DNA of 64,000 bases from Arcobacter sp. (GTDB lineage Bacteria; Campylobacterota; Campylobacteria; Campylobacterales; Arcobacteraceae), in contig JAIFNA010000009.1 of assembly GCA_020048055.1 (NCBI GenBank), positions 124,001 to 188,000 on the forward strand, written 5' to 3'. The translations under genes and the position numbers were made by a program. Below the pieces are notes generated by a model. It had not been told where the DNA came from and ran no database searches. It worked only from the letters and a program-made list of their open reading frames with translations. Positions 1 through 64,000 of the stretch are shown piece by piece; positions within the stretch are counted from its first letter, which is position 1; each line of letters opens with the position of its first letter.

Positions 1-1770
1 GAGAGGATAAAGCAAAATAGTGGATATTTTATCTTAAGGGTAACCAAGGAAAACCTATTAAAAAGTGCAAAACATAGTTATCCTAAATATAATATTTCAT
101 TAAAAAATACAAAAATTTCAGATGACAAATCAGATGTTTTTTCTTTGTCAAGTTTTTTATATGTCCAAAAAATAGGAGATTTTGAAGATGGATATTTGCA
201 TATAAAAAAAGAAATTTTTATTAAAGACATAAATTTTTTAAATCTTTTAATTGTTAATTTGATTGTTATTGGATTGATTATTTTTATTTTATCATTGGTT
301 GAAAAATATATTATCGCGATTAGAAATATCAAAAAAAATGAGCTTCAGTTAAGAAATGTTTTCGAGCTTAGTCCTATTGCTTTATGTATATCTTCACTTG
401 ATTGTTCGGAGGTTCTTTTTTCAAATCCTGCCTATCTCAAACTTTTAGAATCAGAAGATGCAACGCATTTTAATTCCAATAAGAAAGTTCATTATCTTGA
501 TTTTAAAGAGTATAAAAATATATCTGAAAAGATTGCACAGAAAGAATCAGTCTTCGCAAAACAAATAAAACTACAAATTGATGATGAAATTAAAACCGTT
601 TTAGCTTCATATATCCCTTTTGAATTTAATAAACAAGATGGAATGTTAGCGTGGTTTGTTGATATTACAACACAAATTTCACAACAAGAACAAATTAATC
701 ATAGAAAAAATGAGCTTCAAGCGATGTTTGATGTGTCAAAAGATGGTATAGCAATTATTGATTTGGAATCAAACTTTTTAGAATTTAATGATGCTTATCT
801 TGAGTTAACTGGGTACAGCAGGGAGGAGTTGTTAGAAACAAGTTGTTTATTGCTTACTCCATCTGATATGTTTGAAACATCAAAAGATGCCATTAGTACA
901 GTGTTAAGAGATGGATATATTCGAGATTTTGAAAAGCCATGTATAAAAAAAGATGGAACAAAAATATATACAAGTATGTCGATTGCACTTATGCCCACTG
1001 GAGATAAATTATTGGCTTCAGTTAAAGATATTACAAAGAATAAAGTATTTGAAGAACAGGCAAAGTTAGCTTCAATGGGTGAAATGATAGGTAATATTGC
1101 TCATCAGTGGCGTCAACCATTAAGTGTTATTACAACAATTGCAAGTGGCATACAAGTTCGACATGAATTTGGAATTGTCCAATATGATACAATTTGTGAA
1201 AATATGGATAAGATTATAAAACAAGCAAATTATTTATCTCAAACGATAGATGATTTCAGAAATTTTATACAAAATTCACATGAACATAAAGATGTAAGCA
1301 TTTGTGATATTGTAAATAAAACATTAACCATTGTAAGCTCAACAATAACAGCACATAGAATTAAAATGGTTATAAACTTGCAAGACGATAAAATTATAAG
1401 AGGACATGAGAATGAACTTATTCAAGCTCTTATGAATGTTATAAATAACGCAAAAGATGCAATGATTGAGCATGTTGAAGTGCAAAGTGATAGATATGTT
1501 TTTATTGACACGCGAAAATATGGGGCAGATTTGGTTTTAACTGTAAAAGATAGTGGCGGAGGGATACCAGAAGATATTATGAATCGAATTTTTGAACCTT
1601 ATTTTACAACAAAACATAAAAGTATTGGGACTGGAATCGGACTTGATATGGCATATAAAATTATCACCAATAAACATGATGCTTTGATTAAAGCCTTAAA
1701 TGTCGAATATGAATATGAAGATAAAAATCTAAAAGGTGCTTGTTTTGAGATTAGATTTTTAGATAAATAA
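1..1770 (+). CDS. PAS-domain sensor histidine kinase (5' end outside window)
   Basis: The frame is open from base 1, so the first in-frame TTG at 145 is internal and the gene begins left of the window; 589 residues are visible. In order: the end of an extracytoplasmic sensor region, one membrane segment (about 79-105), two PAS domains (about 113-235 and 236-345), a dimerisation/phosphoacceptor helix with H368 in LASMGEMIGNIAHQWRQPL, and an HATPase domain with an N box near 472 (NVINNAKDAM), DSGGGIP near 517 and GTGIGLD near 544. It should autophosphorylate on H368 in response to a periplasmic or PAS-bound signal. No response regulator lies next to it within the window, so its partner is unknown. 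The 172 bases downstream hold no gene. Confidence 0.9.
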   Translation, partial: ERIKQNSGYFILRVTKENLLKSAKHSYPKYNISLKNTKISDDKSDVFSLSSFLYVQKIGDFEDGYLHIKKEIFIKDINFLNLLIVNLIVIGLIIFILSLVEKYIIAIRNIKKNELQLRNVFELSPIALCISSLDCSEVLFSNPAYLKLLESEDATHFNSNKKVHYLDFKEYKNISEKIAQKESVFAKQIKLQIDDEIKTVLASYIPFEFNKQDGMLAWFVDITTQISQQEQINHRKNELQAMFDVSKDGIAIIDLESNFLEFNDAYLELTGYSREELLETSCLLLTPSDMFETSKDAISTVLRDGYIRDFEKPCIKKDGTKIYTSMSIALMPTGDKLLASVKDITKNKVFEEQAKLASMGEMIGNIAHQWRQPLSVITTIASGIQVRHEFGIVQYDTICENMDKIIKQANYLSQTIDDFRNFIQNSHEHKDVSICDIVNKTLTIVSSTITAHRIKMVINLQDDKIIRGHENELIQALMNVINNAKDAMIEHVEVQSDRYVFIDTRKYGADLVLTVKDSGGGIPEDIMNRIFEPYFTTKHKSIGTGIGLDMAYKIITNKHDALIKALNVEYEYEDKNLKGACFEIRFLDK

Positions 1771-1942
1771 TAACAATTATTTATGTGATTGTATAGCTTC
1801 ATTGATTTTAAATGTTTAAGATACTAATAAAAACAATTTACGGAAGTTATTAAATAATATCCCTATTTTAAAAGATGATTATATTAAAGGTTGAGTTAAT
1901 AAATATTAGCAATAATTAACAAAATTAAAAAAGGAGTTTATA

Positions 1943-2509
1943 GTGAAAATATTTACAATTGCCCTACTTTCTTTGGTTGCAACTGGTTTACTTTTTGGTT
2001 CAACATTTACGGTTGATACAGCTCATTCGAGTGTATCATTCAAGGTTAAACACCTTATGATTTCGACAGTTACTGGTAAATTTGAAAAATTTAGTGGAAA
2101 ATTTGAGTACGATGAAAAAACAAAAACATTAAAATCATTGACTGGCGATATTGATCCATCTTCCATAAATACTTCAATTCCAAAACGAGACGAGCATCTA
2201 AAATCTAAAGATTTTTTTGATGTTGGAAAATATCCAAATATAACTTTTGTGCTCACAAAAGTTGATAGTGAAAATATATATGGAAGATTAACTATGCATG
2301 GTGTATCTAAGGATATTGTTTTAAAATTAGAAAACAATGAAATAGGAAAAGATCAAACTGGAAAAACGAAAGTTGGACTTAGTTTAAGTGGTATTATTGA
2401 GCGGAAAGATTTTGGACTTACTTACAATTCTATCCTTGAAACGGGCGGTATTGCAATTGGTGATAAAGTAAAAGTTGAAATTGAACTTGAGGGCGCTTTG
2501 CAAAAATAA
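1943..2509 (+). CDS. YceI family periplasmic protein
   Basis: The 188-residue product has an N-terminal signal peptide (about 1-18, cleaved near LLFGS-TFTVD) followed by a full YceI domain opening with FTVDTAHSSVSFKVKHL. YceI proteins are lipocalin-like barrels that bind polyisoprenoids such as ubiquinone precursors in the periplasm; the ligand here is not known. The start is GTG at 1943, chosen because AAGGAG lies at 1931-1936 with six-base spacing and the signal peptide starts there. A weak -10 (TATATT, 1880-1885) could be its promoter. It stands alone, and an AT-rich hairpin follows its stop codon. Confidence 0.93.
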   Translation: MKIFTIALLSLVATGLLFGSTFTVDTAHSSVSFKVKHLMISTVTGKFEKFSGKFEYDEKTKTLKSLTGDIDPSSINTSIPKRDEHLKSKDFFDVGKYPNITFVLTKVDSENIYGRLTMHGVSKDIVLKLENNEIGKDQTGKTKVGLSLSGIIERKDFGLTYNSILETGGIAIGDKVKVEIELEGALQK

Positions 2510-2516
2510 CTAAAAT

Positions 2517-2553
2517 AAGTTAAAAATATGTCAATTTGTCATATTTTTAACTT
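2517..2553. terminator. AT-rich inverted repeat after yceI
   Basis: Arms AAGTTAAAAATATG (2517-2530) and CATATTTTTAACTT (2540-2553) are perfect complements over 14 bp with a nine-base loop. It lies eight bases after the yceI stop and 17 bases before the -10 box of the next gene. It could be a weak terminator or an operator. There is no GC-rich core and no clear T-run beyond the stem. Confidence 0.45.
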
Positions 2554-2570
2554 AAAATTCTTCTATATGA

Positions 2571-2583
2571 TAAAATCTCACCA
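2571..2583 (+). promoter_or_regulatory. -10 box of the Y-family polymerase gene, probably leaderless
   Basis: TAAAAT at 2571-2576 is followed by six bases (CTCACC) and then the ATG at 2583. No Shine-Dalgarno sequence is present. A start site six or seven bases after a -10 box would fall on the A of ATG, so the mRNA is probably leaderless. Confidence 0.55.
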
Positions 2584-3848
2584 TGAAATTACATATAGAT
2601 ATAGATTGCTTTTTTGCTTCCGCACACCGCATAAATAACCCAAAGCTAAACAATATTCCAATAGCAGTTGGTGGTAGAAGTAATCTTAATATTTTCGATA
2701 GAAAAAACCAAACAAGAAACTTAAGCAGTATTGATGGCGCATTTACGAGTGCAATTTTAAGTAGTAATGATAATTTAAGTGCTGATGAATACTTTAAAGA
2801 TGATGACGGAAAATACAGAGGGATAGTAACTACATCATCTTATGAAGCTAGAAAATATGGAGTTAAAACAGCTATGAGTGTAGCTGAAGCGCTTAGATTT
2901 TGCCCCCACCTAACCCTAATTCCACCAAACTATCCACTCTATCATGAGCTTTCATACAAATTCAAATTACTCTTAGAAAAAGAGATACCATCAATTGAGC
3001 AATTTAGTATTGATGAATTTTTTTGTGATGTGTCTGGATGGATAAAAGATGATGATATTGTATCTTTTGCTTTGGGGCTAAAAAATATTATATTTAAGAA
3101 TCTAGGACTTCCTGTATCGATAGGGATAGCAAAAACAAAGTGGATAGCAAAATTAGCAACAAATGATGCAAAACCTTACGGTATAAAGTTTGTTGAACCA
3201 AATGAAGTTGATGAATATATTAAAAATATCCCAATTGGAAAATTTCCTGGTATCGGAAAAGGATATGAAGAGAGACTTCTTCAAAGAGGAATTAAAACTC
3301 TAGGTGATACAAAAACAAGAAGAGACTTATTTTACTCTTGGGGAAAAAATGGAATACAGCTTTATAATCGGATAAATGGTATAGATAACGATAAAATTGA
3401 GATAAAAGGTGGGAAAAAATCAATTGGTCTTGGACGAACTTTTGACAATATTAAATGTAGAGATGAGATAAAAAGGAGAATAATGATATTGGCTAGACAT
3501 ATCTCATTTTTAGCCTACAAAGGTGGACACTGCCCACAAGCTTATGGATTGCAAATAAGATATCAATATGGAGATAAATCAAGTGATACGATAAATACAA
3601 ATAGATTATTTAATGAGCAATATTTTAAAGAGGAGCTATTGAATTTATTTAAAAAGATTGACATCCATCCATCTCACGGTTTGATTCAGCTAAATATCAC
3701 AATATCAAATTTTAGTGAAAACAAACCGACTACACTTGATTTATTTACAATTGAAGATGATAGAAAAAAAAGCAAACTTACAAAATCACTTCAAAAACTC
3801 AGAGATAAATTTGGAATAGATATAATTAAAAGTGGTGGGGAGCTTTAG
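2583..3848 (+). CDS. dinB: Y-family DNA polymerase (DinB/Pol IV-like)
   Basis: A 421-residue Y-family translesion polymerase. The first metal-binding acid is D6 in HIDIDCFFAS. The second acidic motif is FSIDEFF with D144 and E145. The helix-hairpin-helix PGIGKGYEERL and the little-finger domain (about 290-410, starting SIGLGRTF) follow. Compared with E. coli DinB there is an extra segment of about 40 residues (about 31-75) between IPIAVGG and GIVTTSSYEARKYGV, in the finger domain next to the nucleotide site. No UmuD-like gene is adjacent. The product should copy past damaged template bases with low fidelity. The symbol follows the family; the exact subclass is not certain. Confidence 0.9.
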   Translation: MKLHIDIDCFFASAHRINNPKLNNIPIAVGGRSNLNIFDRKNQTRNLSSIDGAFTSAILSSNDNLSADEYFKDDDGKYRGIVTTSSYEARKYGVKTAMSVAEALRFCPHLTLIPPNYPLYHELSYKFKLLLEKEIPSIEQFSIDEFFCDVSGWIKDDDIVSFALGLKNIIFKNLGLPVSIGIAKTKWIAKLATNDAKPYGIKFVEPNEVDEYIKNIPIGKFPGIGKGYEERLLQRGIKTLGDTKTRRDLFYSWGKNGIQLYNRINGIDNDKIEIKGGKKSIGLGRTFDNIKCRDEIKRRIMILARHISFLAYKGGHCPQAYGLQIRYQYGDKSSDTINTNRLFNEQYFKEELLNLFKKIDIHPSHGLIQLNITISNFSENKPTTLDLFTIEDDRKKSKLTKSLQKLRDKFGIDIIKSGGEL

Positions 3849-3879
3849 TGATGATTATTTTGCACCTAAAGCCATTTTT
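3842..3879 (+). terminator. possible weak terminator after the polymerase gene
   Basis: GCTTTAG (3842-3848, overlapping the stop codon) can pair with CTAAAGC (3866-3872) and is followed by ATTTTTAT. The 17-base loop is long, so confidence is low. Confidence 0.3.
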
Positions 3880-3958
3880 ATGACTATTTTTTGTACTATC
3901 ACACTCTTTTTAGGTTATAAATAATAAATCAAATTTTAAAATACAATAAGGGATAAAA

Positions 3959-4822
3959 ATGGCAACAGGAATATTTGCACTACTTGATGATATAGCACTT
4001 TTAGCAGATGATGTAGCAGTTTCAACAAAAATTGCTACAACAAAAACGGCAGGAATACTTGGTGATGATTTGGCAGTAAATGCCGAGAAAGCAACAGGAT
4101 TTGCTCAAGACAGGGAGCTCAAAGTAATTGGTGCGATTATGAAAGGTTCATTTATAAATAAACTAATAATTTTACCTATCGCATTTTTATTAAGTAGTTT
4201 CGCTCCATTTTTGATACCTATTATTTTGGTTATTGGTGGACTTTATCTTTTGTATGAAGGTAGTGAAAAAATTGAGGAATATTTTCATAAACAAAAACAT
4301 CAACTGCACGATACAGAGTTGCTAAGTTCAACCAATGAAAATATCCTAGATGTTGAAAAGCAAAAAATAAAAGATGCAATCCTTACGGATTTTATTTTAT
4401 CTATCGAGATTGTTATTTTAGCTCTTGGAACCGTTCTTGATAAGCCACTACCTATTCAAATAGCATCAACAACTTTTGTCGCAATAATAGCAACGATTGG
4501 TGTTTATGGACTTGTAGCTCTTATTGTAAGACTTGACAATATAGGTTTTTGGCTTATTGACAAAAATTATATAAAAAGTGGAAATTTTTTAATATCACTT
4601 ATGCCAAAAATTATCAAAGCCCTTGGAGTTATAGGTACAATTGCTATGATTTTGGTTGGTGGAGGGATACTTGCACACAATATTGAATCTATCCATCATC
4701 TTATGATTTTACCCATTCCACAAATGGCAAATGAATTTTTAATTGGAATTGCTGTTGGTTTTTTGGTGTTGATTTTTGTAAATATCATTAAAAAAATATA
4801 TACAAAAATAATAAAAAAGTAA
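3959..4822 (+). CDS. DUF808 family inner-membrane protein (YedI-like)
   Basis: The 287-residue product begins with the DUF808 signature ATGIFALLDDIALLADDVA, followed by AGILGDDLAVNAEKATGF. Hydrophobic segments lie at about 66-93, 145-187, 210-235 and 255-278, giving a multi-spanning inner-membrane protein. The family is widespread (E. coli YedI) and its function has not been established as far as I know. The start ATG is preceded by AAGGGAT. The deacetylase gene follows nine bases after the stop, so the two are probably co-transcribed. Confidence 0.88.
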   Translation: MATGIFALLDDIALLADDVAVSTKIATTKTAGILGDDLAVNAEKATGFAQDRELKVIGAIMKGSFINKLIILPIAFLLSSFAPFLIPIILVIGGLYLLYEGSEKIEEYFHKQKHQLHDTELLSSTNENILDVEKQKIKDAILTDFILSIEIVILALGTVLDKPLPIQIASTTFVAIIATIGVYGLVALIVRLDNIGFWLIDKNYIKSGNFLISLMPKIIKALGVIGTIAMILVGGGILAHNIESIHHLMILPIPQMANEFLIGIAVGFLVLIFVNIIKKIYTKIIKK

Positions 4823-4831
4823 CACTTAAAT

Positions 4832-5572
4832 ATGAAAAAACTATATTTTGTATTATTTTTGACCCTTTTATTAGAAGCAAATGAACCTAAACAATGGGGT
4901 GAAGATGTAACGGGTGTAAGTTTAAAGTTCAGCACCTCAAAAAAAGAGATTGCTCTTACACTTGATGCTTGCGGTGGAAGTATTAAAAGTTCTGGGTATG
5001 ATGAAAAATTGATTAATTTTTTGATAGAAAATAATATTAAAGCGACACTTTTTTTAAATGCTAGATGGATAAAATCAAACTTAGAGATATTTAAAAAACT
5101 ACAAAAAAATAATCTTTTTGAGTTGGCAAACCATGGAACAGAACATCGTCCGCTATCTATAAATGGTAAAAACATTTATGGACAAATTGGTACAAAATCA
5201 AAACAAGAGGTGATTAGTGAAGTTGAGGAAAACAATAAATTATTTCAAAGTTTAAATCAAACAAGACCTTTATTTTTTCGTTCAGGAACAGCTTATTATG
5301 ATGAATTAGCAGCAAAAATTGTGAAAGATGAGCTGAATATGGAAATAGCTGGGTTTAGTATTATTGCCGATGCTGGAGCAACGTTAGTTGAGGATGAAGT
5401 TTTTAACCGTATCTCAAATGGTAAAAATGGAGATATTATAATTGCTCATATGAATCATCCTGAAAGTGGAACAGCAAACGGTATTAAAGATGGGATAAAA
5501 AATCTTTTGAAAAAAGGATTTACATTTGTAAAACTTAGTGAAGTTAAAAATAGATTGATTTATGCAAAATAG
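4832..5572 (+). CDS. polysaccharide deacetylase (NodB-domain) family protein
   Basis: A 246-residue protein with a short signal peptide (1-16) and one NodB-homology domain. Visible motifs are TLDACGG (catalytic-base position D45), the metal-binding HGTEH (H101, H105), RSGTAYYD (R150) and AHMNHP (H206/H209). The classical first motif TFDD is replaced by LDA, so the second, metal-ligand aspartate is absent. A subgroup of the family carries this DACGG form, and its substrate is often unclear. It should act in the periplasm on N-acetylated sugars, perhaps peptidoglycan. Its stop overlaps the transporter gene that follows. Confidence 0.85.
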   Translation: MKKLYFVLFLTLLLEANEPKQWGEDVTGVSLKFSTSKKEIALTLDACGGSIKSSGYDEKLINFLIENNIKATLFLNARWIKSNLEIFKKLQKNNLFELANHGTEHRPLSINGKNIYGQIGTKSKQEVISEVEENNKLFQSLNQTRPLFFRSGTAYYDELAAKIVKDELNMEIAGFSIIADAGATLVEDEVFNRISNGKNGDIIIAHMNHPESGTANGIKDGIKNLLKKGFTFVKLSEVKNRLIYAK

Positions 5573-5574
5573 TG

Positions 5575-6483
5575 ATGTTTAAATTTTTGCCTAATATTGA
5601 CAAACAAACAAAACAAGGGATAAAGTTTATGCTTTTGGCATCTTTATTGTTTGCATTTATGGGTGCTTTTGCAAAAATTTTAAGTGAATATCTCCCATCA
5701 ATTGAGATAGTCTTTTTTAGAAATCTTTTTGGTGTTGTTTTGATAGCTTATACACTTTATAAAGCCAATTCATTTCATCTTGGCTCCAAATTACCACTTT
5801 TGCTTTTTAGAGGAATTGCTGGTTTTTTAGCTTTAATGTTATTTTTTTACAATATAGCCAATATTCCACTCGCAGAAGCGATGACATTTTCACAAATGAG
5901 CCCTATTTTTACAGCAATTTTTGCTTTTTTATTACTAAAAGAGAAGTTGTCATTTCAAGCTTGGATTGGTGTTTTTATTGGTTTTGTTGGCGTTTTGTTT
6001 ATCACTAAATTTGATGGTTCAAGCCTTGATAAGACAGATTATTTAGGTGTATTAAGTGGAGTTGGAGCCGCACTTGCTTACACTTCAATTAGAGAATTAA
6101 AAAATTATTACGATTCTAAAACTATTGCTTTTTCTTTTATGTTTATTGGTACAGTTGCACCGTTGATTTTTATGTTAGTTGGTGAATTTTATTCGCCGAG
6201 TGAACTTGATTTTATGTTTAGTGCTTTTGTAATGCCAAAAGTTGGAGATATTGTTTTTATTTTCTTGCTCGGATTGTTTTCAACTTATGCACAAATTTTT
6301 ATGACAAAAAGTTATTCATCAACAAATGCTGGGATAGTTTCGACTATTGGATATTCTGGGATAGCTTTTTCTATTGTTATCGGATTGTTGTTGGGTGATA
6401 ATTTGCCAGATATCTATTCGTTTTGTGGAATAATCTTGATAGTTATAAGTGGTATTTTGGTTGCTTCAAACAACCAAAAATAA
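5575..6483 (+). CDS. EamA/DMT family transporter
   Basis: A protein of about 302 residues with ten predicted membrane helices in two EamA repeats (about 15-142 and 160-298). The repeat hallmark FFRNLFGVVLIAY and the GVLFITKFDG loop are visible. Drug/metabolite transporters of this type usually export amino acids, purines or similar metabolites; the substrate cannot be told. Either ATG at 5575 or the in-frame GTG at 5572, which overlaps the deacetylase stop, could be the start; ATG is preferred. It ends directly against the convergent pgsA gene with no spacer. Confidence 0.9.
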   Translation: MFKFLPNIDKQTKQGIKFMLLASLLFAFMGAFAKILSEYLPSIEIVFFRNLFGVVLIAYTLYKANSFHLGSKLPLLLFRGIAGFLALMLFFYNIANIPLAEAMTFSQMSPIFTAIFAFLLLKEKLSFQAWIGVFIGFVGVLFITKFDGSSLDKTDYLGVLSGVGAALAYTSIRELKNYYDSKTIAFSFMFIGTVAPLIFMLVGEFYSPSELDFMFSAFVMPKVGDIVFIFLLGLFSTYAQIFMTKSYSSTNAGIVSTIGYSGIAFSIVIGLLLGDNLPDIYSFCGIILIVISGILVASNNQK

Positions 6484-7053
6484 CTAAATTTGTTTTATGT
6501 AGCCCCTTACATACTCATAACCAGAATATAAAGTTAAAGCAACTGCAATCCAAAGTAAAAGTTCACCAAACGCCCAATTCATAATCAAAAATCCAATCGC
6601 TATCATTTGCACAACAGTTTTGATTTTGCCAGCCATAGAAGATGATACATCTCTCCCTTCGCTAATAGCAACAACCCTAAGTCCTGTGATAAAAAATTCC
6701 CTTGAAAGTATCAAAAATATTGCAATTGCACTAGCACGATCTAAAACCAAAAGTCCAATAAAACCAGCTAAAACTAACATTTTATCAGCCAATGGATCAA
6801 GAATTGAGCCTAAAATTGTCATTTGATTCCAAGTTCTTGCTATAAAGCCATCAAAAAAATCCGTAACAGACGCAATAACAAAAATAAGACCAGCCATATA
6901 ATCAAGCCAACTAGGATGCCATCCATAAAATATAGGATTTTCTCTATCAATCATAAACCAAAGCATCAGTGGTGCTAGAAGTATCCTAAAACCAGCTAAA
7001 AGATTTGGTAGATTAAAGTTTTTGTTTTTAACTTTTTGTTGTACTTGTGACAT
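6484..7053 (-). CDS. pgsA: CDP-diacylglycerol--glycerol-3-phosphate 3-phosphatidyltransferase
   Basis: The 189-residue membrane protein carries the complete CDP-alcohol phosphotransferase signature: D65-x2-D68-G-x2-A-R73-x8-G82-x3-D86-x3-D90. About five hydrophobic segments surround it. PgsA transfers phosphatidyl from CDP-diacylglycerol to glycerol-3-phosphate, the committed step to phosphatidylglycerol and cardiolipin. Its ATG shares one base with the stop of the upstream reductase gene (TAATG), so the two are translationally coupled. A similar pairing of a short-chain dehydrogenase with pgsA is, as I recall, found in Helicobacter. Confidence 0.95.
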   Translation of the reverse strand: MSQVQQKVKNKNFNLPNLLAGFRILLAPLMLWFMIDRENPIFYGWHPSWLDYMAGLIFVIASVTDFFDGFIARTWNQMTILGSILDPLADKMLVLAGFIGLLVLDRASAIAIFLILSREFFITGLRVVAISEGRDVSSSMAGKIKTVVQMIAIGFLIMNWAFGELLLWIAVALTLYSGYEYVRGYIKQI

Positions 7054-7820
7054 TATTTTTTAAAAGTTGTCCCACCATCAACAATCAGTGTAGCACCAGT
7101 TATCCACCCTGCTTCCTCGCTACATAAAAACCAACAAGCACCAGAGATATCTTCAGGTTGCCCCATTCTTCCAAGTGGAGAAAGTGCAGCTGTTTTTGCT
7201 GCTACCTCTTCATAGTTTGTAAAAGCTCGCAAAGCATCTGTTTCAATTGGTCCACCACTTACAGCATTTACCCTAATCCCTTTTTCACCTAATTCAGTTG
7301 CCGCATATCTTACCATCGCTTCAACAGCTGCTTTATTTGTCCCATGCCCTGCATAGTTTTCAATATAAACTAAATTTCCAGTTGAACTAAGTGAAACCAT
7401 CGCTCCACCACCTATTTTTTCCATTCTTTTTGCAGCTTCTTGTGCTCCACAAACAAATGCATCAACGGTTGCTGTGTAGATATTATTAAGTCCTCTTGGT
7501 TTGAGTTTCATAAATTTATTGTATCCACCAACTACTGCTCTTCCATAAATCATTGCATTAGAGATAAAAAAATCAACCCTATCAAAATCTTCATCAATTT
7601 TCAAAAACAACTCTTTAGCACTTTCAGGTTCTAAAATATTAAAAGGGTAATATCTAGCTTTGATACCAAATTTTGTTTCCAAATCAAGTGCTATCTCTTT
7701 TGCAAATTCTTCATTCGAATTGTATGTGAATGCTATATTAACACCCTCTTTTGCAAATCTATATGCACAAGCTTTACCTATACCTTTTGTTGCTCCAGTT
7801 ATTACTAGTGTTTTGCTCAT
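7053..7820 (-). CDS. short-chain dehydrogenase, probable FabL-type enoyl-ACP reductase
   Basis: A 255-residue Rossmann-fold SDR with the cofactor loop TGATKGIGKA at 8-17. The catalytic pair is Y156 and K163 in a Y-x6-K spacing, as in enoyl-ACP reductases, rather than the Y-x3-K of ordinary SDRs. The stretches GAQEAAKRMEK and VNAVSGGPIETDALRAF closely match my memory of Bacillus FabL. It would then reduce enoyl-ACP in fatty acid elongation, which fits its coupling to the phospholipid gene pgsA. Helicobacter relatives have also been labelled hydroxysteroid dehydrogenases, so the substrate is inferred. GGAG stands before the ATG. Confidence 0.8.
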   Translation of the reverse strand: MSKTLVITGATKGIGKACAYRFAKEGVNIAFTYNSNEEFAKEIALDLETKFGIKARYYPFNILEPESAKELFLKIDEDFDRVDFFISNAMIYGRAVVGGYNKFMKLKPRGLNNIYTATVDAFVCGAQEAAKRMEKIGGGAMVSLSSTGNLVYIENYAGHGTNKAAVEAMVRYAATELGEKGIRVNAVSGGPIETDALRAFTNYEEVAAKTAALSPLGRMGQPEDISGACWFLCSEEAGWITGATLIVDGGTTFKK

Positions 7821-7854
7821 TTAATCTCCATTGTTTTTGTTTTGTAGTTAAAGT

Positions 7855-8190
7855 TTATTTTATACCTAGTATGTAGTAAACAGATTTGTTTGGAATTGTT
7901 TCCAAACTAACATGGTATTTATCACTCCATTTTTTTACAGCTTCGTCAAACTCTTGAAGCATCTGGGAGTTTTTGTTTTCAGACTTTATTTTAAATAATT
8001 TTGTATGATTTGAAAGTGCAATGTATGCGTTCATATGTTTTAAAGAGTCACTTAAGCTTATTAAATGTTTTGCAAATTTATCAAACCCTTTTGTATTATT
8101 TATTGCATCTTTTGCTTGAGACAATGATGAATCATTTATTGTGTATTCTAGTTGTGCGAGTATCATTTCTGGTGTAATTTCTATATCCAT
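7855..8190 (-). CDS. conserved hypothetical protein, 111 aa
   Basis: Not recognised. The 111-residue product is soluble, mostly helical in appearance, and has no signal peptide, cysteines or known motif. It lies 34 bases upstream of the FabL-like gene on the same strand and is probably the first gene of the reductase-pgsA operon. AAGGAAATTAGATTATG gives a good ribosome binding site. A -10 TAAAAT for this strand lies at 8224-8229, divergent from that of dapE. Confidence 0.75.
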   Translation of the reverse strand: MDIEITPEMILAQLEYTINDSSLSQAKDAINNTKGFDKFAKHLISLSDSLKHMNAYIALSNHTKLFKIKSENKNSQMLQEFDEAVKKWSDKYHVSLETIPNKSVYYILGIK

Positions 8191-8223
8191 AATCTAATTT
8201 CCTTTATTTTAAAATGGTGGTTA

Positions 8224-8246
8224 TTTTAGCTTATTACAGATATAAT
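8224..8246. promoter_or_regulatory. divergent -10 boxes between the 111-aa gene and dapE
   Basis: On the plus strand TATAAT is at 8241-8246, about 40 bases before the dapE ATG. On the minus strand TAAAAT reads from 8229 to 8224, ahead of the 111-aa gene. The -35 regions are not obvious, as is usual for Campylobacterota sigma-70 promoters. Confidence 0.5.
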
Positions 8247-8287
8247 CAAGCTTATATTAAGTTACGAAAAGTTTAAAAAGGATTTTT

Positions 8288-9388
8288 ATGGATGTTGTGG
8301 AGCTGTTTCAAAGGTTACTTAGATTTAAATCGATTACTCCAAATGATGATGGCGCATTTGATTTTATAGATAGTTATTTGGGAGGTGATTGGGTTTGTTT
8401 GAAGCTTGATTTTGAAAATACAAAAAACCGTTATTATTTTAAAAAATTTACCTCATCTGATACGAATTTATGTTTTGCTGGACACATTGATGTTGTCCCA
8501 ACTGGAAGTGGTTGGAGTGTTGATCCTTTTGAAGCAAATATTATTAATGGGAAGATTATTGCAAGGGGAGCCCAAGATATGAAAAGTGGTGTCGCTGCTT
8601 TTTTATATGCTTGTAAACATGCTACACATTTTAATGGGACACTATCAATTTTGCTTACAAGTGATGAGGAAGGGGAAGGGACAAATGGAACAATTAAAGT
8701 TTTAGATTACCTAAAGTCAAATAATATGTTACCAACAGCATCAATAGTAGCTGAGCCAACTTGTGAAAAGATATTTGGAGATGCTATAAAAATTGGTCGC
8801 AGAGGAAGCATTAATGGTTATATTGAATTACAAGGTAAACAAGGACATGCAGCCTATCCTGAAAAAAGCATAAATCCAATAGAGATAATTGCCCCAAAAT
8901 TAGAGAAGATGGCTGGAATTAATCTTGATGATGGAGATGAGTATTTTGCACCAAGTAAACTTGTGATTACCGATATAAGATCTGGTATGTTGGTAACAAA
9001 TGTAACTCCTGATAAACTAAATCTTATGTTTAATGTAAGAAATTCTACAAAAACGACAAAAGGTGATGTTGAAAATTTTATTTCAAAGTTATTTAAGGGA
9101 AGCGATTTTAAACTCAGATTAACACAAGGTTCATATCCTTTTATTACAAATAGTGATAGCCACATAGTAAAAACAATAACTTCATCAATAAATAAAGTAA
9201 CAAATATGGTACCAAAACATAGCACTGCTGGTGGAACAAGTGATGCTAGACTTATGAGCGCATTTGGAATTGAAACTGTTGAATTTGGTGTTATGAATGA
9301 TACTATTCACGGAATTGACGAGTCAACTACTATTTGTGAGTTAAATAGTCTTAAAGATATATTTACTAGTGTCATCAAAAAATTTTAA
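8288..9388 (+). CDS. dapE: succinyl-diaminopimelate desuccinylase
   Basis: A 366-residue M20-family metallohydrolase. Metal and catalytic residues are in place: H66 and D68 in AGHIDVVPTG, D97 in ARGAQDMKSG, E127/E128 in TSDEEGEG, a glutamate in VAEPTC, and the last histidine in NDTIHGIDE. The dimerisation domain lies between about 175 and 285. STAGGTSDARL is typical of DapE rather than ArgE. It removes succinate from N-succinyl-diaminopimelate, giving the precursor of meso-diaminopimelate and lysine for the cell wall. ATG is preceded by AAAAAGGA. The gene is monocistronic; a separate promoter follows it. Confidence 0.95.
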   Translation: MDVVELFQRLLRFKSITPNDDGAFDFIDSYLGGDWVCLKLDFENTKNRYYFKKFTSSDTNLCFAGHIDVVPTGSGWSVDPFEANIINGKIIARGAQDMKSGVAAFLYACKHATHFNGTLSILLTSDEEGEGTNGTIKVLDYLKSNNMLPTASIVAEPTCEKIFGDAIKIGRRGSINGYIELQGKQGHAAYPEKSINPIEIIAPKLEKMAGINLDDGDEYFAPSKLVITDIRSGMLVTNVTPDKLNLMFNVRNSTKTTKGDVENFISKLFKGSDFKLRLTQGSYPFITNSDSHIVKTITSSINKVTNMVPKHSTAGGTSDARLMSAFGIETVEFGVMNDTIHGIDESTTICELNSLKDIFTSVIKKF

Positions 9389-9391
9389 GTT

Positions 9392-9420
9392 TTGACAAAA
9401 TTTTTTTTTTAAGATAAAAT
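9392..9420 (+). promoter_or_regulatory. sigma-70 promoter with consensus -35
   Basis: TTGACA at 9392-9397 and TAAAAT at 9415-9420 are separated by 17 bases that include a run of T. This is the best two-box promoter in the window. It starts just after the dapE stop and drives the two small genes at 9460 and 9669. Confidence 0.75.
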
Positions 9421-9459
9421 TCGCCAAATTTAAAACGGGTTCTAAAATCGGGAAATACC

Positions 9460-9657
9460 ATGGAAGAGATGATCGTTACAAAAGACCAGCTTATTGAGAT
9501 GTTTTTATCTAGCTTGATACAAGACTCAAATTTTGGTTGGCTTTATAATGATTTATTTTATGTAAATATTATAGCTTTACATGAAAAAGATCCAAAATAT
9601 ATATATGATGTAACAGATGCAGAACAGTATAAAATTTCACCAATAAGACAGAAATAA
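9460..9657 (+). CDS. small conserved hypothetical protein, 65 aa
   Basis: Not recognised. The 65-residue acidic protein has no signal peptide or metal motif. It follows a strong promoter by about 40 bases, and the next small gene starts 11 bases after its stop, so the two form a short operon. The only nearby ribosome-binding match is a weak CGGGAAA. That it is real is inferred from the clean promoter-gene-gene layout. Confidence 0.65.
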   Translation: MEEMIVTKDQLIEMFLSSLIQDSNFGWLYNDLFYVNIIALHEKDPKYIYDVTDAEQYKISPIRQK

Positions 9658-9668
9658 AAAGGTAAGCC

Positions 9669-9941
9669 ATGTCACATTGTCCATTTTGTAAGAAAAAGAT
9701 AGCTATGAGTAAAGCATTTTGCTCAAGAAGTTGTAAAGAAAATTATTTTCAACTTATTGCAATTCAGATTCCAAAACTTTTTATGAAAAGAATTCATACA
9801 TTTTGCAATGAAGAGGAGAAAGCAGCTGAAATTGAAAAATTTGCTTTTAGACACAAATGGAGAATCGATCTTCTTCAAAATAAGATAGAGGAAGAATCTA
9901 TCCGTTTGGGTTATAAGAACGGGACAATCGATAACGATTAA
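9669..9941 (+). CDS. small zinc-ribbon-like protein, 90 aa
   Basis: The 90-residue protein opens with a probable zinc-binding knuckle: C4-x2-C7, ten residues, C18-x3-C22 (CPFCKKK ... FCSRSC). The rest is helical and charged. A similar CSxxC pattern occurs in small zinc proteins such as the DUF329/YacG type, but I cannot assign it. It is second in the operon behind the 65-residue gene, with AAAAAGGTAAGCC before ATG. Its last four bases overlap the convergent aat gene. Confidence 0.7.
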   Translation: MSHCPFCKKKIAMSKAFCSRSCKENYFQLIAIQIPKLFMKRIHTFCNEEEKAAEIEKFAFRHKWRIDLLQNKIEEESIRLGYKNGTIDND

Positions 9942-10618
9942 TTCTTAACTATTTTAGTTTTGAGGAGCTTAAAATACTCCTCCCTGTTAATTTCAAATCC
10001 ACCTAAACTTGCTAAATGGTCATTGTAAACTTGACAATCTATGAGTTTTATACCATTTTCTTCTGCTTGATTACAAAGATTATAAAAAGCTACTTTTGAA
10101 GCATCACTAACTTTTGCAAACATACTTTCACCACAAAAAACATCCCCAATCATGAGTCCATAGAGTCCACCTACAAGCTGATTATCTAAATATGTTTCTA
10201 TACTAAAAGCAATGCCTAAATCAAAGAGATTTGTATAAGCTTTAATAAACTCTTTACTTATCCAAGTATCACTTTCATGTTTTCTTGTTACATTTGCACA
10301 ATTTCTCATAACCTCTTCAAATTTCTCATTTGATTTAACTATAAACTTCTTTTTTTTGATAGTTTTACGTAAACTTTTTGATACTTTCATATTATTTGGA
10401 TATAAAACCATTCTTTTTTTTGGAGAGAACCAGTGAATATAATTGTACTCATCAATAAACCAAGGAAAAATACCGTTTTCATAAGCATTTACTAATCTTT
10501 GAGGATGAAAATCTCCACCAATTGCCACAAGGTCATTATTCATCATTTTTATGGTTGGAAAATCAAAATTATCATCATCCAACAAATATATTTTTTCTTT
10601 TTTATCAAGTAGTTTCAT
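9938..10618 (-). CDS. aat: leucyl/phenylalanyl-tRNA--protein transferase
   Basis: A 226-residue Aat enzyme with the family signatures DLVAIGGDFHPQRLVNAY, GIFPWF, IHWFSPKKRMVL, GGLYGLMIGDVFCGESMF and HLASLGGFEI. It attaches Leu or Phe from aminoacyl-tRNA to proteins with N-terminal Lys or Arg, marking them for ClpS/ClpAP degradation (N-degron pathway). No ClpA or ClpS gene lies in the window. No Shine-Dalgarno sequence is seen; a -10 box sits exactly six bases from the ATG, suggesting a leaderless mRNA. The 3' end overlaps the convergent zinc-ribbon gene by four bases. Confidence 0.95.
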   Translation of the reverse strand: MKLLDKKEKIYLLDDDNFDFPTIKMMNNDLVAIGGDFHPQRLVNAYENGIFPWFIDEYNYIHWFSPKKRMVLYPNNMKVSKSLRKTIKKKKFIVKSNEKFEEVMRNCANVTRKHESDTWISKEFIKAYTNLFDLGIAFSIETYLDNQLVGGLYGLMIGDVFCGESMFAKVSDASKVAFYNLCNQAEENGIKLIDCQVYNDHLASLGGFEINREEYFKLLKTKIVKN

Positions 10619-10630
10619 ATTTGTATTTTA
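10618..10630 (-). promoter_or_regulatory. -10 box of aat, probably leaderless
   Basis: On the minus strand TAAAAT occupies 10630-10625, then six bases (ACAAAT), then the ATG whose first base is 10618. No ribosome binding site is present. The geometry is identical to that at 2571-2583 and at 63383-63395. Confidence 0.55.
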
Positions 10631-10703
10631 TATAAAATTCTATCTTTTTAACATATCGCTCATAATTTATTTATCCTACAAAATAACTTTAAAACTAAAA
10701 CAG

Positions 10704-10709
10704 TATAAT
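10704..10709 (+). promoter_or_regulatory. -10 box of the MFS transporter gene
   Basis: TATAAT at 10704-10709, preceded by CAG and followed about 33 bases later by ATG with AAAGG upstream. No clear -35. Confidence 0.5.
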
Positions 10710-10742
10710 CTTTAACTTTACAAAAATTACTGAAAGGTTAAT

Positions 10743-11963
10743 ATGAAATCGACTGCTAGACAAATTTTAACACTACCTGTTATCGTTATTGCGATGGGGT
10801 ATTTTGTTGATATTTATGATCTTATTTTATTTGGTGTTGTGAGGGTTCAAAGTCTAAGTGAACTTGGACTCACAAAAGAGGAAATAACAACTTGGGGCTC
10901 AATGATATTAAATGCTCAAATGGCTGGAATGCTCCTTGGTGGTATATTATGGGGTATGCTTGGAGATAAAAAAGGTAGATTGTCTGTTTTGTTTGCATCT
11001 ATCATTTTATATTCTGTTGCAAACTTTTTAAATGCATTTGTTACCAATGTTGAACAATACGCAATCCTTAGATTTATAGCTGGGATTGGTTTGGCTGGTG
11101 AGCTTGGTGCTGGTGTTACACTTGTTGCTGAAATATTACCAAAAGATAAAAGAGGCTATGGGATTATGGTTATAGCTTCATTTGGTGTTTTGGGTGTGGT
11201 TGCTGCTAATATTGTAGTTTCTATTTTTGATTGGAGAAGTGCTTATATTATTGGTGGTGTACTTGGTTTTGCACTATTATTCCTAAGGCTCAAAGTTAAA
11301 GAATCAATGATGTTTAATGAACATAAAGATTCCAATATCAAAAAAGGTGATTTTTTAAGTCTTTTTAGGGATAAAGAGTTATTTTTAAAATACATAAAAG
11401 CAATTATTGTAGGTATGCCTATTTGGTATGTTGTTGGTGTTTTGGTTATTTTTTCCCCTGAGTTTGCTAAAGCTTTAGAGATTAGTGATAAAATTACAGC
11501 TGGTGAGGCTTTGATGTATTGCTATATTGGACTTAGTGTTGGGGATTTGGCTAGTGGATATATCTCACAAAAACTAAAAAGTCGTAAACAAGCTTACGGT
11601 ATATTTATGGCTTTATCTATTTTGACTATTGCATTTTATCTTTCATTATCTGATGCAAGTTCAACATTATTTTATTTTGCACTATTCTTACTTGGTGTAT
11701 TTTGTGGTTATTGGGCTTTATTTATCACTATGGCAGCGGAGCAATTTGGAACAAATATAAGAGCAACAGTTGCAATAACTGTACCAAATTTTGTACGAGG
11801 TTCTGTTATACCTATTACTTCAAGTTTTATACTTTTAAAAGATAGTTATGGGGTTTTGGGTTCTGCAATTATTGTTGGTGTTGTAGTTTTTGCCATCTCT
11901 TTTTGGGCACTTTATACCACAAAAGAGACTTTCCATAAAGACTTGGATTATATAGAAGTCTAA
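10743..11963 (+). CDS. MFS transporter
   Basis: A 406-residue major facilitator with about 12 membrane helices. The conserved loop between helices 2 and 3 reads GMLGDKKGRLSVLFAS, and the helix-4 region RFIAGIGLAGELGAGVTLVAE resembles the sugar/metabolite:H+ symporter branch. The substrate cannot be assigned. It stands alone between the divergent aat gene and ftsW, with its own -10 box and AAAGG ribosome site. A hairpin follows the stop. Confidence 0.88.
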   Translation: MKSTARQILTLPVIVIAMGYFVDIYDLILFGVVRVQSLSELGLTKEEITTWGSMILNAQMAGMLLGGILWGMLGDKKGRLSVLFASIILYSVANFLNAFVTNVEQYAILRFIAGIGLAGELGAGVTLVAEILPKDKRGYGIMVIASFGVLGVVAANIVVSIFDWRSAYIIGGVLGFALLFLRLKVKESMMFNEHKDSNIKKGDFLSLFRDKELFLKYIKAIIVGMPIWYVVGVLVIFSPEFAKALEISDKITAGEALMYCYIGLSVGDLASGYISQKLKSRKQAYGIFMALSILTIAFYLSLSDASSTLFYFALFLLGVFCGYWALFITMAAEQFGTNIRATVAITVPNFVRGSVIPITSSFILLKDSYGVLGSAIIVGVVVFAISFWALYTTKETFHKDLDYIEV

Positions 11964-11969
11964 ATGTTA

Positions 11970-11993
11970 CCCCTTTTATTGTATTAAAAGGGG
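11970..11993. terminator. hairpin between the MFS gene and ftsW
   Basis: CCCCTTTTA (11970-11978) pairs perfectly with TAAAAGGGG (11985-11993) around a six-base loop. It lies six bases after the MFS stop, where a terminator is expected, but only ATAAGTATAC follows rather than a T-run. It may act as a weak or factor-assisted terminator. Confidence 0.5.
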
Positions 11994-12046
11994 ATAAGTA
12001 TACAATTCCACTAAAAATTATTATTAAACTACAAAAAAGAGGAACG

Positions 12047-13249
12047 ATGCAATATTTTATACCACATATGGATGAGAGAAAACCTGATTATGCTCTCTTA
12101 TTCATAGCATCATTTCTTATGTTTATAGGTCTTGTATTTTCCTATTCACTATCAATTTTTGCAGTTGAATATTATGCCTATTCACAATTTCACTTTTTTA
12201 TTCGTCAGTTTATAGCTGTTGCTATTGGTATATTTTTTATGTGGGGATTGGCGCATATCAAAGCTGAAGTGATTTTTAATCAATGGAAACTCCCTTGGAG
12301 GATATTTTTAATATCATCTATTTTGATTATGATAATGCCAATTTTACCTACTTTTCTAACAACAGAGTCAGGTGGAGCTACTAGATGGATAAGATTACCT
12401 GGATTTTCAATCTCACCTGTTGAATTTTTTAAAATAGGTTTTATTTTCGTAATAAGTAGTTTTTTGTACCGAAAAAATCCAAAATTAAAAGAGATAAGAA
12501 CTCTAAAAAGTGAACTTATTGTTATTTTACCATCGCTTTTGATTCTTGGATTTTTTGCAAGCTTTATTGCGGTTGCACAAAAAGACTTAGGAAATGTTGT
12601 TTTGATTGCGATTATACTTTTAATGATGTTTGTGTTTGCAGACAGAAGTATTAAATTGATTATGGCACTTGTATCAACAGGGCTTGGGGCATTTGCTTTG
12701 CTTGTTATAATTGCTCCACATAGGATTGATAGGATAAAGAGTTGGTGGAGTAGCGTTCAAGATACATTTTTAAGTCCATTTTCGCAAGAGATACAAGAGA
12801 TGTTTAGGACAACTGAATATAGTGAGCCATATCAGGTTACAAACTCAATTAGCGCCATTTATAATGGTGGTTGGTTTGGAACTGGAGTTGGTGAGGGAAA
12901 TCTAAAGCTAGGTTTTCTAGGTGAAGTTCATACAGACTTTGTACTAGCTGGTATGACAGAAGAGATAGGAATATTGGGGCTTATTGCTTTACTTATTGGT
13001 GTTATTTTTGTAATTTTACGAATTTTTAAAATTGCAAGAAGAGTTGAGAATGAGATGTACCACTATTTTTGTGTTGGTGTTGGAGTTATGATTGGATTTT
13101 CTTATCTTATAAATTCTTATGGGATAGCTGGACTAATCCCTATTAAAGGTTTGGCTGTTCCGTTTTTAAGTTATGGTGGAAGTTCTGTGATAGCACTTGG
13201 AATTTCACTTGGTATTGTGTTATCAATAAGTAAAGAGATTAATAAATAA
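12047..13249 (+). CDS. ftsW: cell division lipid II polymerase FtsW
   Basis: A 400-residue SEDS-family protein with about ten membrane helices. Hallmarks are GGATRWIRLPGFSISPVEFFK, the large loop region near TNSISAIYNGGWFGTGVGEGN, FLGEVHTDFVLAGMTEEIG with the functionally important acidic residues, and PIKGLAVPFLSYGGSS near the C-terminus, which favours FtsW over RodA. It polymerises lipid II into septal peptidoglycan together with a class B penicillin-binding protein. GAGGAACG precedes the ATG. No murG or other dcw-cluster gene is adjacent. Confidence 0.9.
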   Translation: MQYFIPHMDERKPDYALLFIASFLMFIGLVFSYSLSIFAVEYYAYSQFHFFIRQFIAVAIGIFFMWGLAHIKAEVIFNQWKLPWRIFLISSILIMIMPILPTFLTTESGGATRWIRLPGFSISPVEFFKIGFIFVISSFLYRKNPKLKEIRTLKSELIVILPSLLILGFFASFIAVAQKDLGNVVLIAIILLMMFVFADRSIKLIMALVSTGLGAFALLVIIAPHRIDRIKSWWSSVQDTFLSPFSQEIQEMFRTTEYSEPYQVTNSISAIYNGGWFGTGVGEGNLKLGFLGEVHTDFVLAGMTEEIGILGLIALLIGVIFVILRIFKIARRVENEMYHYFCVGVGVMIGFSYLINSYGIAGLIPIKGLAVPFLSYGGSSVIALGISLGIVLSISKEINK

Positions 13250-13364
13250 GCAACATAAAATATTTTGCAATTAAATAGTAATTATTTATGTATAAATTTT
13301 GAGCAAAAGTGATAGAATAAAGTTCTGTTTTTTAAAAATGAAATTAAAACGAAAGAGGGATTTT

Positions 13365-15302
13365 GTGAAAAAAGAATTATTAATATTAATACTAATTAAC
13401 ACTCTAGTTTTTGGTAACGAAGATTTGCTTGACAATTTATTGGGCGAATTTGCACAAAATAGTGACTTGTCACAAGAAACAAAAATCAAAAATCAAGGTC
13501 ACTCGATAATCTATACGAGGTCTGATTTGGATAGGATGCAAGCTAGAAACTTAAGAGATATTATGAAATCCATCCCATTTTTTACACTTCAAGAGAGTGA
13601 TGCAAATTTTCCAAATTTTAATATGATAGATCAAAAAATACCATTTAGTGGTTCTCAACTCAGAATTTATATAGACAATCATGAGATGACAAGTGGAATT
13701 TATGGGAGTATGTTTGCTTATATGGGTTCAATTGAATTGGAATTTATTGATCACATAGAACTATATCTTGCTATGCCATCTTTTGAATACTCAAGTGAAT
13801 CTACACAAGTTTTAATAAAATTACATACAAAAGTTCCAAAAAGAGATGATGGTGGCAAGGTTTTAATTTCGCAAGGAACCTATGGTGGAAATCAGCAAAG
13901 TATTTATTTGGCAAAAGCACTAGATAAATTTTCTTACTTTGCTTATATTTCAAGACTTGATGATAAGAAAGATAATCCAATTAGCTATGGAACTGAAGTA
14001 AATAGGGATAAGCAAACAAATCATTTTGTTGGTACGGTTTTTAATGACAAGCATCATCTTTTAGTAAATGCGTTAAATATAAAACAAGGTTTGTCCAAGA
14101 ATTTGAGTATAGATGCCACAAGTTTGGAAAATGAAAGTAGATACAATAATATTCAAGTTAGCTATCAAAATAATAGTATAGATAACATTGTTGCAAAAGT
14201 AAGTTATCAACAAGCAGACGATAAAGTAATATCAAATGACGATAAACCATTTTATTTTGACTTTCAAGCTAATACAACTATTAATGATATTTATTTTAAT
14301 GTTATAGATAAAGTTTCTACTATTCAAGTTGATTATGTTGATAAAATAAAAAACAATGATATTTTACTGGGTGCTACCATGAGAAATAAAACTGCTAACT
14401 ATAAAACATATCAAACAAATGCATACCAAGTATCTACAAATGGATATGACACACAAAATGTGTATGCTTTTTATCTTCAAAATGAATTTAATATAAACAA
14501 TAATTCTATATTTGTTTTGAGCGGTAAATATTCAAAAATTGAAAATAATGGAAATATAAACGATCAAACACTAAAAATGTTTAGAGCTGGATACACTTAC
14601 AACGTAGAAGACTTTAATGCTAAATTGTTTTATTATGACAATCCAACACCTATTGAGCCATATCTTTATTCACAATTTTTTAACTTGAGTCAGAGTTTAA
14701 TGGCAGAAGAGATGAAAAGTGTTGTAGCAGAGATTGAATACAACAAAAACAATCACAATCTTAGACTGGTAGCTTCACAATGTAAAACTGAGAACCTATT
14801 TTATTTTAATACAAAATATATGCCAATACCAATAAGTCCTTATTATACTTTTTATGTTTCCTCGCTCGATAACTATAATAAAATTGTTAAAAATAAAAGG
14901 TTTACATTAGCACATACTTATGATTTTACACCCCTAAATAGAATAAAAACTAATTATTTCACACAATCAATCTCAAATTCACCAAATGGAAACTACACTG
15001 AACAGGGTGGATATTTAAGATTTCTAAACACACTTGGTAAGTTTGATGTTTTCAATGAAGTAGTGTATAGGGAGACTTCATTGGATGGTAAATCATGGTT
15101 TGATTATAGTGCAGGAGTAAAATATAGACAAAGTAAAAATTTATCATTTTCAATCAAAGGTGAAAATATTTTAGATAGAGGTCTTAAGCAAGATATTAAA
15201 AGATTTCAAACTTCTGATTATGTAATTTATAATGAATTACCTAGTTTGCAATTTACACCAATAGATAAGAGATTTTACGGAGCAGTGGAGTACTCATTTT
15301 GA
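13365..15302 (+). CDS. TonB-dependent outer-membrane receptor
   Basis: A 645-residue outer-membrane protein. GTG at 13365 is chosen over the upstream ATG-less reading from 13299 because GAGGG stands before it and it opens a clean signal peptide (KKELLILILINTLVFG). A plug domain follows (about 35-150: IYTRSDLDRMQARNLRDIM, then IYIDNHEM). The rest is a beta-barrel ending in an aromatic residue (VEYSF). Receptors of this Campylobacterota type take up siderophores, metals or other large ligands through TonB; the ligand is unknown. It is the first of five overlapping genes, the second and third being a small periplasmic protein and a histidine kinase. Confidence 0.85.
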   Translation: MKKELLILILINTLVFGNEDLLDNLLGEFAQNSDLSQETKIKNQGHSIIYTRSDLDRMQARNLRDIMKSIPFFTLQESDANFPNFNMIDQKIPFSGSQLRIYIDNHEMTSGIYGSMFAYMGSIELEFIDHIELYLAMPSFEYSSESTQVLIKLHTKVPKRDDGGKVLISQGTYGGNQQSIYLAKALDKFSYFAYISRLDDKKDNPISYGTEVNRDKQTNHFVGTVFNDKHHLLVNALNIKQGLSKNLSIDATSLENESRYNNIQVSYQNNSIDNIVAKVSYQQADDKVISNDDKPFYFDFQANTTINDIYFNVIDKVSTIQVDYVDKIKNNDILLGATMRNKTANYKTYQTNAYQVSTNGYDTQNVYAFYLQNEFNINNNSIFVLSGKYSKIENNGNINDQTLKMFRAGYTYNVEDFNAKLFYYDNPTPIEPYLYSQFFNLSQSLMAEEMKSVVAEIEYNKNNHNLRLVASQCKTENLFYFNTKYMPIPISPYYTFYVSSLDNYNKIVKNKRFTLAHTYDFTPLNRIKTNYFTQSISNSPNGNYTEQGGYLRFLNTLGKFDVFNEVVYRETSLDGKSWFDYSAGVKYRQSKNLSFSIKGENILDRGLKQDIKRFQTSDYVIYNELPSLQFTPIDKRFYGAVEYSF

Positions 15303-15724
15303 ATTTACTCACAAGATTTATTTTTGGTATGATTTTCTTTGCACAAATTCTTAATGGGTTTGACACAAAAACAGCATCTAAAATATACGATAAACTTTTT
15401 TATGGGGTATTTAAAAAAAATATTATTTATGTGTATACAAATAACCAAACATATAAAACAGTTATACTAGGTTCTCAGTATCTTAAACTTGTAGATAATG
15501 TTGATGATGCAAATATTGTTCTTTTTTCTAGCGGTGATGATTTGACGTACAAAATGAAAAATAAACTTATTTTTGCGACGGATTATGACTCATTCAGAGA
15601 TAATAGTAATGCAATAGGAGCTTTTTACTGGAATAAGGGACGTCCTGAGATTGTATTTTCTGGTGAGCGACTTGAAAATGCAAAACTTTCTCTTAGCGGT
15701 GAGTTTGAGAGGTATTTAAAGTGA
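15299..15724 (+). CDS. small exported protein between receptor and kinase (possibly YfiR-like)
   Basis: A 141-residue product with a signal peptide (about 1-20, ending near LNGFD). The start is TTG at 15299, overlapping the receptor stop by four bases. The body has an alpha/beta look (VYTNNQTYKTVILG, NIVLFSSG, LIFATDY), and the end, RPEIVFSGERLENAKLSLS, resembles the C-terminal pattern of YfiR/DUF4154 periplasmic proteins, which control membrane-bound signalling enzymes. That relation is only a guess from pattern. Its position between a TonB receptor and a kinase with a periplasmic sensor domain suggests it carries the signal between them. Confidence 0.7.
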   Translation: MNLLTRFIFGMIFFAQILNGFDTKTASKIYDKLFYGVFKKNIIYVYTNNQTYKTVILGSQYLKLVDNVDDANIVLFSSGDDLTYKMKNKLIFATDYDSFRDNSNAIGAFYWNKGRPEIVFSGERLENAKLSLSGEFERYLK

Positions 15725-17211
15725 ATAATTTTAAATTTAATCAAAATACACTTCAAGGAAAAATTTTTCTCTCTATTTTTACAATTTTAACATTGGCTGT
15801 TTTATCACTTTTTGTTTTTGATTATTTTAAAGCCAAAAGTCAAGCTAAGGATTATTTAAAAACATCAAATGATACAATCAACAAAATATTAACACAAAAT
15901 ATAAGAGGTTATATTTATAATCAAGATATTGCAAACATAAAACTTTTAATAGATGCAGTAGATAGTAAATATATTGGAAATATATATATCACTTCTCCAG
16001 ATGGTCAAATTTTGTATTCAAAAGTGAAAACAAAACAAAAAATATACAACCTAAGCTTTATTCAAGACAATGATTTTGTTAACCATTCAAGTTTTACTTT
16101 GCTTGATATAAATCTAGGACATATGATTATTGAGGCAAATATTGATGCTTATAATGATGAGGTTTTTCGCAATACAACAGAATTATTTTTGCGATTATTT
16201 ATGATTTTTGGCATCGGAATTATTATATCCTGGCTTATTTCTCGTCAGATTAGCGAGCCAATAGATGCAATGATTTTGTATTTACATCATTCAAAAACCA
16301 ATGAGCCTTTTAGTTTTGAAAAGCAAAATATTGAAGAGTTTAACTTTTTGGCAACAAAAATTGAGGAGCAAAGAAATGCTCTGATTGATTTAAATTTAAA
16401 TCTTGAAGAGAAAATAAAATATGAAGTTGATAAAAACAGCCAAATTGAAAATAAACTTTTCCAGTCAGAAAAATTAGCTTCAATGGGTGAGATGATTGGA
16501 AATATTGCTCATCAATGGAGACAACCATTAACTGTAATCACAACAAGTGCAACAGCAATACAGCTTAAAAAAGAATATGGAATATTAACTGATGAGTATC
16601 TTGATGAATCTTGTGAAAACATAAATCAAAATGCTCAATATCTTTCAAAAACGATTGATGACTTTAAAAATTTTATCAAAGGTGACAATGCAAAAACATT
16701 TTTTACTCTTAATGAAAACATTGATAGTTTTGTAATATTAATAAGCTCATCCCTTAAAGCTAATTTTATAAATTTGGTTACTGACATCGATAAAAATATA
16801 ATAATTTATGGTTATTCGAATGAGTTGATACAATGCTATATGAATATCTTTAATAATTCAAAAGATGCACTCAATGAAGTCAAACATGAGAAATATTTTT
16901 TTATAACTGCAAAAATAGAAAACAATATGATTAAGTTATCATTTAGAGATAATGCTGGTGGAATTCCTATCAAGATATTGCCAAAAATATTTAATCCATA
17001 CTTTACAACAAAACACCAAACGCAAGGTACAGGACTAGGACTTAGTATGACTTATAATCTAATTACAAGTGGGATGAATGGTGAAATTGAAGCTAAAAAT
17101 ATAATCTTTTCACATGACAATAAAGATTATAATGGAGCAGAATTTAACATCACACTTCCTATAAATAAAATTGATAAAAACACAAAGAAGGAAAATAATG
17201 ATACAGAATGA
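15721..17211 (+). CDS. sensor histidine kinase of the TonB-receptor operon
   Basis: A 496-residue membrane kinase starting with GTG at 15721, overlapping the exported-protein gene by four bases. Layout: membrane helix about 13-33, a periplasmic sensor domain of about 120 residues, membrane helix about 155-175, a HAMP-like linker with a coiled coil up to about 245, H264 in the H-box NIAHQWRQPLTVI, then the HATPase domain (IFNNSKDAL, DNAGGIP, GTGLGLSMTY). No response regulator follows it in the operon. The H-box is almost identical to those of the kinases at 1 and 22791. Confidence 0.92.
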   Translation: MNNFKFNQNTLQGKIFLSIFTILTLAVLSLFVFDYFKAKSQAKDYLKTSNDTINKILTQNIRGYIYNQDIANIKLLIDAVDSKYIGNIYITSPDGQILYSKVKTKQKIYNLSFIQDNDFVNHSSFTLLDINLGHMIIEANIDAYNDEVFRNTTELFLRLFMIFGIGIIISWLISRQISEPIDAMILYLHHSKTNEPFSFEKQNIEEFNFLATKIEEQRNALIDLNLNLEEKIKYEVDKNSQIENKLFQSEKLASMGEMIGNIAHQWRQPLTVITTSATAIQLKKEYGILTDEYLDESCENINQNAQYLSKTIDDFKNFIKGDNAKTFFTLNENIDSFVILISSSLKANFINLVTDIDKNIIIYGYSNELIQCYMNIFNNSKDALNEVKHEKYFFITAKIENNMIKLSFRDNAGGIPIKILPKIFNPYFTTKHQTQGTGLGLSMTYNLITSGMNGEIEAKNIIFSHDNKDYNGAEFNITLPINKIDKNTKKENNDTE

Positions 17212-17464
17212 GGGATTGAAGTTGGGTCAAAAGAATGAACCAATAGAAATAAGTGAAAATGAAATATTATTAAAAGAGTATGAAGAAAATCTCAGTTTAG
17301 CAGTCGCTAATTATAAAAAAGCATCAGCTAAACAAGAACTTGCATTTGATTCTTATGATGAAGAGTGCATAAAAGAGGAGATGTCATTTTTTAGAGATGA
17401 AGTAAAATTATTAAGAGTAAAGATTGATAAGTTAAATAACGAATTGAATACAGATGTCGTTTGA
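17198..17464 (+). CDS. small coiled-coil protein, 88 aa
   Basis: Not recognised. The start is ATG at 17198, 14 bases inside the end of the kinase gene, chosen because AAGGA stands at 17188-17192; an earlier TTG at 17171 has no such site. The 88 residues are charged and mostly predicted coiled coil (about 20-85, for example EEMSFFRDEVKLLRVKIDKL), with no signal peptide. It overlaps the helicase gene by 11 bases, so it sits in the same translationally coupled operon. Confidence 0.7.
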   Translation: MIQNEGLKLGQKNEPIEISENEILLKEYEENLSLAVANYKKASAKQELAFDSYDEECIKEEMSFFRDEVKLLRVKIDKLNNELNTDVV

Positions 17465-18683
17465 TAAATTTAATTTATCATCTAGTTTAAATAAAGCTAT
17501 AAAATCAAATAACTACAACAAACCAACGCAGATACAAAACAAAGTTATACCTTTGATTTTTGATGGTGTTGATATTATGGCAAAAGGGGAAACCGGAAGT
17601 GGTAAAACAGCAAGTTTTGTGTTGCCAATTTTGCACAACATTGAACAAAATACACTACCAAAAAAACGAAAAATTCAAGTTTTAGTTTTAACTCCAACAA
17701 GAGAATTGACTTTACAAGTTGGACAAACTTTTTCAAATTTTAGTAATTTTTTTGATGTCAGACCAAAAATTGTTGCCATAATTGGTGGTGAAGATATTGG
17801 AGTACAACTACAAAATATCCAAAAAGGTTGCGATATAGTTGTTGCAACTTCGGGACGCCTTCTTGATATTATAGATAAAAAACAAATTGATTTTTCATCT
17901 TTAAAGTATTTTGTCCTTGATGAAGCCGATAAAATGCTTGATTTTGGGTTTGCCGAAGAGCTTGATTCTATATTAAAAGTTCTCCCAGCAAAAAGACAAA
18001 ATCTTATGTTTTCAGCTACTTATCCTATGAAAATGTTGGAAATAGCATCAAAAATAACAACAAAAGCTATTGAAGTTGAGATAATATCACCAACACAAAC
18101 CGTCGAAAATATCTTACAAAAAGCGATATTAGTAAGTAAAGAACACAAAAGTCCCCTATTGCAAAAATTGATAAAACAATATAATTTTAAAAAAGTTTTA
18201 GTTTTTATGGCAAACAAAAGAGGATGTGATAATATCGCAGTTAAGTTTAGAAAATATGGATTTTTGGCAGATTCTTTTCATGGAAATCTTACGCAAAGTG
18301 AACGAAACTATACACTCGATGAATTTAAAACACAAAAGCTTAATATACTTTTCTCAACAGATATAGCAAGTCGTGGACTTCATATTGATGATATAGATTG
18401 TGTAGTCAGTTTTGATCTACCTAGAAGTGCTGATGACTATATTCATAGAATTGGACGAACTAGTCGTGCTGGTAAAAGTGGTACTGCGATATCTTTTCTT
18501 GACAACGACACGATCGAACATTTTAAACTTATCGAAAAAAGATGTGGTGTTTTGATTGAAAAAGAGACTGACGAGAAGTTTCCATACAAAATAACAAAGC
18601 AACAAAAAATAAAAGGTGAAGCTCCTATTAAGGGGAAAAGAAAGAGTAAAAAAGATAAATTAAGGGAGCAAGGCTCACTTTAA
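17454..18683 (+). CDS. DEAD-box ATP-dependent RNA helicase (RhlE-like)
   Basis: A 409-residue helicase with all core motifs in order: Q motif (NKPTQIQ), motif I AKGETGSGKT (43-52), PTREL, TSGRLLD, DEAD at 156-159, SAT in FSATY, STDIASRGLHIDDID and HRIGRTSRAGKSG. The tail is short and very basic (KGKRKSKKDKLREQ), as in RhlE proteins. It would unwind short RNA duplexes in ribosome assembly or mRNA decay. Its start overlaps the coiled-coil gene by 11 bases, which ties it to the receptor-kinase operon. It ends 17 bases before the convergent glyS. Confidence 0.93.
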   Translation: MSFDKFNLSSSLNKAIKSNNYNKPTQIQNKVIPLIFDGVDIMAKGETGSGKTASFVLPILHNIEQNTLPKKRKIQVLVLTPTRELTLQVGQTFSNFSNFFDVRPKIVAIIGGEDIGVQLQNIQKGCDIVVATSGRLLDIIDKKQIDFSSLKYFVLDEADKMLDFGFAEELDSILKVLPAKRQNLMFSATYPMKMLEIASKITTKAIEVEIISPTQTVENILQKAILVSKEHKSPLLQKLIKQYNFKKVLVFMANKRGCDNIAVKFRKYGFLADSFHGNLTQSERNYTLDEFKTQKLNILFSTDIASRGLHIDDIDCVVSFDLPRSADDYIHRIGRTSRAGKSGTAISFLDNDTIEHFKLIEKRCGVLIEKETDEKFPYKITKQQKIKGEAPIKGKRKSKKDKLREQGSL

Positions 18684-18700
18684 TTTATGAAAAAGTTTTA

Positions 18701-20722
18701 TTAAATCGTTATCTCTTTCACATCAGCTATATTTCTAAATGCTAGATAAACTAAAGCTATAAGGTTTTTTCTGTTTTGTTTTATTTTTTCATTTTCGTGA
18801 TTTACAAATACATTTGCAAAAAAGTTTTCTAGTTCTGGTTTTAGTCCAAACAATGCTTCTAGTTCCTCATCGTAAGTTGTATAATTTTTTGAAACAACCT
18901 TTTTGTAGGCTTCAAAAAGTTTCCCCTCTTCTTTGTTTTCAAACAATGAACTATTAACATTATTTTCTTCAAAACTAACATCTTTGATGATATTTGCAAC
19001 CCTTTTGAAAACTGAGCTAAATTCACCAAAATCACTACTATTTACTATTGGATTTAGAGCATAAATCTTTTGAGAAATTTTTAAAATATCACCCTCGCCA
19101 CTAGCTAGTACTGCTTTTATAACACTTGGGTTTGTATCTTTAAAAATTTTAAATAATCTTTCGTTAAAAAACTCTACCACTTGATTTGTATTCAAGCCAT
19201 TGTAATGTAGTGATAAATCACTAATCATATTGTATATGTTTAAATTGTATTTATTTGATATACAAATTCTTACAATTCCTGCTGCTGCTCGTCTTAGTGC
19301 AAATGGGTCTCTACTTCCAGTAGGTACCATTCCTACACTAAATAAGGCTAATAGATTATCTATTTTATTTGATAATGCAACAATACTGCTAAATAAATTT
19401 GATGGTACTTCACTATCTTCACCTGTTGGTAAATATTGTTCTTTAAGTGCTATACACAATTCATCATTTTCATTTGCTTTTTGTGCATAGTAATAACCCA
19501 TGAGTCCTTGAAGTTCTGTAAATTCATAAACCATATCAGAGGTTAAATCAGCTTTACTTAACATTATGGTTTTGCTTAAAAGTTCTTTTTTCTCTTCTGG
19601 TAGCAATAAGGCATTTGCTAAGTAACTTCCAATTTTCTCTTCCCTTTGGCATTTTGCATACAAGCTACCAAGCCCATCAACAAAAGTAATATTTTTAAGT
19701 CTTTCGTTTGACAATCCATTTTTAAGGTCATTATTCCAAAAGAACATTGCATCACTAAGTCTAGGTCTTAAAACTTTTTCATTACCACTTATGATATGAC
19801 TAAAATCAGTTGTGTAAGAATTCGATACAACTATAAAACTATTTGTAAGCTTCCCATCTTTATAAACAGCAAAATATCTTTGATTTGCTTTCATTGAGTT
19901 TATGATAACTTCATCTGGAAGAACTAAGAATTCCTCATCAAAGTTTCCTAAAAGTGCAGTTGGATACTCTGTGATTGCTACAACTTCATCTAGAAGCTCA
20001 GTATCTATCTCAACTTTAACATTGTGTGTTTTTTCAATATTTGCTATTTGAGCAAGTATCATCTCTTGTCGTTTTTGAGCAAAAAGGATAACTCCATTTT
20101 TTTCTAAAGCATTAAAATATTCACCAGCATCATTGAAAGGAAATTTATCATAACTCACCATTCTATGTGGGAAACTATTTTTGGCTGAAGTTACACCAAA
20201 AAGTTCACCATCAATTAGCTCATCTCCAAGAAGTATAGTTAACCCTCTTATTGGTCTTATAAAGCTTTCACTTAAGCTTCCCCATCTCATTGATTTTCCA
20301 AAGTCAAGTTTTTTGATAAATTTATTTACCATCTCATTTAATAAATCTTTAGATGGCGCTCCAACTTGAAGTTTTGAAAAATACAATACATCTTCTTTTC
20401 CGTTATTTTTTGTAGTCAGCTCATCTAGCTCAACTCCACATTTTTTAGCAAACCCCATCGCAGCACCTGTTGGGTTTCCATCTTTGTATGCAATATGAAG
20501 TGGCGCACCAAACATCTCTAAAATACTATCATCACCAACAACTTTAAATTCTCTATGCCAAAAAACAAGTCGTCTTGGAGTGTAGTAAAATTCAAATTCA
20601 CATAATAGGTTATTTTCCTCTAAAATCTCAGCCCATTTTTTCTCAATATTTGGTAGTTCATTTAAAAATGGAATTGCTGGAAGCTCCTCTGTTGCTATCT
20701 CTATTAGTAGTGGTTTTGTCAT
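18701..20722 (-). CDS. glyS: glycyl-tRNA synthetase beta subunit
   Basis: A 673-residue beta chain of the alpha2-beta2 bacterial GlyRS. It starts with the typical LLIEIATEELPA, followed by TPRRLVF, GPIRGLTILLG-like SFIRPIRGLTILLGDE, ITEYPTALLGNFDEEFL and, near 460, MVPTGSRDPFALRRAAAGIVRI. The beta subunit carries the tRNA-recognition domains; the catalytic alpha subunit gene glyQ is not in the window. AGGAAAAATAG precedes ATG. The gene is the last of a run that includes the three small genes upstream. Confidence 0.95.
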   Translation of the reverse strand: MTKPLLIEIATEELPAIPFLNELPNIEKKWAEILEENNLLCEFEFYYTPRRLVFWHREFKVVGDDSILEMFGAPLHIAYKDGNPTGAAMGFAKKCGVELDELTTKNNGKEDVLYFSKLQVGAPSKDLLNEMVNKFIKKLDFGKSMRWGSLSESFIRPIRGLTILLGDELIDGELFGVTSAKNSFPHRMVSYDKFPFNDAGEYFNALEKNGVILFAQKRQEMILAQIANIEKTHNVKVEIDTELLDEVVAITEYPTALLGNFDEEFLVLPDEVIINSMKANQRYFAVYKDGKLTNSFIVVSNSYTTDFSHIISGNEKVLRPRLSDAMFFWNNDLKNGLSNERLKNITFVDGLGSLYAKCQREEKIGSYLANALLLPEEKKELLSKTIMLSKADLTSDMVYEFTELQGLMGYYYAQKANENDELCIALKEQYLPTGEDSEVPSNLFSSIVALSNKIDNLLALFSVGMVPTGSRDPFALRRAAAGIVRICISNKYNLNIYNMISDLSLHYNGLNTNQVVEFFNERLFKIFKDTNPSVIKAVLASGEGDILKISQKIYALNPIVNSSDFGEFSSVFKRVANIIKDVSFEENNVNSSLFENKEEGKLFEAYKKVVSKNYTTYDEELEALFGLKPELENFFANVFVNHENEKIKQNRKNLIALVYLAFRNIADVKEITI

Positions 20723-20920
20723 CTATTTTTCCTCTTGTGTAACTTTTGTATTTTCACTATTTTTTTTATCTTCTTGCTCGTTTTTCATCTCTTCTCTCAT
20801 TTTTGCTACTCTTGCTCTCTCTTTATTTTTCTCAACCATTTGTCTGTTAAATCCTCCAATAACAACAAATAGCACTAAAATAAAAAGTATTACAGCTACA
20901 ACATCAAATATCTCTTTCAT
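20723..20920 (-). CDS. small membrane-anchored protein, 65 aa
   Basis: Not recognised. It has one N-terminal membrane helix (about 5-24, VVAVILFILVLFVVIGGF) followed by a strongly charged, likely coiled-coil tail (EKNKERARVAKMREEMKNEQ). It abuts glyS with no spacer and overlaps the 127-residue gene upstream by four bases. Probably an inner-membrane protein with a cytoplasmic tail. Confidence 0.7.
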   Translation of the reverse strand: MKEIFDVVAVILFILVLFVVIGGFNRQMVEKNKERARVAKMREEMKNEQEDKKNSENTKVTQEEK

Positions 20921-21300
20921 CTTATTATCCCTTTTAAAAACTCATCATAAATAACACCATCAATTCCATTTTTAGCTACAACTTCAATGAAGCCATCATC
21001 TTTTATTGGGATAATTATTTTGCTATCAAACATATAATGTTCTCCGATTTTTTGAATTTTTATAGCTATATCATCATTAACAATCAGATATTTTGCCATC
21101 AAGCTATTTGAAAATATTGCTTCTGTTACAGATGATATAAAAACCCCAAATTGGATTTTGTTTTTTAAACAATAGTCCATAATTTCGAGGTTAAAGTTTA
21201 ATAAAACAACAGAGTTTGATGGTGTATTTTTTATATCTTCGATATTTTTGATAAATGCAAAATTCTCACATTTAATAATTTTATGACCTAGAATAATCAT
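20917..21300 (-). CDS. conserved hypothetical protein, 127 aa
   Basis: Not recognised. The soluble 127-residue product has an alternating strand/helix pattern (SVVLLNFNLEIMDYCLKNKIQFGVFISS) without catalytic motif or signal peptide. It lies between the PP0621-like gene (ten bases) and the small membrane gene (four-base overlap), so it belongs to the glyS run. Confidence 0.7.
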   Translation of the reverse strand: MIILGHKIIKCENFAFIKNIEDIKNTPSNSVVLLNFNLEIMDYCLKNKIQFGVFISSVTEAIFSNSLMAKYLIVNDDIAIKIQKIGEHYMFDSKIIIPIKDDGFIEVVAKNGIDGVIYDEFLKGIIR

Positions 21301-21309
21301 CTTATTTAC

Positions 21310-21528
21310 CTATTTATGAGTTAAACATTTTTGTGAACAAAAATATTTTCCATTGCTTAAGACTGCTTCATCTTTTGAGATATAAGTACCACAAGATGGG
21401 CATTCTACCATTGTATCTTCTAAGTATTCACCATTATTGTCTTTTACATTTTTTTCTCTGTTTTTTTTAAAAAAGAATGCATAAACCAAATAAGCAACAA
21501 CACCAAAAACTATAATTTTAAATATCAT
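21310..21528 (-). CDS. PP0621 family zinc-binding membrane protein
   Basis: A 72-residue protein with an N-terminal membrane helix (about 2-20) and a C-terminal four-cysteine site: C43-x2-C46 in ECPSCGTY and C64-x3-C68 in FCSQKC. This is the arrangement of the small PP0621 family, whose function is not established. It starts eight bases after the rsmG stop with a GGAG site in the spacer. Confidence 0.85.
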   Translation of the reverse strand: MIFKIIVFGVVAYLVYAFFFKKNREKNVKDNNGEYLEDTMVECPSCGTYISKDEAVLSNGKYFCSQKCLTHK

Positions 21529-21536
21529 TTTATCTC

Positions 21537-22136
21537 CTAATTTTTCATATACAAATAATTTCTATGCAATCCAAATTCAAAAATCTCATAGTTTTTATTT
21601 TCAACATCATCTAGCTCATCTTCACAAATGCTACCTTTGTAAAAAAGATATTTTGTATCTTTTGTGGAGATATTTTTTGTTAGTTTTAGAAGTAAATTTG
21701 TGTTTGTTACAGCTCTTGAGGTTATAAGTTCAAAGCTTTTATCTTTTACATCTTCTGCTCTTTTTTGGATAATCTCAATATTTTGAAGACCCAAAACATT
21801 TTTTACAAAATTCAAAAATGCAACCCTTTTTACCCTTGGTTCGATTAAAACTGCTTTTGTATCTGGTTTTGCAATAGCTAATATCATCCCAGGATACCCA
21901 GCACCAGTACCAATATCAGCAAATGAAGAAAAATCTTCCAAAAACCTAAGTGGATAGAGGCTATCTATGATATTTGTTTTTATATCAATGTCATTTAAGT
22001 TATTTAGCGAGGTGAGATTGTGTACTTTTCCCCACTCTTTAAGTAGAGTAGTAAATTTTGCACATCTTTCGTAAAATAACTCATCAAAATGTAAATCGTG
22101 ATTTTCTAGCTCTTTTTTTAAAGTTTGACTAAACAT
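21537..22136 (-). CDS. rsmG: 16S rRNA (guanine527-N7)-methyltransferase
   Basis: A 199-residue class I methyltransferase. The SAM-binding loop is DIGTGAGYPG (74-83), preceded by the RsmG signature VHNLTSLN at 39-46 and followed by LIEPRVKRVAFL and ITSRAVTN. RsmG methylates N7 of G527 of 16S rRNA; its loss gives low-level streptomycin resistance in several bacteria. Its ATG shares a base with the stop of ribA (22136). Confidence 0.94.
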   Translation of the reverse strand: MFSQTLKKELENHDLHFDELFYERCAKFTTLLKEWGKVHNLTSLNNLNDIDIKTNIIDSLYPLRFLEDFSSFADIGTGAGYPGMILAIAKPDTKAVLIEPRVKRVAFLNFVKNVLGLQNIEIIQKRAEDVKDKSFELITSRAVTNTNLLLKLTKNISTKDTKYLFYKGSICEDELDDVENKNYEIFEFGLHRNYLYMKN

Positions 22137-22705
22137 TATATAAGATGCCCCATCTCACCTTTTTTTACAGCCATATAATCCTTGTTCTCGGTTGTTTGCC
22201 CTACGATTATTGGAATCCTTGAATTTATTTCGATATTCACTTGCCCTACTTTATCAGGATTGTTTGTCATTAGATTTATTTTTTTTATTCCATAATGTTC
22301 AAAAATAAAATCAACAATCTCATAAGTTCTTTCATCACTAGCAAAACCTAATTGGTGATTTGCTTCAACTGTATTAAATCCCATATCTTGAAGATGATAA
22401 GCATTGACTTTATTTAAAAGCCCAATATTTCGCCCCTCTTGTCTAAGATAAATAACCATTCCACCATTTTTAGCAATAAAATCGAGTGCAAAATTTAATT
22501 GTGCTTGACAATCACATTTAATACTTCCAATAGCATCACCAGTAAGGCATTCAGAATGAATCCTTACATTTACAATATCGCCATAATCTTTACTCATAAT
22601 CACAAGATGCTCTTTAATTCCCTCTTTAAATGATTGGATTAAAAAATTACCATGTTTCGTTGGTAAATTTGCTATCTTGGAGATCTCTACATCTTTTAAT
22701 TTCAT
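22136..22705 (-). CDS. ribA: GTP cyclohydrolase II
   Basis: A 189-residue stand-alone GTP cyclohydrolase II. Zinc ligands C53, C64 and C66 form the expected C-x10-C-x-C (CLTGDAIGSIKCDC), and RQEGRNIGL (88-96) binds GTP. The C-terminal NNPDKVGQV is also typical. It opens the imidazole ring of GTP, the first step of riboflavin synthesis. No fused DHBP synthase domain is present. A -10 TACAAT lies near 22756-22761 on this strand, and AAAAGGATTC precedes ATG. It is probably the first gene of the ribA-rsmG-glyS run. Confidence 0.94.
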   Translation of the reverse strand: MKLKDVEISKIANLPTKHGNFLIQSFKEGIKEHLVIMSKDYGDIVNVRIHSECLTGDAIGSIKCDCQAQLNFALDFIAKNGGMVIYLRQEGRNIGLLNKVNAYHLQDMGFNTVEANHQLGFASDERTYEIVDFIFEHYGIKKINLMTNNPDKVGQVNIEINSRIPIIVGQTTENKDYMAVKKGEMGHLI

Positions 22706-22790
22706 AAAAAGAATCCTTTTGATTGTTTTGCTTTTAATTTTTAAAAGGTAGCGATTGTAGCTAATACCAAATTAAAAACAAACTAACAAT

Positions 22791-24329
22791 TTAAATAAAG
22801 CTGATGCCTTGTGAAATATCTAATGGTATAGTTATTTTAAAATTTGCACCACAATATTGTTTTTTAAAATATTCAAATGATTTATTTTCAACTTCAATTG
22901 AGCCTTTCATGTGATTTTTTATCATTTGATGTGTCATGTAAAGTCCAAGTCCAGTCCCTTGACTTTGATGTTTGGTGGTAAAGTACGGCTCAAAAATTTT
23001 ATCGATTATTGCAAGTGGAATCCCACCTGCTGAGTCCTGAATTTCTAAAATGGCATCTTTATTAAGATTGTCTTTTGATAGTTTAATTAGGATGAATCTC
23101 TCATTTTCATCAATTTTTTTCTCAACTAAAATATCTTTTGCATTATTTATGATGTTTAAAACAGCTTGAATAAGCTCATTTTCAAGTCCAAAAATAACAA
23201 TATCATCAGTATAGTCTTGAATGATTGAAATATTATTTTTTTTGATATTTCCGTTTATAAACTTTAAAACTTTTAATACAACATCTTGAAGTTTAAATTT
23301 GATTGGATTTTTATCTTTTTTTAGAAAATTCTGAAAGTCATTTATTGTATGAGATAAAAATTCAGCCCCTTCAATAATCCCCTCTAATTGCTCTTTTGTA
23401 TCCTCATCAGTTTCAATTCCAAGTTCATGACTAAGTAGCATCGAACTAGCAGAGATTGAGATAGCATTTAATGGCTGCCTCCATTGATGAGCTATATTTT
23501 CCATCATCTCCCCCATTGAGGCAAGTTTTGATTGTTGGTGCAAAATATCCTCTTTTCTTTTTATCTCCCTTTTTTGTTTAATATTGTCTATCCAAAGATT
23601 TATTTTTAGGGTAAATTCTATATTTAGTATAGGTGTTGTAATAAAGTCTGATAAACCGTGTGAGATATTCTCTTGAAGCAAGATAGGATTGTATTGCTCA
23701 TATATAGCAATAACTGGAAGCGATTTTGAAAATAGTGATTTTGCTTTTTTAATAATATCTCCATTTTCCATGTCACCAAGATTTGTGTCTATTAAAATCA
23801 TAGACAAACTATCTAAGTTATCTAGTTTTTTCCATGCACTTGCGCCATTTTGACACATCACAACATCGTATCTTCCTAGCCTAAGTAACTCTTGTACAAA
23901 ATCCCTGGTTTCATTTTTTCTTTTGATTACAAGTATAGTTTCACTAGAGTTCTCAATCAACCTTTCAATTAACCAATCAATCTCATGGATAATATTTAGT
24001 ATGTTTCCTAATTTGATTTTGTATGCTAAAAGATTGTATTTTAAAAATCTCTCCATATTATCAATATTTGCATCTGATGTTAAAAATACAATTCCACCAA
24101 AAGTAAGATTTTGAACATCTTTAATTGTTTCAATCGCTAGATTATCAGATTCACTGCTGTTTATTACAACTAAATCGATAGCTTCAATCCTTAAAATATC
24201 GTAAGCTTTTTCTTGAGTATTTGCTATAAAACATTTGTATTTTAGCTCCTGTAGCGTTGTTAAAATTAGGTTTGAACTATTAGTCGCAAGTTCAATTATT
24301 AAGATTTTAAAATTTTGTTTTTTATACAT
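22791..24329 (-). CDS. histidine kinase with two N-terminal degenerate receiver domains
   Basis: A 512-residue soluble protein. The ATG at 24329 is preferred over that at 24368 because GAGG stands before it. Two receiver-like domains lie at about 6-120 and 130-250. In the first, the phosphoacceptor position is N57 (VVINSSES). The second has D181 (LIDTNLGD) but a basic KRKNE where the acidic pair should be. A coiled linker, H281 in NIAHQWRQPL and a complete HATPase domain (NIINNAKDI, DSAGGIP, GTGLGLYMTH) follow. Lacking membrane helices, it must sense inside the cell, perhaps by protein contact through the pseudo-receivers. It overlaps the exonuclease gene by eight bases. Confidence 0.88.
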   Translation of the reverse strand: MYKKQNFKILIIELATNSSNLILTTLQELKYKCFIANTQEKAYDILRIEAIDLVVINSSESDNLAIETIKDVQNLTFGGIVFLTSDANIDNMERFLKYNLLAYKIKLGNILNIIHEIDWLIERLIENSSETILVIKRKNETRDFVQELLRLGRYDVVMCQNGASAWKKLDNLDSLSMILIDTNLGDMENGDIIKKAKSLFSKSLPVIAIYEQYNPILLQENISHGLSDFITTPILNIEFTLKINLWIDNIKQKREIKRKEDILHQQSKLASMGEMMENIAHQWRQPLNAISISASSMLLSHELGIETDEDTKEQLEGIIEGAEFLSHTINDFQNFLKKDKNPIKFKLQDVVLKVLKFINGNIKKNNISIIQDYTDDIVIFGLENELIQAVLNIINNAKDILVEKKIDENERFILIKLSKDNLNKDAILEIQDSAGGIPLAIIDKIFEPYFTTKHQSQGTGLGLYMTHQMIKNHMKGSIEVENKSFEYFKKQYCGANFKITIPLDISQGISFI

Positions 24330-25092
24330 TTTTAACCTCAAATTTTGGTGCATTTTTCGAAAATTCAATCAACTCTTCTGTAAAATTTACTTTGTTTTGG
24401 AGTGCCAAAAGTGATATTTTTAAAACTTCAACGGTGCTTTTTGTATCTTCATAAGCTCTGTGGTGATTTTCTATCTCTATATTTAGACTCTCTTTTAGAT
24501 ATTTTAAGCCATATTTTGGAGCCTCAATGGTTCGCATAGCAAGTTCAATAGTGCAAAGTTTGCGGTTTTGTAACTCTCCCAAATGGTATTTTTTAAAACT
24601 CTCACTTATAAATTTGTAGTCAAAATCAACACTATGAGCAACAAAAACATCATCTTCTAAAAATATTTTAAACTCCTCTAAGACAACACGAAGTGGTGGG
24701 GCTTTTTCTAACATTTTAGGTGTTATCCCTGTTATTTCTTGAACTTTTTGTGGAATTTTATTGCAATAAACTAAAGATTGATACTCCTCTATTATTACAC
24801 CATTTTTTAGTTTAATTGCAGCTAGTTCAATAATCTGCCCCGCTTTTGGATTTCCTGCACTTGTCTCAATATCTACAACACAAAAAACTTGATCCTTGAT
24901 GAGATTTTCATTTGTTTTGAGATGTACAAAATCATCTCTAAAATATATTGGATAGCCATTTGAAATTAATAGTTCAGTTTCAAGTTCAACTGAATCAAAA
25001 AATGTATCACTAGTCTGTAAAATATGATTGTATTGTATAAGACTTAATGGTTGTTTAATTAGCTTATTTGTTAGTTTATCTATGTAATTCAT
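24322..25092 (-). CDS. DnaQ-like 3'-5' exonuclease (DEDDh)
   Basis: A 256-residue exonuclease with the DEDDh set: D74 and E76 in VVDIETSAG, D156 or D158 in HSVDFDYKF, and H211 with D216 in HRAYEDTKST. An extra 65-residue N-terminal part precedes the domain. It could be the proofreading epsilon subunit or a separate exonuclease. It lacks an obvious beta-clamp motif, and the DNA polymerase III epsilon assignment cannot be settled from sequence alone. The 5' end overlaps trpF by 17 bases and the 3' end overlaps the kinase gene. Confidence 0.88.
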   Translation of the reverse strand: MNYIDKLTNKLIKQPLSLIQYNHILQTSDTFFDSVELETELLISNGYPIYFRDDFVHLKTNENLIKDQVFCVVDIETSAGNPKAGQIIELAAIKLKNGVIIEEYQSLVYCNKIPQKVQEITGITPKMLEKAPPLRVVLEEFKIFLEDDVFVAHSVDFDYKFISESFKKYHLGELQNRKLCTIELAMRTIEAPKYGLKYLKESLNIEIENHHRAYEDTKSTVEVLKISLLALQNKVNFTEELIEFSKNAPKFEVKNV

Positions 25093-25678
25093 TTACTAAA
25101 CTTACGAAGTTGATCATCTTTTGTGCATCTTTAATTCCCTTTTTTTGTTCTACACCACTACTTACATCAACTGCATAAAAATTAAACCCCTTTAATTCTT
25201 CTACATTTTCACTTGTAAGTCCACCAGCTAAGATAATTTTGGAGCAATCAACTCCATCAAAAAGTTCAAGATTTAATCTATGCCCCATTCCTCCAAAACC
25301 TTCAACAAAAGAATCGATCAATCTATAATCATTTTGGTTTTTTAATATGTCCTCTTTCGTTTTTGCTCTTACTACTTTTATATATCGCACCTCTAGTTCA
25401 TTATAGTTTAGAGATATATTTTCATCATCATCTATTATTTGAGCTAAATCAATATTTGAACTTTTTGATATTTCATTTATATTTTGGGTTGTTTCATTTA
25501 CAAATAACCCAACCGCTTGTACAAAGGGTGGAAGATGAGCGATAATTTTACTAGCTTCAAGTGGTGTAATATATCTATGGCTTGGTTTATAAAATACAAA
25601 TCCCAAAGCATCAGCACCAGCATTTGAAGCATCCAAAGCATCCTTTAAATTTGTTATCCCACATATTTTTATTTTCAT
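25076..25678 (-). CDS. trpF: phosphoribosylanthranilate isomerase
   Basis: A 200-residue TIM-barrel enzyme with the TrpF signatures KICGITN (catalytic Cys 6), ADALGFVFYKPSHRYI, the aspartate in LIDSFVEGFGG, LAGGLTSENVEEL and AVDVSSGVE. It converts N-(5-phosphoribosyl)anthranilate to CdRP in tryptophan synthesis. No other trp gene is in the window; it sits instead in an operon with rpe and the DnaQ-like gene, downstream of rpe by 20 bases. Confidence 0.95.
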   Translation of the reverse strand: MKIKICGITNLKDALDASNAGADALGFVFYKPSHRYITPLEASKIIAHLPPFVQAVGLFVNETTQNINEISKSSNIDLAQIIDDDENISLNYNELEVRYIKVVRAKTKEDILKNQNDYRLIDSFVEGFGGMGHRLNLELFDGVDCSKIILAGGLTSENVEELKGFNFYAVDVSSGVEQKKGIKDAQKMINFVSLVNELHR

Positions 25679-25698
25679 ATTTAAAACTTTTCTAGATT

Positions 25699-26340
25699 TT
25701 ATATTTGCAAACTTTTTATTGCGTTTTCATAGCTTTCATTTGTAAATACATAGTTTCCAGCTACCACAACATCAACTCCAGCTTCTTTTAATTGGTGTAT
25801 ATTTGATGAACCCACGCCACCATCTACCTCAATCAAACAGTTTGGATTTTTTTCATTTATCAGTTTTTTTAAGATTTTTGCTTTTTCAATCACACTTGGG
25901 ATAAATTTTTGTCCACCAAAGCCTGGATTTACAGACATTAAAAGAATCATATCAACATCTTCTAGAAGATACTCTATACTTTGTGGCGGTGTATGGGGAT
26001 TTAAAACTAACGCAGGACTTATTCCATAACTTCTTATTTTTTGGATAAGTCTATGTGGATGCTTCTCTTCTTCAATATGAAATGAGATATATTTTGGTTT
26101 TAAAGGTGCAAAAAGTTCAACAAAAAAACTATTATTTTCAACCATCAAATGGATATCAAGTGGCTTTGTAGCAACTTTTGCAACACTACTAACAACAACA
26201 GGTCCAATAGTAAGGTTTGGTACAAAATGACCATCCATAACATCAACATGAACCAAATCACACCCCCCATCGCAAATAGCTTTTATCTCTTCATTTAATC
26301 TTCCAAAATCAGCACTTAATATCGATGGTGCAACTAACAT
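25699..26340 (-). CDS. rpe: ribulose-phosphate 3-epimerase
   Basis: A 213-residue TIM-barrel epimerase. SILSADFGRL, HVDVMDGHFVPNLTIGP, HLMV, SVNPGFGGQKF and EVDGGV are all present, supplying the metal-binding His/Asp set and the catalytic aspartates. It interconverts ribulose-5-phosphate and xylulose-5-phosphate in the pentose phosphate pathway. AAGGGATAAGAT precedes ATG, and a TAAAAT -10 lies about 25 bases further upstream on this strand. First gene of the rpe-trpF-exonuclease-kinase operon. Confidence 0.95.
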   Translation of the reverse strand: MLVAPSILSADFGRLNEEIKAICDGGCDLVHVDVMDGHFVPNLTIGPVVVSSVAKVATKPLDIHLMVENNSFFVELFAPLKPKYISFHIEEEKHPHRLIQKIRSYGISPALVLNPHTPPQSIEYLLEDVDMILLMSVNPGFGGQKFIPSVIEKAKILKKLINEKNPNCLIEVDGGVGSSNIHQLKEAGVDVVVAGNYVFTNESYENAIKSLQI

Positions 26341-26434
26341 ATCTTATCCCTTGTTTTAAATTTTAGGTTTGCATTTTATCGTTTCAAACTTATTATTGTG
26401 TTAGGTGTGGTAAGATGGGTCAAAAAGGTACTCT

Positions 26435-27193
26435 TTGCAAAACAACACAACATTTGCCACTTCATTTTCCAAAAATCTAACACAAGTGAGTGAATACATC
26501 TACTCACCAAAAGAGTGGCTAGATACAATTGTTCCAGAATCACTTAAACTTTACACAAACCCATATTATGAATATCCATTTTTATATCAAAAAACGATTT
26601 TTAACTTCGATTATCTAAAAGACTATGTCCATAATCATTTCAATTCAATTGAAAAAATAGGTGTAGTTAAAGGTGAAAATGGTGTATTTCTACCCAAAAT
26701 AGATACAAAAATCAGAAATACTTTTAATATTATCTCGCAAGATGATTTTATAGAGGAGTATGGGAAATTTTTTGAAACAAAAAGGGGTGAGATTGAAAGA
26801 TTTTTCAATATCTCATTGATGCAAAGTACTTCACCTCAGATATTGATTTATAAAGAGGGTTGTTACTACAAAAGACATAGTGATAATTGTAGTGAGGTTT
26901 ATAAAGATGGTGAGCTTGTATCTTTTAAGCCAGTGGCGCCATCTAGGATAATAACAACGGTACTTTTTATAACATCACACAAAACTAATCCAAGCGGTGA
27001 ATTTGAGTTTAGTGGTGGGGAGTTGGAGTTTGATTTTTTAGAAGATGTGGAGCAAAATGTTGTCTCTTTGAAACCACAAGATGGGGATTTTGTATCGTTT
27101 TTTAGTAATCCATATTTTTCACATAGTGTAAAAGAGGTAACCTCTGGCACTAGGATATCGATAGTTCAGTGGCACAACGCGATTGTCCACTAG
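26435..27193 (+). CDS. 2-oxoglutarate/Fe(II)-dependent oxygenase
   Basis: A 252-residue protein whose C-terminal half is a prolyl-4-hydroxylase-like double-stranded beta-helix. The iron triad is H148-x-D150 (YYKRHSDN) and H230 (YFSHSV); R240 is placed to bind the 2-oxoglutarate carboxylate. The N-terminal 110 residues are unassigned. The substrate is unknown; relatives hydroxylate protein proline or small molecules. The start must be TTG at 26435, because the frame closes at 26411 with no ATG or GTG between; AAAAGG stands before it. It ends five bases from the convergent trmL. Confidence 0.85.
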   Translation: MQNNTTFATSFSKNLTQVSEYIYSPKEWLDTIVPESLKLYTNPYYEYPFLYQKTIFNFDYLKDYVHNHFNSIEKIGVVKGENGVFLPKIDTKIRNTFNIISQDDFIEEYGKFFETKRGEIERFFNISLMQSTSPQILIYKEGCYYKRHSDNCSEVYKDGELVSFKPVAPSRIITTVLFITSHKTNPSGEFEFSGGELEFDFLEDVEQNVVSLKPQDGDFVSFFSNPYFSHSVKEVTSGTRISIVQWHNAIVH

Positions 27194-27197
27194 GTAT

Positions 27198-27674
27198 TTA
27201 TGGATTGTTTGCTTTAAAAACTTTGAAATTTTGTCGTATCGCGTCATAGATTATAACTGACACACTATTTGCAATATTTAAACTTCTAGCGTCACTTACC
27301 ATCGGGATATTTATGCAAGTTTCAATACTTTTAGATAGTAAATCCTCAGGCAACCCTGCATCTTCTCTACCAAAATAAAAATAATCATTTGGTAGATATT
27401 GCACATCAAAATAAGCTTGAGTAGTTTTTGTAGTCGCCATAAAATGTCTATCATCAAAAGGATTCTTAGCCCAAAAATCTTCAATATTTTCATACTCAAA
27501 AACTTTCAAAAACTGCCAATAATCAAGTCCAGCTCGTCGTACTTCTTTTTCTGTAATATCCCCAAAACCATAAGGTTTGATAAGATGAAGTGTTGAGCCT
27601 GTTGCGTACGCAAGTCGCCCTATTGTTCCTACGTTTCCTGGCATTCTTGGTTCTAATAAAACTATATTAAACAT
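27198..27674 (-). CDS. trmL: tRNA (cytidine(34)-2'-O)-methyltransferase
   Basis: A 158-residue SPOUT methyltransferase with the TrmL motifs EPRMPGNVGTIGRLA, RRAGLDYW, YFGREDAGLP and, at the trefoil knot, IPMVSDARSLNIANSVSVIIYDA. It 2'-O-methylates the wobble nucleotide of leucine tRNAs. It follows purU by eight bases and is the last gene of that operon. Confidence 0.93.
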   Translation of the reverse strand: MFNIVLLEPRMPGNVGTIGRLAYATGSTLHLIKPYGFGDITEKEVRRAGLDYWQFLKVFEYENIEDFWAKNPFDDRHFMATTKTTQAYFDVQYLPNDYFYFGREDAGLPEDLLSKSIETCINIPMVSDARSLNIANSVSVIIYDAIRQNFKVFKANNP

Positions 27675-27682
27675 AACATCTC

Positions 27683-28516
27683 CTATAAAATAACTGTCTT
27701 ATTTCCATAAACAAAAACTTTATCTTCTAAAAGAAGACCAAGAGCGTTTGAAAGTACAACTTTCTCTACATTTCTTCCAGCATCCCTCATATTTTCCCAT
27801 GAGTAAGTATGGTCAACCCTTACTATATCTTGAGAAACAATCGGTCCCTCATCAAGGTCGCTTGTAACATAATGTGCAGTTGCTCCTATGATTTTTACAC
27901 CTCTTTGCCATGCTTGTTTGTAAGGGTTTGCACCTATAAAAGCAGGTAAAAAACTATGGTGGATATTTAAAATTTTGTTTCCAAAATGATTTACAAAAGA
28001 TGGATTTAGTATCCTCATATATTTTGCTAAAACAATAATCTCTGGCTCAAATTTATCTATCGCTTCGATTACCATTTTTTCATGCACTTCCCTATCAAGC
28101 CCATCGTGCGATACACAAATAAAAGGTATATCAAACTTCTCAACCAGGTTTTGTAATGTATCGTGGTTTGCGATAACAGCTTTAATATTTGCATTTAGTT
28201 CGCCACTTACATATCTAATCAAAATATCACCTAAACAATGTGCTTCTTTTGTTGCTAAAATCACTATATCTTTTTTTGTATTTTTTGATAGTTTTATAGT
28301 TGCATCGTTTGGGAGCACACTTTTTACATCATTTAGGAGTTTTGCTTTATCAAAATCACCGCTAATTACAGTTCTCATAAAAAACTTATTTACATCTTTA
28401 TCTACATATTCTGCATTATTTTCTATATTTAAATTGTGGTTGAAAAGTATTTTTGAGATGTTGTAAACCAAACCCTTTTCGTCAGTTGTATCTATTAAAA
28501 GTCTATATTCGCTCAA
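27683..28516 (-). CDS. purU: formyltetrahydrofolate deformylase
   Basis: A 277-residue protein with an N-terminal ACT domain (about 3-80) and a formyltransferase-fold domain. Catalytic residues are seen in NIHHSFLPAFIGANPYKQAW and GATAHYVTSDLDEGPI. It hydrolyses 10-formyl-tetrahydrofolate to formate and tetrahydrofolate, providing formate for purine synthesis and balancing one-carbon pools. It lies 23 bases after the 170-residue gene. Confidence 0.94.
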   Translation of the reverse strand: MSEYRLLIDTTDEKGLVYNISKILFNHNLNIENNAEYVDKDVNKFFMRTVISGDFDKAKLLNDVKSVLPNDATIKLSKNTKKDIVILATKEAHCLGDILIRYVSGELNANIKAVIANHDTLQNLVEKFDIPFICVSHDGLDREVHEKMVIEAIDKFEPEIIVLAKYMRILNPSFVNHFGNKILNIHHSFLPAFIGANPYKQAWQRGVKIIGATAHYVTSDLDEGPIVSQDIVRVDHTYSWENMRDAGRNVEKVVLSNALGLLLEDKVFVYGNKTVIL

Positions 28517-28539
28517 ATTTTATCCTTAAATCTTTTTTC

Positions 28540-29052
28540 TTAAATTTTTTCTAAATTTAACTCATTTATCACATCTTCTGCTATTTGTAGCATCGATATA
28601 TTCAATCTTTTGTACTCTGTATCTTTTATGCCAAGCAACAACATATCGTAAATTTCTGTGTAAGGATAGATACTAAAAAAGATAAATTCTTTTGAATTGT
28701 ATTCATATCCCAACTCTTTAAACCAGAGCAAAAGCATAGAAAATAAAAGCATAGATGGATTAAACCTAGCGTTGTTTTGTAGATGTTTTGAGACCGATTT
28801 GTTTATTTGATTGTAAAATTTAACAATCAGTCTTATCCGTGAAACTCTCATATTTCGTATGTAATATTCGTTTGGTTGGAGAATTGCACTTATCCCTTTT
28901 TCTATATCCTTAACATTTTTTTCTATAAATTTTGCCAAGTTTTCATCGTCTTTAAATATTGTTTCTGTTTCGTTTTGGTTGTAAGTTGTAATGAGGTCTC
29001 TACAAAAAAGTAGTAACGCCTCTGTTTTTAAAGAGATAACATTTACAACCAC
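28540..29052 (-). CDS. conserved hypothetical protein, 170 aa
   Basis: Not recognised. The product is mainly alpha-helical and soluble, with tyrosine-rich stretches (NEYYIRNMRVSRIRLIVKFY) and no catalytic motif or signal peptide. The start is GTG at 29052 with TAGGAA before it. It lies between the ATT-start gene (eight-base gap) and purU, all apparently one operon. Confidence 0.7.
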   Translation of the reverse strand: MVVNVISLKTEALLLFCRDLITTYNQNETETIFKDDENLAKFIEKNVKDIEKGISAILQPNEYYIRNMRVSRIRLIVKFYNQINKSVSKHLQNNARFNPSMLLFSMLLLWFKELGYEYNSKEFIFFSIYPYTEIYDMLLLGIKDTEYKRLNISMLQIAEDVINELNLEKI

Positions 29053-29060
29053 GCCATTTC

Positions 29061-29378
29061 CTAATAAAATAAGCTAATCATGAAAGAGACAAACTCTTTT
29101 GATACATTTTTGTCACTTATCTCTTGGCTTTCTTGAGTTGATTTATGGATTAAGATTGACATATTTTCCACTAAATATATCGCTTTCTCTTCTGGGAGCA
29201 TATTTAGTTTACTTACCATCCGTTGTTTGATGATAAAAGGCTCAAGATTTTCTTTTATAGCTATTCCATAAGACATATCATCAAGTGTTGTTCTGATGTC
29301 AACTGGAAGTGAATTGTAAATTGAATTTTTATCTCTTTCAAGTGCTATTTGTTGTTGTAAAAAGTGATTGTGTAAAAT
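29061..29378 (-). CDS. conserved hypothetical protein, 105 aa, apparent ATT start
   Basis: Not recognised. The first ATG in this frame is at 29276, but upstream sequence stays open to 29424 and reads like coding sequence (LERDKNSIYNSLPVDIRTTL). AAAGGA is at 29390-29385, followed after six bases by ATT at 29378; no ATG, GTG or TTG lies between the site and 29276. ATT is therefore the likely start, as known for infC. A TATAAT -10 at 29421-29416 gives a leader of about 30 bases. The protein is helical, with no known motif. An internal start at 29276 cannot be excluded. Confidence 0.65.
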   Translation of the reverse strand: MLHNHFLQQQIALERDKNSIYNSLPVDIRTTLDDMSYGIAIKENLEPFIIKQRMVSKLNMLPEEKAIYLVENMSILIHKSTQESQEISDKNVSKEFVSFMISLFY

Positions 29379-29415
29379 AATATTTCCTTTTTGAAAATGT
29401 ATTAAATGAATTTGG

Positions 29416-29421
29416 ATTATA
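29416..29421 (-). promoter_or_regulatory. -10 box of the operon ending with trmL
   Basis: On the minus strand TATAAT occupies 29421-29416 in the context TAAGCTATAATCC. It precedes the Shine-Dalgarno-like AAAGGA at 29390-29385 by 25 bases. The 190 bases further upstream, to the end of recO, hold no gene that I can see. Confidence 0.5.
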
Positions 29422-29613
29422 GCTTATCAATGATAAATTATAAACTATTTTGGATTTTCAAGATTGTTGTGGTTTTGTCTAGAGATTTTTATTTACAACT
29501 TTTAATTTTTTAAATTATTATTTGAATCCTAATTAAATCATAAAGCCAATATTTTTTTCCAGATTTCAGTAAAAAATAAAGTGACAATGAAGATTGATGA
29601 GACAATAATTAAA

Positions 29614-30231
29614 TCATAACCCTTGAAGGATGATATTCCAAAGATAGTCAACTTCCTCCTCATCAAACTCAATCAACGATTTGTTATGAAAAAAATCTTC
29701 TATTTTTTGAAGTTCAAAATTTTTTCCATAGTTACAAGCTGAATGTGTAGCTAGAAAACCACGCACAAGTGAAATATTTTCATCTATTGGTTCATCACAA
29801 AGAAGGCATACAAAATCATCATGAAGTCGCCCTTCAAACTCACAAAGCTTCACATAGTTTTCCAAGATTGCCCTTTTTGGATTTTGTTTTGTAAGTTTTA
29901 CAACTAAATCATCAAGTAAATGAAAATAAAAAATATCAAGTTCTTCTGTATCTTTTAGATGGTGATAAAATAATTTGATATACATCTGCCAAAAATATAG
30001 TTTTTTTGAATCCAAAAGCCATGGGAAATTTAGTTGAATTACATCTTTTAATCTTGGAATTGTACTTTTAATATTTATTTCAAGTTCAAAATCGATTTTG
30101 TATCCGATGTTGATATTTGAGTGTCTTGCGCCATAAAACCTATAAGCTGTATAGGTAAAATTTTCACTTAATATGGTAACAATCAAGTCCTCATCGCGAA
30201 CCTTGACTAGATTTAAAACATAACCTTGCAT
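29614..30231 (-). CDS. recO: DNA repair protein RecO
   Basis: A 205-residue RecO of the short Campylobacterota type. It has an N-terminal OB-fold (MQGYVLNLVKVRDEDLIVTIL, YRFYGARHSNINIGYKIDFE), a helical middle and a probable zinc site near 140-170 (CEFEG, CLLCDEP, THSACNYG). RecO works with RecR to load RecA on SSB-coated single-stranded DNA. Its ATG follows the stop of the MurF-N-like gene directly, with no own ribosome site, so translation is probably coupled. Confidence 0.85.
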   Translation of the reverse strand: MQGYVLNLVKVRDEDLIVTILSENFTYTAYRFYGARHSNINIGYKIDFELEINIKSTIPRLKDVIQLNFPWLLDSKKLYFWQMYIKLFYHHLKDTEELDIFYFHLLDDLVVKLTKQNPKRAILENYVKLCEFEGRLHDDFVCLLCDEPIDENISLVRGFLATHSACNYGKNFELQKIEDFFHNKSLIEFDEEEVDYLWNIILQGL

Positions 30232-31194
30232 TTAAAAAAGTGTTTGCTCTTTGATTTCATTTTTCTTTAAAATCTCTGTAATTTTTTCATTTGTTTGATT
30301 TACAAAATACAAACAATTTGTTTTGTTGTTTGAGATAATCTCAAAAATTTGTGTTTCATCTAAATTTGAAGCATAAATTTTCATGGATTTTCCATATTTA
30401 AAAATTGTTTTGATAAATTCAAATTCAATCTCACCAATATCTTTATTTTGTGAACTTAAAATAAATCTATTTGATTTCCCATATTCAACTATTTGATTTT
30501 GTTTCGATAAAAAAATTGGTTGGATAAATTTGAGATGTTTAAGTTTTTGCCCATCTATTTCACTAATTTCAAAAACCTCTTTGATGCAAAGTAGATGATT
30601 GAGATAAATATATGGAACTCGTAATTTATAAAAATATTCACCGTTGTATAAAAATGATGTTTCAAAAATAGAATGGATAATAAGATTTCCAAAGTTCATA
30701 TTTAAAATCTCTAAATCTTTTGTTTTTGGATATATATTTTTTATAAAACTTGTGTTCTGCGATATTAAAATATCATTATCCTCGACATCTTGAAGTAATT
30801 CTAGGCTTAATATGGGCTCATCTAAAAAGTAGATATTTTTATTTGATTTAACCAAAACTTCTAAAAATTCATAAGCTATAAAATCAACCGCAAAACTTTT
30901 AATCTCAAGATTTGATAGTTTAAATCTTAGAAGTTTTGTAATAGCTTTACTTATATCATCGACTTTGATTAGTGCAATTTCACTATCAAGTTCTGCAATA
31001 TCAACTACGAAATCAAAAATAATCCCAAAAGCACCCCTTTTTATCGCCTCTTTTATCTCTAAAATATTTGATGAAATAAATAAATCTCCATCGCTAACTT
31101 TTTTTAGAGTTGTGTGAGTTTGAGTAATAAATGAGATAGATGGAGAATTTAGAAGTTTTCCACCTGTGATATCTACTATTGAGCTTATTTTCAA
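30232..31194 (-). CDS. MurF N-terminal-like domain protein of unknown function
   Basis: A 320-residue protein. The first 100 residues resemble the substrate-binding domain of Mur ligases, especially MurF: ISSIVDITGGKLL, then VSDGDLFISSN and EAIKRGAFGIIF. No ATP-binding GTNGKT/GSxGKT loop follows, so it cannot be a complete ligase. The remainder has no motif I recognise. It lies between metG (11 bases) and recO (abutting). It may bind a UDP-muramyl peptide or merely share the fold. Confidence 0.65.
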   Translation of the reverse strand: MKISSIVDITGGKLLNSPSISFITQTHTTLKKVSDGDLFISSNILEIKEAIKRGAFGIIFDFVVDIAELDSEIALIKVDDISKAITKLLRFKLSNLEIKSFAVDFIAYEFLEVLVKSNKNIYFLDEPILSLELLQDVEDNDILISQNTSFIKNIYPKTKDLEILNMNFGNLIIHSIFETSFLYNGEYFYKLRVPYIYLNHLLCIKEVFEISEIDGQKLKHLKFIQPIFLSKQNQIVEYGKSNRFILSSQNKDIGEIEFEFIKTIFKYGKSMKIYASNLDETQIFEIISNNKTNCLYFVNQTNEKITEILKKNEIKEQTLF

Positions 31195-31205
31195 ATTAGT
31201 TACCT

Positions 31206-33179
31206 TTAGCTTACTTTTGTGCCTGATTTTTTAGGTGCTTCTGGTCTTAAAAGATGGAGTCCATTTTCATCTTTTGCAGCAAGTAACATCCCCTCGCTTA
31301 CCATTCCCATAAGTTTGGCTGGTTTAAGATTTGCAACAACACAAGCTTGTGTTCCAATTAAAGATTCTGCACTGTAATACTCTTTTATCCCAGCTAAAAT
31401 TTGTCTTGTTCTCTCCTCTCCAAGGTCAACTTGAAGTTTTAGAAGTTTGCTTGATTTTGGAACCTCTTCTGCTGAAACAATAGTTCCAATTTTAAGAGTC
31501 GTGCCAAAAAATTGATCAATCGTAATAAGATTTGCTTCGTCTTCAAGTGCTTCAATTTTTATTGTTCGTTCATTTTGGCAAACAAGTACCTCTTTTACGA
31601 CCTCTGTTGTTGTAGGATTTGATGATGCTACTGCGATTAATTCCTCTTCGATTCGTGGAAAAAGTGCATCTATTTTTGTGATAACTGTATCATCCATAAG
31701 CTCGTTATTTTTTATTAGTTTGTTATAAGCTCCAGTGTCTATATTTATCCCTAAAGATTTTTCAACCTCACCTATTTTTAAAGGCATAACAGATTTTAAA
31801 AGAACAGCAACTTTTGCCATAATATTTGTAATAAGTGCGACTAAAGCCATAGCTTCTTCGATTTTTCCATCTTTTACCATATTCCAAGGTTCATAATCCC
31901 CGATAGCTTTGTTTCCAATTGTTAAAACTTTCCAAATCTCTTCAAGAAATCTGTTTATTTGAAGATGATATAAAAACTCTTCACTATTTGCCAAAAGTGT
32001 TTGAACTTCATCAAGCTCTTTTTGATGGAATTTCGCTACATCTTTGCTTGTGAGTTTATAATCAAAATATTTTCCACTCATTCCAATAATACGGTTAAGT
32101 AAGTTTCCAAGGTCATTTCCAAGGTCTGAATTTATCCTATCCATCAATGCTCTTTGTGAAAAATCTCCATCTTGTCCAAATGGAACTTCTCTAAGTAAAA
32201 AATATCTAAATGCATCAAGTCCGTAAGCTTCGCATATCTCTCTTGGGTCAACAACATTTCCTTTTGATTTACTCATCTTTTCACCATCTCTCGTCCACCA
32301 ACCGTGAGCAGCTATATGTTTTGGAAGTGGAAGTTCGAGTGACATCAAAAATGCTGGCCAAAAAATTGCGTGAAATCTTAAAATATCTTTCCCGACTAAT
32401 TGGATATTAGCTGGCCAAAATTCCATATTTGCTTCATCATTTCCATATCCAAGTGCTGTGATATAGTTTAAAAGGGCATCAAGCCAAACATACATTACAT
32501 GCTTGTCATCATTCATAGAAGCTGGAAGTTTTAGACCCCAATCAAATGAAGTTCTACTAATTGAGAGGTCATTTAATCCACCACTGACAAAGTTTACTAT
32601 CTCTTTTGCTTTTGCTTTAGGGAGGATAAAGTCTGGATTGTTTTCATAAAGTTTTAAAAGCTTATCTTCATATTTTGAAAGTGCAAAAAAGTAGCTCTCC
32701 TCTTTTACTATTGTTGTTGGTCGTCCACAATCTGGGCAACCTCCATTATCAAGAAGTTGAGCGTCTGTAAAAAATGTTTCGCAACTTACACAATAATTTC
32801 CCTCATAATTTCCTTTATAGATATCCCCTTTGTCAAACATTGTTTGAAATGCTTTTTGTACACCAGTTTTGTGTTCCTCATCTGTTGTTCTTATGAATTT
32901 ATCATAAGTGATACCAAAATCATCCCATAAAGTTCTAAATTTACCACTAACTTCATCGGCATACTCTTTTGGTGATTTCCCCCTTGCTGCTGCACTTGTT
33001 TCGATTTTTTGTCCGTGTTCATCTGTTCCTGTTAAAAAAAAAGTTTTATTTCCTGTAAGTCTTGCGTATCTTGCTAATGTGTCAGCAATGATGGTTGTAT
33101 AGGCATGCCCGATGTGTGCTACATCATTTACATAATATATTGGAGTTGTTATATAGATTGATTTTTCCTTGTTTGACAT
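31206..33179 (-). CDS. metG: methionyl-tRNA synthetase
   Basis: A 657-residue class I synthetase. HIGH is at 22-25, a zinc knuckle of two CxxC pairs is present (YCVSCET and GCPDCGR), and the KMSKS loop starts at K301. The anticodon-binding helical domain follows, then a C-terminal EMAP/Trbp111-like tRNA-binding domain (about 555-657, KIGTIVSAEEVPKSSKLLKL). It charges tRNA-Met for both initiation and elongation. AAGGGAAGAAA precedes ATG. In some Campylobacterota metG lies next to fbp; here the two are far apart. Confidence 0.96.
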   Translation of the reverse strand: MSNKEKSIYITTPIYYVNDVAHIGHAYTTIIADTLARYARLTGNKTFFLTGTDEHGQKIETSAAARGKSPKEYADEVSGKFRTLWDDFGITYDKFIRTTDEEHKTGVQKAFQTMFDKGDIYKGNYEGNYCVSCETFFTDAQLLDNGGCPDCGRPTTIVKEESYFFALSKYEDKLLKLYENNPDFILPKAKAKEIVNFVSGGLNDLSISRTSFDWGLKLPASMNDDKHVMYVWLDALLNYITALGYGNDEANMEFWPANIQLVGKDILRFHAIFWPAFLMSLELPLPKHIAAHGWWTRDGEKMSKSKGNVVDPREICEAYGLDAFRYFLLREVPFGQDGDFSQRALMDRINSDLGNDLGNLLNRIIGMSGKYFDYKLTSKDVAKFHQKELDEVQTLLANSEEFLYHLQINRFLEEIWKVLTIGNKAIGDYEPWNMVKDGKIEEAMALVALITNIMAKVAVLLKSVMPLKIGEVEKSLGINIDTGAYNKLIKNNELMDDTVITKIDALFPRIEEELIAVASSNPTTTEVVKEVLVCQNERTIKIEALEDEANLITIDQFFGTTLKIGTIVSAEEVPKSSKLLKLQVDLGEERTRQILAGIKEYYSAESLIGTQACVVANLKPAKLMGMVSEGMLLAAKDENGLHLLRPEAPKKSGTKVS

Positions 33180-33312
33180 TTTCTTCCCTTGTTTAAATAT
33201 TGCGGGAGAATATCAAAAAGTTGGTTTATAAGTGATAAAACACTACACATAAGGATAAAATAGCTAAAATCACCCCTTTAAATAAAATATGATTAAATTT
33301 ATGGAGTTTTAT

Positions 33313-34602
33313 ATGGTTAAAAAGTTTGCTTTGGTTATCTCGTTTTTGTTGATAGATATGTTTGGGGCGAGTTTACATTACTCTTTGCATAAAAAAAATA
33401 CAAACGAAGGTTCAACACTTTTGGTTATCGGCGGAATTCATGGTAATGAACCTGGTGGATATTTTGCTCCATCTGTTTTATTAAATCACTATAAAATTAA
33501 CTCAGGAAATCTTTGGATTGTCCCAAACCTAAATTTTGACAGCATTATCAAAAATGAACGGGGAATTTATGGCGATATGAACCGAAAATTTGCCAAAGTT
33601 GAATCTAAAGATCAAGATTTTAAAATAGTAAATGAGATAAAAGGATTGATGCTTGATAAAGATGTTGATTTGATTTTAAATCTTCATGATGGTTATGGAT
33701 TTTATAGAGAGAAAAAAATTGATGGCCTTTATAATCCAAAAGCTTGGGGACAGGCATATATTATTGATCAAGACGCAATTAAAGATGCAAAATATGGTGA
33801 TTTGGCTGGTATTGCAAAAAGGGTTAGTAAATTAGCTAGTATAGATTTGGCTGAAGATGTTCATGAGTTCAATATCAAAAACACAGAAACAAAAGATAAA
33901 GATGTTTCAATGCAACAAACTTTGACATATTTTGCTATTCAAAATAATAAACCTGCATTTGCTGTTGAAACTAGTAAAAACATCAAAGATTTAGATTTAA
34001 AAGTGATGTATCAATTGAGATCAATTGAGGAATTTATGGATATTGTTGGAATTAAATTTCAAAGAGATTTTGACCTAAACAGAGAAAATATCAAAAAAAT
34101 TCTTTCAGATTATGGGGTTTTAGAGATCCCAAAAGGTCATATTGCTTTGACTTTAAATGATTTAAAACCTATTGTTACGAATTTTCCAATGGAGAGTAAA
34201 CTTGAATATGAGAGTAAAAATCCACTTATTGCTGTTGTTAAAGATGGTGCGATGTATAAAGTTATGAATGGAAATATTTTAGTCACAAAGCTGGCTCCCG
34301 CAATTTATGAGTTTGATCAAACGCTTGAATATGTTGATTTTATAATTGATGGTGATAAAAAGACAAAAAAATTAGGAAGTATAATTGATATAAAAAATGA
34401 TTTTGAAGTTGTAAATAAAGATGGTTATCGTGTAAATATAATAGGTTATAGTTCATCGAATAATATAGAATCAGGTATAAAAGTAACTCAAAATGAATTG
34501 GTTAAAAAATTTGCAATAGACAATAAAAATAATATTTTTAGAGTTGAATTTTATAAAGACAAAAAGTTTTGTGGAATGGTTTTGGCTAGATTTGTTAAGT
34601 AA
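33313..34602 (+). CDS. Csd4/Pgp1-like D,L-carboxypeptidase (M14 family)
   Basis: A 429-residue exported protein; ATG at 33313 is preferred to 33289 because TGGAG precedes it and a signal peptide (1-20) starts there. The M14-type zinc motif is H43-x2-E46 (GGIHGNEPGG) with H125 in LNLHDGYGF; NR at 90-91 would bind substrate carboxylate, and a glutamate in AFAVETSKN is a candidate catalytic base. Helicobacter Csd4 and Campylobacter Pgp1 trim peptidoglycan tripeptides to dipeptides and set helical cell shape. As I recall, Csd4 has Gln at the first zinc-ligand position, whereas this protein has the classical His. Two beta-rich domains follow the catalytic one. Confidence 0.82.
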   Translation: MVKKFALVISFLLIDMFGASLHYSLHKKNTNEGSTLLVIGGIHGNEPGGYFAPSVLLNHYKINSGNLWIVPNLNFDSIIKNERGIYGDMNRKFAKVESKDQDFKIVNEIKGLMLDKDVDLILNLHDGYGFYREKKIDGLYNPKAWGQAYIIDQDAIKDAKYGDLAGIAKRVSKLASIDLAEDVHEFNIKNTETKDKDVSMQQTLTYFAIQNNKPAFAVETSKNIKDLDLKVMYQLRSIEEFMDIVGIKFQRDFDLNRENIKKILSDYGVLEIPKGHIALTLNDLKPIVTNFPMESKLEYESKNPLIAVVKDGAMYKVMNGNILVTKLAPAIYEFDQTLEYVDFIIDGDKKTKKLGSIIDIKNDFEVVNKDGYRVNIIGYSSSNNIESGIKVTQNELVKKFAIDNKNNIFRVEFYKDKKFCGMVLARFVK

Positions 34603-34645
34603 CAATTTTGTATCTTTAAGTTTTATATCTTAATTATGATTTTGT

Positions 34646-34651
34646 TAAAAT
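34646..34651 (+). promoter_or_regulatory. -10 box of the pseudopilin cluster
   Basis: TAAAAT at 34646-34651, preceded by TTTTGT, lies 26 bases before the pseudopilin ATG, which has GGAGAAG as its ribosome site. Confidence 0.45.
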
Positions 34652-34676
34652 CGCACAAAATAAAAATGGAGAAGAT

Positions 34677-35111
34677 ATGAATAAATATATTGATTTAAAA
34701 ATGGCAGAAAATAGTAAAAATCTTAAAAGTTTACAAAAGGGTTTTACTCTTATTGAACTTATGGTTGTAATCATAATTTTGGGACTCTTAGCTACTTTTG
34801 TGTTACCAAGCTTAACTGGTAAAAGTGATGAAGCAAAAGTAAAAATCACTTGTATACAAATGAAAAATATCTCTCAAGCCATAAAAATGTATAAAGTTGA
34901 TAATTCAGCTTATCCTAGCACATCTGAGGGGTTAGGAAGTTTGGTTGAAAAGAAATACTTTGAAGATGGAAAATTGCCAAAAGATAGCTGGAGCAATCCA
35001 TTTGTTTACACTTCAAATGGGGATAGTTTTGAAATAGTTTCTTTTGGGGAAGATAAAACTGAAGGTGGAGATGATGATATTTATTACTCAAAATGTGAGG
35101 ATAAAAAATAA
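34677..35111 (+). CDS. type II secretion GspG-like major pseudopilin
   Basis: A 144-residue prepilin. The leader ends at G22 with cleavage before F23 (KG-FTLIELMVVIIILG) and the conserved E27 at mature position 5. The C-terminal domain carries the GspG pattern: SAYPSTSEGLGSLV, LPKDSWSNPFVYTS and a calcium-site-like GEDKTEGGDDDI. It should be processed by a prepilin peptidase and assemble a periplasmic pseudopilus. A minor pseudopilin and a GspF-like platform protein follow, but no GspE ATPase or secretin gene is in the window. Confidence 0.88.
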   Translation: MNKYIDLKMAENSKNLKSLQKGFTLIELMVVIIILGLLATFVLPSLTGKSDEAKVKITCIQMKNISQAIKMYKVDNSAYPSTSEGLGSLVEKKYFEDGKLPKDSWSNPFVYTSNGDSFEIVSFGEDKTEGGDDDIYYSKCEDKK

Positions 35112-35665
35112 ACTCTAAATACCAAAAACAAGACCAAAATCAAAAGAAAAAACTAGCATTTACATTGATTGAGGTGGTTTTGGTTGTAGCTCTTATTTCC
35201 CTTGTATATGGGATATTTTTTAGCAGTAAACTCTTAAATAGCGTGGAAAAAAAAATCATAGATTTAAGCGATTTAAAATCAACACTTAAAAAATATGAAT
35301 TTGAAAAAGAGATAATGTTGAAATGTACAGATATAGATTTTAAGTGTTTTGTGTTGGTTGATGGTGTTTTCAAAGAGGAGTTAAAAGATAAACTTTTTAC
35401 ACAAAAAGCTGATGTTTATAGCTATGAAGAGAGGATGCAAAAAAGGGAATTTTTGGATTTTACATTGGAAAATATGGAGAGTTACCCGATATTTTTTAGC
35501 TATAAAATCGATAGATATGGTAAATCAGATGATATGATAGTTGATACAAAAGATGGTATTTATCTATTTAACTCAATTTTAACTAAGCCTATAAAATTTG
35601 AAACACTAAATAAGGCAAGTGAGTATTTTACAAACCAAGAAAAAAAGGTAAGAGATGTTTTTTAA
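35108..35665 (+). CDS. minor pseudopilin-like protein, apparent ATA start
   Basis: A 185-residue type II pseudopilin. The first TTG (35165) lies inside the prepilin signal KKKLA-FTLIEVVLVVALI, so a product starting there would lack the cleavage site. The frame is open upstream only to 35105, and the only start-like codon is ATA at 35108. GAGG stands at 35097-35100, seven bases before it. ATA overlaps the stop of the preceding gene. The mature protein would start at F18 with E22 at position 5. The C-terminal domain is unassigned. A sequencing error is the alternative. Confidence 0.7.
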   Translation: MNSKYQKQDQNQKKKLAFTLIEVVLVVALISLVYGIFFSSKLLNSVEKKIIDLSDLKSTLKKYEFEKEIMLKCTDIDFKCFVLVDGVFKEELKDKLFTQKADVYSYEERMQKREFLDFTLENMESYPIFFSYKIDRYGKSDDMIVDTKDGIYLFNSILTKPIKFETLNKASEYFTNQEKKVRDVF

Positions 35666-36878
35666 ATATCAAGGATATGATAGTTTTGGTAGTAGAGTAA
35701 AAGGTGTTATTGAAGCTAGCGATATAGAAACCGCTAAAATAAAACTCAAACAGCAAAAAATTATTTACGAAAAATTAATCATCGACAATGGGGTTGATTT
35801 TTTTGATTTTAAAACACTTTTTAGCCAAAAAAAAACAATCTCATCTTTGCTTTTATCTAGTATCAGTAAAGATCTAAGTATCTATCTTAATGCTGGAATC
35901 TCTTTACCAAATAGTGTAAAACTTATCAATGAAAGATACAAAAATGATAAACAAATGGATCAATTTTTTGCTTCTGTTTTATCATTTTTAAATGAAGGGA
36001 AAAACTTTTTTACCTCACTTGAAACACAAACAGTTATAAAATTACCAGAATTTTATCTCCAATCAATAAAAGTAAGTGAAGATGGTGGGATTTTACAAGA
36101 TGTTCTCCTTGAGCTTTCAAATTACCTAATCAAAGAATATAAACTAGAAAAACAAATATCTCAAGCGATGATTTATCCATCATTTATTATTGTTATTTCG
36201 GTACTTATGGTTGCTTTTATGCTTAGTTTTATAGTGCCAAAGATAACTGATATTTTTGCGCAATCAAATCAAGAGTTACCAGAAATTACAACTTTTGTTA
36301 TAAGTTGTGGAAATTTTATGTCAAATAACTATATTAGTTTGGCTTTTTTTGTGATTGTATTTATATTTTTATTTAATATTTTACTTCAAAAGTTAGAACA
36401 CTTTAGATATTCATTTGACAACTTTTTGCTACATTTTCCACTTGTTGGCAATATCATAGAGCTTAATGAACTTAGTAGATTTTCATATATGAATGCAATT
36501 CTTTTAAAATCAGGTGTAAGTGTTGTGGTTGCTTTTAAAATGAGCTCAAATACTTTAGGAAACAGTGTTTTAAGAAAACTCTTTAGTGATGCTTCAAATA
36601 AAGTTGTCGAGGGTGAAAGGTTATCAAAAATTTTAGAAGCGAACAAGATTTATCCGCTTGATATTGCTTTTATTCAAGCTATCGCAATTGGTGAAGAGAC
36701 AAGTCAACTAGAACCAATATTACAAAATTTAGCTGAACTTTATAGCTCAAAAAATAGCGATAAACTCCATAGCTTTCTTACCCTTTTAGAACCTGCCCTG
36801 ATGCTTTTGGTTGGTGGAATTATCGGATTTATCGTTATTGCTATGCTTTTACCTATTTTTAGTATGAGTGTTGGATAA
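35655..36878 (+). CDS. type II secretion / type IV pilus inner-membrane platform protein (GspF-like)
   Basis: A 407-residue protein with two T2SSF domains (about 68-195 and 270-395), each ending in a membrane helix, plus a third helix near 225-240. SISKDLSIYLNAGISLPNSV and SRFSYMNAILLKSGVSVVVAF are the repeat hallmarks. It forms the inner-membrane platform that couples the assembly ATPase to pseudopilus growth. Its start overlaps the minor pseudopilin gene by 11 bases. It ends 16 bases from the convergent ABC-F gene. Confidence 0.88.
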   Translation: MFFKYQGYDSFGSRVKGVIEASDIETAKIKLKQQKIIYEKLIIDNGVDFFDFKTLFSQKKTISSLLLSSISKDLSIYLNAGISLPNSVKLINERYKNDKQMDQFFASVLSFLNEGKNFFTSLETQTVIKLPEFYLQSIKVSEDGGILQDVLLELSNYLIKEYKLEKQISQAMIYPSFIIVISVLMVAFMLSFIVPKITDIFAQSNQELPEITTFVISCGNFMSNNYISLAFFVIVFIFLFNILLQKLEHFRYSFDNFLLHFPLVGNIIELNELSRFSYMNAILLKSGVSVVVAFKMSSNTLGNSVLRKLFSDASNKVVEGERLSKILEANKIYPLDIAFIQAIAIGEETSQLEPILQNLAELYSSKNSDKLHSFLTLLEPALMLLVGGIIGFIVIAMLLPIFSMSVG

Positions 36879-36894
36879 TGATTTTTGAGTTGGT

Positions 36895-38724
36895 CTAAAC
36901 CAACCCCTCTAATTTTTCGTCATACTCTTTAAGTAGTGAGTCATAATTTATCTGTTTCTCTTCAAATAAAATAAATTTTCCATCTACATTTTTTTGGTTA
37001 TTTGAGATATTTTTTGTAAGCTCTACCACCTTAGCGTTATCGTTTATGTTTGAAGCATCGATAAGCTCTTTTTTATATCTTTCAATCATACCTTCAAGTC
37101 TTTCAATCTCATTTTCAAGCTTATCAAGCTCTTTTTTTAGTGGCGTTAAAATTTTACTTTTTTCAGCAATCACTTCACTTCTAAGTTTTTTTGTCTCATT
37201 TTTATTTGATTTTGCTTTTTTTGCTTTTGTATCAAATTCCTCATCTTCCCAACCAATTTTTTCTAAAAATTCATCATAAGTACCGTTAAAATAATCAGCT
37301 CCATCGCCTGAAAATACAATGAGTCTATCGCAAACAGCACGAAGTAACTCTTCTGAGTGGGTTACTATGATACTTGAACCCTCAAAGTTTTTAATAGCAG
37401 TTGTAAGTGCTTCGATTGAGTCCATATCAAGGTGGTTTGTAGGCTCATCAAGAAATAAAAGATTTACTTCACCAGCTATTATTTTTCCCAGCATCACACG
37501 ACTTTTTTCACCACCTGAAAGGAGTGAAATTTTCTTTTTGGCATTGTCCCCACTAAACATCATCAAACCACAAATATTTCTAACAGTTGCTTCCCCTAGT
37601 TTGGAATTCACACTGTAAATCTCATCAATGATTGTCAGTTTTGGATTTAGGTGCGAGATATTTGTTTGCCCAAAATGTCCAAAAGTTGTAGAGCTATGAT
37701 ATTCAACCTCACCACTTAGTGGTTTAAGTTCGCCAGCTATTACATTTAGAAGAGTTGATTTTCCTTTTCCATTTTTACCAATAATCCCAAGAGTTTGCCC
37801 TTTTTCTAGTGCAAATGAGATATTTTTAAATAAAATCTCATCAGCCTTGTATCCAAAACTTACATCTTTAACATCAAGTAAGATTTTTGCTGGCGTTGCT
37901 TTGTATTTAAAGTCAAAACTAAGAGTATTGTCATAACCTAAATCTTCCAAAATATCCATTTTTTCTAACTGTTTCACTTTTGACTGCGCTAAAGCAGCTG
38001 TTGAAGCTCTGGCTTTATTTCTTGAAATAAAGTCCTCTAACTCTTTGATTTTTTTATCTTGAGCTATTTTTTGTTTTTCATGATGTTCTTCGTTTGAGCT
38101 TAGTTGTTCATAAAATTTATGTGTATCACCTTTTATAAAAAAAAGTCCACGACGGATAATCCCCATCGTATGAGTAGTTACTGCGTCCATAAAATCTCTA
38201 TCATGTGTAATGATGATAACTTCACCCTCAAAAGCTTGTAAAAAACCTTTTAACCATCTTAGAGATAGGATATCAAGGTAGTTTGTTGGCTCATCGAGTA
38301 AAAGCATATTTGGTTCAGTTAAAAGTAGTTTTGCTAGATTTATCCTAATTTGATACCCTCCAGAAAACGACAATGGGTCTTTTTCAAGGTCATCATGACT
38401 AAATCCAAGTCCAAAAAGTATCCGCTCAACTTTGTATATACTAAATTTATCATCTTCAGCCAATGCTAAAGCAGTTTCTTCCACAAGTGTCTTTTCACTA
38501 AAATGTAGATATTGCTTTAAAGCCCCTATTTTATATCCTTTTGGGATAATAATATCTCCACTATCGGCTTGTTCTTCACCTAAAATTAATTTAAAAAGTG
38601 TAGATTTTCCACTACCATTTCTACCTACTAATCCTATTTTATTGCCAAAATTCATCCTTAAATTTATGTCACTAAACAATTCTTGTGAAGCATAGCTTTT
38701 TGCTAAATTTGAAAATTCAATCAT
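36895..38724 (-). CDS. ABC-F family ATPase
   Basis: A 609-residue soluble protein with two ABC domains and no membrane segment. Walker A sequences are GLVGRNGSGKST (33-44) and GIIGKNGKGKST. The second signature LLSGGEKSRVMLG and both LLLDEPTNYLD / LFLDEPTNHLD Walker B motifs are intact. The linker between domains is about 80 residues, and the C-terminus is a coiled coil (about 515-600). ABC-F proteins act on the ribosome (EttA, Uup, YheS types); which subtype this is cannot be told. A -10 TATAGT lies upstream on this strand in the 76-base gap before it. Confidence 0.9.
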   Translation of the reverse strand: MIEFSNLAKSYASQELFSDINLRMNFGNKIGLVGRNGSGKSTLFKLILGEEQADSGDIIIPKGYKIGALKQYLHFSEKTLVEETALALAEDDKFSIYKVERILFGLGFSHDDLEKDPLSFSGGYQIRINLAKLLLTEPNMLLLDEPTNYLDILSLRWLKGFLQAFEGEVIIITHDRDFMDAVTTHTMGIIRRGLFFIKGDTHKFYEQLSSNEEHHEKQKIAQDKKIKELEDFISRNKARASTAALAQSKVKQLEKMDILEDLGYDNTLSFDFKYKATPAKILLDVKDVSFGYKADEILFKNISFALEKGQTLGIIGKNGKGKSTLLNVIAGELKPLSGEVEYHSSTTFGHFGQTNISHLNPKLTIIDEIYSVNSKLGEATVRNICGLMMFSGDNAKKKISLLSGGEKSRVMLGKIIAGEVNLLFLDEPTNHLDMDSIEALTTAIKNFEGSSIIVTHSEELLRAVCDRLIVFSGDGADYFNGTYDEFLEKIGWEDEEFDTKAKKAKSNKNETKKLRSEVIAEKSKILTPLKKELDKLENEIERLEGMIERYKKELIDASNINDNAKVVELTKNISNNQKNVDGKFILFEEKQINYDSLLKEYDEKLEGLV

Positions 38725-38798
38725 TTATATTCTCTTTTGTGTTTGATTTTTTCCCTAAAGTGGGTGTTTTTTAAAGTGCGAACTATACCATCTCGTTT

Positions 38799-38823
38799 TA
38801 AAAAGGGAACTTATTTGCTCCCT
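38799..38823 (-). terminator. intrinsic terminator of the mfd-NlpC operon
   Basis: Read on the minus strand, AGGGAGC (38823-38817) pairs with GTTCCCT (38810-38804), with one G-U, around the loop AAATAA, and TTTTT follows. The loop contains the stop codon TAA, and the stem begins in the last codons of the gene. Confidence 0.72.
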
Positions 38824-40091
38824 AATATTCTCATTGATATAAGTTTATCAAGTAAAGTTCCATTACTGTGGTCAAATTCTGCTAACTCAATCCCTGGACT
38901 AAGTGAAGTTACAAAAGAACCACCTATTACAAATCTCCCTTTGTTTAGTGTTTTGATACTCCAAAACGCATGAAAAATAACAACTTCATCGTTAAAAGTC
39001 CCAACATACATCATAATATGACCTTTCATATAAAAAAGTGTAGCAAAAGGTATCGCTTTCTCTTTTATGATTTTTAACTTCTCCTCTTTTGTTTTCCCTT
39101 GCAGTTCAATTATCTCTTCTTTGTTGTTATTTGCTTGATCAAATGAGTTTCTTGGCAAATAAATCCCAAAATTTGTATAAAAATCCCTAATCATCATTGA
39201 GCAATCTCTATTTTGTAAAAAACCGCCCCAGCCATAGTTTTGTCCATAAAGCTCAGTTGCTATTTTTGTAAGATTTTCTTTGTTTGGAAGTTGTGGGATA
39301 TTTGCAGTTTCTTTTTTGTTTCCATCAAACGAGGTTATTTTTCTAAGTACTGCTTTTGATTTTTCATCACTCTTAAATACAAAGATATTGTTGTTTTCAT
39401 CTTGCCAAAATATAGCTCCAATGTATGCTTTTGAGATAAAATTATCCTCATCACTTATGGTAATGTCATCTTTTATTGGGGTAATAAACTTTACATCTTT
39501 AATCTTATTGATATCATCATCGCTGACAAAAGCAACATCATTACTACTCACCCAACCAGCTACATAAGGTGCTTTTACAAAAACAAATGATTTGTCTTTT
39601 GAATAATGTAATACTTTTATAGGGGTATTTATATGTATCATAGAATTTTGCATATAATCAAATGGATATCCACCAGATTCTTTTTTGAAATCTAAGAAAA
39701 ATTGTTTTGCTGTTGGTAATAATCTACAATCTGTATTTCTTAAAGTTACACCATTTCTTGAAATTGATGGGTAGTGTTCAGTATCTGCATTTGCAACTAT
39801 TTTATCTTTTGCACTTTGTGTTATCTCTTGTTTGTTGTCACCAAAATGTGTTTTATTTTTAAAATATTTCTCACCGAACGAGAATATTTGAGCACTTACA
39901 TTGCTATCTTTTTCCCAAGGGTTGAAGTATTTTGTTTTGAAATTGTTTTGGTATTTCTCAAATGAAATATTGTGCTCAAAACTATAACTTTCAAAATTTT
40001 GTGGGATTGTTGCAATGTCTTTTATTTTTGGAAGATTGATACCAAATAAACATAAAGTTGTAGATAATAGCAGGATTGTTTTTTTATACAT
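38811..40091 (-). CDS. SH3-domain NlpC/P60 (C40) cysteine peptidase
   Basis: A 426-residue exported protein; ATG at 40091 has AAAGGA before it and starts the signal peptide (1-17). After a spacer come SH3b-like modules (about 115-270: NGVTLRNTDCRLLPT, APYVAGWVSSNDVAFV) and an NlpC/P60 domain with the catalytic Cys in NRDCSMMIRDFY and His in KGHIMMYVG. Such enzymes cut gamma-D-Glu-diaminopimelate bonds in peptidoglycan. It follows mfd closely and ends in an intrinsic terminator. Confidence 0.85.
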   Translation of the reverse strand: MYKKTILLLSTTLCLFGINLPKIKDIATIPQNFESYSFEHNISFEKYQNNFKTKYFNPWEKDSNVSAQIFSFGEKYFKNKTHFGDNKQEITQSAKDKIVANADTEHYPSISRNGVTLRNTDCRLLPTAKQFFLDFKKESGGYPFDYMQNSMIHINTPIKVLHYSKDKSFVFVKAPYVAGWVSSNDVAFVSDDDINKIKDVKFITPIKDDITISDEDNFISKAYIGAIFWQDENNNIFVFKSDEKSKAVLRKITSFDGNKKETANIPQLPNKENLTKIATELYGQNYGWGGFLQNRDCSMMIRDFYTNFGIYLPRNSFDQANNNKEEIIELQGKTKEEKLKIIKEKAIPFATLFYMKGHIMMYVGTFNDEVVIFHAFWSIKTLNKGRFVIGGSFVTSLSPGIELAEFDHSNGTLLDKLISMRILGSK

Positions 40092-40110
40092 TTTATTTCC
40101 TTTTATCATT

Positions 40111-43086
40111 TTATTTTAAAAACTTCATCACAGTAGCTAAAATATCATCATCATCACGACTAGGAGATTTTAAAACTTCTTTTTTCTCATCGTTGTAGAT
40201 TACAGATATATTCATCTCATAGTTACTGATTGTTTTGATATTTTTTTCCAAACTTTTTAGTTTAATAAAAATAATATCGATAAATTGTTTTGTAGGTGTG
40301 TCTAGTTTTCCAAATCTATCCTCCATCTCTTCAAGTATCTCATATACTTCAGCTTTATCTTTTGCTTTACTAAGTCGTCTATAAAGCTCCAGTCTTAGCC
40401 TATCTTCACTAATGTATTCACTGCTTATAAATGCACTAATAGTAAGTTTAATATCAACAGTTGCCCTCTCTTCAATCGCTTCGCCACTAAGTATAGCAAT
40501 AGCATCTTCTAGCATTTTGATATATAGTGAATAGCCGATATTTTCAATATGTCCACTTTGAGCCTCACCAATGATATTTCCACCACCTCTAATAGCCAAA
40601 TCTTGATGAGCTAACGCCGTACCACTTCCAAGATATGAGTTACTTTCAAGGGCAACTAACCTTTTTATTGCATCTTCTGTGAGTTTATTTTTATCCTCAA
40701 CCATAAAATAACAATACCCCTCTTTGTTGCTCCTTCCAACTCTACCTCTTAGTTGATGTAAATCAGCTATCCCAAATCTATTTGCTCCATCGATTATCAT
40801 TGTGTTTGCATTTGGAAGATGAAGCCCAGATTCAACGATACTAGTTGCTAATAAAATATCAAATTTCCCCTCACTAAACTCCTCAATGATACGAATTGAG
40901 TCTTTTTGGTCTATTTGTGAGTGCATTATCTCTATTTTCATATTTGGCAAAATACTCAAAATGTCGCTTTTTTTATCTTTGATTGTTGCTATATTGTTGT
41001 AGATATAAAATATCTGCCCACCTCTTCTTTTCTCCCTTAAAATCACCTCTTTTATGATTTTTTCATCGTATTCTTTTACAAAACTTCTCACCCCAACTCT
41101 CTCACTTGGTGGTGTTGTAAGGCTACTCATCCCTTTTATTTTTGATAAAGCTAGATTTAAAGTACGAGGGATTGGGGTTGCGCTCATTGAAAATATATGC
41201 GCATCACTTCTAAGTTCTTTTAGTTTCTCTTTTTGTTTTACCCCAAATTTATGCTCCTCATCAATTACGATTAGTGCTAGTTTTTTACACGTTACATTTA
41301 AAAGAGAATGTGTCCCTACAACAAAATCTACCGTCCCATCTATTAGAGCTTTTTTAATTTGAGTTTGCTCTTTCGCTGTTGTTCGTCCATCTAGTTTTGC
41401 TATTTTTATCCCGTATTTTTCAACTCTTTTTTTTAGTCCTTCAAAGTGTTGGGTTGCAAGAAGTGTTGTTGGGCAAACAAGTAAAGCTTGATAACCACTA
41501 AGAATTGTGGCAAAGATACCGTTAAGTGCAACTTCAGTTTTACCAAATCCAACATCACCACTAAGTAGTCTATCCATAACAAGTCCACTTGAAATATCGC
41601 TAAAAAACTCCTCAATGCTTCTTGTTTGATCTTTTGTGTAGATAAAGCCCGACTCGTTTTGTAAAATCGCTATCTCCTCTTTTTTTGTATCTATTTTAAT
41701 CCCCTCTATCAGTTCTCTTTTTGCAGCTAGTGCTATTATTTCACTTGCTATTGCAAACAATCTCTCTTTGACTTTACTTTTTATTTTGGCAAAACTTCCC
41801 TTGCCTAGCTTATCAAGAAGTGCTGTATTTCCACTGTCTGCTACATATCTATCTATTAAATCAAGACTTTGAACAGGAACTAAAAGCTTATCTCCACCAA
41901 GATAAACAATAACAACAAAATCCATCTTAGCACCCATCACACTTACAGGCTCAATCCCTACAAATTGCCCTACTCCATGTGTTTCGTGAACTACATAATC
42001 ACCACTTTTAAGCTCATCAACTATGATTTTTGGCTTTTTCTTTTTTCTTTTTTTAACTTCATTATTCAAAGAAAGTATCAGCTCATCAGCACTTAGAAGA
42101 TTTATTATTTCATCTCTATATAAAACCTCATAATTTGGAAATTTTTTATCCCTTAGAAGTGGCAAATCGTAAGCTCTTACACGAGCTTCTGTGCTACTTA
42201 TTATGGTTATTTTTTTATCTTTATGAAATTCTAAAAACTCTTTTTTATTTGATGGTTCGATTTTTGTGTAAATCTTTTGGCTACGAATAGGATTTAGTGA
42301 AAGAATCTCATTTTTATCTATCCTTTTAGAGTCAAAAATAAAAACCTCATCAACCTCATCAAGTGCCTTTTTTGTGATAGCTGTTTGTAGTTTTTGTGGA
42401 TAAAATTCACCTAAATCATCAAGATACCAAAACCCTAAAGAGTGGATATCTTTGATAAAAGCATCACTAGTAGAGTTTTTTGCTCTATCTTCAAGTTCTT
42501 CAAATTTACCACTATCAAGACTTAAAAACGCAGGTGAAATTGATATTGTTTCAATTTCATCTTTATTTGATTTTTGGTTTTCTACATCAAATATCCTGAT
42601 ACTTTCAATCTCGGTATCAAAAAATGAGATCCTAAAAGCATCATCTCTATCAAGTGGAAAAATATCCAAAATATCCCCACGAAACGAAACTTCACCTTCA
42701 CAAGTTACAATATCAACAAACACATAACCCCAGTTGTAAAGCTTATCTTTTAGGGCAGTTAAATCAACTGTATCTCCAAAATTTAAAACAAATTGCTCAA
42801 AACAACTCATCTTAGGAAGCGGAAATGTAACGGTGCGAATAGGTGAAATTAGTAGTTTATTTGTTTTTTTATAGAGATGATATTGCTCTAAAATCTTTGT
42901 GATAGTTTTAAGTTCATCACTAAAAGAGAGTAAATCATCCCCATAATTTGCTCTAAAATCTGGCAAAATAAATGGCTCATATCCTAAAAATGAAGCACAA
43001 TCTTTTGCCCTGTATGTTTCTTTTTCATCCGATACAACTAAAAGTTGCGGTTTGTTTTCCTTTAGATAATAAAATATATCTTCCAT
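40111..43086 (-). CDS. mfd: transcription-repair coupling factor Mfd
   Basis: A 991-residue Mfd, shorter than the 1148 of E. coli, as is usual in Campylobacterota. Order: UvrB-like N-terminal part (1-330), RNA polymerase-interacting domain (about 360-430, LKSGDYVVHETHGVGQFVGIEPV), helicase core with Walker A GDVGFGKTEVA, DEEH, SATPIPRT, IVESGLHLPNANTMII and QLRGRVGRS, then the C-terminal TRCF domain. It removes RNA polymerase stalled at lesions and recruits UvrA. The next gene starts within 20 bases of its stop, so they share a transcript. Confidence 0.96.
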   Translation of the reverse strand: MEDIFYYLKENKPQLLVVSDEKETYRAKDCASFLGYEPFILPDFRANYGDDLLSFSDELKTITKILEQYHLYKKTNKLLISPIRTVTFPLPKMSCFEQFVLNFGDTVDLTALKDKLYNWGYVFVDIVTCEGEVSFRGDILDIFPLDRDDAFRISFFDTEIESIRIFDVENQKSNKDEIETISISPAFLSLDSGKFEELEDRAKNSTSDAFIKDIHSLGFWYLDDLGEFYPQKLQTAITKKALDEVDEVFIFDSKRIDKNEILSLNPIRSQKIYTKIEPSNKKEFLEFHKDKKITIISSTEARVRAYDLPLLRDKKFPNYEVLYRDEIINLLSADELILSLNNEVKKRKKKKPKIIVDELKSGDYVVHETHGVGQFVGIEPVSVMGAKMDFVVIVYLGGDKLLVPVQSLDLIDRYVADSGNTALLDKLGKGSFAKIKSKVKERLFAIASEIIALAAKRELIEGIKIDTKKEEIAILQNESGFIYTKDQTRSIEEFFSDISSGLVMDRLLSGDVGFGKTEVALNGIFATILSGYQALLVCPTTLLATQHFEGLKKRVEKYGIKIAKLDGRTTAKEQTQIKKALIDGTVDFVVGTHSLLNVTCKKLALIVIDEEHKFGVKQKEKLKELRSDAHIFSMSATPIPRTLNLALSKIKGMSSLTTPPSERVGVRSFVKEYDEKIIKEVILREKRRGGQIFYIYNNIATIKDKKSDILSILPNMKIEIMHSQIDQKDSIRIIEEFSEGKFDILLATSIVESGLHLPNANTMIIDGANRFGIADLHQLRGRVGRSNKEGYCYFMVEDKNKLTEDAIKRLVALESNSYLGSGTALAHQDLAIRGGGNIIGEAQSGHIENIGYSLYIKMLEDAIAILSGEAIEERATVDIKLTISAFISSEYISEDRLRLELYRRLSKAKDKAEVYEILEEMEDRFGKLDTPTKQFIDIIFIKLKSLEKNIKTISNYEMNISVIYNDEKKEVLKSPSRDDDDILATVMKFLK

Positions 43087-43170
43087 TTTAAATTATTAAT
43101 TCCCTTTTTGGCTTTTTTTGTTTTTGATTTTTATAATTCTTTTTTGTTGATTTTTCAATGATTTGTAATT

Positions 43171-43176
43171 ATTTTA
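43171..43176 (-). promoter_or_regulatory. -10 box upstream of mfd
   Basis: On the minus strand TAAAAT occupies 43176-43171 in the context AAAGATAAAATAATT. It is about 85 bases before the mfd ATG, leaving a long AT-rich leader. Confidence 0.4.
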
Positions 43177-43244
43177 TCTTTTTATTATGCCTAAAAATTG
43201 CTTTTGCTTTGGGGTTTGTAGTTTTTTATGTTTTTATATTTTGA

Positions 43245-43269
43245 GAAATACAATCAAATTTTGTATTTC
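43245..43269. terminator. hairpin at the end of the TPR gene
   Basis: GAAATACA (43245-43252) and TGTATTTC (43262-43269) are perfect complements around a nine-base loop that covers the stop codon of the TPR gene. No T-run follows on the minus strand, so termination is uncertain. Confidence 0.35.
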
Positions 43270-44834
43270 CCTTTTAGTTCATCAATTGTTTTCAATATAT
43301 CATCTACGCTCGTTTGAAGTTCACTTCCCATTTTTTTAATCTCATCTGGGAGCTCCTCTTCCATCAATGTCATCAACGCATACCAGATTGGTTTTGCTCT
43401 ATCTTTTAGTTGGTGCGTTTCATTTTCAAAATACTCTTTTGCTTTGTGATGTTGCCCTTTTGTGATAAGTAGATTTAGGTACTCTGTTATATCATCAATT
43501 TTTTCAAGTGCTTCATCGTATTTTAGACACTCATCAAATTTTTCATAACTTTTTGCAAACTCTTCATTCCATAAAAGTATAGTTGCTAGGGTATGTGTAT
43601 TTGCATAATTTTTCTTTGTATCGTAAGATTTTTGCACCAAGGAAAGTGCCTCTTTTGGTTCATTTGCGATTGTAAAATATAAATATGCCAAGTTATTTAA
43701 TGCTTTATTGTCTCCAGATTCTATTGCTAAAAGATAATATTTTTTGGCATTTTCATACTCTTTTAAGTCATTGTATAAATTCCCAAGATTAAATAACGCA
43801 TCATTATTTCCAGAATCTATTGCTAAAAGATAATATTTTTTGGCATTTTCATACTCTTTAAGTTCACTATATAAAAGCCCAAGATTAAATAATGCAAGCG
43901 TATTCCCAGTTTCTATTGCTAAAAGATAATATTTTTTAGCATTTTCATATTCTTTAAGTTCACTATATAAAAGCCCAAGATTATTTAAAGCACTATTGTT
44001 TCCAGATTCTATTGCTAAAAGATAATATTTTTTGGCATTTTCATTATCTTTTTTCTCTTTATAAAGCCAACCTTTAGCAAAGTAGAATTCTCCTTTTTGA
44101 TGATTTGTCAAATATGTTAATTTTAGAGCTTCATCAATAATAGATAGGCTATCATCAAATTTCTTATCAGAAAAGTGTTGAAGTATTATATTCCAGTAAT
44201 CATCAAATGTTTTTGTTGTTTTTACTTTACTGATTTTAGCCTCTTGTTCTATTGCATCTTTTTCTTCAGAAGTGTATTGTTCTTTTAATTGTTTAAACGC
44301 TTTTTCATGATTATTAATCTGGTCATTGTGTTTTTGTTCAAATGCTTTTCGAAGAGTATTAAACTCACTAGTTTTTTCATCTACTAACCTACTAAATTGT
44401 TCTTCTGATTTTTTTTGAAGTTCTTGGACGATTTCATTAAGTTGAGTTTTCCCATCTTTTTCTATCCATTCTTTTGTTGTATTTTGAGCTTCTTTCATAG
44501 CATCATCTTTTGTTTTTCTATAACCTAGCCAACCAGAGATTGCCAATCCAATAGTAATCAGCAAACCAAGTATCCCTGCAATTATCCCAAATCTATCTAC
44601 ACTTCCACTAATATCACCAATTCTTTTATCTAGGTTTTCATTATTTTTTGTGTTTTCTATATTTTTCTCTTTTGTGTCATCTGTATCATTTTTTAGCTCT
44701 TTTATTTCATTGTTGATGTTATCGATTTCTTTTTGAAGTTGTTCAATTTTGTACTCATTAATTGAGCGTATAGGCTCTGCATAAACGGATAAACTAAAAA
44801 TACATACGATAAAAACTACAAACAAATATCTCAT
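43254..44834 (-). CDS. membrane-anchored coiled-coil/TPR repeat protein
   Basis: A 526-residue protein; ATG at 44834 opens a signal peptide (MRYLFVVFIVCIFSLSVYA), whereas the ATG-less extension to 44870 adds unlikely residues. A coiled coil (about 25-65), one membrane helix (about 75-95, GIIAGILGLLITIGLAISGWLG), a second coiled coil (to about 200) and a TPR solenoid follow. The core repeats, ENAKKYYLLAIESGN-type, are exactly 32 residues long and near-identical. No enzyme motif is present; a scaffold role is likely. It is transcribed divergently from the eptA operon, with shared inverted repeats between them. Confidence 0.82.
   Translation of the reverse strand: MRYLFVVFIVCIFSLSVYAEPIRSINEYKIEQLQKEIDNINNEIKELKNDTDDTKEKNIENTKNNENLDKRIGDISGSVDRFGIIAGILGLLITIGLAISGWLGYRKTKDDAMKEAQNTTKEWIEKDGKTQLNEIVQELQKKSEEQFSRLVDEKTSEFNTLRKAFEQKHNDQINNHEKAFKQLKEQYTSEEKDAIEQEAKISKVKTTKTFDDYWNIILQHFSDKKFDDSLSIIDEALKLTYLTNHQKGEFYFAKGWLYKEKKDNENAKKYYLLAIESGNNSALNNLGLLYSELKEYENAKKYYLLAIETGNTLALFNLGLLYSELKEYENAKKYYLLAIDSGNNDALFNLGNLYNDLKEYENAKKYYLLAIESGDNKALNNLAYLYFTIANEPKEALSLVQKSYDTKKNYANTHTLATILLWNEEFAKSYEKFDECLKYDEALEKIDDITEYLNLLITKGQHHKAKEYFENETHQLKDRAKPIWYALMTLMEEELPDEIKKMGSELQTSVDDILKTIDELKGKYKI
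43720..44050. repeat. tandem 96-bp coding repeats in the TPR gene
   Basis: TCTATTGCTAAAAGATAATA recurs at 43720, 43816, 43912 and 44008, always 96 bases apart. The repeats are in frame (32 codons each) and encode successive TPR units. DNA identity is high over about 3.4 copies, which suggests recent expansion and possible copy-number variation. Confidence 0.9.
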
Positions 44835-44861
44835 AATAACCCTTGATTTACAAATACCCCA

Positions 44862-44867
44862 TTGTAA
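44862..44867 (-). promoter_or_regulatory. -10 box of the TPR gene
   Basis: On the minus strand TACAAT occupies 44867-44862, preceded by TGT, 28 bases before the ATG at 44834. Its -35 region would fall on the first inverted repeat at 44880-44899. Confidence 0.5.
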
Positions 44868-44879
44868 CACTTTTACGCT

Positions 44880-44927
44880 GACAAAAAATATTTTGTCAAT
44901 ACTGTTGACAAATTTATTTTTGTCAAA
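44880..44927. promoter_or_regulatory. two tandem inverted repeats (probable operators)
   Basis: Site 1 is TGACAAAA-AATA-TTTTGTCA (44880-44899). Site 2 is TTGACAAA-6 bases-TTTGTCAA (44906-44927). Each has perfect 8-bp arms, and their centres are 27 bases apart. They lie between the divergent TPR gene and the eptA operon. Site 1 overlaps the expected -35 of the TPR promoter; site 2 is about 60 bases before the eptA -10. This is the layout of a shared regulator-binding region. The regulator is not identified. Confidence 0.65.
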
Positions 44928-44976
44928 AGTGCAGTTGGATTTGTAACCATTTTGTTATTCATTTTTAATTCATCTA

Positions 44977-44982
44977 TATAAG
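44977..44982 (+). promoter_or_regulatory. possible -10 box of the eptA operon
   Basis: TATAAG at 44977-44982, with TTGTTA at 44952-44957 as a possible -35 (19-base spacing). The match is imperfect, which fits a promoter needing an activator. Confidence 0.4.
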
Positions 44983-45016
44983 TCAATATTCCAAATATTT
45001 AAAAAAGGAATCTTGC

Positions 45017-46594
45017 TTGAAAAAAAATTTATTTCCACATTCGCAGCAAATTATTTTGCTATTTGCACTATTTTTCACTTTGTTTTCGAATTTTACATTT
45101 TTTTCCAAATTGATAGAATTCGCAAATATTGAAAATAACAATTTGATTATCTGGAGTGTTCCATTTGTATTGTTTGCTATTTTTGTACTGTTTTTGAATA
45201 TCGTTTTGCTCCTAACTTACAAATATAGTTTTAAAGCGATAATTTCATTTATTGTATTGGTGGCGGGGATTAGTGGCTATTTTATGAATAGTTTTGGGAC
45301 GATTATCGATAAAGATATGATTGTAAATGCAACACATACAAATACATTTGAAGCTTTTGGACTTATCACTGTAAAGCTTTTGGCTTATGTTTTATTTTTT
45401 GTCATTATCCCTATTTTTGCACTTTATGGAGTAAAAGTTAACTACCAAAGTTATCCAAAAGAGATTTTAAATAAACTTATCATTATTGCAATAAGTATCC
45501 TATTTATCGCGGTTTCTTATATGCTTTTGAGTAAAACATATAGTGCTTTTTTCAGAAACCACAAAGAGTTGAGATTTTATACGAACCCAACCTATCCAAT
45601 CTACTCTTTGGGGAAATTTATATATCTTCAAGTTGCTACTAAAAAAACACTAACACCAATCGCACTCGATGCTAACCTAACTTTATCAAATAAAAAAAGA
45701 TTATTTGTTTTAGTTGTTGGTGAAACAGCAAGAGGTGAAAATTTTTCACTAAACGGTTATGATGTAAAAACAAATCCATTAATGGAAGATTTATTACAAA
45801 ATAACCAAATTGTAAATCTACCAAATGTAACTTCATGCGGTACAGCAACTGCTGTATCGGTTCCTTGTATGTTTTCAAAATTTAGTAAAGATGAATACAA
45901 TGATGATAAACAATATTATGAAAATTTAGTTGATGTTGTTAATCGTGTTGGTATTAAAGTATTGTGGATTGATAATAATTCAGGTGGTTCTCAAGGTGTA
46001 GCAAAAAGAATCAAAGATGTAAAATATTTGGGTGGCGGTGAAGTTCTTGATGAAACTATGTTAAATGAATTGCAAAATGAAATTGATAAAACAAATAATG
46101 ATATGTTGGTTGTGTTGCATCAAGAAGGAAGTCATGGACCAACATATTTTAAAAGATACCCAGATAGCTTTAAAAAATTTACCCCAACTTGTGATACACA
46201 AGATTTGGAAAAATGCACACAACAAGAAATTGTAAATACCTATAACAACACAATTTTATATACAGATTATTTTTTAGATAAAACAATCAAACTTTTAGTG
46301 TCAAATGATGAGAAATACAAAACGGCACTTATTTATATGTCAGACCATGGTGAGTCTTTGGGGGAAAATGGGATTTATCTTCACGGTTTACCTTATGTTT
46401 TGGCTCCAGATACACAAACACGAATTCCTGCTATTTTATGGTTTGGAAAAGATTTACAAAAAGAAAAAATCAATCTACAAATGAAAAAAACAGCACACTA
46501 TTCACATGATAATCTATTTCATACAACACTTGGATTTTTTGGGATTAAAACTAAAGAATACAAAAAAGAACTAGATATTTTAAATTTAAATTAA
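45017..46594 (+). CDS. phosphoethanolamine transferase (EptA/EptC-like)
   Basis: A 525-residue protein with five N-terminal membrane helices (to about 170) and a periplasmic sulfatase-fold domain. E236 in VVGETARGENF binds metal, and T276 in SCGTATAVSVPCMFS is the expected nucleophile. HQEGSHGPTYF and SDHGESLGENG complete the zinc site. It moves phosphoethanolamine from phosphatidylethanolamine to lipid A; the Campylobacter enzyme EptC also modifies FlgG and glycans. The start is TTG at 45017, six bases after AAGGAA. Three cytochrome genes follow within a few bases, an unusual partnership. Confidence 0.9.
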   Translation: MKKNLFPHSQQIILLFALFFTLFSNFTFFSKLIEFANIENNNLIIWSVPFVLFAIFVLFLNIVLLLTYKYSFKAIISFIVLVAGISGYFMNSFGTIIDKDMIVNATHTNTFEAFGLITVKLLAYVLFFVIIPIFALYGVKVNYQSYPKEILNKLIIIAISILFIAVSYMLLSKTYSAFFRNHKELRFYTNPTYPIYSLGKFIYLQVATKKTLTPIALDANLTLSNKKRLFVLVVGETARGENFSLNGYDVKTNPLMEDLLQNNQIVNLPNVTSCGTATAVSVPCMFSKFSKDEYNDDKQYYENLVDVVNRVGIKVLWIDNNSGGSQGVAKRIKDVKYLGGGEVLDETMLNELQNEIDKTNNDMLVVLHQEGSHGPTYFKRYPDSFKKFTPTCDTQDLEKCTQQEIVNTYNNTILYTDYFLDKTIKLLVSNDEKYKTALIYMSDHGESLGENGIYLHGLPYVLAPDTQTRIPAILWFGKDLQKEKINLQMKKTAHYSHDNLFHTTLGFFGIKTKEYKKELDILNLN

Positions 46595-46605
46595 AAAGGG
46601 AAAAA

Positions 46606-47019
46606 ATGAAAAAAATTTTACTTAGTACAATAATCCTACTTACTTATAGTTACGGATATGAGCCATCGGTTGCTCTAAATACATATCTTTTGGAGCTAAG
46701 AACTGAGGCAAAAAAGATAAATCCAGCTTTTAATGGATTTAATCTTGAAGAGGGAAGAAAGATATTTTTTACAAAAAAAATAGTTGATGGTGGCGAAATT
46801 TCGTGTGTAACTTGTCATACAAAAAATTTAGCTTCAAATGGTCTAAATTCAAAAACAAACAAAATAATTGAGCCACTTTCACCAAATGCAAATAAAAATA
46901 GACTAAGTGATATTAAAGAGATGAAAAAATGGCTAAAAAGAAACTTTAATGATGTCTACAAAAGAGAAGGAACGGCAGTTGAAAAAGGTGATGTTTTAAC
47001 ATTTATATCAAAAAATTAG
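46606..47019 (+). CDS. monoheme cytochrome c, SHP-like (DUF1924)
   Basis: A 137-residue exported cytochrome with signal peptide (1-17) and one heme site C67-x2-C70-H71 (CVTCH). The C-terminal part (PLSPNANKNRLSDIKEMKKWLKRN, EGTAVEKGDVLTF; shown in pieces) follows the pattern I recall for the sphaeroides heme protein SHP, whose sixth ligand is an Asn that leaves on reduction so O2 or NO can bind. N113 or N115 in KRNFNDV is the candidate. The disulphide cysteines of SHP appear to be replaced. It is followed by a DHC and a cytochrome b561, the known SHP operon partners. Confidence 0.82.
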   Translation: MKKILLSTIILLTYSYGYEPSVALNTYLLELRTEAKKINPAFNGFNLEEGRKIFFTKKIVDGGEISCVTCHTKNLASNGLNSKTNKIIEPLSPNANKNRLSDIKEMKKWLKRNFNDVYKREGTAVEKGDVLTFISKN

Positions 47020-47028
47020 GAGAAAAAG

Positions 47029-47496
47029 ATGAAAAAAATAGTAACACTTGGATTTGTTTTAACAACAATTGTAGCTTTAAATGGGGATGATTTTAGAATA
47101 GTTCAGCCTTCAAATAAGCTTTATATTAAAGAGTGTGGAAGTTGTCATATGCCATTTTCACCATCACTTTTAAACCAAAAAGGATGGGTTAAAATGGTTG
47201 ATAATCTTGGGGTTCATTTTGGAACTGATGCTTCACTAGAACCACTTGATACAAAAACAATCAAAGATTATTTAGTTCAAAATAGTAACAATGGGATAAA
47301 AAATCCAACAAATGAGATCGCTATCACAAAAACACCTTGGTTTAAAAGGGAACATAGAAAAATCAAAGATGAAACAATAAAACATGAAAAAATTAAAACT
47401 CTTTCAAATTGTGTAGCGTGTCATAGTGGAGCAAATAAGGGAAATTTTGAAGAAGATGAGATAAAAATCCCTGGACTTAGTTGGTTTCACCACTAA
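47029..47496 (+). CDS. diheme cytochrome c (DHC)
   Basis: A 155-residue exported cytochrome with signal peptide (1-17). Heme sites are C36-x2-C39-H40 (CGSCH) and C128-x2-C131-H132 (CVACH); HFGTDAS (63-69) lies between them. This is the DHC family, which in phototrophs reduces SHP. GGAG precedes the ATG. Its stop overlaps the ATG of the next gene by one base. The same fold is repeated in the C-terminal part of that next gene. Confidence 0.88.
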   Translation: MKKIVTLGFVLTTIVALNGDDFRIVQPSNKLYIKECGSCHMPFSPSLLNQKGWVKMVDNLGVHFGTDASLEPLDTKTIKDYLVQNSNNGIKNPTNEIAITKTPWFKREHRKIKDETIKHEKIKTLSNCVACHSGANKGNFEEDEIKIPGLSWFHH

Positions 47497-48560
47497 TGAA
47501 AACACTACTTTTTTCATACACAACTAGAATTTTACATTTTTTGTTTGCTTGTTTTGTCCTTTTGGCTTACCTTTTAAGTGATACAAATTCTTTACTTTGG
47601 TTGCATTCTTTATTTGGAATTTGTGTTTTATTGATTGTTGGTTTGCGAATTTTTTGGTTTTTTGTGAGTGAAGATGGGGCTAAAATATCTTCATTTGATT
47701 TGAAATTATCGTCATTAAAAAATTATGTAACAAACTATTTTTCATTTAAAAATGAAAAAATAAGAAACCCAGCTGCTTCATATTCTGCAATTTTGATGTG
47801 GATTTTGGCAGTTTTAGTTTCATTTGTTGGACTTATTTTAATTGGTGCAAAATATGGAAGTGGAATTTTTGGTTATCTTTTTTTATTGGATATTGATAAA
47901 CATCTAATAAAAGAAGCTCATGAATTATTTGGAAATCTCCTTATTTTGGTAGCTTTTTTCCATGTAGCTGGTGTTTTGGGTGATAACTTTTTAAAAAGAA
48001 GTGATATTGCAAAAGCTATGTTTAATGGAGAGATGAAAGTTGCGCAAGATAAAAAAATTTCAACTTTTAAAAACTCATCATTGATTGCTTTTATAGTTTT
48101 ATCTCTCACTGTTTTGTTTGGTTTTTATTTGGGTATGGTTAAAACAAATATATTTTTTAATAGTGAAATCTCACACCAAAATTATAAACTTTTAGCCCCA
48201 ACTATGGTTGGTGAATGTAAAGAGTGCCATTTGTTTTATCCACCAAATGTTACATCTTTGGAGACTCAGATGAATATTTTGAATGATTTACCAAACCATT
48301 TTGGAACTGACGCATCTTTAGACAATGAAACACTAGTAAAAATTATAAATGAAACAAAAAAATTAGCGCCACAAAAATCACCATTTAGGTTTGAAGATTT
48401 AGCAAACAGTGAAAGTATTGTTAAAACAAATCGTTGGAAACATCTCCATGAGGAGTTTGATGATGGTTGGTTTATGGAAAATAAAGTGAAAAAAACCAAC
48501 TGCAAAGCTTGTCATATAAATTTTGAAGATGGCTCAATAAATCCGTTTGAGCTGAAATAG
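47496..48560 (+). CDS. cytochrome b561 fused to a diheme cytochrome c domain
   Basis: A 354-residue protein; ATG at 47496 shares one base with the preceding stop, so the in-frame GTG upstream is rejected. Residues 1-215 form a di-b-heme cytochrome b561 with candidate heme ligands H14 (RILHF), H37 (WLHSLFG), H142 (EAHELFG) and H156 (AFFHVAG). Residues about 230-354 are a periplasmic DHC domain with CKECH (241-245) and CKACH (336-340), and the HFGTDAS motif of the separate DHC at 268-274. It would carry electrons from the quinone pool through its own DHC domain to the soluble cytochromes. Confidence 0.88.
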   Translation: MKTLLFSYTTRILHFLFACFVLLAYLLSDTNSLLWLHSLFGICVLLIVGLRIFWFFVSEDGAKISSFDLKLSSLKNYVTNYFSFKNEKIRNPAASYSAILMWILAVLVSFVGLILIGAKYGSGIFGYLFLLDIDKHLIKEAHELFGNLLILVAFFHVAGVLGDNFLKRSDIAKAMFNGEMKVAQDKKISTFKNSSLIAFIVLSLTVLFGFYLGMVKTNIFFNSEISHQNYKLLAPTMVGECKECHLFYPPNVTSLETQMNILNDLPNHFGTDASLDNETLVKIINETKKLAPQKSPFRFEDLANSESIVKTNRWKHLHEEFDDGWFMENKVKKTNCKACHINFEDGSINPFELK

Positions 48561-48577
48561 TTTCTTGATTAATTATT

Positions 48578-48617
48578 TATAAAAATAATAAAAATTAGCC
48601 CATTTTATGGGGCTAAT
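48578..48617 (-). terminator. intrinsic terminator of the pdxH operon
   Basis: On the minus strand ATTAGCCC (48617-48610) pairs with GGGCTAAT (48601-48594) around an eight-base loop, followed by TTTTTATTATTTTTAT. The pdxH stop codon lies in the loop. This is one of the clearest terminators in the window. Confidence 0.82.
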
Positions 48618-49246
48618 CTATTTAAATTCCAATTTCTTGATTCATCTAAACTATACTCAAATCTATCATGAAGCCTATCTTTTCCACCTTGCCAAAACTC
48701 TATCACTTCGGGCTTTATGATATATCCACCCCAAAAAGATGGAAAAGGAATCTCACCGTTTATAAATTTCTCTTTTATCTCATTAAATTTTGCTTCAAGT
48801 AAACTTCGTGAGCTTATAATTTCACTTTGATGAGATACCCACGCTCCAATTTGACTCCCTTTTGGGCGACCTAAAAAATATTTTAAAGAATCTGTTTTAC
48901 TAATTTGCTCAATACTCCCTTCAATTTTCACTTGTCTTTCAAGTGGAAGCCATGCAAAGTGCATTGCACATTTTGGATTTTCCTCTATTTGACGTGCTTT
49001 TTTACTTTTATAGTTTGAAAAAAATACAAACCCTTTTTCATCATAAGATTTTAAAAGCACTGTTCTAATTGATGGTATTTTTGAGTGTCCAACGGTAGCT
49101 AGACTAAAGGCATTTGGTTCAAGTATCTTTCCATCAATTGCTTGATTAAACCAAAGTTCAAATTGTTTTATCGGGTTTTTGTCCATATCACTTTTATGCA
49201 AACCCTTTGTGGTGTATTCTTGCCGCATGGCTTCTAAATTTGCCAT
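48605..49246 (-). CDS. pdxH: pyridoxamine 5'-phosphate oxidase
   Basis: A 213-residue FMN enzyme of full length. Motifs include AFSLATVG, SIRTVLLKSYDEKGFVFFSN, CAMHFAWLPLERQVKIEG, SQIGAWVSHQS and the C-terminal signature EFWQGGKDRLHDRF followed by WNLNRLAP. It oxidises pyridoxine- or pyridoxamine-phosphate to pyridoxal phosphate. It starts three bases after the TAXI gene and is the last of a six-gene operon that ends in a strong terminator. Confidence 0.96.
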   Translation of the reverse strand: MANLEAMRQEYTTKGLHKSDMDKNPIKQFELWFNQAIDGKILEPNAFSLATVGHSKIPSIRTVLLKSYDEKGFVFFSNYKSKKARQIEENPKCAMHFAWLPLERQVKIEGSIEQISKTDSLKYFLGRPKGSQIGAWVSHQSEIISSRSLLEAKFNEIKEKFINGEIPFPSFWGGYIIKPEVIEFWQGGKDRLHDRFEYSLDESRNWNLNRLAP

Positions 49247-49249
49247 TTT

Positions 49250-50530
49250 TTAACCTCTTACTTTTTTGTGTAGTTTCTTTTCGAGTAGTTCAATATGTGA
49301 TAGTAAATTGTAGTACTCACCCATGTATGATAGCGGAACTTTTGTTTTTGTGGTTATCTCATTTTTTAATTCACTTATCAGGGCTTCAATGAGCTCGTCA
49401 TCTCTATCATTTAACTCAATTTTCATATCAAGGTCACTAATTCTTTTATACCATCTAAAGATTTTTGACCTCATTGTAAATACATAAAGTGGAACAATAC
49501 TTTTTAATAGTGGTATCAAAAGACCAAGAAGTGGGATAATAAGAAGTTTAAATCTATCAATATTTGTAGCTATCCAAAATGGAAAGATAGTTTCAAGCCA
49601 TGAGTCACCAACTGTAAGGTAAACTTCGGCTTCACTATGTATTTGTGTATCAAGTGATTTTAGATTTGGAAAATTTTCACTACCTTCAAAAAAGTTTCTC
49701 CCACTATGTATTTGCTTCACTTTTTTTAGGAAAATTCTAACCAATTCATCTGGAACATCTTTATTTGCAACAAGATTTTCAACCGAACTTAAAATCTCCA
49801 TCTTTTCACTTGGGATATTTCTAAAAAGATCAATTCCACCTTCATAAAGTGATAGATTTTTTAGTGAATTAAATTTTTGCGAATATGCTTTTGCTCTTTT
49901 TAGACTTAAAAGTTCAAGACTAGTATCATCAAATAGCTCTGTAATATTGCTATTTTTCTCATTGGCAAAAGTTATAAAAACATCAATCTCTTTATTTTGT
50001 AAACTATTTTTGGCTTCGCTATCATAAAGATAAACGATGTTGCTACTTTCATTTGTAATCCCATTTGCATCTAAGATTTGTTTTGCCAACTCATAGGTTC
50101 CATCATTTGTGATACTTACGCCAATTTTTTTTGAACTAGCTTCTATTAAGTAATTCATTTTATACCCATCATTACGATAAAAAATCCACATTGGTTCATA
50201 ATAGATACTAGCGAGTGAACCAAAATTGTATCTTGATTGATTAGCTAAAATTCCACTTTGGACAAATCCAATATCAGCTTTTTTGCTATCGAGAATGGCA
50301 ATAGTATCGAGTGAGCCTTTTGTTGGAAGAAGTGTTAAATCGACCCCATCACTTAAAAGTAGAGATTTATATGAAAGCCCAAATGCGTAGCTATCACTAC
50401 CAACAGGACCCGTCGCAAGGGTTAATTTTTTAGTTGTTTTTGTTTCAAAGCCAACCAAAAATACAATCAATCCTACAACTACTATTGAGAATATAGTTAG
50501 TAATATTTTTTGTAAATTAGACATTTTCAT
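49250..50530 (-). CDS. TAXI-family solute-binding protein with membrane anchors and C-terminal tail
   Basis: A 426-residue protein. An N-terminal membrane helix (about 8-27) is followed by a TAXI-type binding domain (LTLATGPVGSDSYAFG, TKGSLDTIAILDSKKADIGFVQSG, KIGVSITNDGTYELAKQIL). After about 310 a second hydrophobic region appears (LLIIPLLGLLIPLL), then a cytoplasmic charged tail of about 80 residues. Ordinary TAXI proteins of TRAP transporters are about 320 residues and have DctQM-like permease genes beside them; none is here. It may be a membrane-anchored sensor or receptor. Its start overlaps the methyltransferase gene by 14 bases. Confidence 0.82.
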   Translation of the reverse strand: MKMSNLQKILLTIFSIVVVGLIVFLVGFETKTTKKLTLATGPVGSDSYAFGLSYKSLLLSDGVDLTLLPTKGSLDTIAILDSKKADIGFVQSGILANQSRYNFGSLASIYYEPMWIFYRNDGYKMNYLIEASSKKIGVSITNDGTYELAKQILDANGITNESSNIVYLYDSEAKNSLQNKEIDVFITFANEKNSNITELFDDTSLELLSLKRAKAYSQKFNSLKNLSLYEGGIDLFRNIPSEKMEILSSVENLVANKDVPDELVRIFLKKVKQIHSGRNFFEGSENFPNLKSLDTQIHSEAEVYLTVGDSWLETIFPFWIATNIDRFKLLIIPLLGLLIPLLKSIVPLYVFTMRSKIFRWYKRISDLDMKIELNDRDDELIEALISELKNEITTKTKVPLSYMGEYYNLLSHIELLEKKLHKKVRG

Positions 50531-51485
50531 TGTTCTCTTTTCTTATCGATGTAGCTGTTAAAAATGGATAATTTTTCCCAGTAATCGAAACTCTAAATTT
50601 TTTTTGTTGGAGATATTTTTTGCAAAAATATATATCTTTGTAGAGTAATGTATGTTCACTAAAATTGTAATTTTTAGCAGATGAGCCATATATCATCTCA
50701 CCATCAATCCATCTACAATTTGGAAATCCCATAATTATTGCACCATCTTTTTTTAGATAATGTTGCACCAAAGAGGTAAAAAGTGGTTTAAACTCCAATC
50801 CACTACTTTGAAGGGTTCCAATTGTTATGATAAGATCAAATAAACCAAGATCTAATTCACTTAATTTATTGATATCGTGGGTAAAAAATTGAAAATTTGA
50901 ATTATTAAATCTCTCTTTTGCTTTATTTATGGCTGAACTAGAAAAATCAATCCCTATAAACTCTTTTTTGTCAAAATTATCCCCATCACAAAGTTGCCCT
51001 ATAACTTCAAATTCATCTCCACTATTTATTCCAAGATTTAAAATTCTTATTTTTTCAAAGATATTTACATTTTTTAAAGCTCTTAAATAATGCTCCAAAA
51101 AAGCTGGTTCCTCGTTTTTATTGATTGAAGCAAACAAAGAATCAACTCCATATTTACCGTTCAAATCTTTTGTGGTACTTTTATGAAATGAAGTGGATTG
51201 TTTAAGTAATGTTAGTTTTAAAATTATTGTGTGTGGGCGATTTATGATTGGGGTTGAGATTTTACATTTTAGTATTTCAGCCAAATCACACCAACTTTTA
51301 TATCCCCTATAAATATATTGCTCACTATCAATTTTTATTTTTTCACCCGCATAAGCATGATTTTTATAATCTGGATTTAATACTTCAAATGTTACAAAAT
51401 CTTTATCTTTGGAGGAAAACTCCACTTTTAGAAGTTTTAAAATATCAAACATTGAGCTATTTGTAAAATCAAAATCTATGAACAT
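50517..51485 (-). CDS. SAM-dependent methyltransferase
   Basis: A 322-residue protein with a class I methyltransferase core in its second half: ILNLGINSGDEF (motif I), FIGIDFSSSAINKAKERF (motif II region), FFTHDINKL and LFDLIITIGTLQSS, then the strand-rich IIMGFPNCRW. The first 110 residues are unassigned. The substrate is unknown. It overlaps the 72-residue gene upstream by ten bases and the TAXI gene downstream by 14. Confidence 0.8.
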   Translation of the reverse strand: MFIDFDFTNSSMFDILKLLKVEFSSKDKDFVTFEVLNPDYKNHAYAGEKIKIDSEQYIYRGYKSWCDLAEILKCKISTPIINRPHTIILKLTLLKQSTSFHKSTTKDLNGKYGVDSLFASINKNEEPAFLEHYLRALKNVNIFEKIRILNLGINSGDEFEVIGQLCDGDNFDKKEFIGIDFSSSAINKAKERFNNSNFQFFTHDINKLSELDLGLFDLIITIGTLQSSGLEFKPLFTSLVQHYLKKDGAIIMGFPNCRWIDGEMIYGSSAKNYNFSEHTLLYKDIYFCKKYLQQKKFRVSITGKNYPFLTATSIRKENNENV

Positions 51486-51694
51486 TTTGTAAATATTTCG
51501 TCTAAAAAATCTTTATTGTCATTTTTGAATTTTTCAATTATTTGTATCAATCCATTTTTTGTGTCAATTAAATCATCAACTTCAAAAAAATCAAAAAATT
51601 TAGGATTTATATCTGTTTTAATATCTTGATTTCTATCTAATAATTCAACAATTTCATCAATTAAAACTTGTTTTTCATCTATTAAATTTTCCAT
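51476..51694 (-). CDS. small acidic hypothetical protein, 72 aa
   Basis: Not recognised. The protein is strongly acidic and helical (EKQVLIDEIVELLDRNQDI), with no signal peptide. It follows the [2Fe-2S] gene without a spacer and overlaps the methyltransferase gene by ten bases, so it is held in the operon by coupling. Confidence 0.65.
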   Translation of the reverse strand: MENLIDEKQVLIDEIVELLDRNQDIKTDINPKFFDFFEVDDLIDTKNGLIQIIEKFKNDNKDFLDEIFTKCS

Positions 51695-51916
51695 TTATGC
51701 AAACTTTTTTAAAATATCTTCGATATAAAGCTCCATTTTAGGTGAGCCAAAATCATCTTTTGCACTTTTACAGCACCCACAAGCACTCCCTGCATCTGTT
51801 AGATTTTCAATATCTTCTAAAGTTTTTGCACTTTGTTCTTTTATTGCATGGACTATCTCGCCTAAAGTTACTTTTTTACAATCACAAACTCTATGACTAA
51901 AATGGAAAGTTGCCAT
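51695..51916 (-). CDS. BFD-like [2Fe-2S]-binding protein
   Basis: A 73-residue protein with the bacterioferritin-associated ferredoxin (BFD) pattern: VCDCKKVTLGEIVHAI (C-x-C) and, 30 residues on, GSACGCCKSA (C-x-x-C arrangement within CGCC). BFD domains bind a [2Fe-2S] cluster and serve in iron release or redox transfer. Its ATG shares a base with the stop of the TerB-DnaJ gene. No bacterioferritin gene is nearby. Confidence 0.82.
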   Translation of the reverse strand: MATFHFSHRVCDCKKVTLGEIVHAIKEQSAKTLEDIENLTDAGSACGCCKSAKDDFGSPKMELYIEDILKKFA

Positions 51917-52671
51917 TATATACCTCTATTTTTTTTGATTGTTTCGTATGCTTCATTTATATCTTGAAGTTTATTTGTAGCTTTATCTATTGTGCTTTGA
52001 TCAGCACCTTGTCCTGTTATTACATCTGGGTGATATTGTTTTACAAGTTTTCTGTATTGTTTTTTAAGCTCTTCATTTGAGCTATCTTTTGTGGTTTCTA
52101 GTACTTCGTACGCTCTATTTAAATCCATTTTTGTTTGGTTTTGTTTTGCACTTAGATAATCTTCAAAGTTTCTAATCATAGAGTCTAAGTCTTGTTTTTT
52201 AATCTCAATCGCATTTGCGATATCTTCAATAATCATAAACTCAGCTTTACTAAATTCACCATCAATAAATGCAAGATTTAGAAGGTATTGAAGCACTTTT
52301 AATCTTTTTTGGTAATCACTTTTTGTTAACTTTAGATATTTTTTTGCAATCTCAATTGTATTTGTAAAAGTCTCTTTTTCAATTGTATAAATCTCTTTGA
52401 GTTTAATTCGTATCTCTTGATCATTTTCAAAAACAAGTGAGATATCTGTAAAGATATTACTTAATAATTCAGCCTCAAGCTCACAAACATTTCCATCAGC
52501 CTTTGATACTTTTGCCATCAAAGCTATTAAAAGTCCAGCTTCATGCTCTTTTAAATCACCTTGTAATTTTTGTTTTACATTTATTTTGATATGTCTAAAA
52601 TCTTGTTTATGATAATCCTTGTTTAGCAACACAAAGATGATTACTACTGCTATAAAAATTGCTATTTCCAC
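51916..52671 (-). CDS. membrane-anchored TerB-DnaJ (DjlA-like) co-chaperone
   Basis: A 251-residue protein laid out like DjlA: an N-terminal membrane helix (about 3-17), a TerB-like helical domain (about 40-165, GLLIALMAKVSKADGNVCELE and FIDGEFSKAEF), and a C-terminal J domain (about 183-250) with the HPD triad in YRKLVKQYHPDVI. It should stimulate DnaK at the inner membrane. AAAAAGGGGAAAAAG precedes the start region. It is the first gene of the minus-strand operon and has a divergent promoter shared with tatB. Confidence 0.88.
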   Translation of the reverse strand: MEIAIFIAVVIIFVLLNKDYHKQDFRHIKINVKQKLQGDLKEHEAGLLIALMAKVSKADGNVCELEAELLSNIFTDISLVFENDQEIRIKLKEIYTIEKETFTNTIEIAKKYLKLTKSDYQKRLKVLQYLLNLAFIDGEFSKAEFMIIEDIANAIEIKKQDLDSMIRNFEDYLSAKQNQTKMDLNRAYEVLETTKDSSNEELKKQYRKLVKQYHPDVITGQGADQSTIDKATNKLQDINEAYETIKKNRGI

Positions 52672-52702
52672 TTCTTTTTCCCCTTTAATTTTTTTAAAAA
52701 TT

Positions 52703-52738
52703 GGGTGGATTTTATCTTAGTTTTGATAAAATCCACCC
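52703..52738. promoter_or_regulatory. divergent promoters within a 14-bp inverted repeat (djlA-like / tatB)
   Basis: GGGTGGATTTTATC (52703-52716) and GATAAAATCCACCC (52725-52738) are perfect complements with eight bases between. The arms contain a -10 TAAAAT on each strand: plus 52727-52732, minus 52714-52709. Both genes start 30 to 40 bases outside the repeat. It lies between divergent gene starts, so it is not a terminator. Confidence 0.7.
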
Positions 52739-52768
52739 TTTGAAAATTGTCTAATAAAGGTTATATAT

Positions 52769-53104
52769 ATGTTTGGTTTAGGAATTACTGAGATTTTTGT
52801 TATTTTGATTGTTGCTGTTATTGCACTTGGACCTGAGAAACTTCCAACGGTTGCTGTTGATGTTGCTAGGTTCTTAAAAAAACTAAAAGGTGGCATTGAA
52901 GATGCAAAATCTGCACTTGATAGCGAATTAAATCTTTCAGGTTTAAAAGATGAAGCAAATAACCTAAAAGGTCATATGAATTTTGAAAGATTGGCAAATC
53001 TTGATTTAGATGAGCCAAAAAAAGATGAACAAAAACCAGAGGTAAAAGTTGAAATAAAAACTGAACCTAAAGGGGAAATTAAAAAAGAGGAGACTAAAGC
53101 GTAA
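52769..53104 (+). CDS. tatB: Sec-independent translocase subunit TatB
   Basis: A 111-residue protein with one N-terminal membrane helix (about 4-20) opening FGLGITEIFVILIVAVIALGPEKLP, shown here over two pieces of the TatA/B signature, an amphipathic helix (VAVDVARFLKKLKGGIEDAK) and a long charged tail. The GPEKLP hinge and length favour TatB over TatA. With TatC it forms the receptor for folded twin-arginine substrates. tatC follows with one shared base. No tatA is in the window. Confidence 0.9.
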   Translation: MFGLGITEIFVILIVAVIALGPEKLPTVAVDVARFLKKLKGGIEDAKSALDSELNLSGLKDEANNLKGHMNFERLANLDLDEPKKDEQKPEVKVEIKTEPKGEIKKEETKA

Positions 53105-53847
53105 TGTTTCAAGATTTAAAACCACACTTAGCAGACCTGCAAAAAAGATTAATAATAATAGCACTTACACTACTTGTGATGTTTTTTGTTGCTTTTTCAA
53201 ATTATGAGCCAATTTTGGAGTGGATTTTAGAACCTGTAAAATCTGTTTTACCAAAAGGTTCTCAAATGATAGCAATTGAGCTTGGTGAGACATTTTTCAC
53301 CGCAGTTTTGGTTTCATTTTTTGCTGCATTTTTTGCATCTTTACCTGTAATTTTTTGGCAATTGTGGTTATTTTTAGCTCCAGGACTCTATTCAAATGAG
53401 AAAAAAATAATAGTTCCATTTGTAATTGGCGCTACTTTTATGTTTGCTATGGGTGCAATGTTTTCATACTATATTGTTGTACCACTTGGTTTTGCATTTT
53501 TGGTTGAATTTGGATCAGCTGTTGTATCTGTAACACCTAGTATTGGAGCTTATGTATCATTTTTTATTAAAATCGTATTTGGTTTTGGAATTGCATTTGA
53601 GCTTCCTGTAATCACTTTTTTCCTAGCCGTAATTGGTGTCGTGAATGACCAAATGTTAAAAGATTTTTTTAGATATGCAATTGTTGTTATTTTTATTGTA
53701 GCTGCACTTTTAACTCCACCTGATGTTGTTAGTCAATTATTGATGGCTGCTCCACTAATCATACTTTATGGTGTGTCAATTATTATAGCTAGAATATTTA
53801 ATCCAGCTCACAAACAAGAGGAACACACAGAAGAAGATGAAGCCTAA
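53104..53847 (+). CDS. tatC: Sec-independent translocase subunit TatC
   Basis: A 247-residue protein with six membrane helices. LKPHLADLQKRLIII at the start contains the conserved (H)-L-x-x-L-(R)-K/R-R motif, and ASLPVIFWQLWLFLAPGLYSNEKK is the classical first periplasmic loop region. It binds the twin-arginine signal peptide. The C-terminal tail is acidic (EEHTEEDEA). It overlaps queA by 11 bases. Confidence 0.96.
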   Translation: MFQDLKPHLADLQKRLIIIALTLLVMFFVAFSNYEPILEWILEPVKSVLPKGSQMIAIELGETFFTAVLVSFFAAFFASLPVIFWQLWLFLAPGLYSNEKKIIVPFVIGATFMFAMGAMFSYYIVVPLGFAFLVEFGSAVVSVTPSIGAYVSFFIKIVFGFGIAFELPVITFFLAVIGVVNDQMLKDFFRYAIVVIFIVAALLTPPDVVSQLLMAAPLIILYGVSIIIARIFNPAHKQEEHTEEDEA

Positions 53848-54880
53848 TCTTCAAGACCCACTAAAAACTTCAAGCTATGACTATTTTTTACCAAAAGAGC
53901 TCATAGCTTCCCATCCACTTAAAAATCCAAGTGATGCTAAACTTTTGGTTTATAACCGATTAACAAAAGAGATTATCCATACAAATTTTCACCAAATAAT
54001 CGATTTTATACCTGATGGTGTTGATATTTTTTTAAATGATACGAAAGTTATAAAAGCAAGGATTTTTGGTGAAAAAGTTAGTGGTGGGAAAATTGAATTA
54101 CTTTTAAATAAACCTCATATTGATGATAGCTTTATGGTTTTTATAAAAGGGAGAGTTAAAAAAGGGACGGTTTTAAATTTTGATAAAAAACTTTATTGTG
54201 AGGTATTGGATATTTTTGAAGATGGAAGTAGGATTGTTTATTTTTGGAGAGATAACGAAGATAAAAAAAGATTAAATTTTATAGAATTGATAGATATTTT
54301 AAATCAAATTGGACACATTCCGCTTCCGCACTATCTAAACAGGGACGATGAGGAGGCAGATGAGCTTGATTACCAAACGCTATTTGCCAAAAATTATGGA
54401 GCAGTTGCGGCACCAACGGCATCTTTGCACTTTACTAGTGAAACTTTTAAATCTTTGGAGGAGAAGTTTAAATTGTACTATTTAACGCTACATGTTGGAG
54501 CTGGTACTTTTAAACCTGTTGATGTTGAAAATATACTAGAACACCCAATGCATAGTGAGTATTTTCATATCCCAAATGATTCAAAAAAAGCACTTTTGGA
54601 AAAAAATAAAATCTTAGCTGTTGGAACAACAGTTACAAGAACCTTAGAGTTTGCAAACAAAACGAAAAGTTACAGTGGTGAAGCCAATATTTTTTTAAAT
54701 CCCATAAATCCGCCACAAATTGTTGATTATTTACTTACAAATTTTCACCTGCCAAAATCAACTCTTATTATGCTTGTAGCCTCATTTATAGGACTTGAAG
54801 AGACTTTAAGAGTTTATGACGAAGCTATAAAAAATAACTATCGGTTTTTCTCTTACGGCGATGGGATGCTCATTATTTAG
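53837..54880 (+). CDS. queA: S-adenosylmethionine:tRNA ribosyltransferase-isomerase
   Basis: A 347-residue QueA with SYDYFLPKELIASHPL at the start, FLNDTKVIKARIFG, HIPLPHYLNRDDEEADELDYQT, AVAAPTASLHFT, LHVGAGTFKPV and the C-terminal TNFHLPKSTLIMLV. It transfers the ribosyl part of SAM to preQ1-modified tRNA to make epoxyqueuosine. Its co-transcription with tatBC by overlap is a chance-looking pairing found in related genomes, not a functional link that I know of. Confidence 0.96.
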   Translation: MKPNLQDPLKTSSYDYFLPKELIASHPLKNPSDAKLLVYNRLTKEIIHTNFHQIIDFIPDGVDIFLNDTKVIKARIFGEKVSGGKIELLLNKPHIDDSFMVFIKGRVKKGTVLNFDKKLYCEVLDIFEDGSRIVYFWRDNEDKKRLNFIELIDILNQIGHIPLPHYLNRDDEEADELDYQTLFAKNYGAVAAPTASLHFTSETFKSLEEKFKLYYLTLHVGAGTFKPVDVENILEHPMHSEYFHIPNDSKKALLEKNKILAVGTTVTRTLEFANKTKSYSGEANIFLNPINPPQIVDYLLTNFHLPKSTLIMLVASFIGLEETLRVYDEAIKNNYRFFSYGDGMLII

Positions 54881-54919
54881 CTATTTTTCCCTTTCAGCAC
54901 TTTTAGTAAATTGTTTTGT

Positions 54920-54925
54920 TAAAAT
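54920..54925 (+). promoter_or_regulatory. possible -10 box of gltX
   Basis: TAAAAT at 54920-54925 preceded by TTTTGT. A second candidate, TATAAA, lies near 54982. The leader would be about 75 or 15 bases respectively. Confidence 0.35.
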
Positions 54926-55008
54926 AAAGAACAATAAATAATCATATAAATAAATTCTGGGTATCTTTTGAATCCCTTTTATATAAATACAACAAAGGAG
55001 AATATAAA

Positions 55009-56310
55009 TTGTTACGATTTGCACCAAGTCCAACTGGTGATATGCATATAGGTAACTTAAGAGTTGCGATATTAAACCATATCATCTCAAAACAAAAAAA
55101 TGAAGATTTAATTATAAGAATTGAAGATACAGACAAGGAAAGGAATATTGACGGTAAAGATAAAGAGATTTTGGAAATTCTAAATCTATTTTCAATCGAC
55201 TATAAACAAGTATTTCATCAAAGCAACAATCTAAAATATCACCAACAAATAGCAATGCAACTTTTAATTGATAAAAAAGCATTTAATTGTTTTTGTAGTG
55301 ATGAGGCTTTAGAAAATGATAGAGAGAAATTGAAAAGTGAAGGGAAACCATATAGATATAGTGGTTTTTGTGAAGATTTAAGTGATGAACTTACATTTGG
55401 ACTTGACGCTCCTTTTACAGTTCGTCTAAAAAAGCCAACTCACGATATAAGTTTCAAAGATACAGTAAAAGGTGAGTTTAACTATAAACCATTTGATGTT
55501 GATAGTTTTGTAATTCTAAGAACAGATAAAACTCCAACTTACAATTTTGCTTGTGCTATTGATGATATGCTTACAGATATAAGTACAGTTATAAGGGGTG
55601 AAGACCACTTATCAAATACTCCAAAGCAGATCCACATTAGAGAACAAATTGGTTACCTAAAAGAGATTGAATATATCCATTTACCTGTTATTTTAAATAA
55701 AGAAACTGGTAAAAAAATGAGTAAACGTGATGATGCTTCAAGTGTGAAATGGCTTATTAGTGAAGGGTTTTTACCATCAGCAATAGCAAATTATCTTATC
55801 CTTTTGGGTTACAATCCGCCTTGTGAGATTTTTAGTGTTGAAGAGGCAATTGAGTGGTTTGATATAAGTAAAATCTCAAAAAGTTCAGCAAAATTCGATA
55901 TGGAAAAATTAAGATTTATAAATCGTGAACATATCAAAAATCTTGATAATATGAGACTTTCCAAGATACTTGGATTTGCTGATGATGAGATAGGAAAATT
56001 GGCTAAAGTTTTTATGGAGGAATCAAACACAATAAATGATTTAAAAAACAAAATTGCCCCTATTTTTGCACCAAAAGAGTCACTCGATGGATTTACTGAA
56101 GAGTTGGAATTAATTAAAAAATGTATAGAAGACGCGCCATTTTTTGATAAATTTGAAGAACTTAAAAAATATGTGAGTGAAAAAACAGGACTTAAAGGGA
56201 AAAATTTTTTTATGCCACTCAGGTTTGCCTTAACTGGAGCTTCACATGGTCCAAACTTAAGTGAGATTTATCCATATATTAAAAATTATTTAGGGGAGAT
56301 TATAAAATGA
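55009..56310 (+). CDS. gltX: glutamyl-tRNA synthetase (GltX1/GltX2 type unresolved)
   Basis: A 433-residue class I synthetase with [16 protein letters not shown] (HIGH-type motif), [10 protein letters not shown] and the KMSKR loop ([12 protein letters not shown]). The start is TTG at 55009, eight bases after AAGGAG. Campylobacterota usually have two GluRS enzymes, one of which charges tRNA-Gln with Glu for later amidation. This copy is the short form, but which specificity it has cannot be read from the sequence by eye. yggT overlaps its stop by ATGA. Confidence 0.92.
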
Positions 56311-56582
56311 TTGATGCATTTACGATAGCTTTGGTGGAGGTATTTTTGATGATTATTTCACTTTATAAGTGGATTATAATTATCTCTGCCCTACTTTCAT
56401 GGGTTCAGCCAGACCCTTACAATCCAATTGTTCAGATGCTTTACAGATTAACAGAACCTGCTTATTCATTGGTTAGAAGATTTATCCCAACAGTTATTGG
56501 TGGACTTGATTTATCACCATTAATTTTGATTTTTGCTTTACAATTCTTAGAAATTTTTGTTGGCACTATGATTAGAGGTTAG
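56307..56582 (+). CDS. YggT family membrane protein
   Basis: A 91-residue protein with two membrane helices (about 10-32 and 68-88) and the YggT pattern [25 protein letters not shown] in the middle region, followed by [14 protein letters not shown]. The family is linked to cell division and osmotic tolerance in some bacteria, but its role is not firmly known. It overlaps gltX by four bases and is two bases from the lytic transglycosylase gene. Confidence 0.9.
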
Positions 56583-56584
56583 CG

Positions 56585-58279
56585 ATGTTTTTTAAATTGA
56601 AATTTTTATTTCTAATCTGTTTTGTTTTTCTAAATCTTTATGGAAATGAGGCAAATGGAACAAAAAAAAGTGAAACTCAAAAGATAACAAAAGAGTGGAT
56701 TAAAAGCAAGCCAAAAGGTCATATAAGAGATTTCTATCTTTGGAGATATCTTGACCACAATAGTAGCGAAAGTGAAGTAATTTGGGCTCTTAGTGAAGCT
56801 AGCAATGCAAATCACAAAATCTTTTTTAAGTACACAAAAAAAGCTAAAGATGATGGGACAAATTTTGCTTTAGAGTGCTTAAATATGCCAACAAATAAAC
56901 TTATTGAAACTGATGGAAGCTGTATTAATATTGGTCTTAGCATACTTGAAGCAACAGATTTAAAAGGTGAAAAATTAGCCACTGTGATTGAGAAAATTAA
57001 ACAAGATAATCTTAAAAAAACAGAAAAATTACAGATAATTAATTCAGATATCCCTTTTGAAAGTTTAATAAATAGCTCCTCAAATGAGATATTTTTTGGT
57101 ACATTTAGTGAGGTTGGTAAAAATTTTAGAGTTCAATATTTTAATGCAGAACTTCCAAAAGAACTTATCGTTAAACTTCAAAATGACAAAGTTAAATTTA
57201 AACAATTTTTAAAAACTACAATAACTACACCTCAAATAACAACTTTACAGCAATCATTTTTCGATGTAAATACTACAAAACTTGATTTTGATGATGTGTT
57301 TTTTTTGGCAATGAATGGTGTTAAGCACGATAGAAATGATGTAGCACTAAAATATCTTGAGGTTGCTTTTAAAAAAGCGTATCATAAATTTGACCAAGAT
57401 AATGTTTTATTTTGGCAATACAGATTAACTAATGATAAAAGATTTTTAACCTCGTTAGCTGATAGTTGGGATATTAATATCTACTCTGTATTAGCAAAAG
57501 ATGAATTAAAGCTTGAGATAAAAAATGCGGTTTATGATTTTAATGAAACAACCGGATATAAATTTGCAGATGCAAACAATATAGATGTAAATACTACATC
57601 ATTTGATACAAAAGACCCATTTGCTTGGAGGGCAGTTGTTACCGATGTTAAAGATTTAAATAGTACAAAAATGGAGAAATATCGATCAATTTTTAATACA
57701 AAAGAGACCTTGGGACACTTAACTGTTTTGGAAGAGAAATACAATAAACAAAAAATAAGTTATTTTCCAAATCCATTTAGCGAATATATAAAAGATTACT
57801 CAATCCATAGACAAGCACTTATAAATGCACTTGCACGTCAAGAAAGTCGTTTTGTGCAAGCCTCATTGTCTTCATCATACGCAATGGGTGTTATGCAAAT
57901 CATGCCATTTTTGAGTGAAATTTTAGCAAAAGAATTAAACGAGCCTTATGATATTTTAAATCAATTTGATGCAAAAACGAATATTAGATATGCAAATCAA
58001 CACCTTAATTATCTTGAGCAAAAACTACCAAATGTACTTTTTGTATCTTATGCTTACAATGGTGGGATTGGATTTACAAACAGAATGCTACAAAGTGGAT
58101 TATTCAAAAAAGGTCCACATGAGCCATTTTTAAGTATGGAACTAGTGAATTATGATGAATCGAAAAAATATGGTAAAAAAGTTTTACTCAACTACCTAAT
58201 CTATTTTAACAAATTAAGTAGTGAAAAGATTACACTTTCTACTCTCCTTGAAAAGATAAGCTCACCTTACCTAGATTAA
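56585..58279 (+). CDS. soluble lytic murein transglycosylase (Slt-like)
   Basis: A 564-residue exported protein with signal peptide (1-20), a long helical superhelical region (about 30-400) and a C-terminal SLT domain. The catalytic glutamate is E420 in LARQESRFVQA; MGVMQIMPF and SYAYNGG complete the site. It cleaves the glycan strand of peptidoglycan to 1,6-anhydromuropeptides. Its last 41 bases overlap the 3' end of the convergent lipoprotein gene. Confidence 0.92.
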   Translation: MFFKLKFLFLICFVFLNLYGNEANGTKKSETQKITKEWIKSKPKGHIRDFYLWRYLDHNSSESEVIWALSEASNANHKIFFKYTKKAKDDGTNFALECLNMPTNKLIETDGSCINIGLSILEATDLKGEKLATVIEKIKQDNLKKTEKLQIINSDIPFESLINSSSNEIFFGTFSEVGKNFRVQYFNAELPKELIVKLQNDKVKFKQFLKTTITTPQITTLQQSFFDVNTTKLDFDDVFFLAMNGVKHDRNDVALKYLEVAFKKAYHKFDQDNVLFWQYRLTNDKRFLTSLADSWDINIYSVLAKDELKLEIKNAVYDFNETTGYKFADANNIDVNTTSFDTKDPFAWRAVVTDVKDLNSTKMEKYRSIFNTKETLGHLTVLEEKYNKQKISYFPNPFSEYIKDYSIHRQALINALARQESRFVQASLSSSYAMGVMQIMPFLSEILAKELNEPYDILNQFDAKTNIRYANQHLNYLEQKLPNVLFVSYAYNGGIGFTNRMLQSGLFKKGPHEPFLSMELVNYDESKKYGKKVLLNYLIYFNKLSSEKITLSTLLEKISSPYLD

Positions 58280-58733
58280 TATTTTCATATTTTAAAATAA
58301 GAGAAGATTGATTTTTCTCTTTTTTAAAAGAAGCTATGTAATATTTACCATAAGGATTTTTCAAAGGTATATGGTCCCATAAATAATTTGTACTGTTTAA
58401 TTCATCTACTTTATCAATAGCTTTATCATTTAGTGTTAAAACATATTTTTTATTATTTAGGTATTTATTATTTTCATCTTCATTATCTTCAACTATATAT
58501 AATCCAATCAAAAAATTATTATATTCATCGTTGTATTTTTTTAAATCTGTACTATTTAGATATGTTGCGTTTATTATCGCTTTTGTTTCAAAAGAATTTA
58601 TAATATCGCCAGTTTTACTATATTCCAAACCTTTTTCATAAAGTGTATCACTTTGCAAAATATTTAATGTCGTACTTGAAACACATCCACTAAATAACAA
58701 CAAACTCCCACTTAGAATTGCTTTTTTAATCAT
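58239..58733 (-). CDS. small lipoprotein of unknown function
   Basis: A 164-residue protein with a lipoprotein signal: KKAILSGSLLLFSGC, with the lipidated Cys at 17. The mature part is rich in Asn, Asp, Lys and Tyr, with no known motif (LYIVEDNEDENNKYLNNKKYVL). It may be an outer-membrane lipoprotein. GGGG precedes the ATG. It is convergent with the lytic transglycosylase and overlaps its coding end by 41 bases. Confidence 0.75.
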   Translation of the reverse strand: MIKKAILSGSLLLFSGCVSSTTLNILQSDTLYEKGLEYSKTGDIINSFETKAIINATYLNSTDLKKYNDEYNNFLIGLYIVEDNEDENNKYLNNKKYVLTLNDKAIDKVDELNSTNYLWDHIPLKNPYGKYYIASFKKEKNQSSLILKYENINLGKVSLSFQGE

Positions 58734-58756
58734 TTAAAACCCCCTGATTTACCATC

Positions 58757-58780
58757 ATTATATAATAACTTAGGTAAAAT
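58757..58780. promoter_or_regulatory. divergent -10 region between the lipoprotein gene and fbp
   Basis: The palindrome ATTATATAAT (58757-58766) contains TATAAT on both strands. A second plus-strand -10, TAAAAT, lies at 58775-58780, 31 bases before the fbp ATG. The minus-strand box serves the lipoprotein gene. Confidence 0.5.
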
Positions 58781-58810
58781 ATTTGGCTAATTAAAGAGAA
58801 GGAATATGAT

Positions 58811-59656
58811 ATGGATATGATACTAGATGCCATCAAAAAGGCAAGTATAGAGATAAAAAATTTAATTGAGACAGGTGATACTGGAAAAAGCCAAAACCAA
58901 AATAGCACAGGAGATACACAACTAAAACTAGATATCGCCAGTGATGAAATTATTGAAAGTTATTTTAAAAAATTATCAAATGTTAAAGCAATAGTAAGTG
59001 AAGAGCAAGAAAGTGTTATTGATATTAATCAAAATGGTGAATATCTAATAGCGTACGACCCACTTGATGGAAGTAGTTTGGTTGATGTAAATCTTTCTGT
59101 TGGTTCAATTTATGGTATTTACAAAGATGACTTTAAAGGTTCAAATATTGTTGCATCTATTTATGTTGTTTTTGGTCCTAGGGTTGAGCTTGTTTATTGT
59201 GATGGAGTAAGTGTAAAGATGTTTAGATTGCAAAATGGCGAATTTAACTATATTCAAGATATTAAACTTTATGAAATCGGGAAACTTCAAGCACCAGGCT
59301 CAACACAACAATGTTGGTATCCATATCACAAAACAATGATTGACGATTTTTTTAAAGCAGGATATAGACTTAGATATAGCGGGGGAATGGTTCCTGATCT
59401 TCATCAGATTTTATTAAAAGGTGGCGGATTGTTCTCGTATCCATCAACAACAGATTTACCAAAAGGCAAATTAAGACAACTGTTCGAAGTTTTCCCATTT
59501 GCTCTTGTTTATAAATGCGCCGGAGGTGGAGCAATTGATGGTAAACATGATCTTTTATCTATAAAAACATTACATATCCACGATACTTCACCTTGTTTTT
59601 TTGGAAGCAATGATGAGATAAAAAAAGTTATAGAAGTTTACAAAAATAATGGCTAA
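58811..59656 (+). CDS. fbp: fructose-1,6-bisphosphatase class I
   Basis: A 281-residue enzyme, shorter than the usual 330, as in other Campylobacterota. [21 protein letters not shown] and the metal-binding [19 protein letters not shown] are clear, as are [19 protein letters not shown] and [11 protein letters not shown]. It removes the 1-phosphate of fructose-1,6-bisphosphate in gluconeogenesis. ATG at 58811 is seven bases after AAGGA. It overlaps the small cysteine protein gene by eight bases. Confidence 0.95.
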
Positions 59657-59855
59657 TCAAGAAAACGAGGAGCTTGATAGATGGGAAGAAGCCCTTATAA
59701 ATCAAATAGAGATTTTAGAAAATTGTCAAACATCCAAAATGTTAGAGAGTTGTTTTAATTGTGAATTTTTACTTGATTGTAGTGTTAGAAAATCTTATAT
59801 TAAAGCTGTATATGAAAGTATGAATAAAGGCGCAGGTGGTGGGTTTGAATTTTAA
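59649..59855 (+). CDS. small conserved cysteine-containing protein, 68 aa
   Basis: A 68-residue acidic protein of unknown function. Four cysteines occur: C29, C40, C43 and C49 region ([18 protein letters not shown]), a possible metal or cluster site. A small protein of this kind lies beside fbp in other campylobacters, as I recall. It ends in KGAGGGFEF, and its final codons form the first arm of an intrinsic terminator. Confidence 0.78.
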
Positions 59856-59872
59856 ACCCACTTTTATATTTT
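59839..59872 (+). terminator. intrinsic terminator of the fbp operon
   Basis: GTGGGTTT (59839-59846) pairs with AAACCCAC (59854-59861) around a seven-base loop, followed by TTTTATATTTT. The stop codon spans the loop and second arm. Confidence 0.82.
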
Positions 59873-59878
59873 AAAATC

Positions 59879-60748
59879 TTATGAGTTCCTAAGCTCTAAA
59901 TACTCAGACGGAATCAAATAATCTTTTGATTTTATCAGTTCGCTATAAAATCCATGTTCATATCCCAGCTTGTAAAGTGTATCTAATGCTTCATATTGTA
60001 AATCACTAAGCTCAATTGAATCATCATTTGCATAGAGTCCAAGATATGTTTGTAAAGTTTCATAATTAACCCTTACAAGTTCCCGCTCAATTAACATTTC
60101 TGAAAGTAATTTTTGATTGCTATTTGCAACTTTAACAGCTTTGATTAGTGTATTTTCATAATTAATAGCTCTATGAAGTGGGATGCTTCTCCTTAGGCAC
60201 ATTCCACCAAGTGGTAATGGAAGCTCTTTTCCAGCTAATTCTTGCCAAATATCCCAAAGTTCAACTTCAACTTCAAGTTCATTGTCGTAAGTTAAAATAG
60301 ATTCATGTATCAAAACTCCAGCATCCACTACGCCATCAAGTACTGCTTTTTCAATATCTAAAAAATTCATATAAGTTATTCTTGCATCTGGATATTTGAT
60401 TTTAAAAAGCAATGCATTTGTTGTGTATTCTCCACTAAGTGCAACTTTGAAGTTTTTTTTGAGTTTTTTATCTTTTAATTTTACTAATTTTGGTCCATAA
60501 CCGTTTCCAAAACTAACAGCTGTTCTTAGAAGTGCAAAATCTTTTTTTACAAAAGGATAAAGTGCAAAACTAATAGCACAAATATCGTAGATTCCTTTTA
60601 ATGTAGCTTGATTTAATGTTTCTATATCTAGTGCGATATTAGTAAAAGTTGCATCTTTTGGTGTAACCCAGCCAAATTTGATAGCATAATACATAAAAAT
60701 ATCATCAGCATCGGGGCTATGAGCCACAATAATTTCTTTTTTATCCAT
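59879..60748 (-). CDS. mqnD: 1,4-dihydroxy-6-naphthoate synthase (futalosine pathway)
   Basis: A 289-residue protein of the periplasmic-binding-protein fold, with AHSPDADDIFMYYAIKFGWV at the start, DICAISFALYPFV, GNGYGPKLV and LPLPLGGMCLRR. MqnD converts cyclic de-hypoxanthinylfutalosine to 1,4-dihydroxy-6-naphthoate, the last dedicated step of the futalosine route to menaquinone. This route is standard in Campylobacterota. AAAGGAATTTT precedes ATG, with a -10 at 60780-60775. Confidence 0.93.
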   Translation of the reverse strand: MDKKEIIVAHSPDADDIFMYYAIKFGWVTPKDATFTNIALDIETLNQATLKGIYDICAISFALYPFVKKDFALLRTAVSFGNGYGPKLVKLKDKKLKKNFKVALSGEYTTNALLFKIKYPDARITYMNFLDIEKAVLDGVVDAGVLIHESILTYDNELEVEVELWDIWQELAGKELPLPLGGMCLRRSIPLHRAINYENTLIKAVKVANSNQKLLSEMLIERELVRVNYETLQTYLGLYANDDSIELSDLQYEALDTLYKLGYEHGFYSELIKSKDYLIPSEYLELRNS

Positions 60749-60774
60749 AAAATTCCTTTGTGATTTGGGTTTGA

Positions 60775-60780
60775 ATTTTA
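60775..60780 (-). promoter_or_regulatory. -10 box of mqnD
   Basis: On the minus strand TAAAAT occupies 60780-60775 (context CTGATAAAATTC), 26 bases before the ATG. No obvious -35. Confidence 0.5.
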
Positions 60781-60878
60781 TCAGATTATTGTTTAACTGT
60801 ACTTCTGGGCATTTATTTTATGAATTTATTGATTGATGTATAGTTTGCAAGCAAGAGAAAATCTCAAGCCTGTATTTT

Positions 60879-61910
60879 TTAGTTGAAGTCTGGTTTAGGC
60901 GTTTTATCAGAAATTACTGGTAAAACTGGATATGTAATAGTTGGTTTTTTACCTGTTAAGCTATTTAAGAATGTAACAATCTTAGCAGCTTCCGCATCTG
61001 TAATTTTAATTCCAAGTTGAATAGAACCCATCTCTTTTACTGCATCACTAAGTGACCATACATTTCCATTGTGGAAATATGGAGCAGTCTCTTGTATATT
61101 TCTTAGAGTTGGAGTTTTAACCATCCCTTTTTCATTTCCTTTAAAGTCACCTTTAGCATAGCTATAATTTGCGTGAACTTGGAATGGTTGCATTGTTCCA
61201 CCTAGTCCAATGTCATTATGACATGCTGTACAACCTTTATCTATAAATACTTTTAATCCCTCTTTTTCAGATTTATTTAGAGCTTTAAGATTTCCGTTTA
61301 GGAATGCATCATATTTTGAAGGTGTGATTAGTGTTCTTTCAAATAATCCGATTGTATCTGCAATTAATTTGAAAGTGATTTTTACATCTTTACCATAAGC
61401 TTTTTTAAATTCAGCAACATACTCAGGCATTGAAGTTACACGAGAAAGAACAAGTTCAGCAGGTGCAGCCATTTCAGGACCAGCTTGAATTGGACCTTGA
61501 GCTTGATCTTCTAAGTGCGGAGATCTTCCATCCCAAAATTGTGCAGCATTTAAAACTGAATTGTAAACTGTTGGTGAGTTTAGATGATGAGGATTTGCTG
61601 TCCATTTATGTCCAATTGCTGCTCCAATTCCATCAGCTCCACCAATTGCAAGATTGTGGCATGTATTACAAGATATTAGATTACTTTTTGAAAGTCTTGG
61701 ATCAAAATATAATTTTTTTCCCAGCTCAATTTTCTCTTTAGTCATAACATTTGTTTTATCTTCAACTAATTTTAGTAACTCTTTTTTATCAGCTGGAATA
61801 GCCTTTAGGCCAGCATTTTTTGCCGCTTTTAAAAGTTCAGCATCAGCTAATGCAAATGTTGAACTACCTGCTAAAATTAATCCACTTACGATTAAACTTA
61901 TTTTTTTCAT
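60879..61910 (-). CDS. di-heme cytochrome c peroxidase
   Basis: A 343-residue periplasmic enzyme with signal peptide (about 1-22). Heme sites are C81-x2-C84-H85 (CNTCH) and C226-x2-C229-H230 (CTACH). VYNSVLNAAQFWDGRSPHLEDQA and TPTLRNIQETAPYFHNG are typical of CcpA-type bacterial peroxidases. It reduces hydrogen peroxide to water with electrons from cytochrome c, linking peroxide defence to respiration. AAAAGGAACC precedes ATG. It stands alone. Confidence 0.95.
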   Translation of the reverse strand: MKKISLIVSGLILAGSSTFALADAELLKAAKNAGLKAIPADKKELLKLVEDKTNVMTKEKIELGKKLYFDPRLSKSNLISCNTCHNLAIGGADGIGAAIGHKWTANPHHLNSPTVYNSVLNAAQFWDGRSPHLEDQAQGPIQAGPEMAAPAELVLSRVTSMPEYVAEFKKAYGKDVKITFKLIADTIGLFERTLITPSKYDAFLNGNLKALNKSEKEGLKVFIDKGCTACHNDIGLGGTMQPFQVHANYSYAKGDFKGNEKGMVKTPTLRNIQETAPYFHNGNVWSLSDAVKEMGSIQLGIKITDAEAAKIVTFLNSLTGKKPTITYPVLPVISDKTPKPDFN

Positions 61911-62039
61911 TTTGGTTCCTTTTATATTGAAAATTTATCTAAATCATAGTTTAGACTTATGAAAGATTAGAGTAGTAACACTTAAAAAATACTTAGTATT
62001 TAATAATTTTTATTATCTAAATATTTTAATCAATTAAGA

Positions 62040-62045
62040 TATAAT
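62040..62045 (+). promoter_or_regulatory. -10-like box with no assigned gene
   Basis: TATAAT in the context TTAAGATATAATTTC. The next annotated feature downstream is the tRNA 190 bases away. It might start a longer tRNA precursor or a small RNA, or be chance in AT-rich sequence. Confidence 0.3.
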
Positions 62046-62201
62046 TTCTCCTATTTATAAATAACCAAAGAAAATAAATGTACAGCAACATAAAATAGGT
62101 GTCTTTGTGATTAATAGATTTGTATTAATTGAGAATATAAAACAATTTAAATTATTTGTAAAATGATAATGTTATTTTTGTAAGTTTGAATAAAACTATT
62201 A

Positions 62202-62212
62202 TGTGATATAAA
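62202..62212 (+). promoter_or_regulatory. -10 box of tRNA-Val
   Basis: TATAAA (62207-62212) preceded by TG at 62202-62203, 21 bases before the first tRNA base. The precursor would have a 5' leader of about 15 bases. Confidence 0.45.
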
Positions 62213-62233
62213 TCCATTCAAAAAAATTTAAAT

Positions 62234-62309
62234 GGTCTAATAGCTCAGTTGGTAGAGCACTACCTCGACAAGGTAGGGGTCACAGGTTCGAGTCCTGTTT
62301 GGACCACCA
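62234..62309 (+). tRNA. tRNA-Val (anticodon GAC)
   Basis: A complete cloverleaf. The acceptor stem GGTCTAA pairs with TTGGACC (one T-G wobble). The D arm is GCTC/GAGC, the anticodon stem CTACC/GGTAG with loop TCGACAA gives anticodon GAC, and the T arm is ACAGG-TTCGAGT-CCTGT. The 3' CCA is encoded. It reads GUC and GUU valine codons. The convergent ispG gene ends four bases away. Confidence 0.97.
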
Positions 62310-62312
62310 TCT

Positions 62313-63383
62313 TTAATTAAATTTTTCTTGAAGTGAAGCTTCTTTTTCAACTTCTTCTAAAAATCTTCCAAGCAATTTGTCAGTGGGTAATTTTTCTATA
62401 ACTTCACCTTTTTTAATTATTAATCCACTTCCATTTCCATAAGCAATAGCAACATCAGCGCTTTTAGCTTCACCAAGAGCATTTACTACACACCCCATAA
62501 CTGAAATATTTAGTGGTGTTTTTATATGTGCAGTTGCTTTTTCAACTTCTGCAACAGCACTAACTAGGTCAGCTTCAATTCTTCCACAAGTTGGACAAGA
62601 GATTATATTTACACCATTTTTCACTACACCAGCATCTTTTAAAATAGCTTTTCCTACCTCTATCTCTTTTTCTAACTCCCCAGTGATTGAAACTCTAAGT
62701 GTATCCCCTATTCCATCTAAGATTAAACTTCCAAGTGCCATTGAAGATTTTATAGTGCTATGAAAAAGTGTACCAGCTTCAGTAACACCTAAGTGGAAAG
62801 GGTAATTATTAAGTGGTCTTAGCATACGATAAGCCTCAACTGTTCTTTGCACATCGCTAGCTTTAAGACTTATTTTTATGTCAGTAAAATCGAGGTCTTC
62901 TAAAAATTTAATATTATAAATAGCACTTTCAACCATACCTTTTGGTGTTTGTCCATATTTATCTTCAAATTTTTCCTCTAAACTTCCACAATTAACCCCT
63001 ATTCTAACTGGAAGATTTCTCTCTTTACACGCTTTTACTATCTCTTTTATTCGATTTTGTTCCCCAATGTTACCTGGATTAAATCTGATACAATCAACCC
63101 ATTTTGCAGCTTCAATTGCTAATTTATAGTTAAAATGGATATCAGCAACCAAAGGAAGTGAAGTTTGCTTTTTAATCTCTTCTAGTGCAAGTGCAGCTTT
63201 CATATCGGGTACAGCAACACGAACAATATCAGCACCAGCAAAATGTAACATTTTTATTTGCTCAACTGTTTCATTTATATTTTCAGTTTTTGAAAAAGTC
63301 ATAGATTGCACACTAATAGGCGCATCTCCACCAATAGCAACATTGCCAACATATATTTTTTTAGTTTTGTATCTTGTTATCAT
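62313..63383 (-). CDS. ispG: 4-hydroxy-3-methylbut-2-enyl diphosphate synthase
   Basis: A 356-residue GcpE/IspG. The TIM-barrel part has [36 protein letters not shown] and [11 protein letters not shown]. The C-terminal [4Fe-4S] site is formed by ISCPTCGR and [13 protein letters not shown]. It reduces MEcPP to HMBPP in the MEP isoprenoid pathway. No Shine-Dalgarno sequence precedes the ATG; a -10 box ends six bases from it, so the transcript is probably leaderless. It is divergent from the cvpA-like gene. Confidence 0.95.
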
Positions 63384-63387
63384 AAGG

Positions 63388-63415
63388 GGATTTTATCTTA
63401 AAAAAGATATAATCC
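63388..63415. promoter_or_regulatory. divergent promoters within an inverted repeat (ispG / cvpA-like)
   Basis: GGATTTTATCTT (63388-63399) and AAGATATAATCC (63404-63415) are inverted repeats with one mismatch and an AAAA spacer. The plus -10 is TATAAT (63408-63413); the minus -10 is TAAAAT (63395-63390), six bases from the ispG ATG. The same GGATTTTATC core occurs in the inverted repeat at 52703-52738. Confidence 0.65.
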
Positions 63416-63445
63416 TCCACAAAAAAATTAACAAATGGTGTGTAT

Positions 63446-64000
63446 ATGGAAAACTTTGGATTCTTTGATATTATTATTTTAATACTTATAGGTTTACTCG
63501 GATTAAAAGGACTTTTAAGGGGATTAGTAAAAGAATTATTTGCTATATTTGGAATTATTGGTGGTATTTTTATAGCTTCAAGAGTAGCTTCAAGCACTGG
63601 CGGTTTGATTGATGTGGTTGTAGGTTTTCAAAATGAAAACACTCTGCTTTTGGTTGGATTTATAATCTCACTATCAATAATCTGGACAGCTGCATATTTC
63701 GCAGGGATATTTTTAAGTACTATGTTTACTTTGACTGGACTTGGTATTTTTGACAGAATTTTAGGATTTTTATTTGGTGCAGGAAAAGTTTTTTTACTTT
63801 TTTCAGTTATTTTTTATGCACTTTCAAGTGTTGAAACACTTAAAAATAAGATGTCAAAACTTGAACAAACAAGCTTTTTCTATCCTATGTTAGTCTCAAG
63901 CGGAGCTGTAATTATAAAATTAAACAATGAAAGTTTAAAAAATAACATTACAACAAAAATGGATAATGTATCAAATGCAACAAAATCATCAATCAATGAT
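63446..64000 (+). CDS. CvpA family membrane protein (3' end outside window)
   Basis: The frame opens at ATG 63446 and runs to the last base, giving 185 residues without a stop, so the gene continues beyond the window. FDIIILILIGLLGLKGLLRGLVKELF is the start of the CvpA signature, seen in pieces, followed by membrane helices to about 135 (IIGGIFIASRVASS, GIFDRILGFLFGAGKVFLLF). The visible end begins a soluble region. CvpA proteins are inner-membrane proteins linked to colicin V export and envelope stress. The ribosome site is weak (GGTG). Confidence 0.85.
   Translation, partial: MENFGFFDIIILILIGLLGLKGLLRGLVKELFAIFGIIGGIFIASRVASSTGGLIDVVVGFQNENTLLLVGFIISLSIIWTAAYFAGIFLSTMFTLTGLGIFDRILGFLFGAGKVFLLFSVIFYALSSVETLKNKMSKLEQTSFFYPMLVSSGAVIIKLNNESLKNNITTKMDNVSNATKSSIND

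Follow-up and report, generated by a model that had tools for sequence, protein, structure and literature searches.

Operons around the monoheme cytochrome c SHP have been described in more than 40 species by Meyer et al. 2010 (PMC2909971), who proposed that electrons flow from quinol to a cytochrome b (CytB), on to diheme cytochromes c (DHCs), and from there to SHP. A CytB/mDHC chimera is known from C. fetus, A. butzleri, W. succinogenes, and R. sphaeroides, and the SHP operons of C. fetus and A. butzleri carry a distinct sensor, SK3 (PMC2909971). SHP itself binds O2, NO, and organic amines and has been suggested to act as an oxygenase on a substrate yet to be named, with NO dioxygenation as the only SHP activity cited (PMC2909971). 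Its operons carry differing sensors, and ever since SHP was discovered its role has been a matter of debate. Meyer et al. 2010 (PMC2909971) mention neither eptA nor lipid A, and our literature search found no paper containing both "cytochrome b561" and "eptA". We analyzed a stretch of 64,000 nucleotides from an Arcobacter sp. genome ("the window") in which a complete SHP gene set follows directly on an eptA-like gene. Campylobacterota with the cytochrome trio, the fusion of b561 with DHC, and the double DHC have been described before; what is new here is a predicted regulon that includes eptA.

The four genes lie on the forward strand with gaps of 11 bp (eptA/SHP) and 9 bp (SHP/DHC) and a 1-nt overlap (DHC/b561-DHC), as an earlier sequence-only reading had described (four genes 9 to 11 bases apart or overlapping), and family profiles bear out the identities that it had assigned, i.e., an EptA-type enzyme, SHP, a free DHC, and a b561-DHC fusion. 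The operon stands alone, since its left-hand neighbors, named from sequence, are a divergent TPR gene and mfd, and its right-hand neighbor is a convergent pdxH. Where b561-DHC and pdxH converge, a hairpin (48592..48619) resembles a terminator on the minus strand, with a modest z of -1.4. No separate promoter for SHP is evident within the operon, and matches in a generic sigma-70 promoter scan were no commoner than in shuffled sequences.

The first gene (45017..46594, 525 aa) begins with a TTG codon that is also found in the sister species and is the sole EptA_B_N gene of the genome. Its product matches the EptA_B_N (2e-39) and Sulfatase (8.5e-62) profiles, passes NF028537 (604 bits against a cut-off of 500), and can be aligned from end to end with 5fgn, the enzyme from Neisseria, including the motifs VGETAR, SCGTAT, SDHGES, and GSHGPTY. 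It scores below the cut-off of the strict enterobacterial EptA equivalog PRK11598 (497 vs 660 bits), and an identity as MCR mobile colistin resistance was rejected because the protein falls far under every MCR model (best 387 vs 1075). The protein is thus a predicted EptA-type phosphoethanolamine transferase with lipid A as its putative acceptor.

The second gene (46606..47019, 137 aa) encodes a product that is SHP-like by profile search (DUF1924, 1.7e-30), a point on which the sequence-only reading depended, and has one CXXCH heme site (CVTCH). Among solved structures, its sequence matches 1dw0, an SHP (4e-12), and 1e8e, a cytochrome c'' (1.5e-12). The window segment KWLKRNF aligns with W84 and the sixth-ligand N88 of R. 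sphaeroides, and both residues are kept in all aligned relatives. The Cys89-Cys97 disulfide of most SHPs is not found in the alignment of the window protein, which has Phe and a non-Cys residue instead; it is also missing from the SHPs of C. fetus, A. butzleri, and W. succinogenes (PMC2909971) and is therefore not defining for SHP in this branch. By analogy to the studied homologs (PMC2909971), and with Trp84 and Asn88 conserved, the reduced window SHP would be expected to bind O2 or NO. In the SHP tree, the protein falls into a divergent clade of its genus.

The free, soluble DHC (sDHC; 47029..47496, 155 aa) is recovered by the DHC profile (1.4e-31) and matches the structures 3u99 and 2fw5. 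The CytB/mDHC chimera (47496..48560, 354 aa) most likely starts at ATG 47496, 1 nt inside the DHC stop codon and better placed than TTG 47481, and matches Ni_hydr_CYTB (2e-11) and DHC (1e-15). The set known from SHP operons is thus complete, with an adjacent DHC and a quinol-type cytochrome b that has four heme His. Five c-type hemes had been proposed for the operon, and this is the count of CXXCH motifs (1+2+2). Two b hemes had been proposed as well, and the four His of the b561 part, invariant in 28 of 28 aligned fusions, fit this number, so that the b561 part probably holds two b hemes. Both a free and a fused DHC are present as claimed, but this doubling is not unusual, as it is known in R. 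sphaeroides, C. fetus, and A. butzleri (PMC2909971). From the studied homologs (PMC2909971), the electron path would run from b561 through the DHCs to SHP.

A side observation concerns the b561-DHC genes of relatives. Of 28 Arcobacteraceae loci that belong to the other SHP clade, 17 have a +1 offset in frame between the b561 part and the DHC part, and the break lies at one identical place right after the first DHC heme motif, TAT-CCC-[T/A]CC (CCC_[U/A]CC), with the shift site sequence TATCCCTCC. The zero frame stops no more than 15 residues past the heme motif in 16 of these 17 split genes, and if a single base is skipped, the reading continues as in the fused relatives. Beyond the shift, conservation of the DHC part does not fall below that of the b561 part (0.71 vs 0.63 in split genes, 0.54 vs 0.42 in fused ones). 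Just upstream of the site, a 7-bp hairpin (GAGTGTG-N8-CAYACTC) is present in 17/17 split but 4/31 fused genes. The codon CCC accounts for 7% of Pro codons, and in the zero frame it is followed by another rare codon, either TCC (3% of Ser) or ACC (9% of Thr). On the tree, the split label changes seven times, which fits one gain and several losses. Taken together, the break is probably a conserved programmed +1 frameshift. The slip on CCC before a rare codon is shared with the CCC_UGA/CCC_UCC sites of Listeria phages, where CCC_UCC is a reported +1 site (PMC5009743), and with prfB (PMC5009743, PMC3711429); the site in the relatives differs from these by lying in a cellular cytochrome gene and by a hairpin, conserved on its upstream side, in place of an SD-like stimulator. 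If confirmed, it would be one of the rare programmed frameshifts that a bacterium uses in a cellular gene. A frame break in the b561 gene of another locus (L024, genome G055) is missing from the related loci L125 and L127 and was not treated as programmed. The window gene lacks the +1 site and reads in frame through the junction (TAT-CCA-CCA).

DUF1924 is present in 86 of the 397 Campylobacterota genomes that are at least 90% complete. Counted by hand from coordinates with the EptA_B_N gene as marker, the distance between eptA and SHP is no more than about 5 kb in 19/25 Arcobacteraceae genomes with both genes (12/12 in one genus), and the two are close in 0/38 such genomes of other Campylobacterales families, and these counts include draft genomes in which linkage across contig ends may escape counting. 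Fisher's test for Arcobacteraceae against other families gave about 4e-11, computed with 37 instead of 38 genomes. The gene linkage, for which the sequence-only reading had suggested a search across Campylobacterota, is thus not unique to this genome, and the proximity recurs in two deeply separated SHP clades. A common Arcobacteraceae order is eptA, PAP2, dgkA, SHP, DHC, b561-DHC, a CpxP/Spy-like small protein (LTXXQ in 12 of 14 members; solved Spy at 5e-9), a response regulator, and a kinase that at one locus scores above the cut-off for the ArsS family. No PAP2, dgkA, CpxP/Spy-like protein, or ArsS-type regulator pair is found inside the window operon, and we claim no ortholog of the ArsS-type kinase in its own genome, where the best match has 37% identity over the catalytic part only.

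Among close relatives, the sister locus (G006) has the window's gene order in two pieces, mfd to eptA and SHP to pdxH, since its contigs break within eptA, while eptA is apart from SHP in G007 and G001, and G004 and G005 are without eptA, SHP, and the response regulator RR-A discussed below. In most Arcobacteraceae, eptA and SHP are neighbors with different promoters, different boxes, and separate regulator pairs; the single eptA-SHP operon is therefore, as judged from these promoters and boxes, a derived form of the window genus.

A direct repeat, TTCAT-N6-TTCAT (44958..44973, forward strand), lies 59 bp before the eptA start at the place of a -35 box and is the predicted operator of the operon. 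Its 11-bp period is the format of sites for OmpR/PhoB-type regulators. The putative -10 box, CAATAT (44984..44989, forward strand), begins 10 bp after the repeat, in line with the 9-10 bp in relatives, is a poor match to TATAAT, and is weaker than its counterparts there. A matrix built from ten sites outside the window ranks the position at 44958 first in the whole 64 kb (15.7 bits; next best 13.3). A palindrome further upstream (TTTGTCAATACTGTTGACAAA, 44892-44912) is unique in the genome but missing from the upstream region of the sister and was not used.

The same repeat precedes eptA of the sister G006 (L079), SHP in G003, G006, and G007, and, in both the window genome (G000) and G003, a Trx-DUF4266-DUF3570-ApbE-RR-SK operon, encoded elsewhere in the window genome, that ends in the two-component pair RR-A/SK-A. 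RR-A, encoded at L085:5359-6036 on the minus strand, combines receiver and Trans_reg_C domains as an OmpR/PhoB-type response regulator with a predicted DNA target. The closest families of the pair are CopR/CopS, despite scores under the curated cut-offs TIGR01387 and TIGR01386 (214 vs 279 and 207 vs 293). DUF3570 of the window genome contains two SGAS motifs. In G003, eptA is found inside the RR operon, directly before a regulator that is 76% identical to RR-A.

A pattern search of the window genome returned three strict operator matches: upstream of the eptA-SHP operon, upstream of the RR operon, and inside hemE, the last of which we took as chance; two more loose matches also lie inside open frames. 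In the congener loci, 92 kb in all, there are 6 strict matches where 0.32 would be expected, and each lies at an eptA, SHP, or RR operon of the kind listed above. The first three sites had been spotted by eye, and only later ones count as tests. The operator was predicted and then found upstream of four further RR operons (G001, G002, G007, and a second copy in G003), most weakly in G002, which has an RR-A relative (59%) but neither eptA nor SHP. This outcome lends partial support, at the level of sequence, to the idea of the sequence-only reading that one signal may govern both the redox chain and the envelope modification. The support comes from the operator shared by the eptA-SHP operon, the RR operon, which looks autoregulated, and SHP in three congeners.

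Across the family, 12 of 16 eptA promoters score at least 12/13 for TTMAY-N6-TTMAY followed, at a distance of roughly 10 bp, by a -10 box, compared with 16 of 126 controls (p 7e-7). SHP promoters of relatives with an ArsS-type pair have another element, TGTMAA-N5-TGTMAA (24/29), which is present in 1/118 control upstream regions and 0/5 SHP genes without such a pair. The eptA-type box is not enriched at SHP promoters family-wide (p 0.94); its place at SHP is specific to the window genus. By these promoter elements, the window genus is rewired, with SHP carrying an eptA-type element there.

Judging from the gene layout, the family matches, the recurrent linkage, and the operator in common, we consider it fairly probable that eptA-SHP-DHC-b561 form a single operon within an envelope-stress regulon under the control of RR-A/SK-A. 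An envelope signal would activate the pair, and RR-A, as the presumed binder, would occupy TTCAT-N6-TTCAT in place of a -35 box to switch on its own operon together with the four presumably co-transcribed genes. EptA would then put phosphoethanolamine on lipid A while, in parallel, quinol electrons would pass from b561 over mDHC and sDHC to SHP, whose Asn ligand would leave on reduction and permit binding of O2 or NO. Such a regulon would unite lipid A modification, a quinol-fed cytochrome chain, and a flavin/thiol system. Our best guess for the signal is metal or oxidative envelope stress, e.g., metal, peroxide, or NO. The guess of metal builds on the kinship of RR-A/SK-A to CopR/CopS, on SHP operons elsewhere that sit beside copper genes, and on eptA of Pseudomonas, which is induced by zinc through ColRS; another SHP operon is induced on pyrite together with an iron efflux gene.

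It is also conceivable, though somewhat unlikely, that eptA and SHP are both regulator targets joined by chance rearrangement and serve different stresses under one sensor without a common purpose. The separate promoters and regulator pairs of most Arcobacteraceae and the distance between eptA and SHP in G007 and G001 would suit this, but the two genes are close in 19/25 genomes, and in each of two SHP clades that are far apart on the tree, which is more than expected from drift. Another OmpR-type regulator might bind the operator instead of RR-A, with the sites at RR operons reflecting higher-level control. Sites of this type are short and resemble one another, many OmpR-type regulators are encoded in the genome, and the sister G006 has the operators while no RR-A ortholog was found in its 92% complete MAG (best 34%); we nevertheless regard this as unlikely, since all RR-A operons that we examined in the genus have the operator upstream, as autoregulation predicts. 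Lastly, a biochemical coupling, with SHP as an amine oxygenase and EptA-handled phosphoethanolamine (or ethanolamine) as substrate or linked product, would suit the amine and O2 binding and proposed activity of SHP (PMC2909971) and the joint operon but is very improbable, given that SHP is widespread without nearby eptA (e.g., in all 38 other-family genomes with both genes) and that NO dioxygenation is its sole cited activity.

With RR-A/SK-A as the favored regulator, a wider picture may be drawn tentatively: lipid A phosphoethanolamine addition, the quinol-to-SHP chain, and ApbE-flavinylated periplasmic redox could stand under one switch, and relatives would obtain mDHC only after a programmed +1 frameshift, so that the make-up of the chain may be set by translation. 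This would suggest that Arcobacteraceae modify lipid A and direct periplasmic electron flow within a single stress programme. With eptA, which has a measurable product, and one predicted operator, there is now a concrete regulon for testing SHP function.

Compared with known systems, the window operon shares with proteobacterial SHP operons (PMC2909971) the SHP, the free DHC, the b561-DHC fusion, the position of SHP before CytB, and the Asn ligand, and with those of Campylobacterota the missing disulfide; it differs from them by having eptA first, by having no regulator genes, and by the divergent clade of its genus. Vibrio eptA-dgkA operons under RstAB/CarRS (PMC12064563, PMC10433830) likewise place eptA under an OmpR-type pair, as predicted here, and the nearest record is Vibrio cytB-pepSY-eptA-dgkA (PMC12064563), in which a cytochrome b adjoins eptA in one environment. 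However, no SHP or DHC is reported in these Vibrio systems, dgkA is not part of the window operon, and the Vibrio operator is GACA-N6-TACA rather than a TTCAT repeat. Finally, the Trx-DUF4266-DUF3570-ApbE clusters of extracytosolic flavinylation (PMC8238504) are the exact gene set of the RR-A/SK-A operon, but here this set is joined to a two-component pair and, by its predicted operator, to eptA and SHP.

In several Aliarcobacter loci (e.g., L042, positions 4761-12259), the SHP-DHC-b561 genes are directly preceded by eptA-PAP2-dgkA, which joins the cytochrome genes with lipid A and lipid-recycling genes. Among relatives, SHP promoters are marked by a direct repeat, TGTMAA-N5-TGTMAA, wherever the genes downstream of the operon encode a CpxP/Spy-like protein together with an ArsS-type regulator pair. 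Across the SHP upstream regions of loci L021-L059, this repeat was found in 24 of the 29 cases with the regulator pair downstream.

In the congener genome G003, SHP carries an in-frame TAA, yet the predicted TTCAT-N6-TTCAT operator is retained upstream, and the gene is convergent with a Trx-DUF4266-DUF3570-ApbE-eptA-RR-SK operon (loci L037 and L017). The sensor kinase of this operon is also broken, into two pieces, and a second copy of the response regulator operon lies at L101 without eptA.

The b561-DHC genes of relatives, though not that of the window, can be interrupted between b561 and its own DHC domain, which is then +1 out of frame at a single, identical site, TAT-CCC-[T/A]CC (loci L021, L023, L026-L028, L030, L032, L045, L055, L056, L112-L114, and L118-L121). 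A conserved hairpin lies upstream of this site. The break is probably a programmed +1 ribosomal frameshift that was gained once and lost several times.

Left of the window operon, a divergent gene on the minus strand (43254-44870) encodes a membrane protein with several near-identical TPR-like repeats (ELKEYENAKKYYLLAIE), the number of which could vary among strains. Between this gene and eptA lies a perfect inverted repeat, TTTGTCAATACTGTTGACAAA (44892-44912), that occurs only once genome-wide and was not seen in the upstream region of the sister G006.

Outside the Campylobacterota, SHP-DHC-b561-DHC is present in unchanged order on a Nitrospiraceae metagenome-assembled contig (L050), which suggests inter-phylum transfer or mis-binning.
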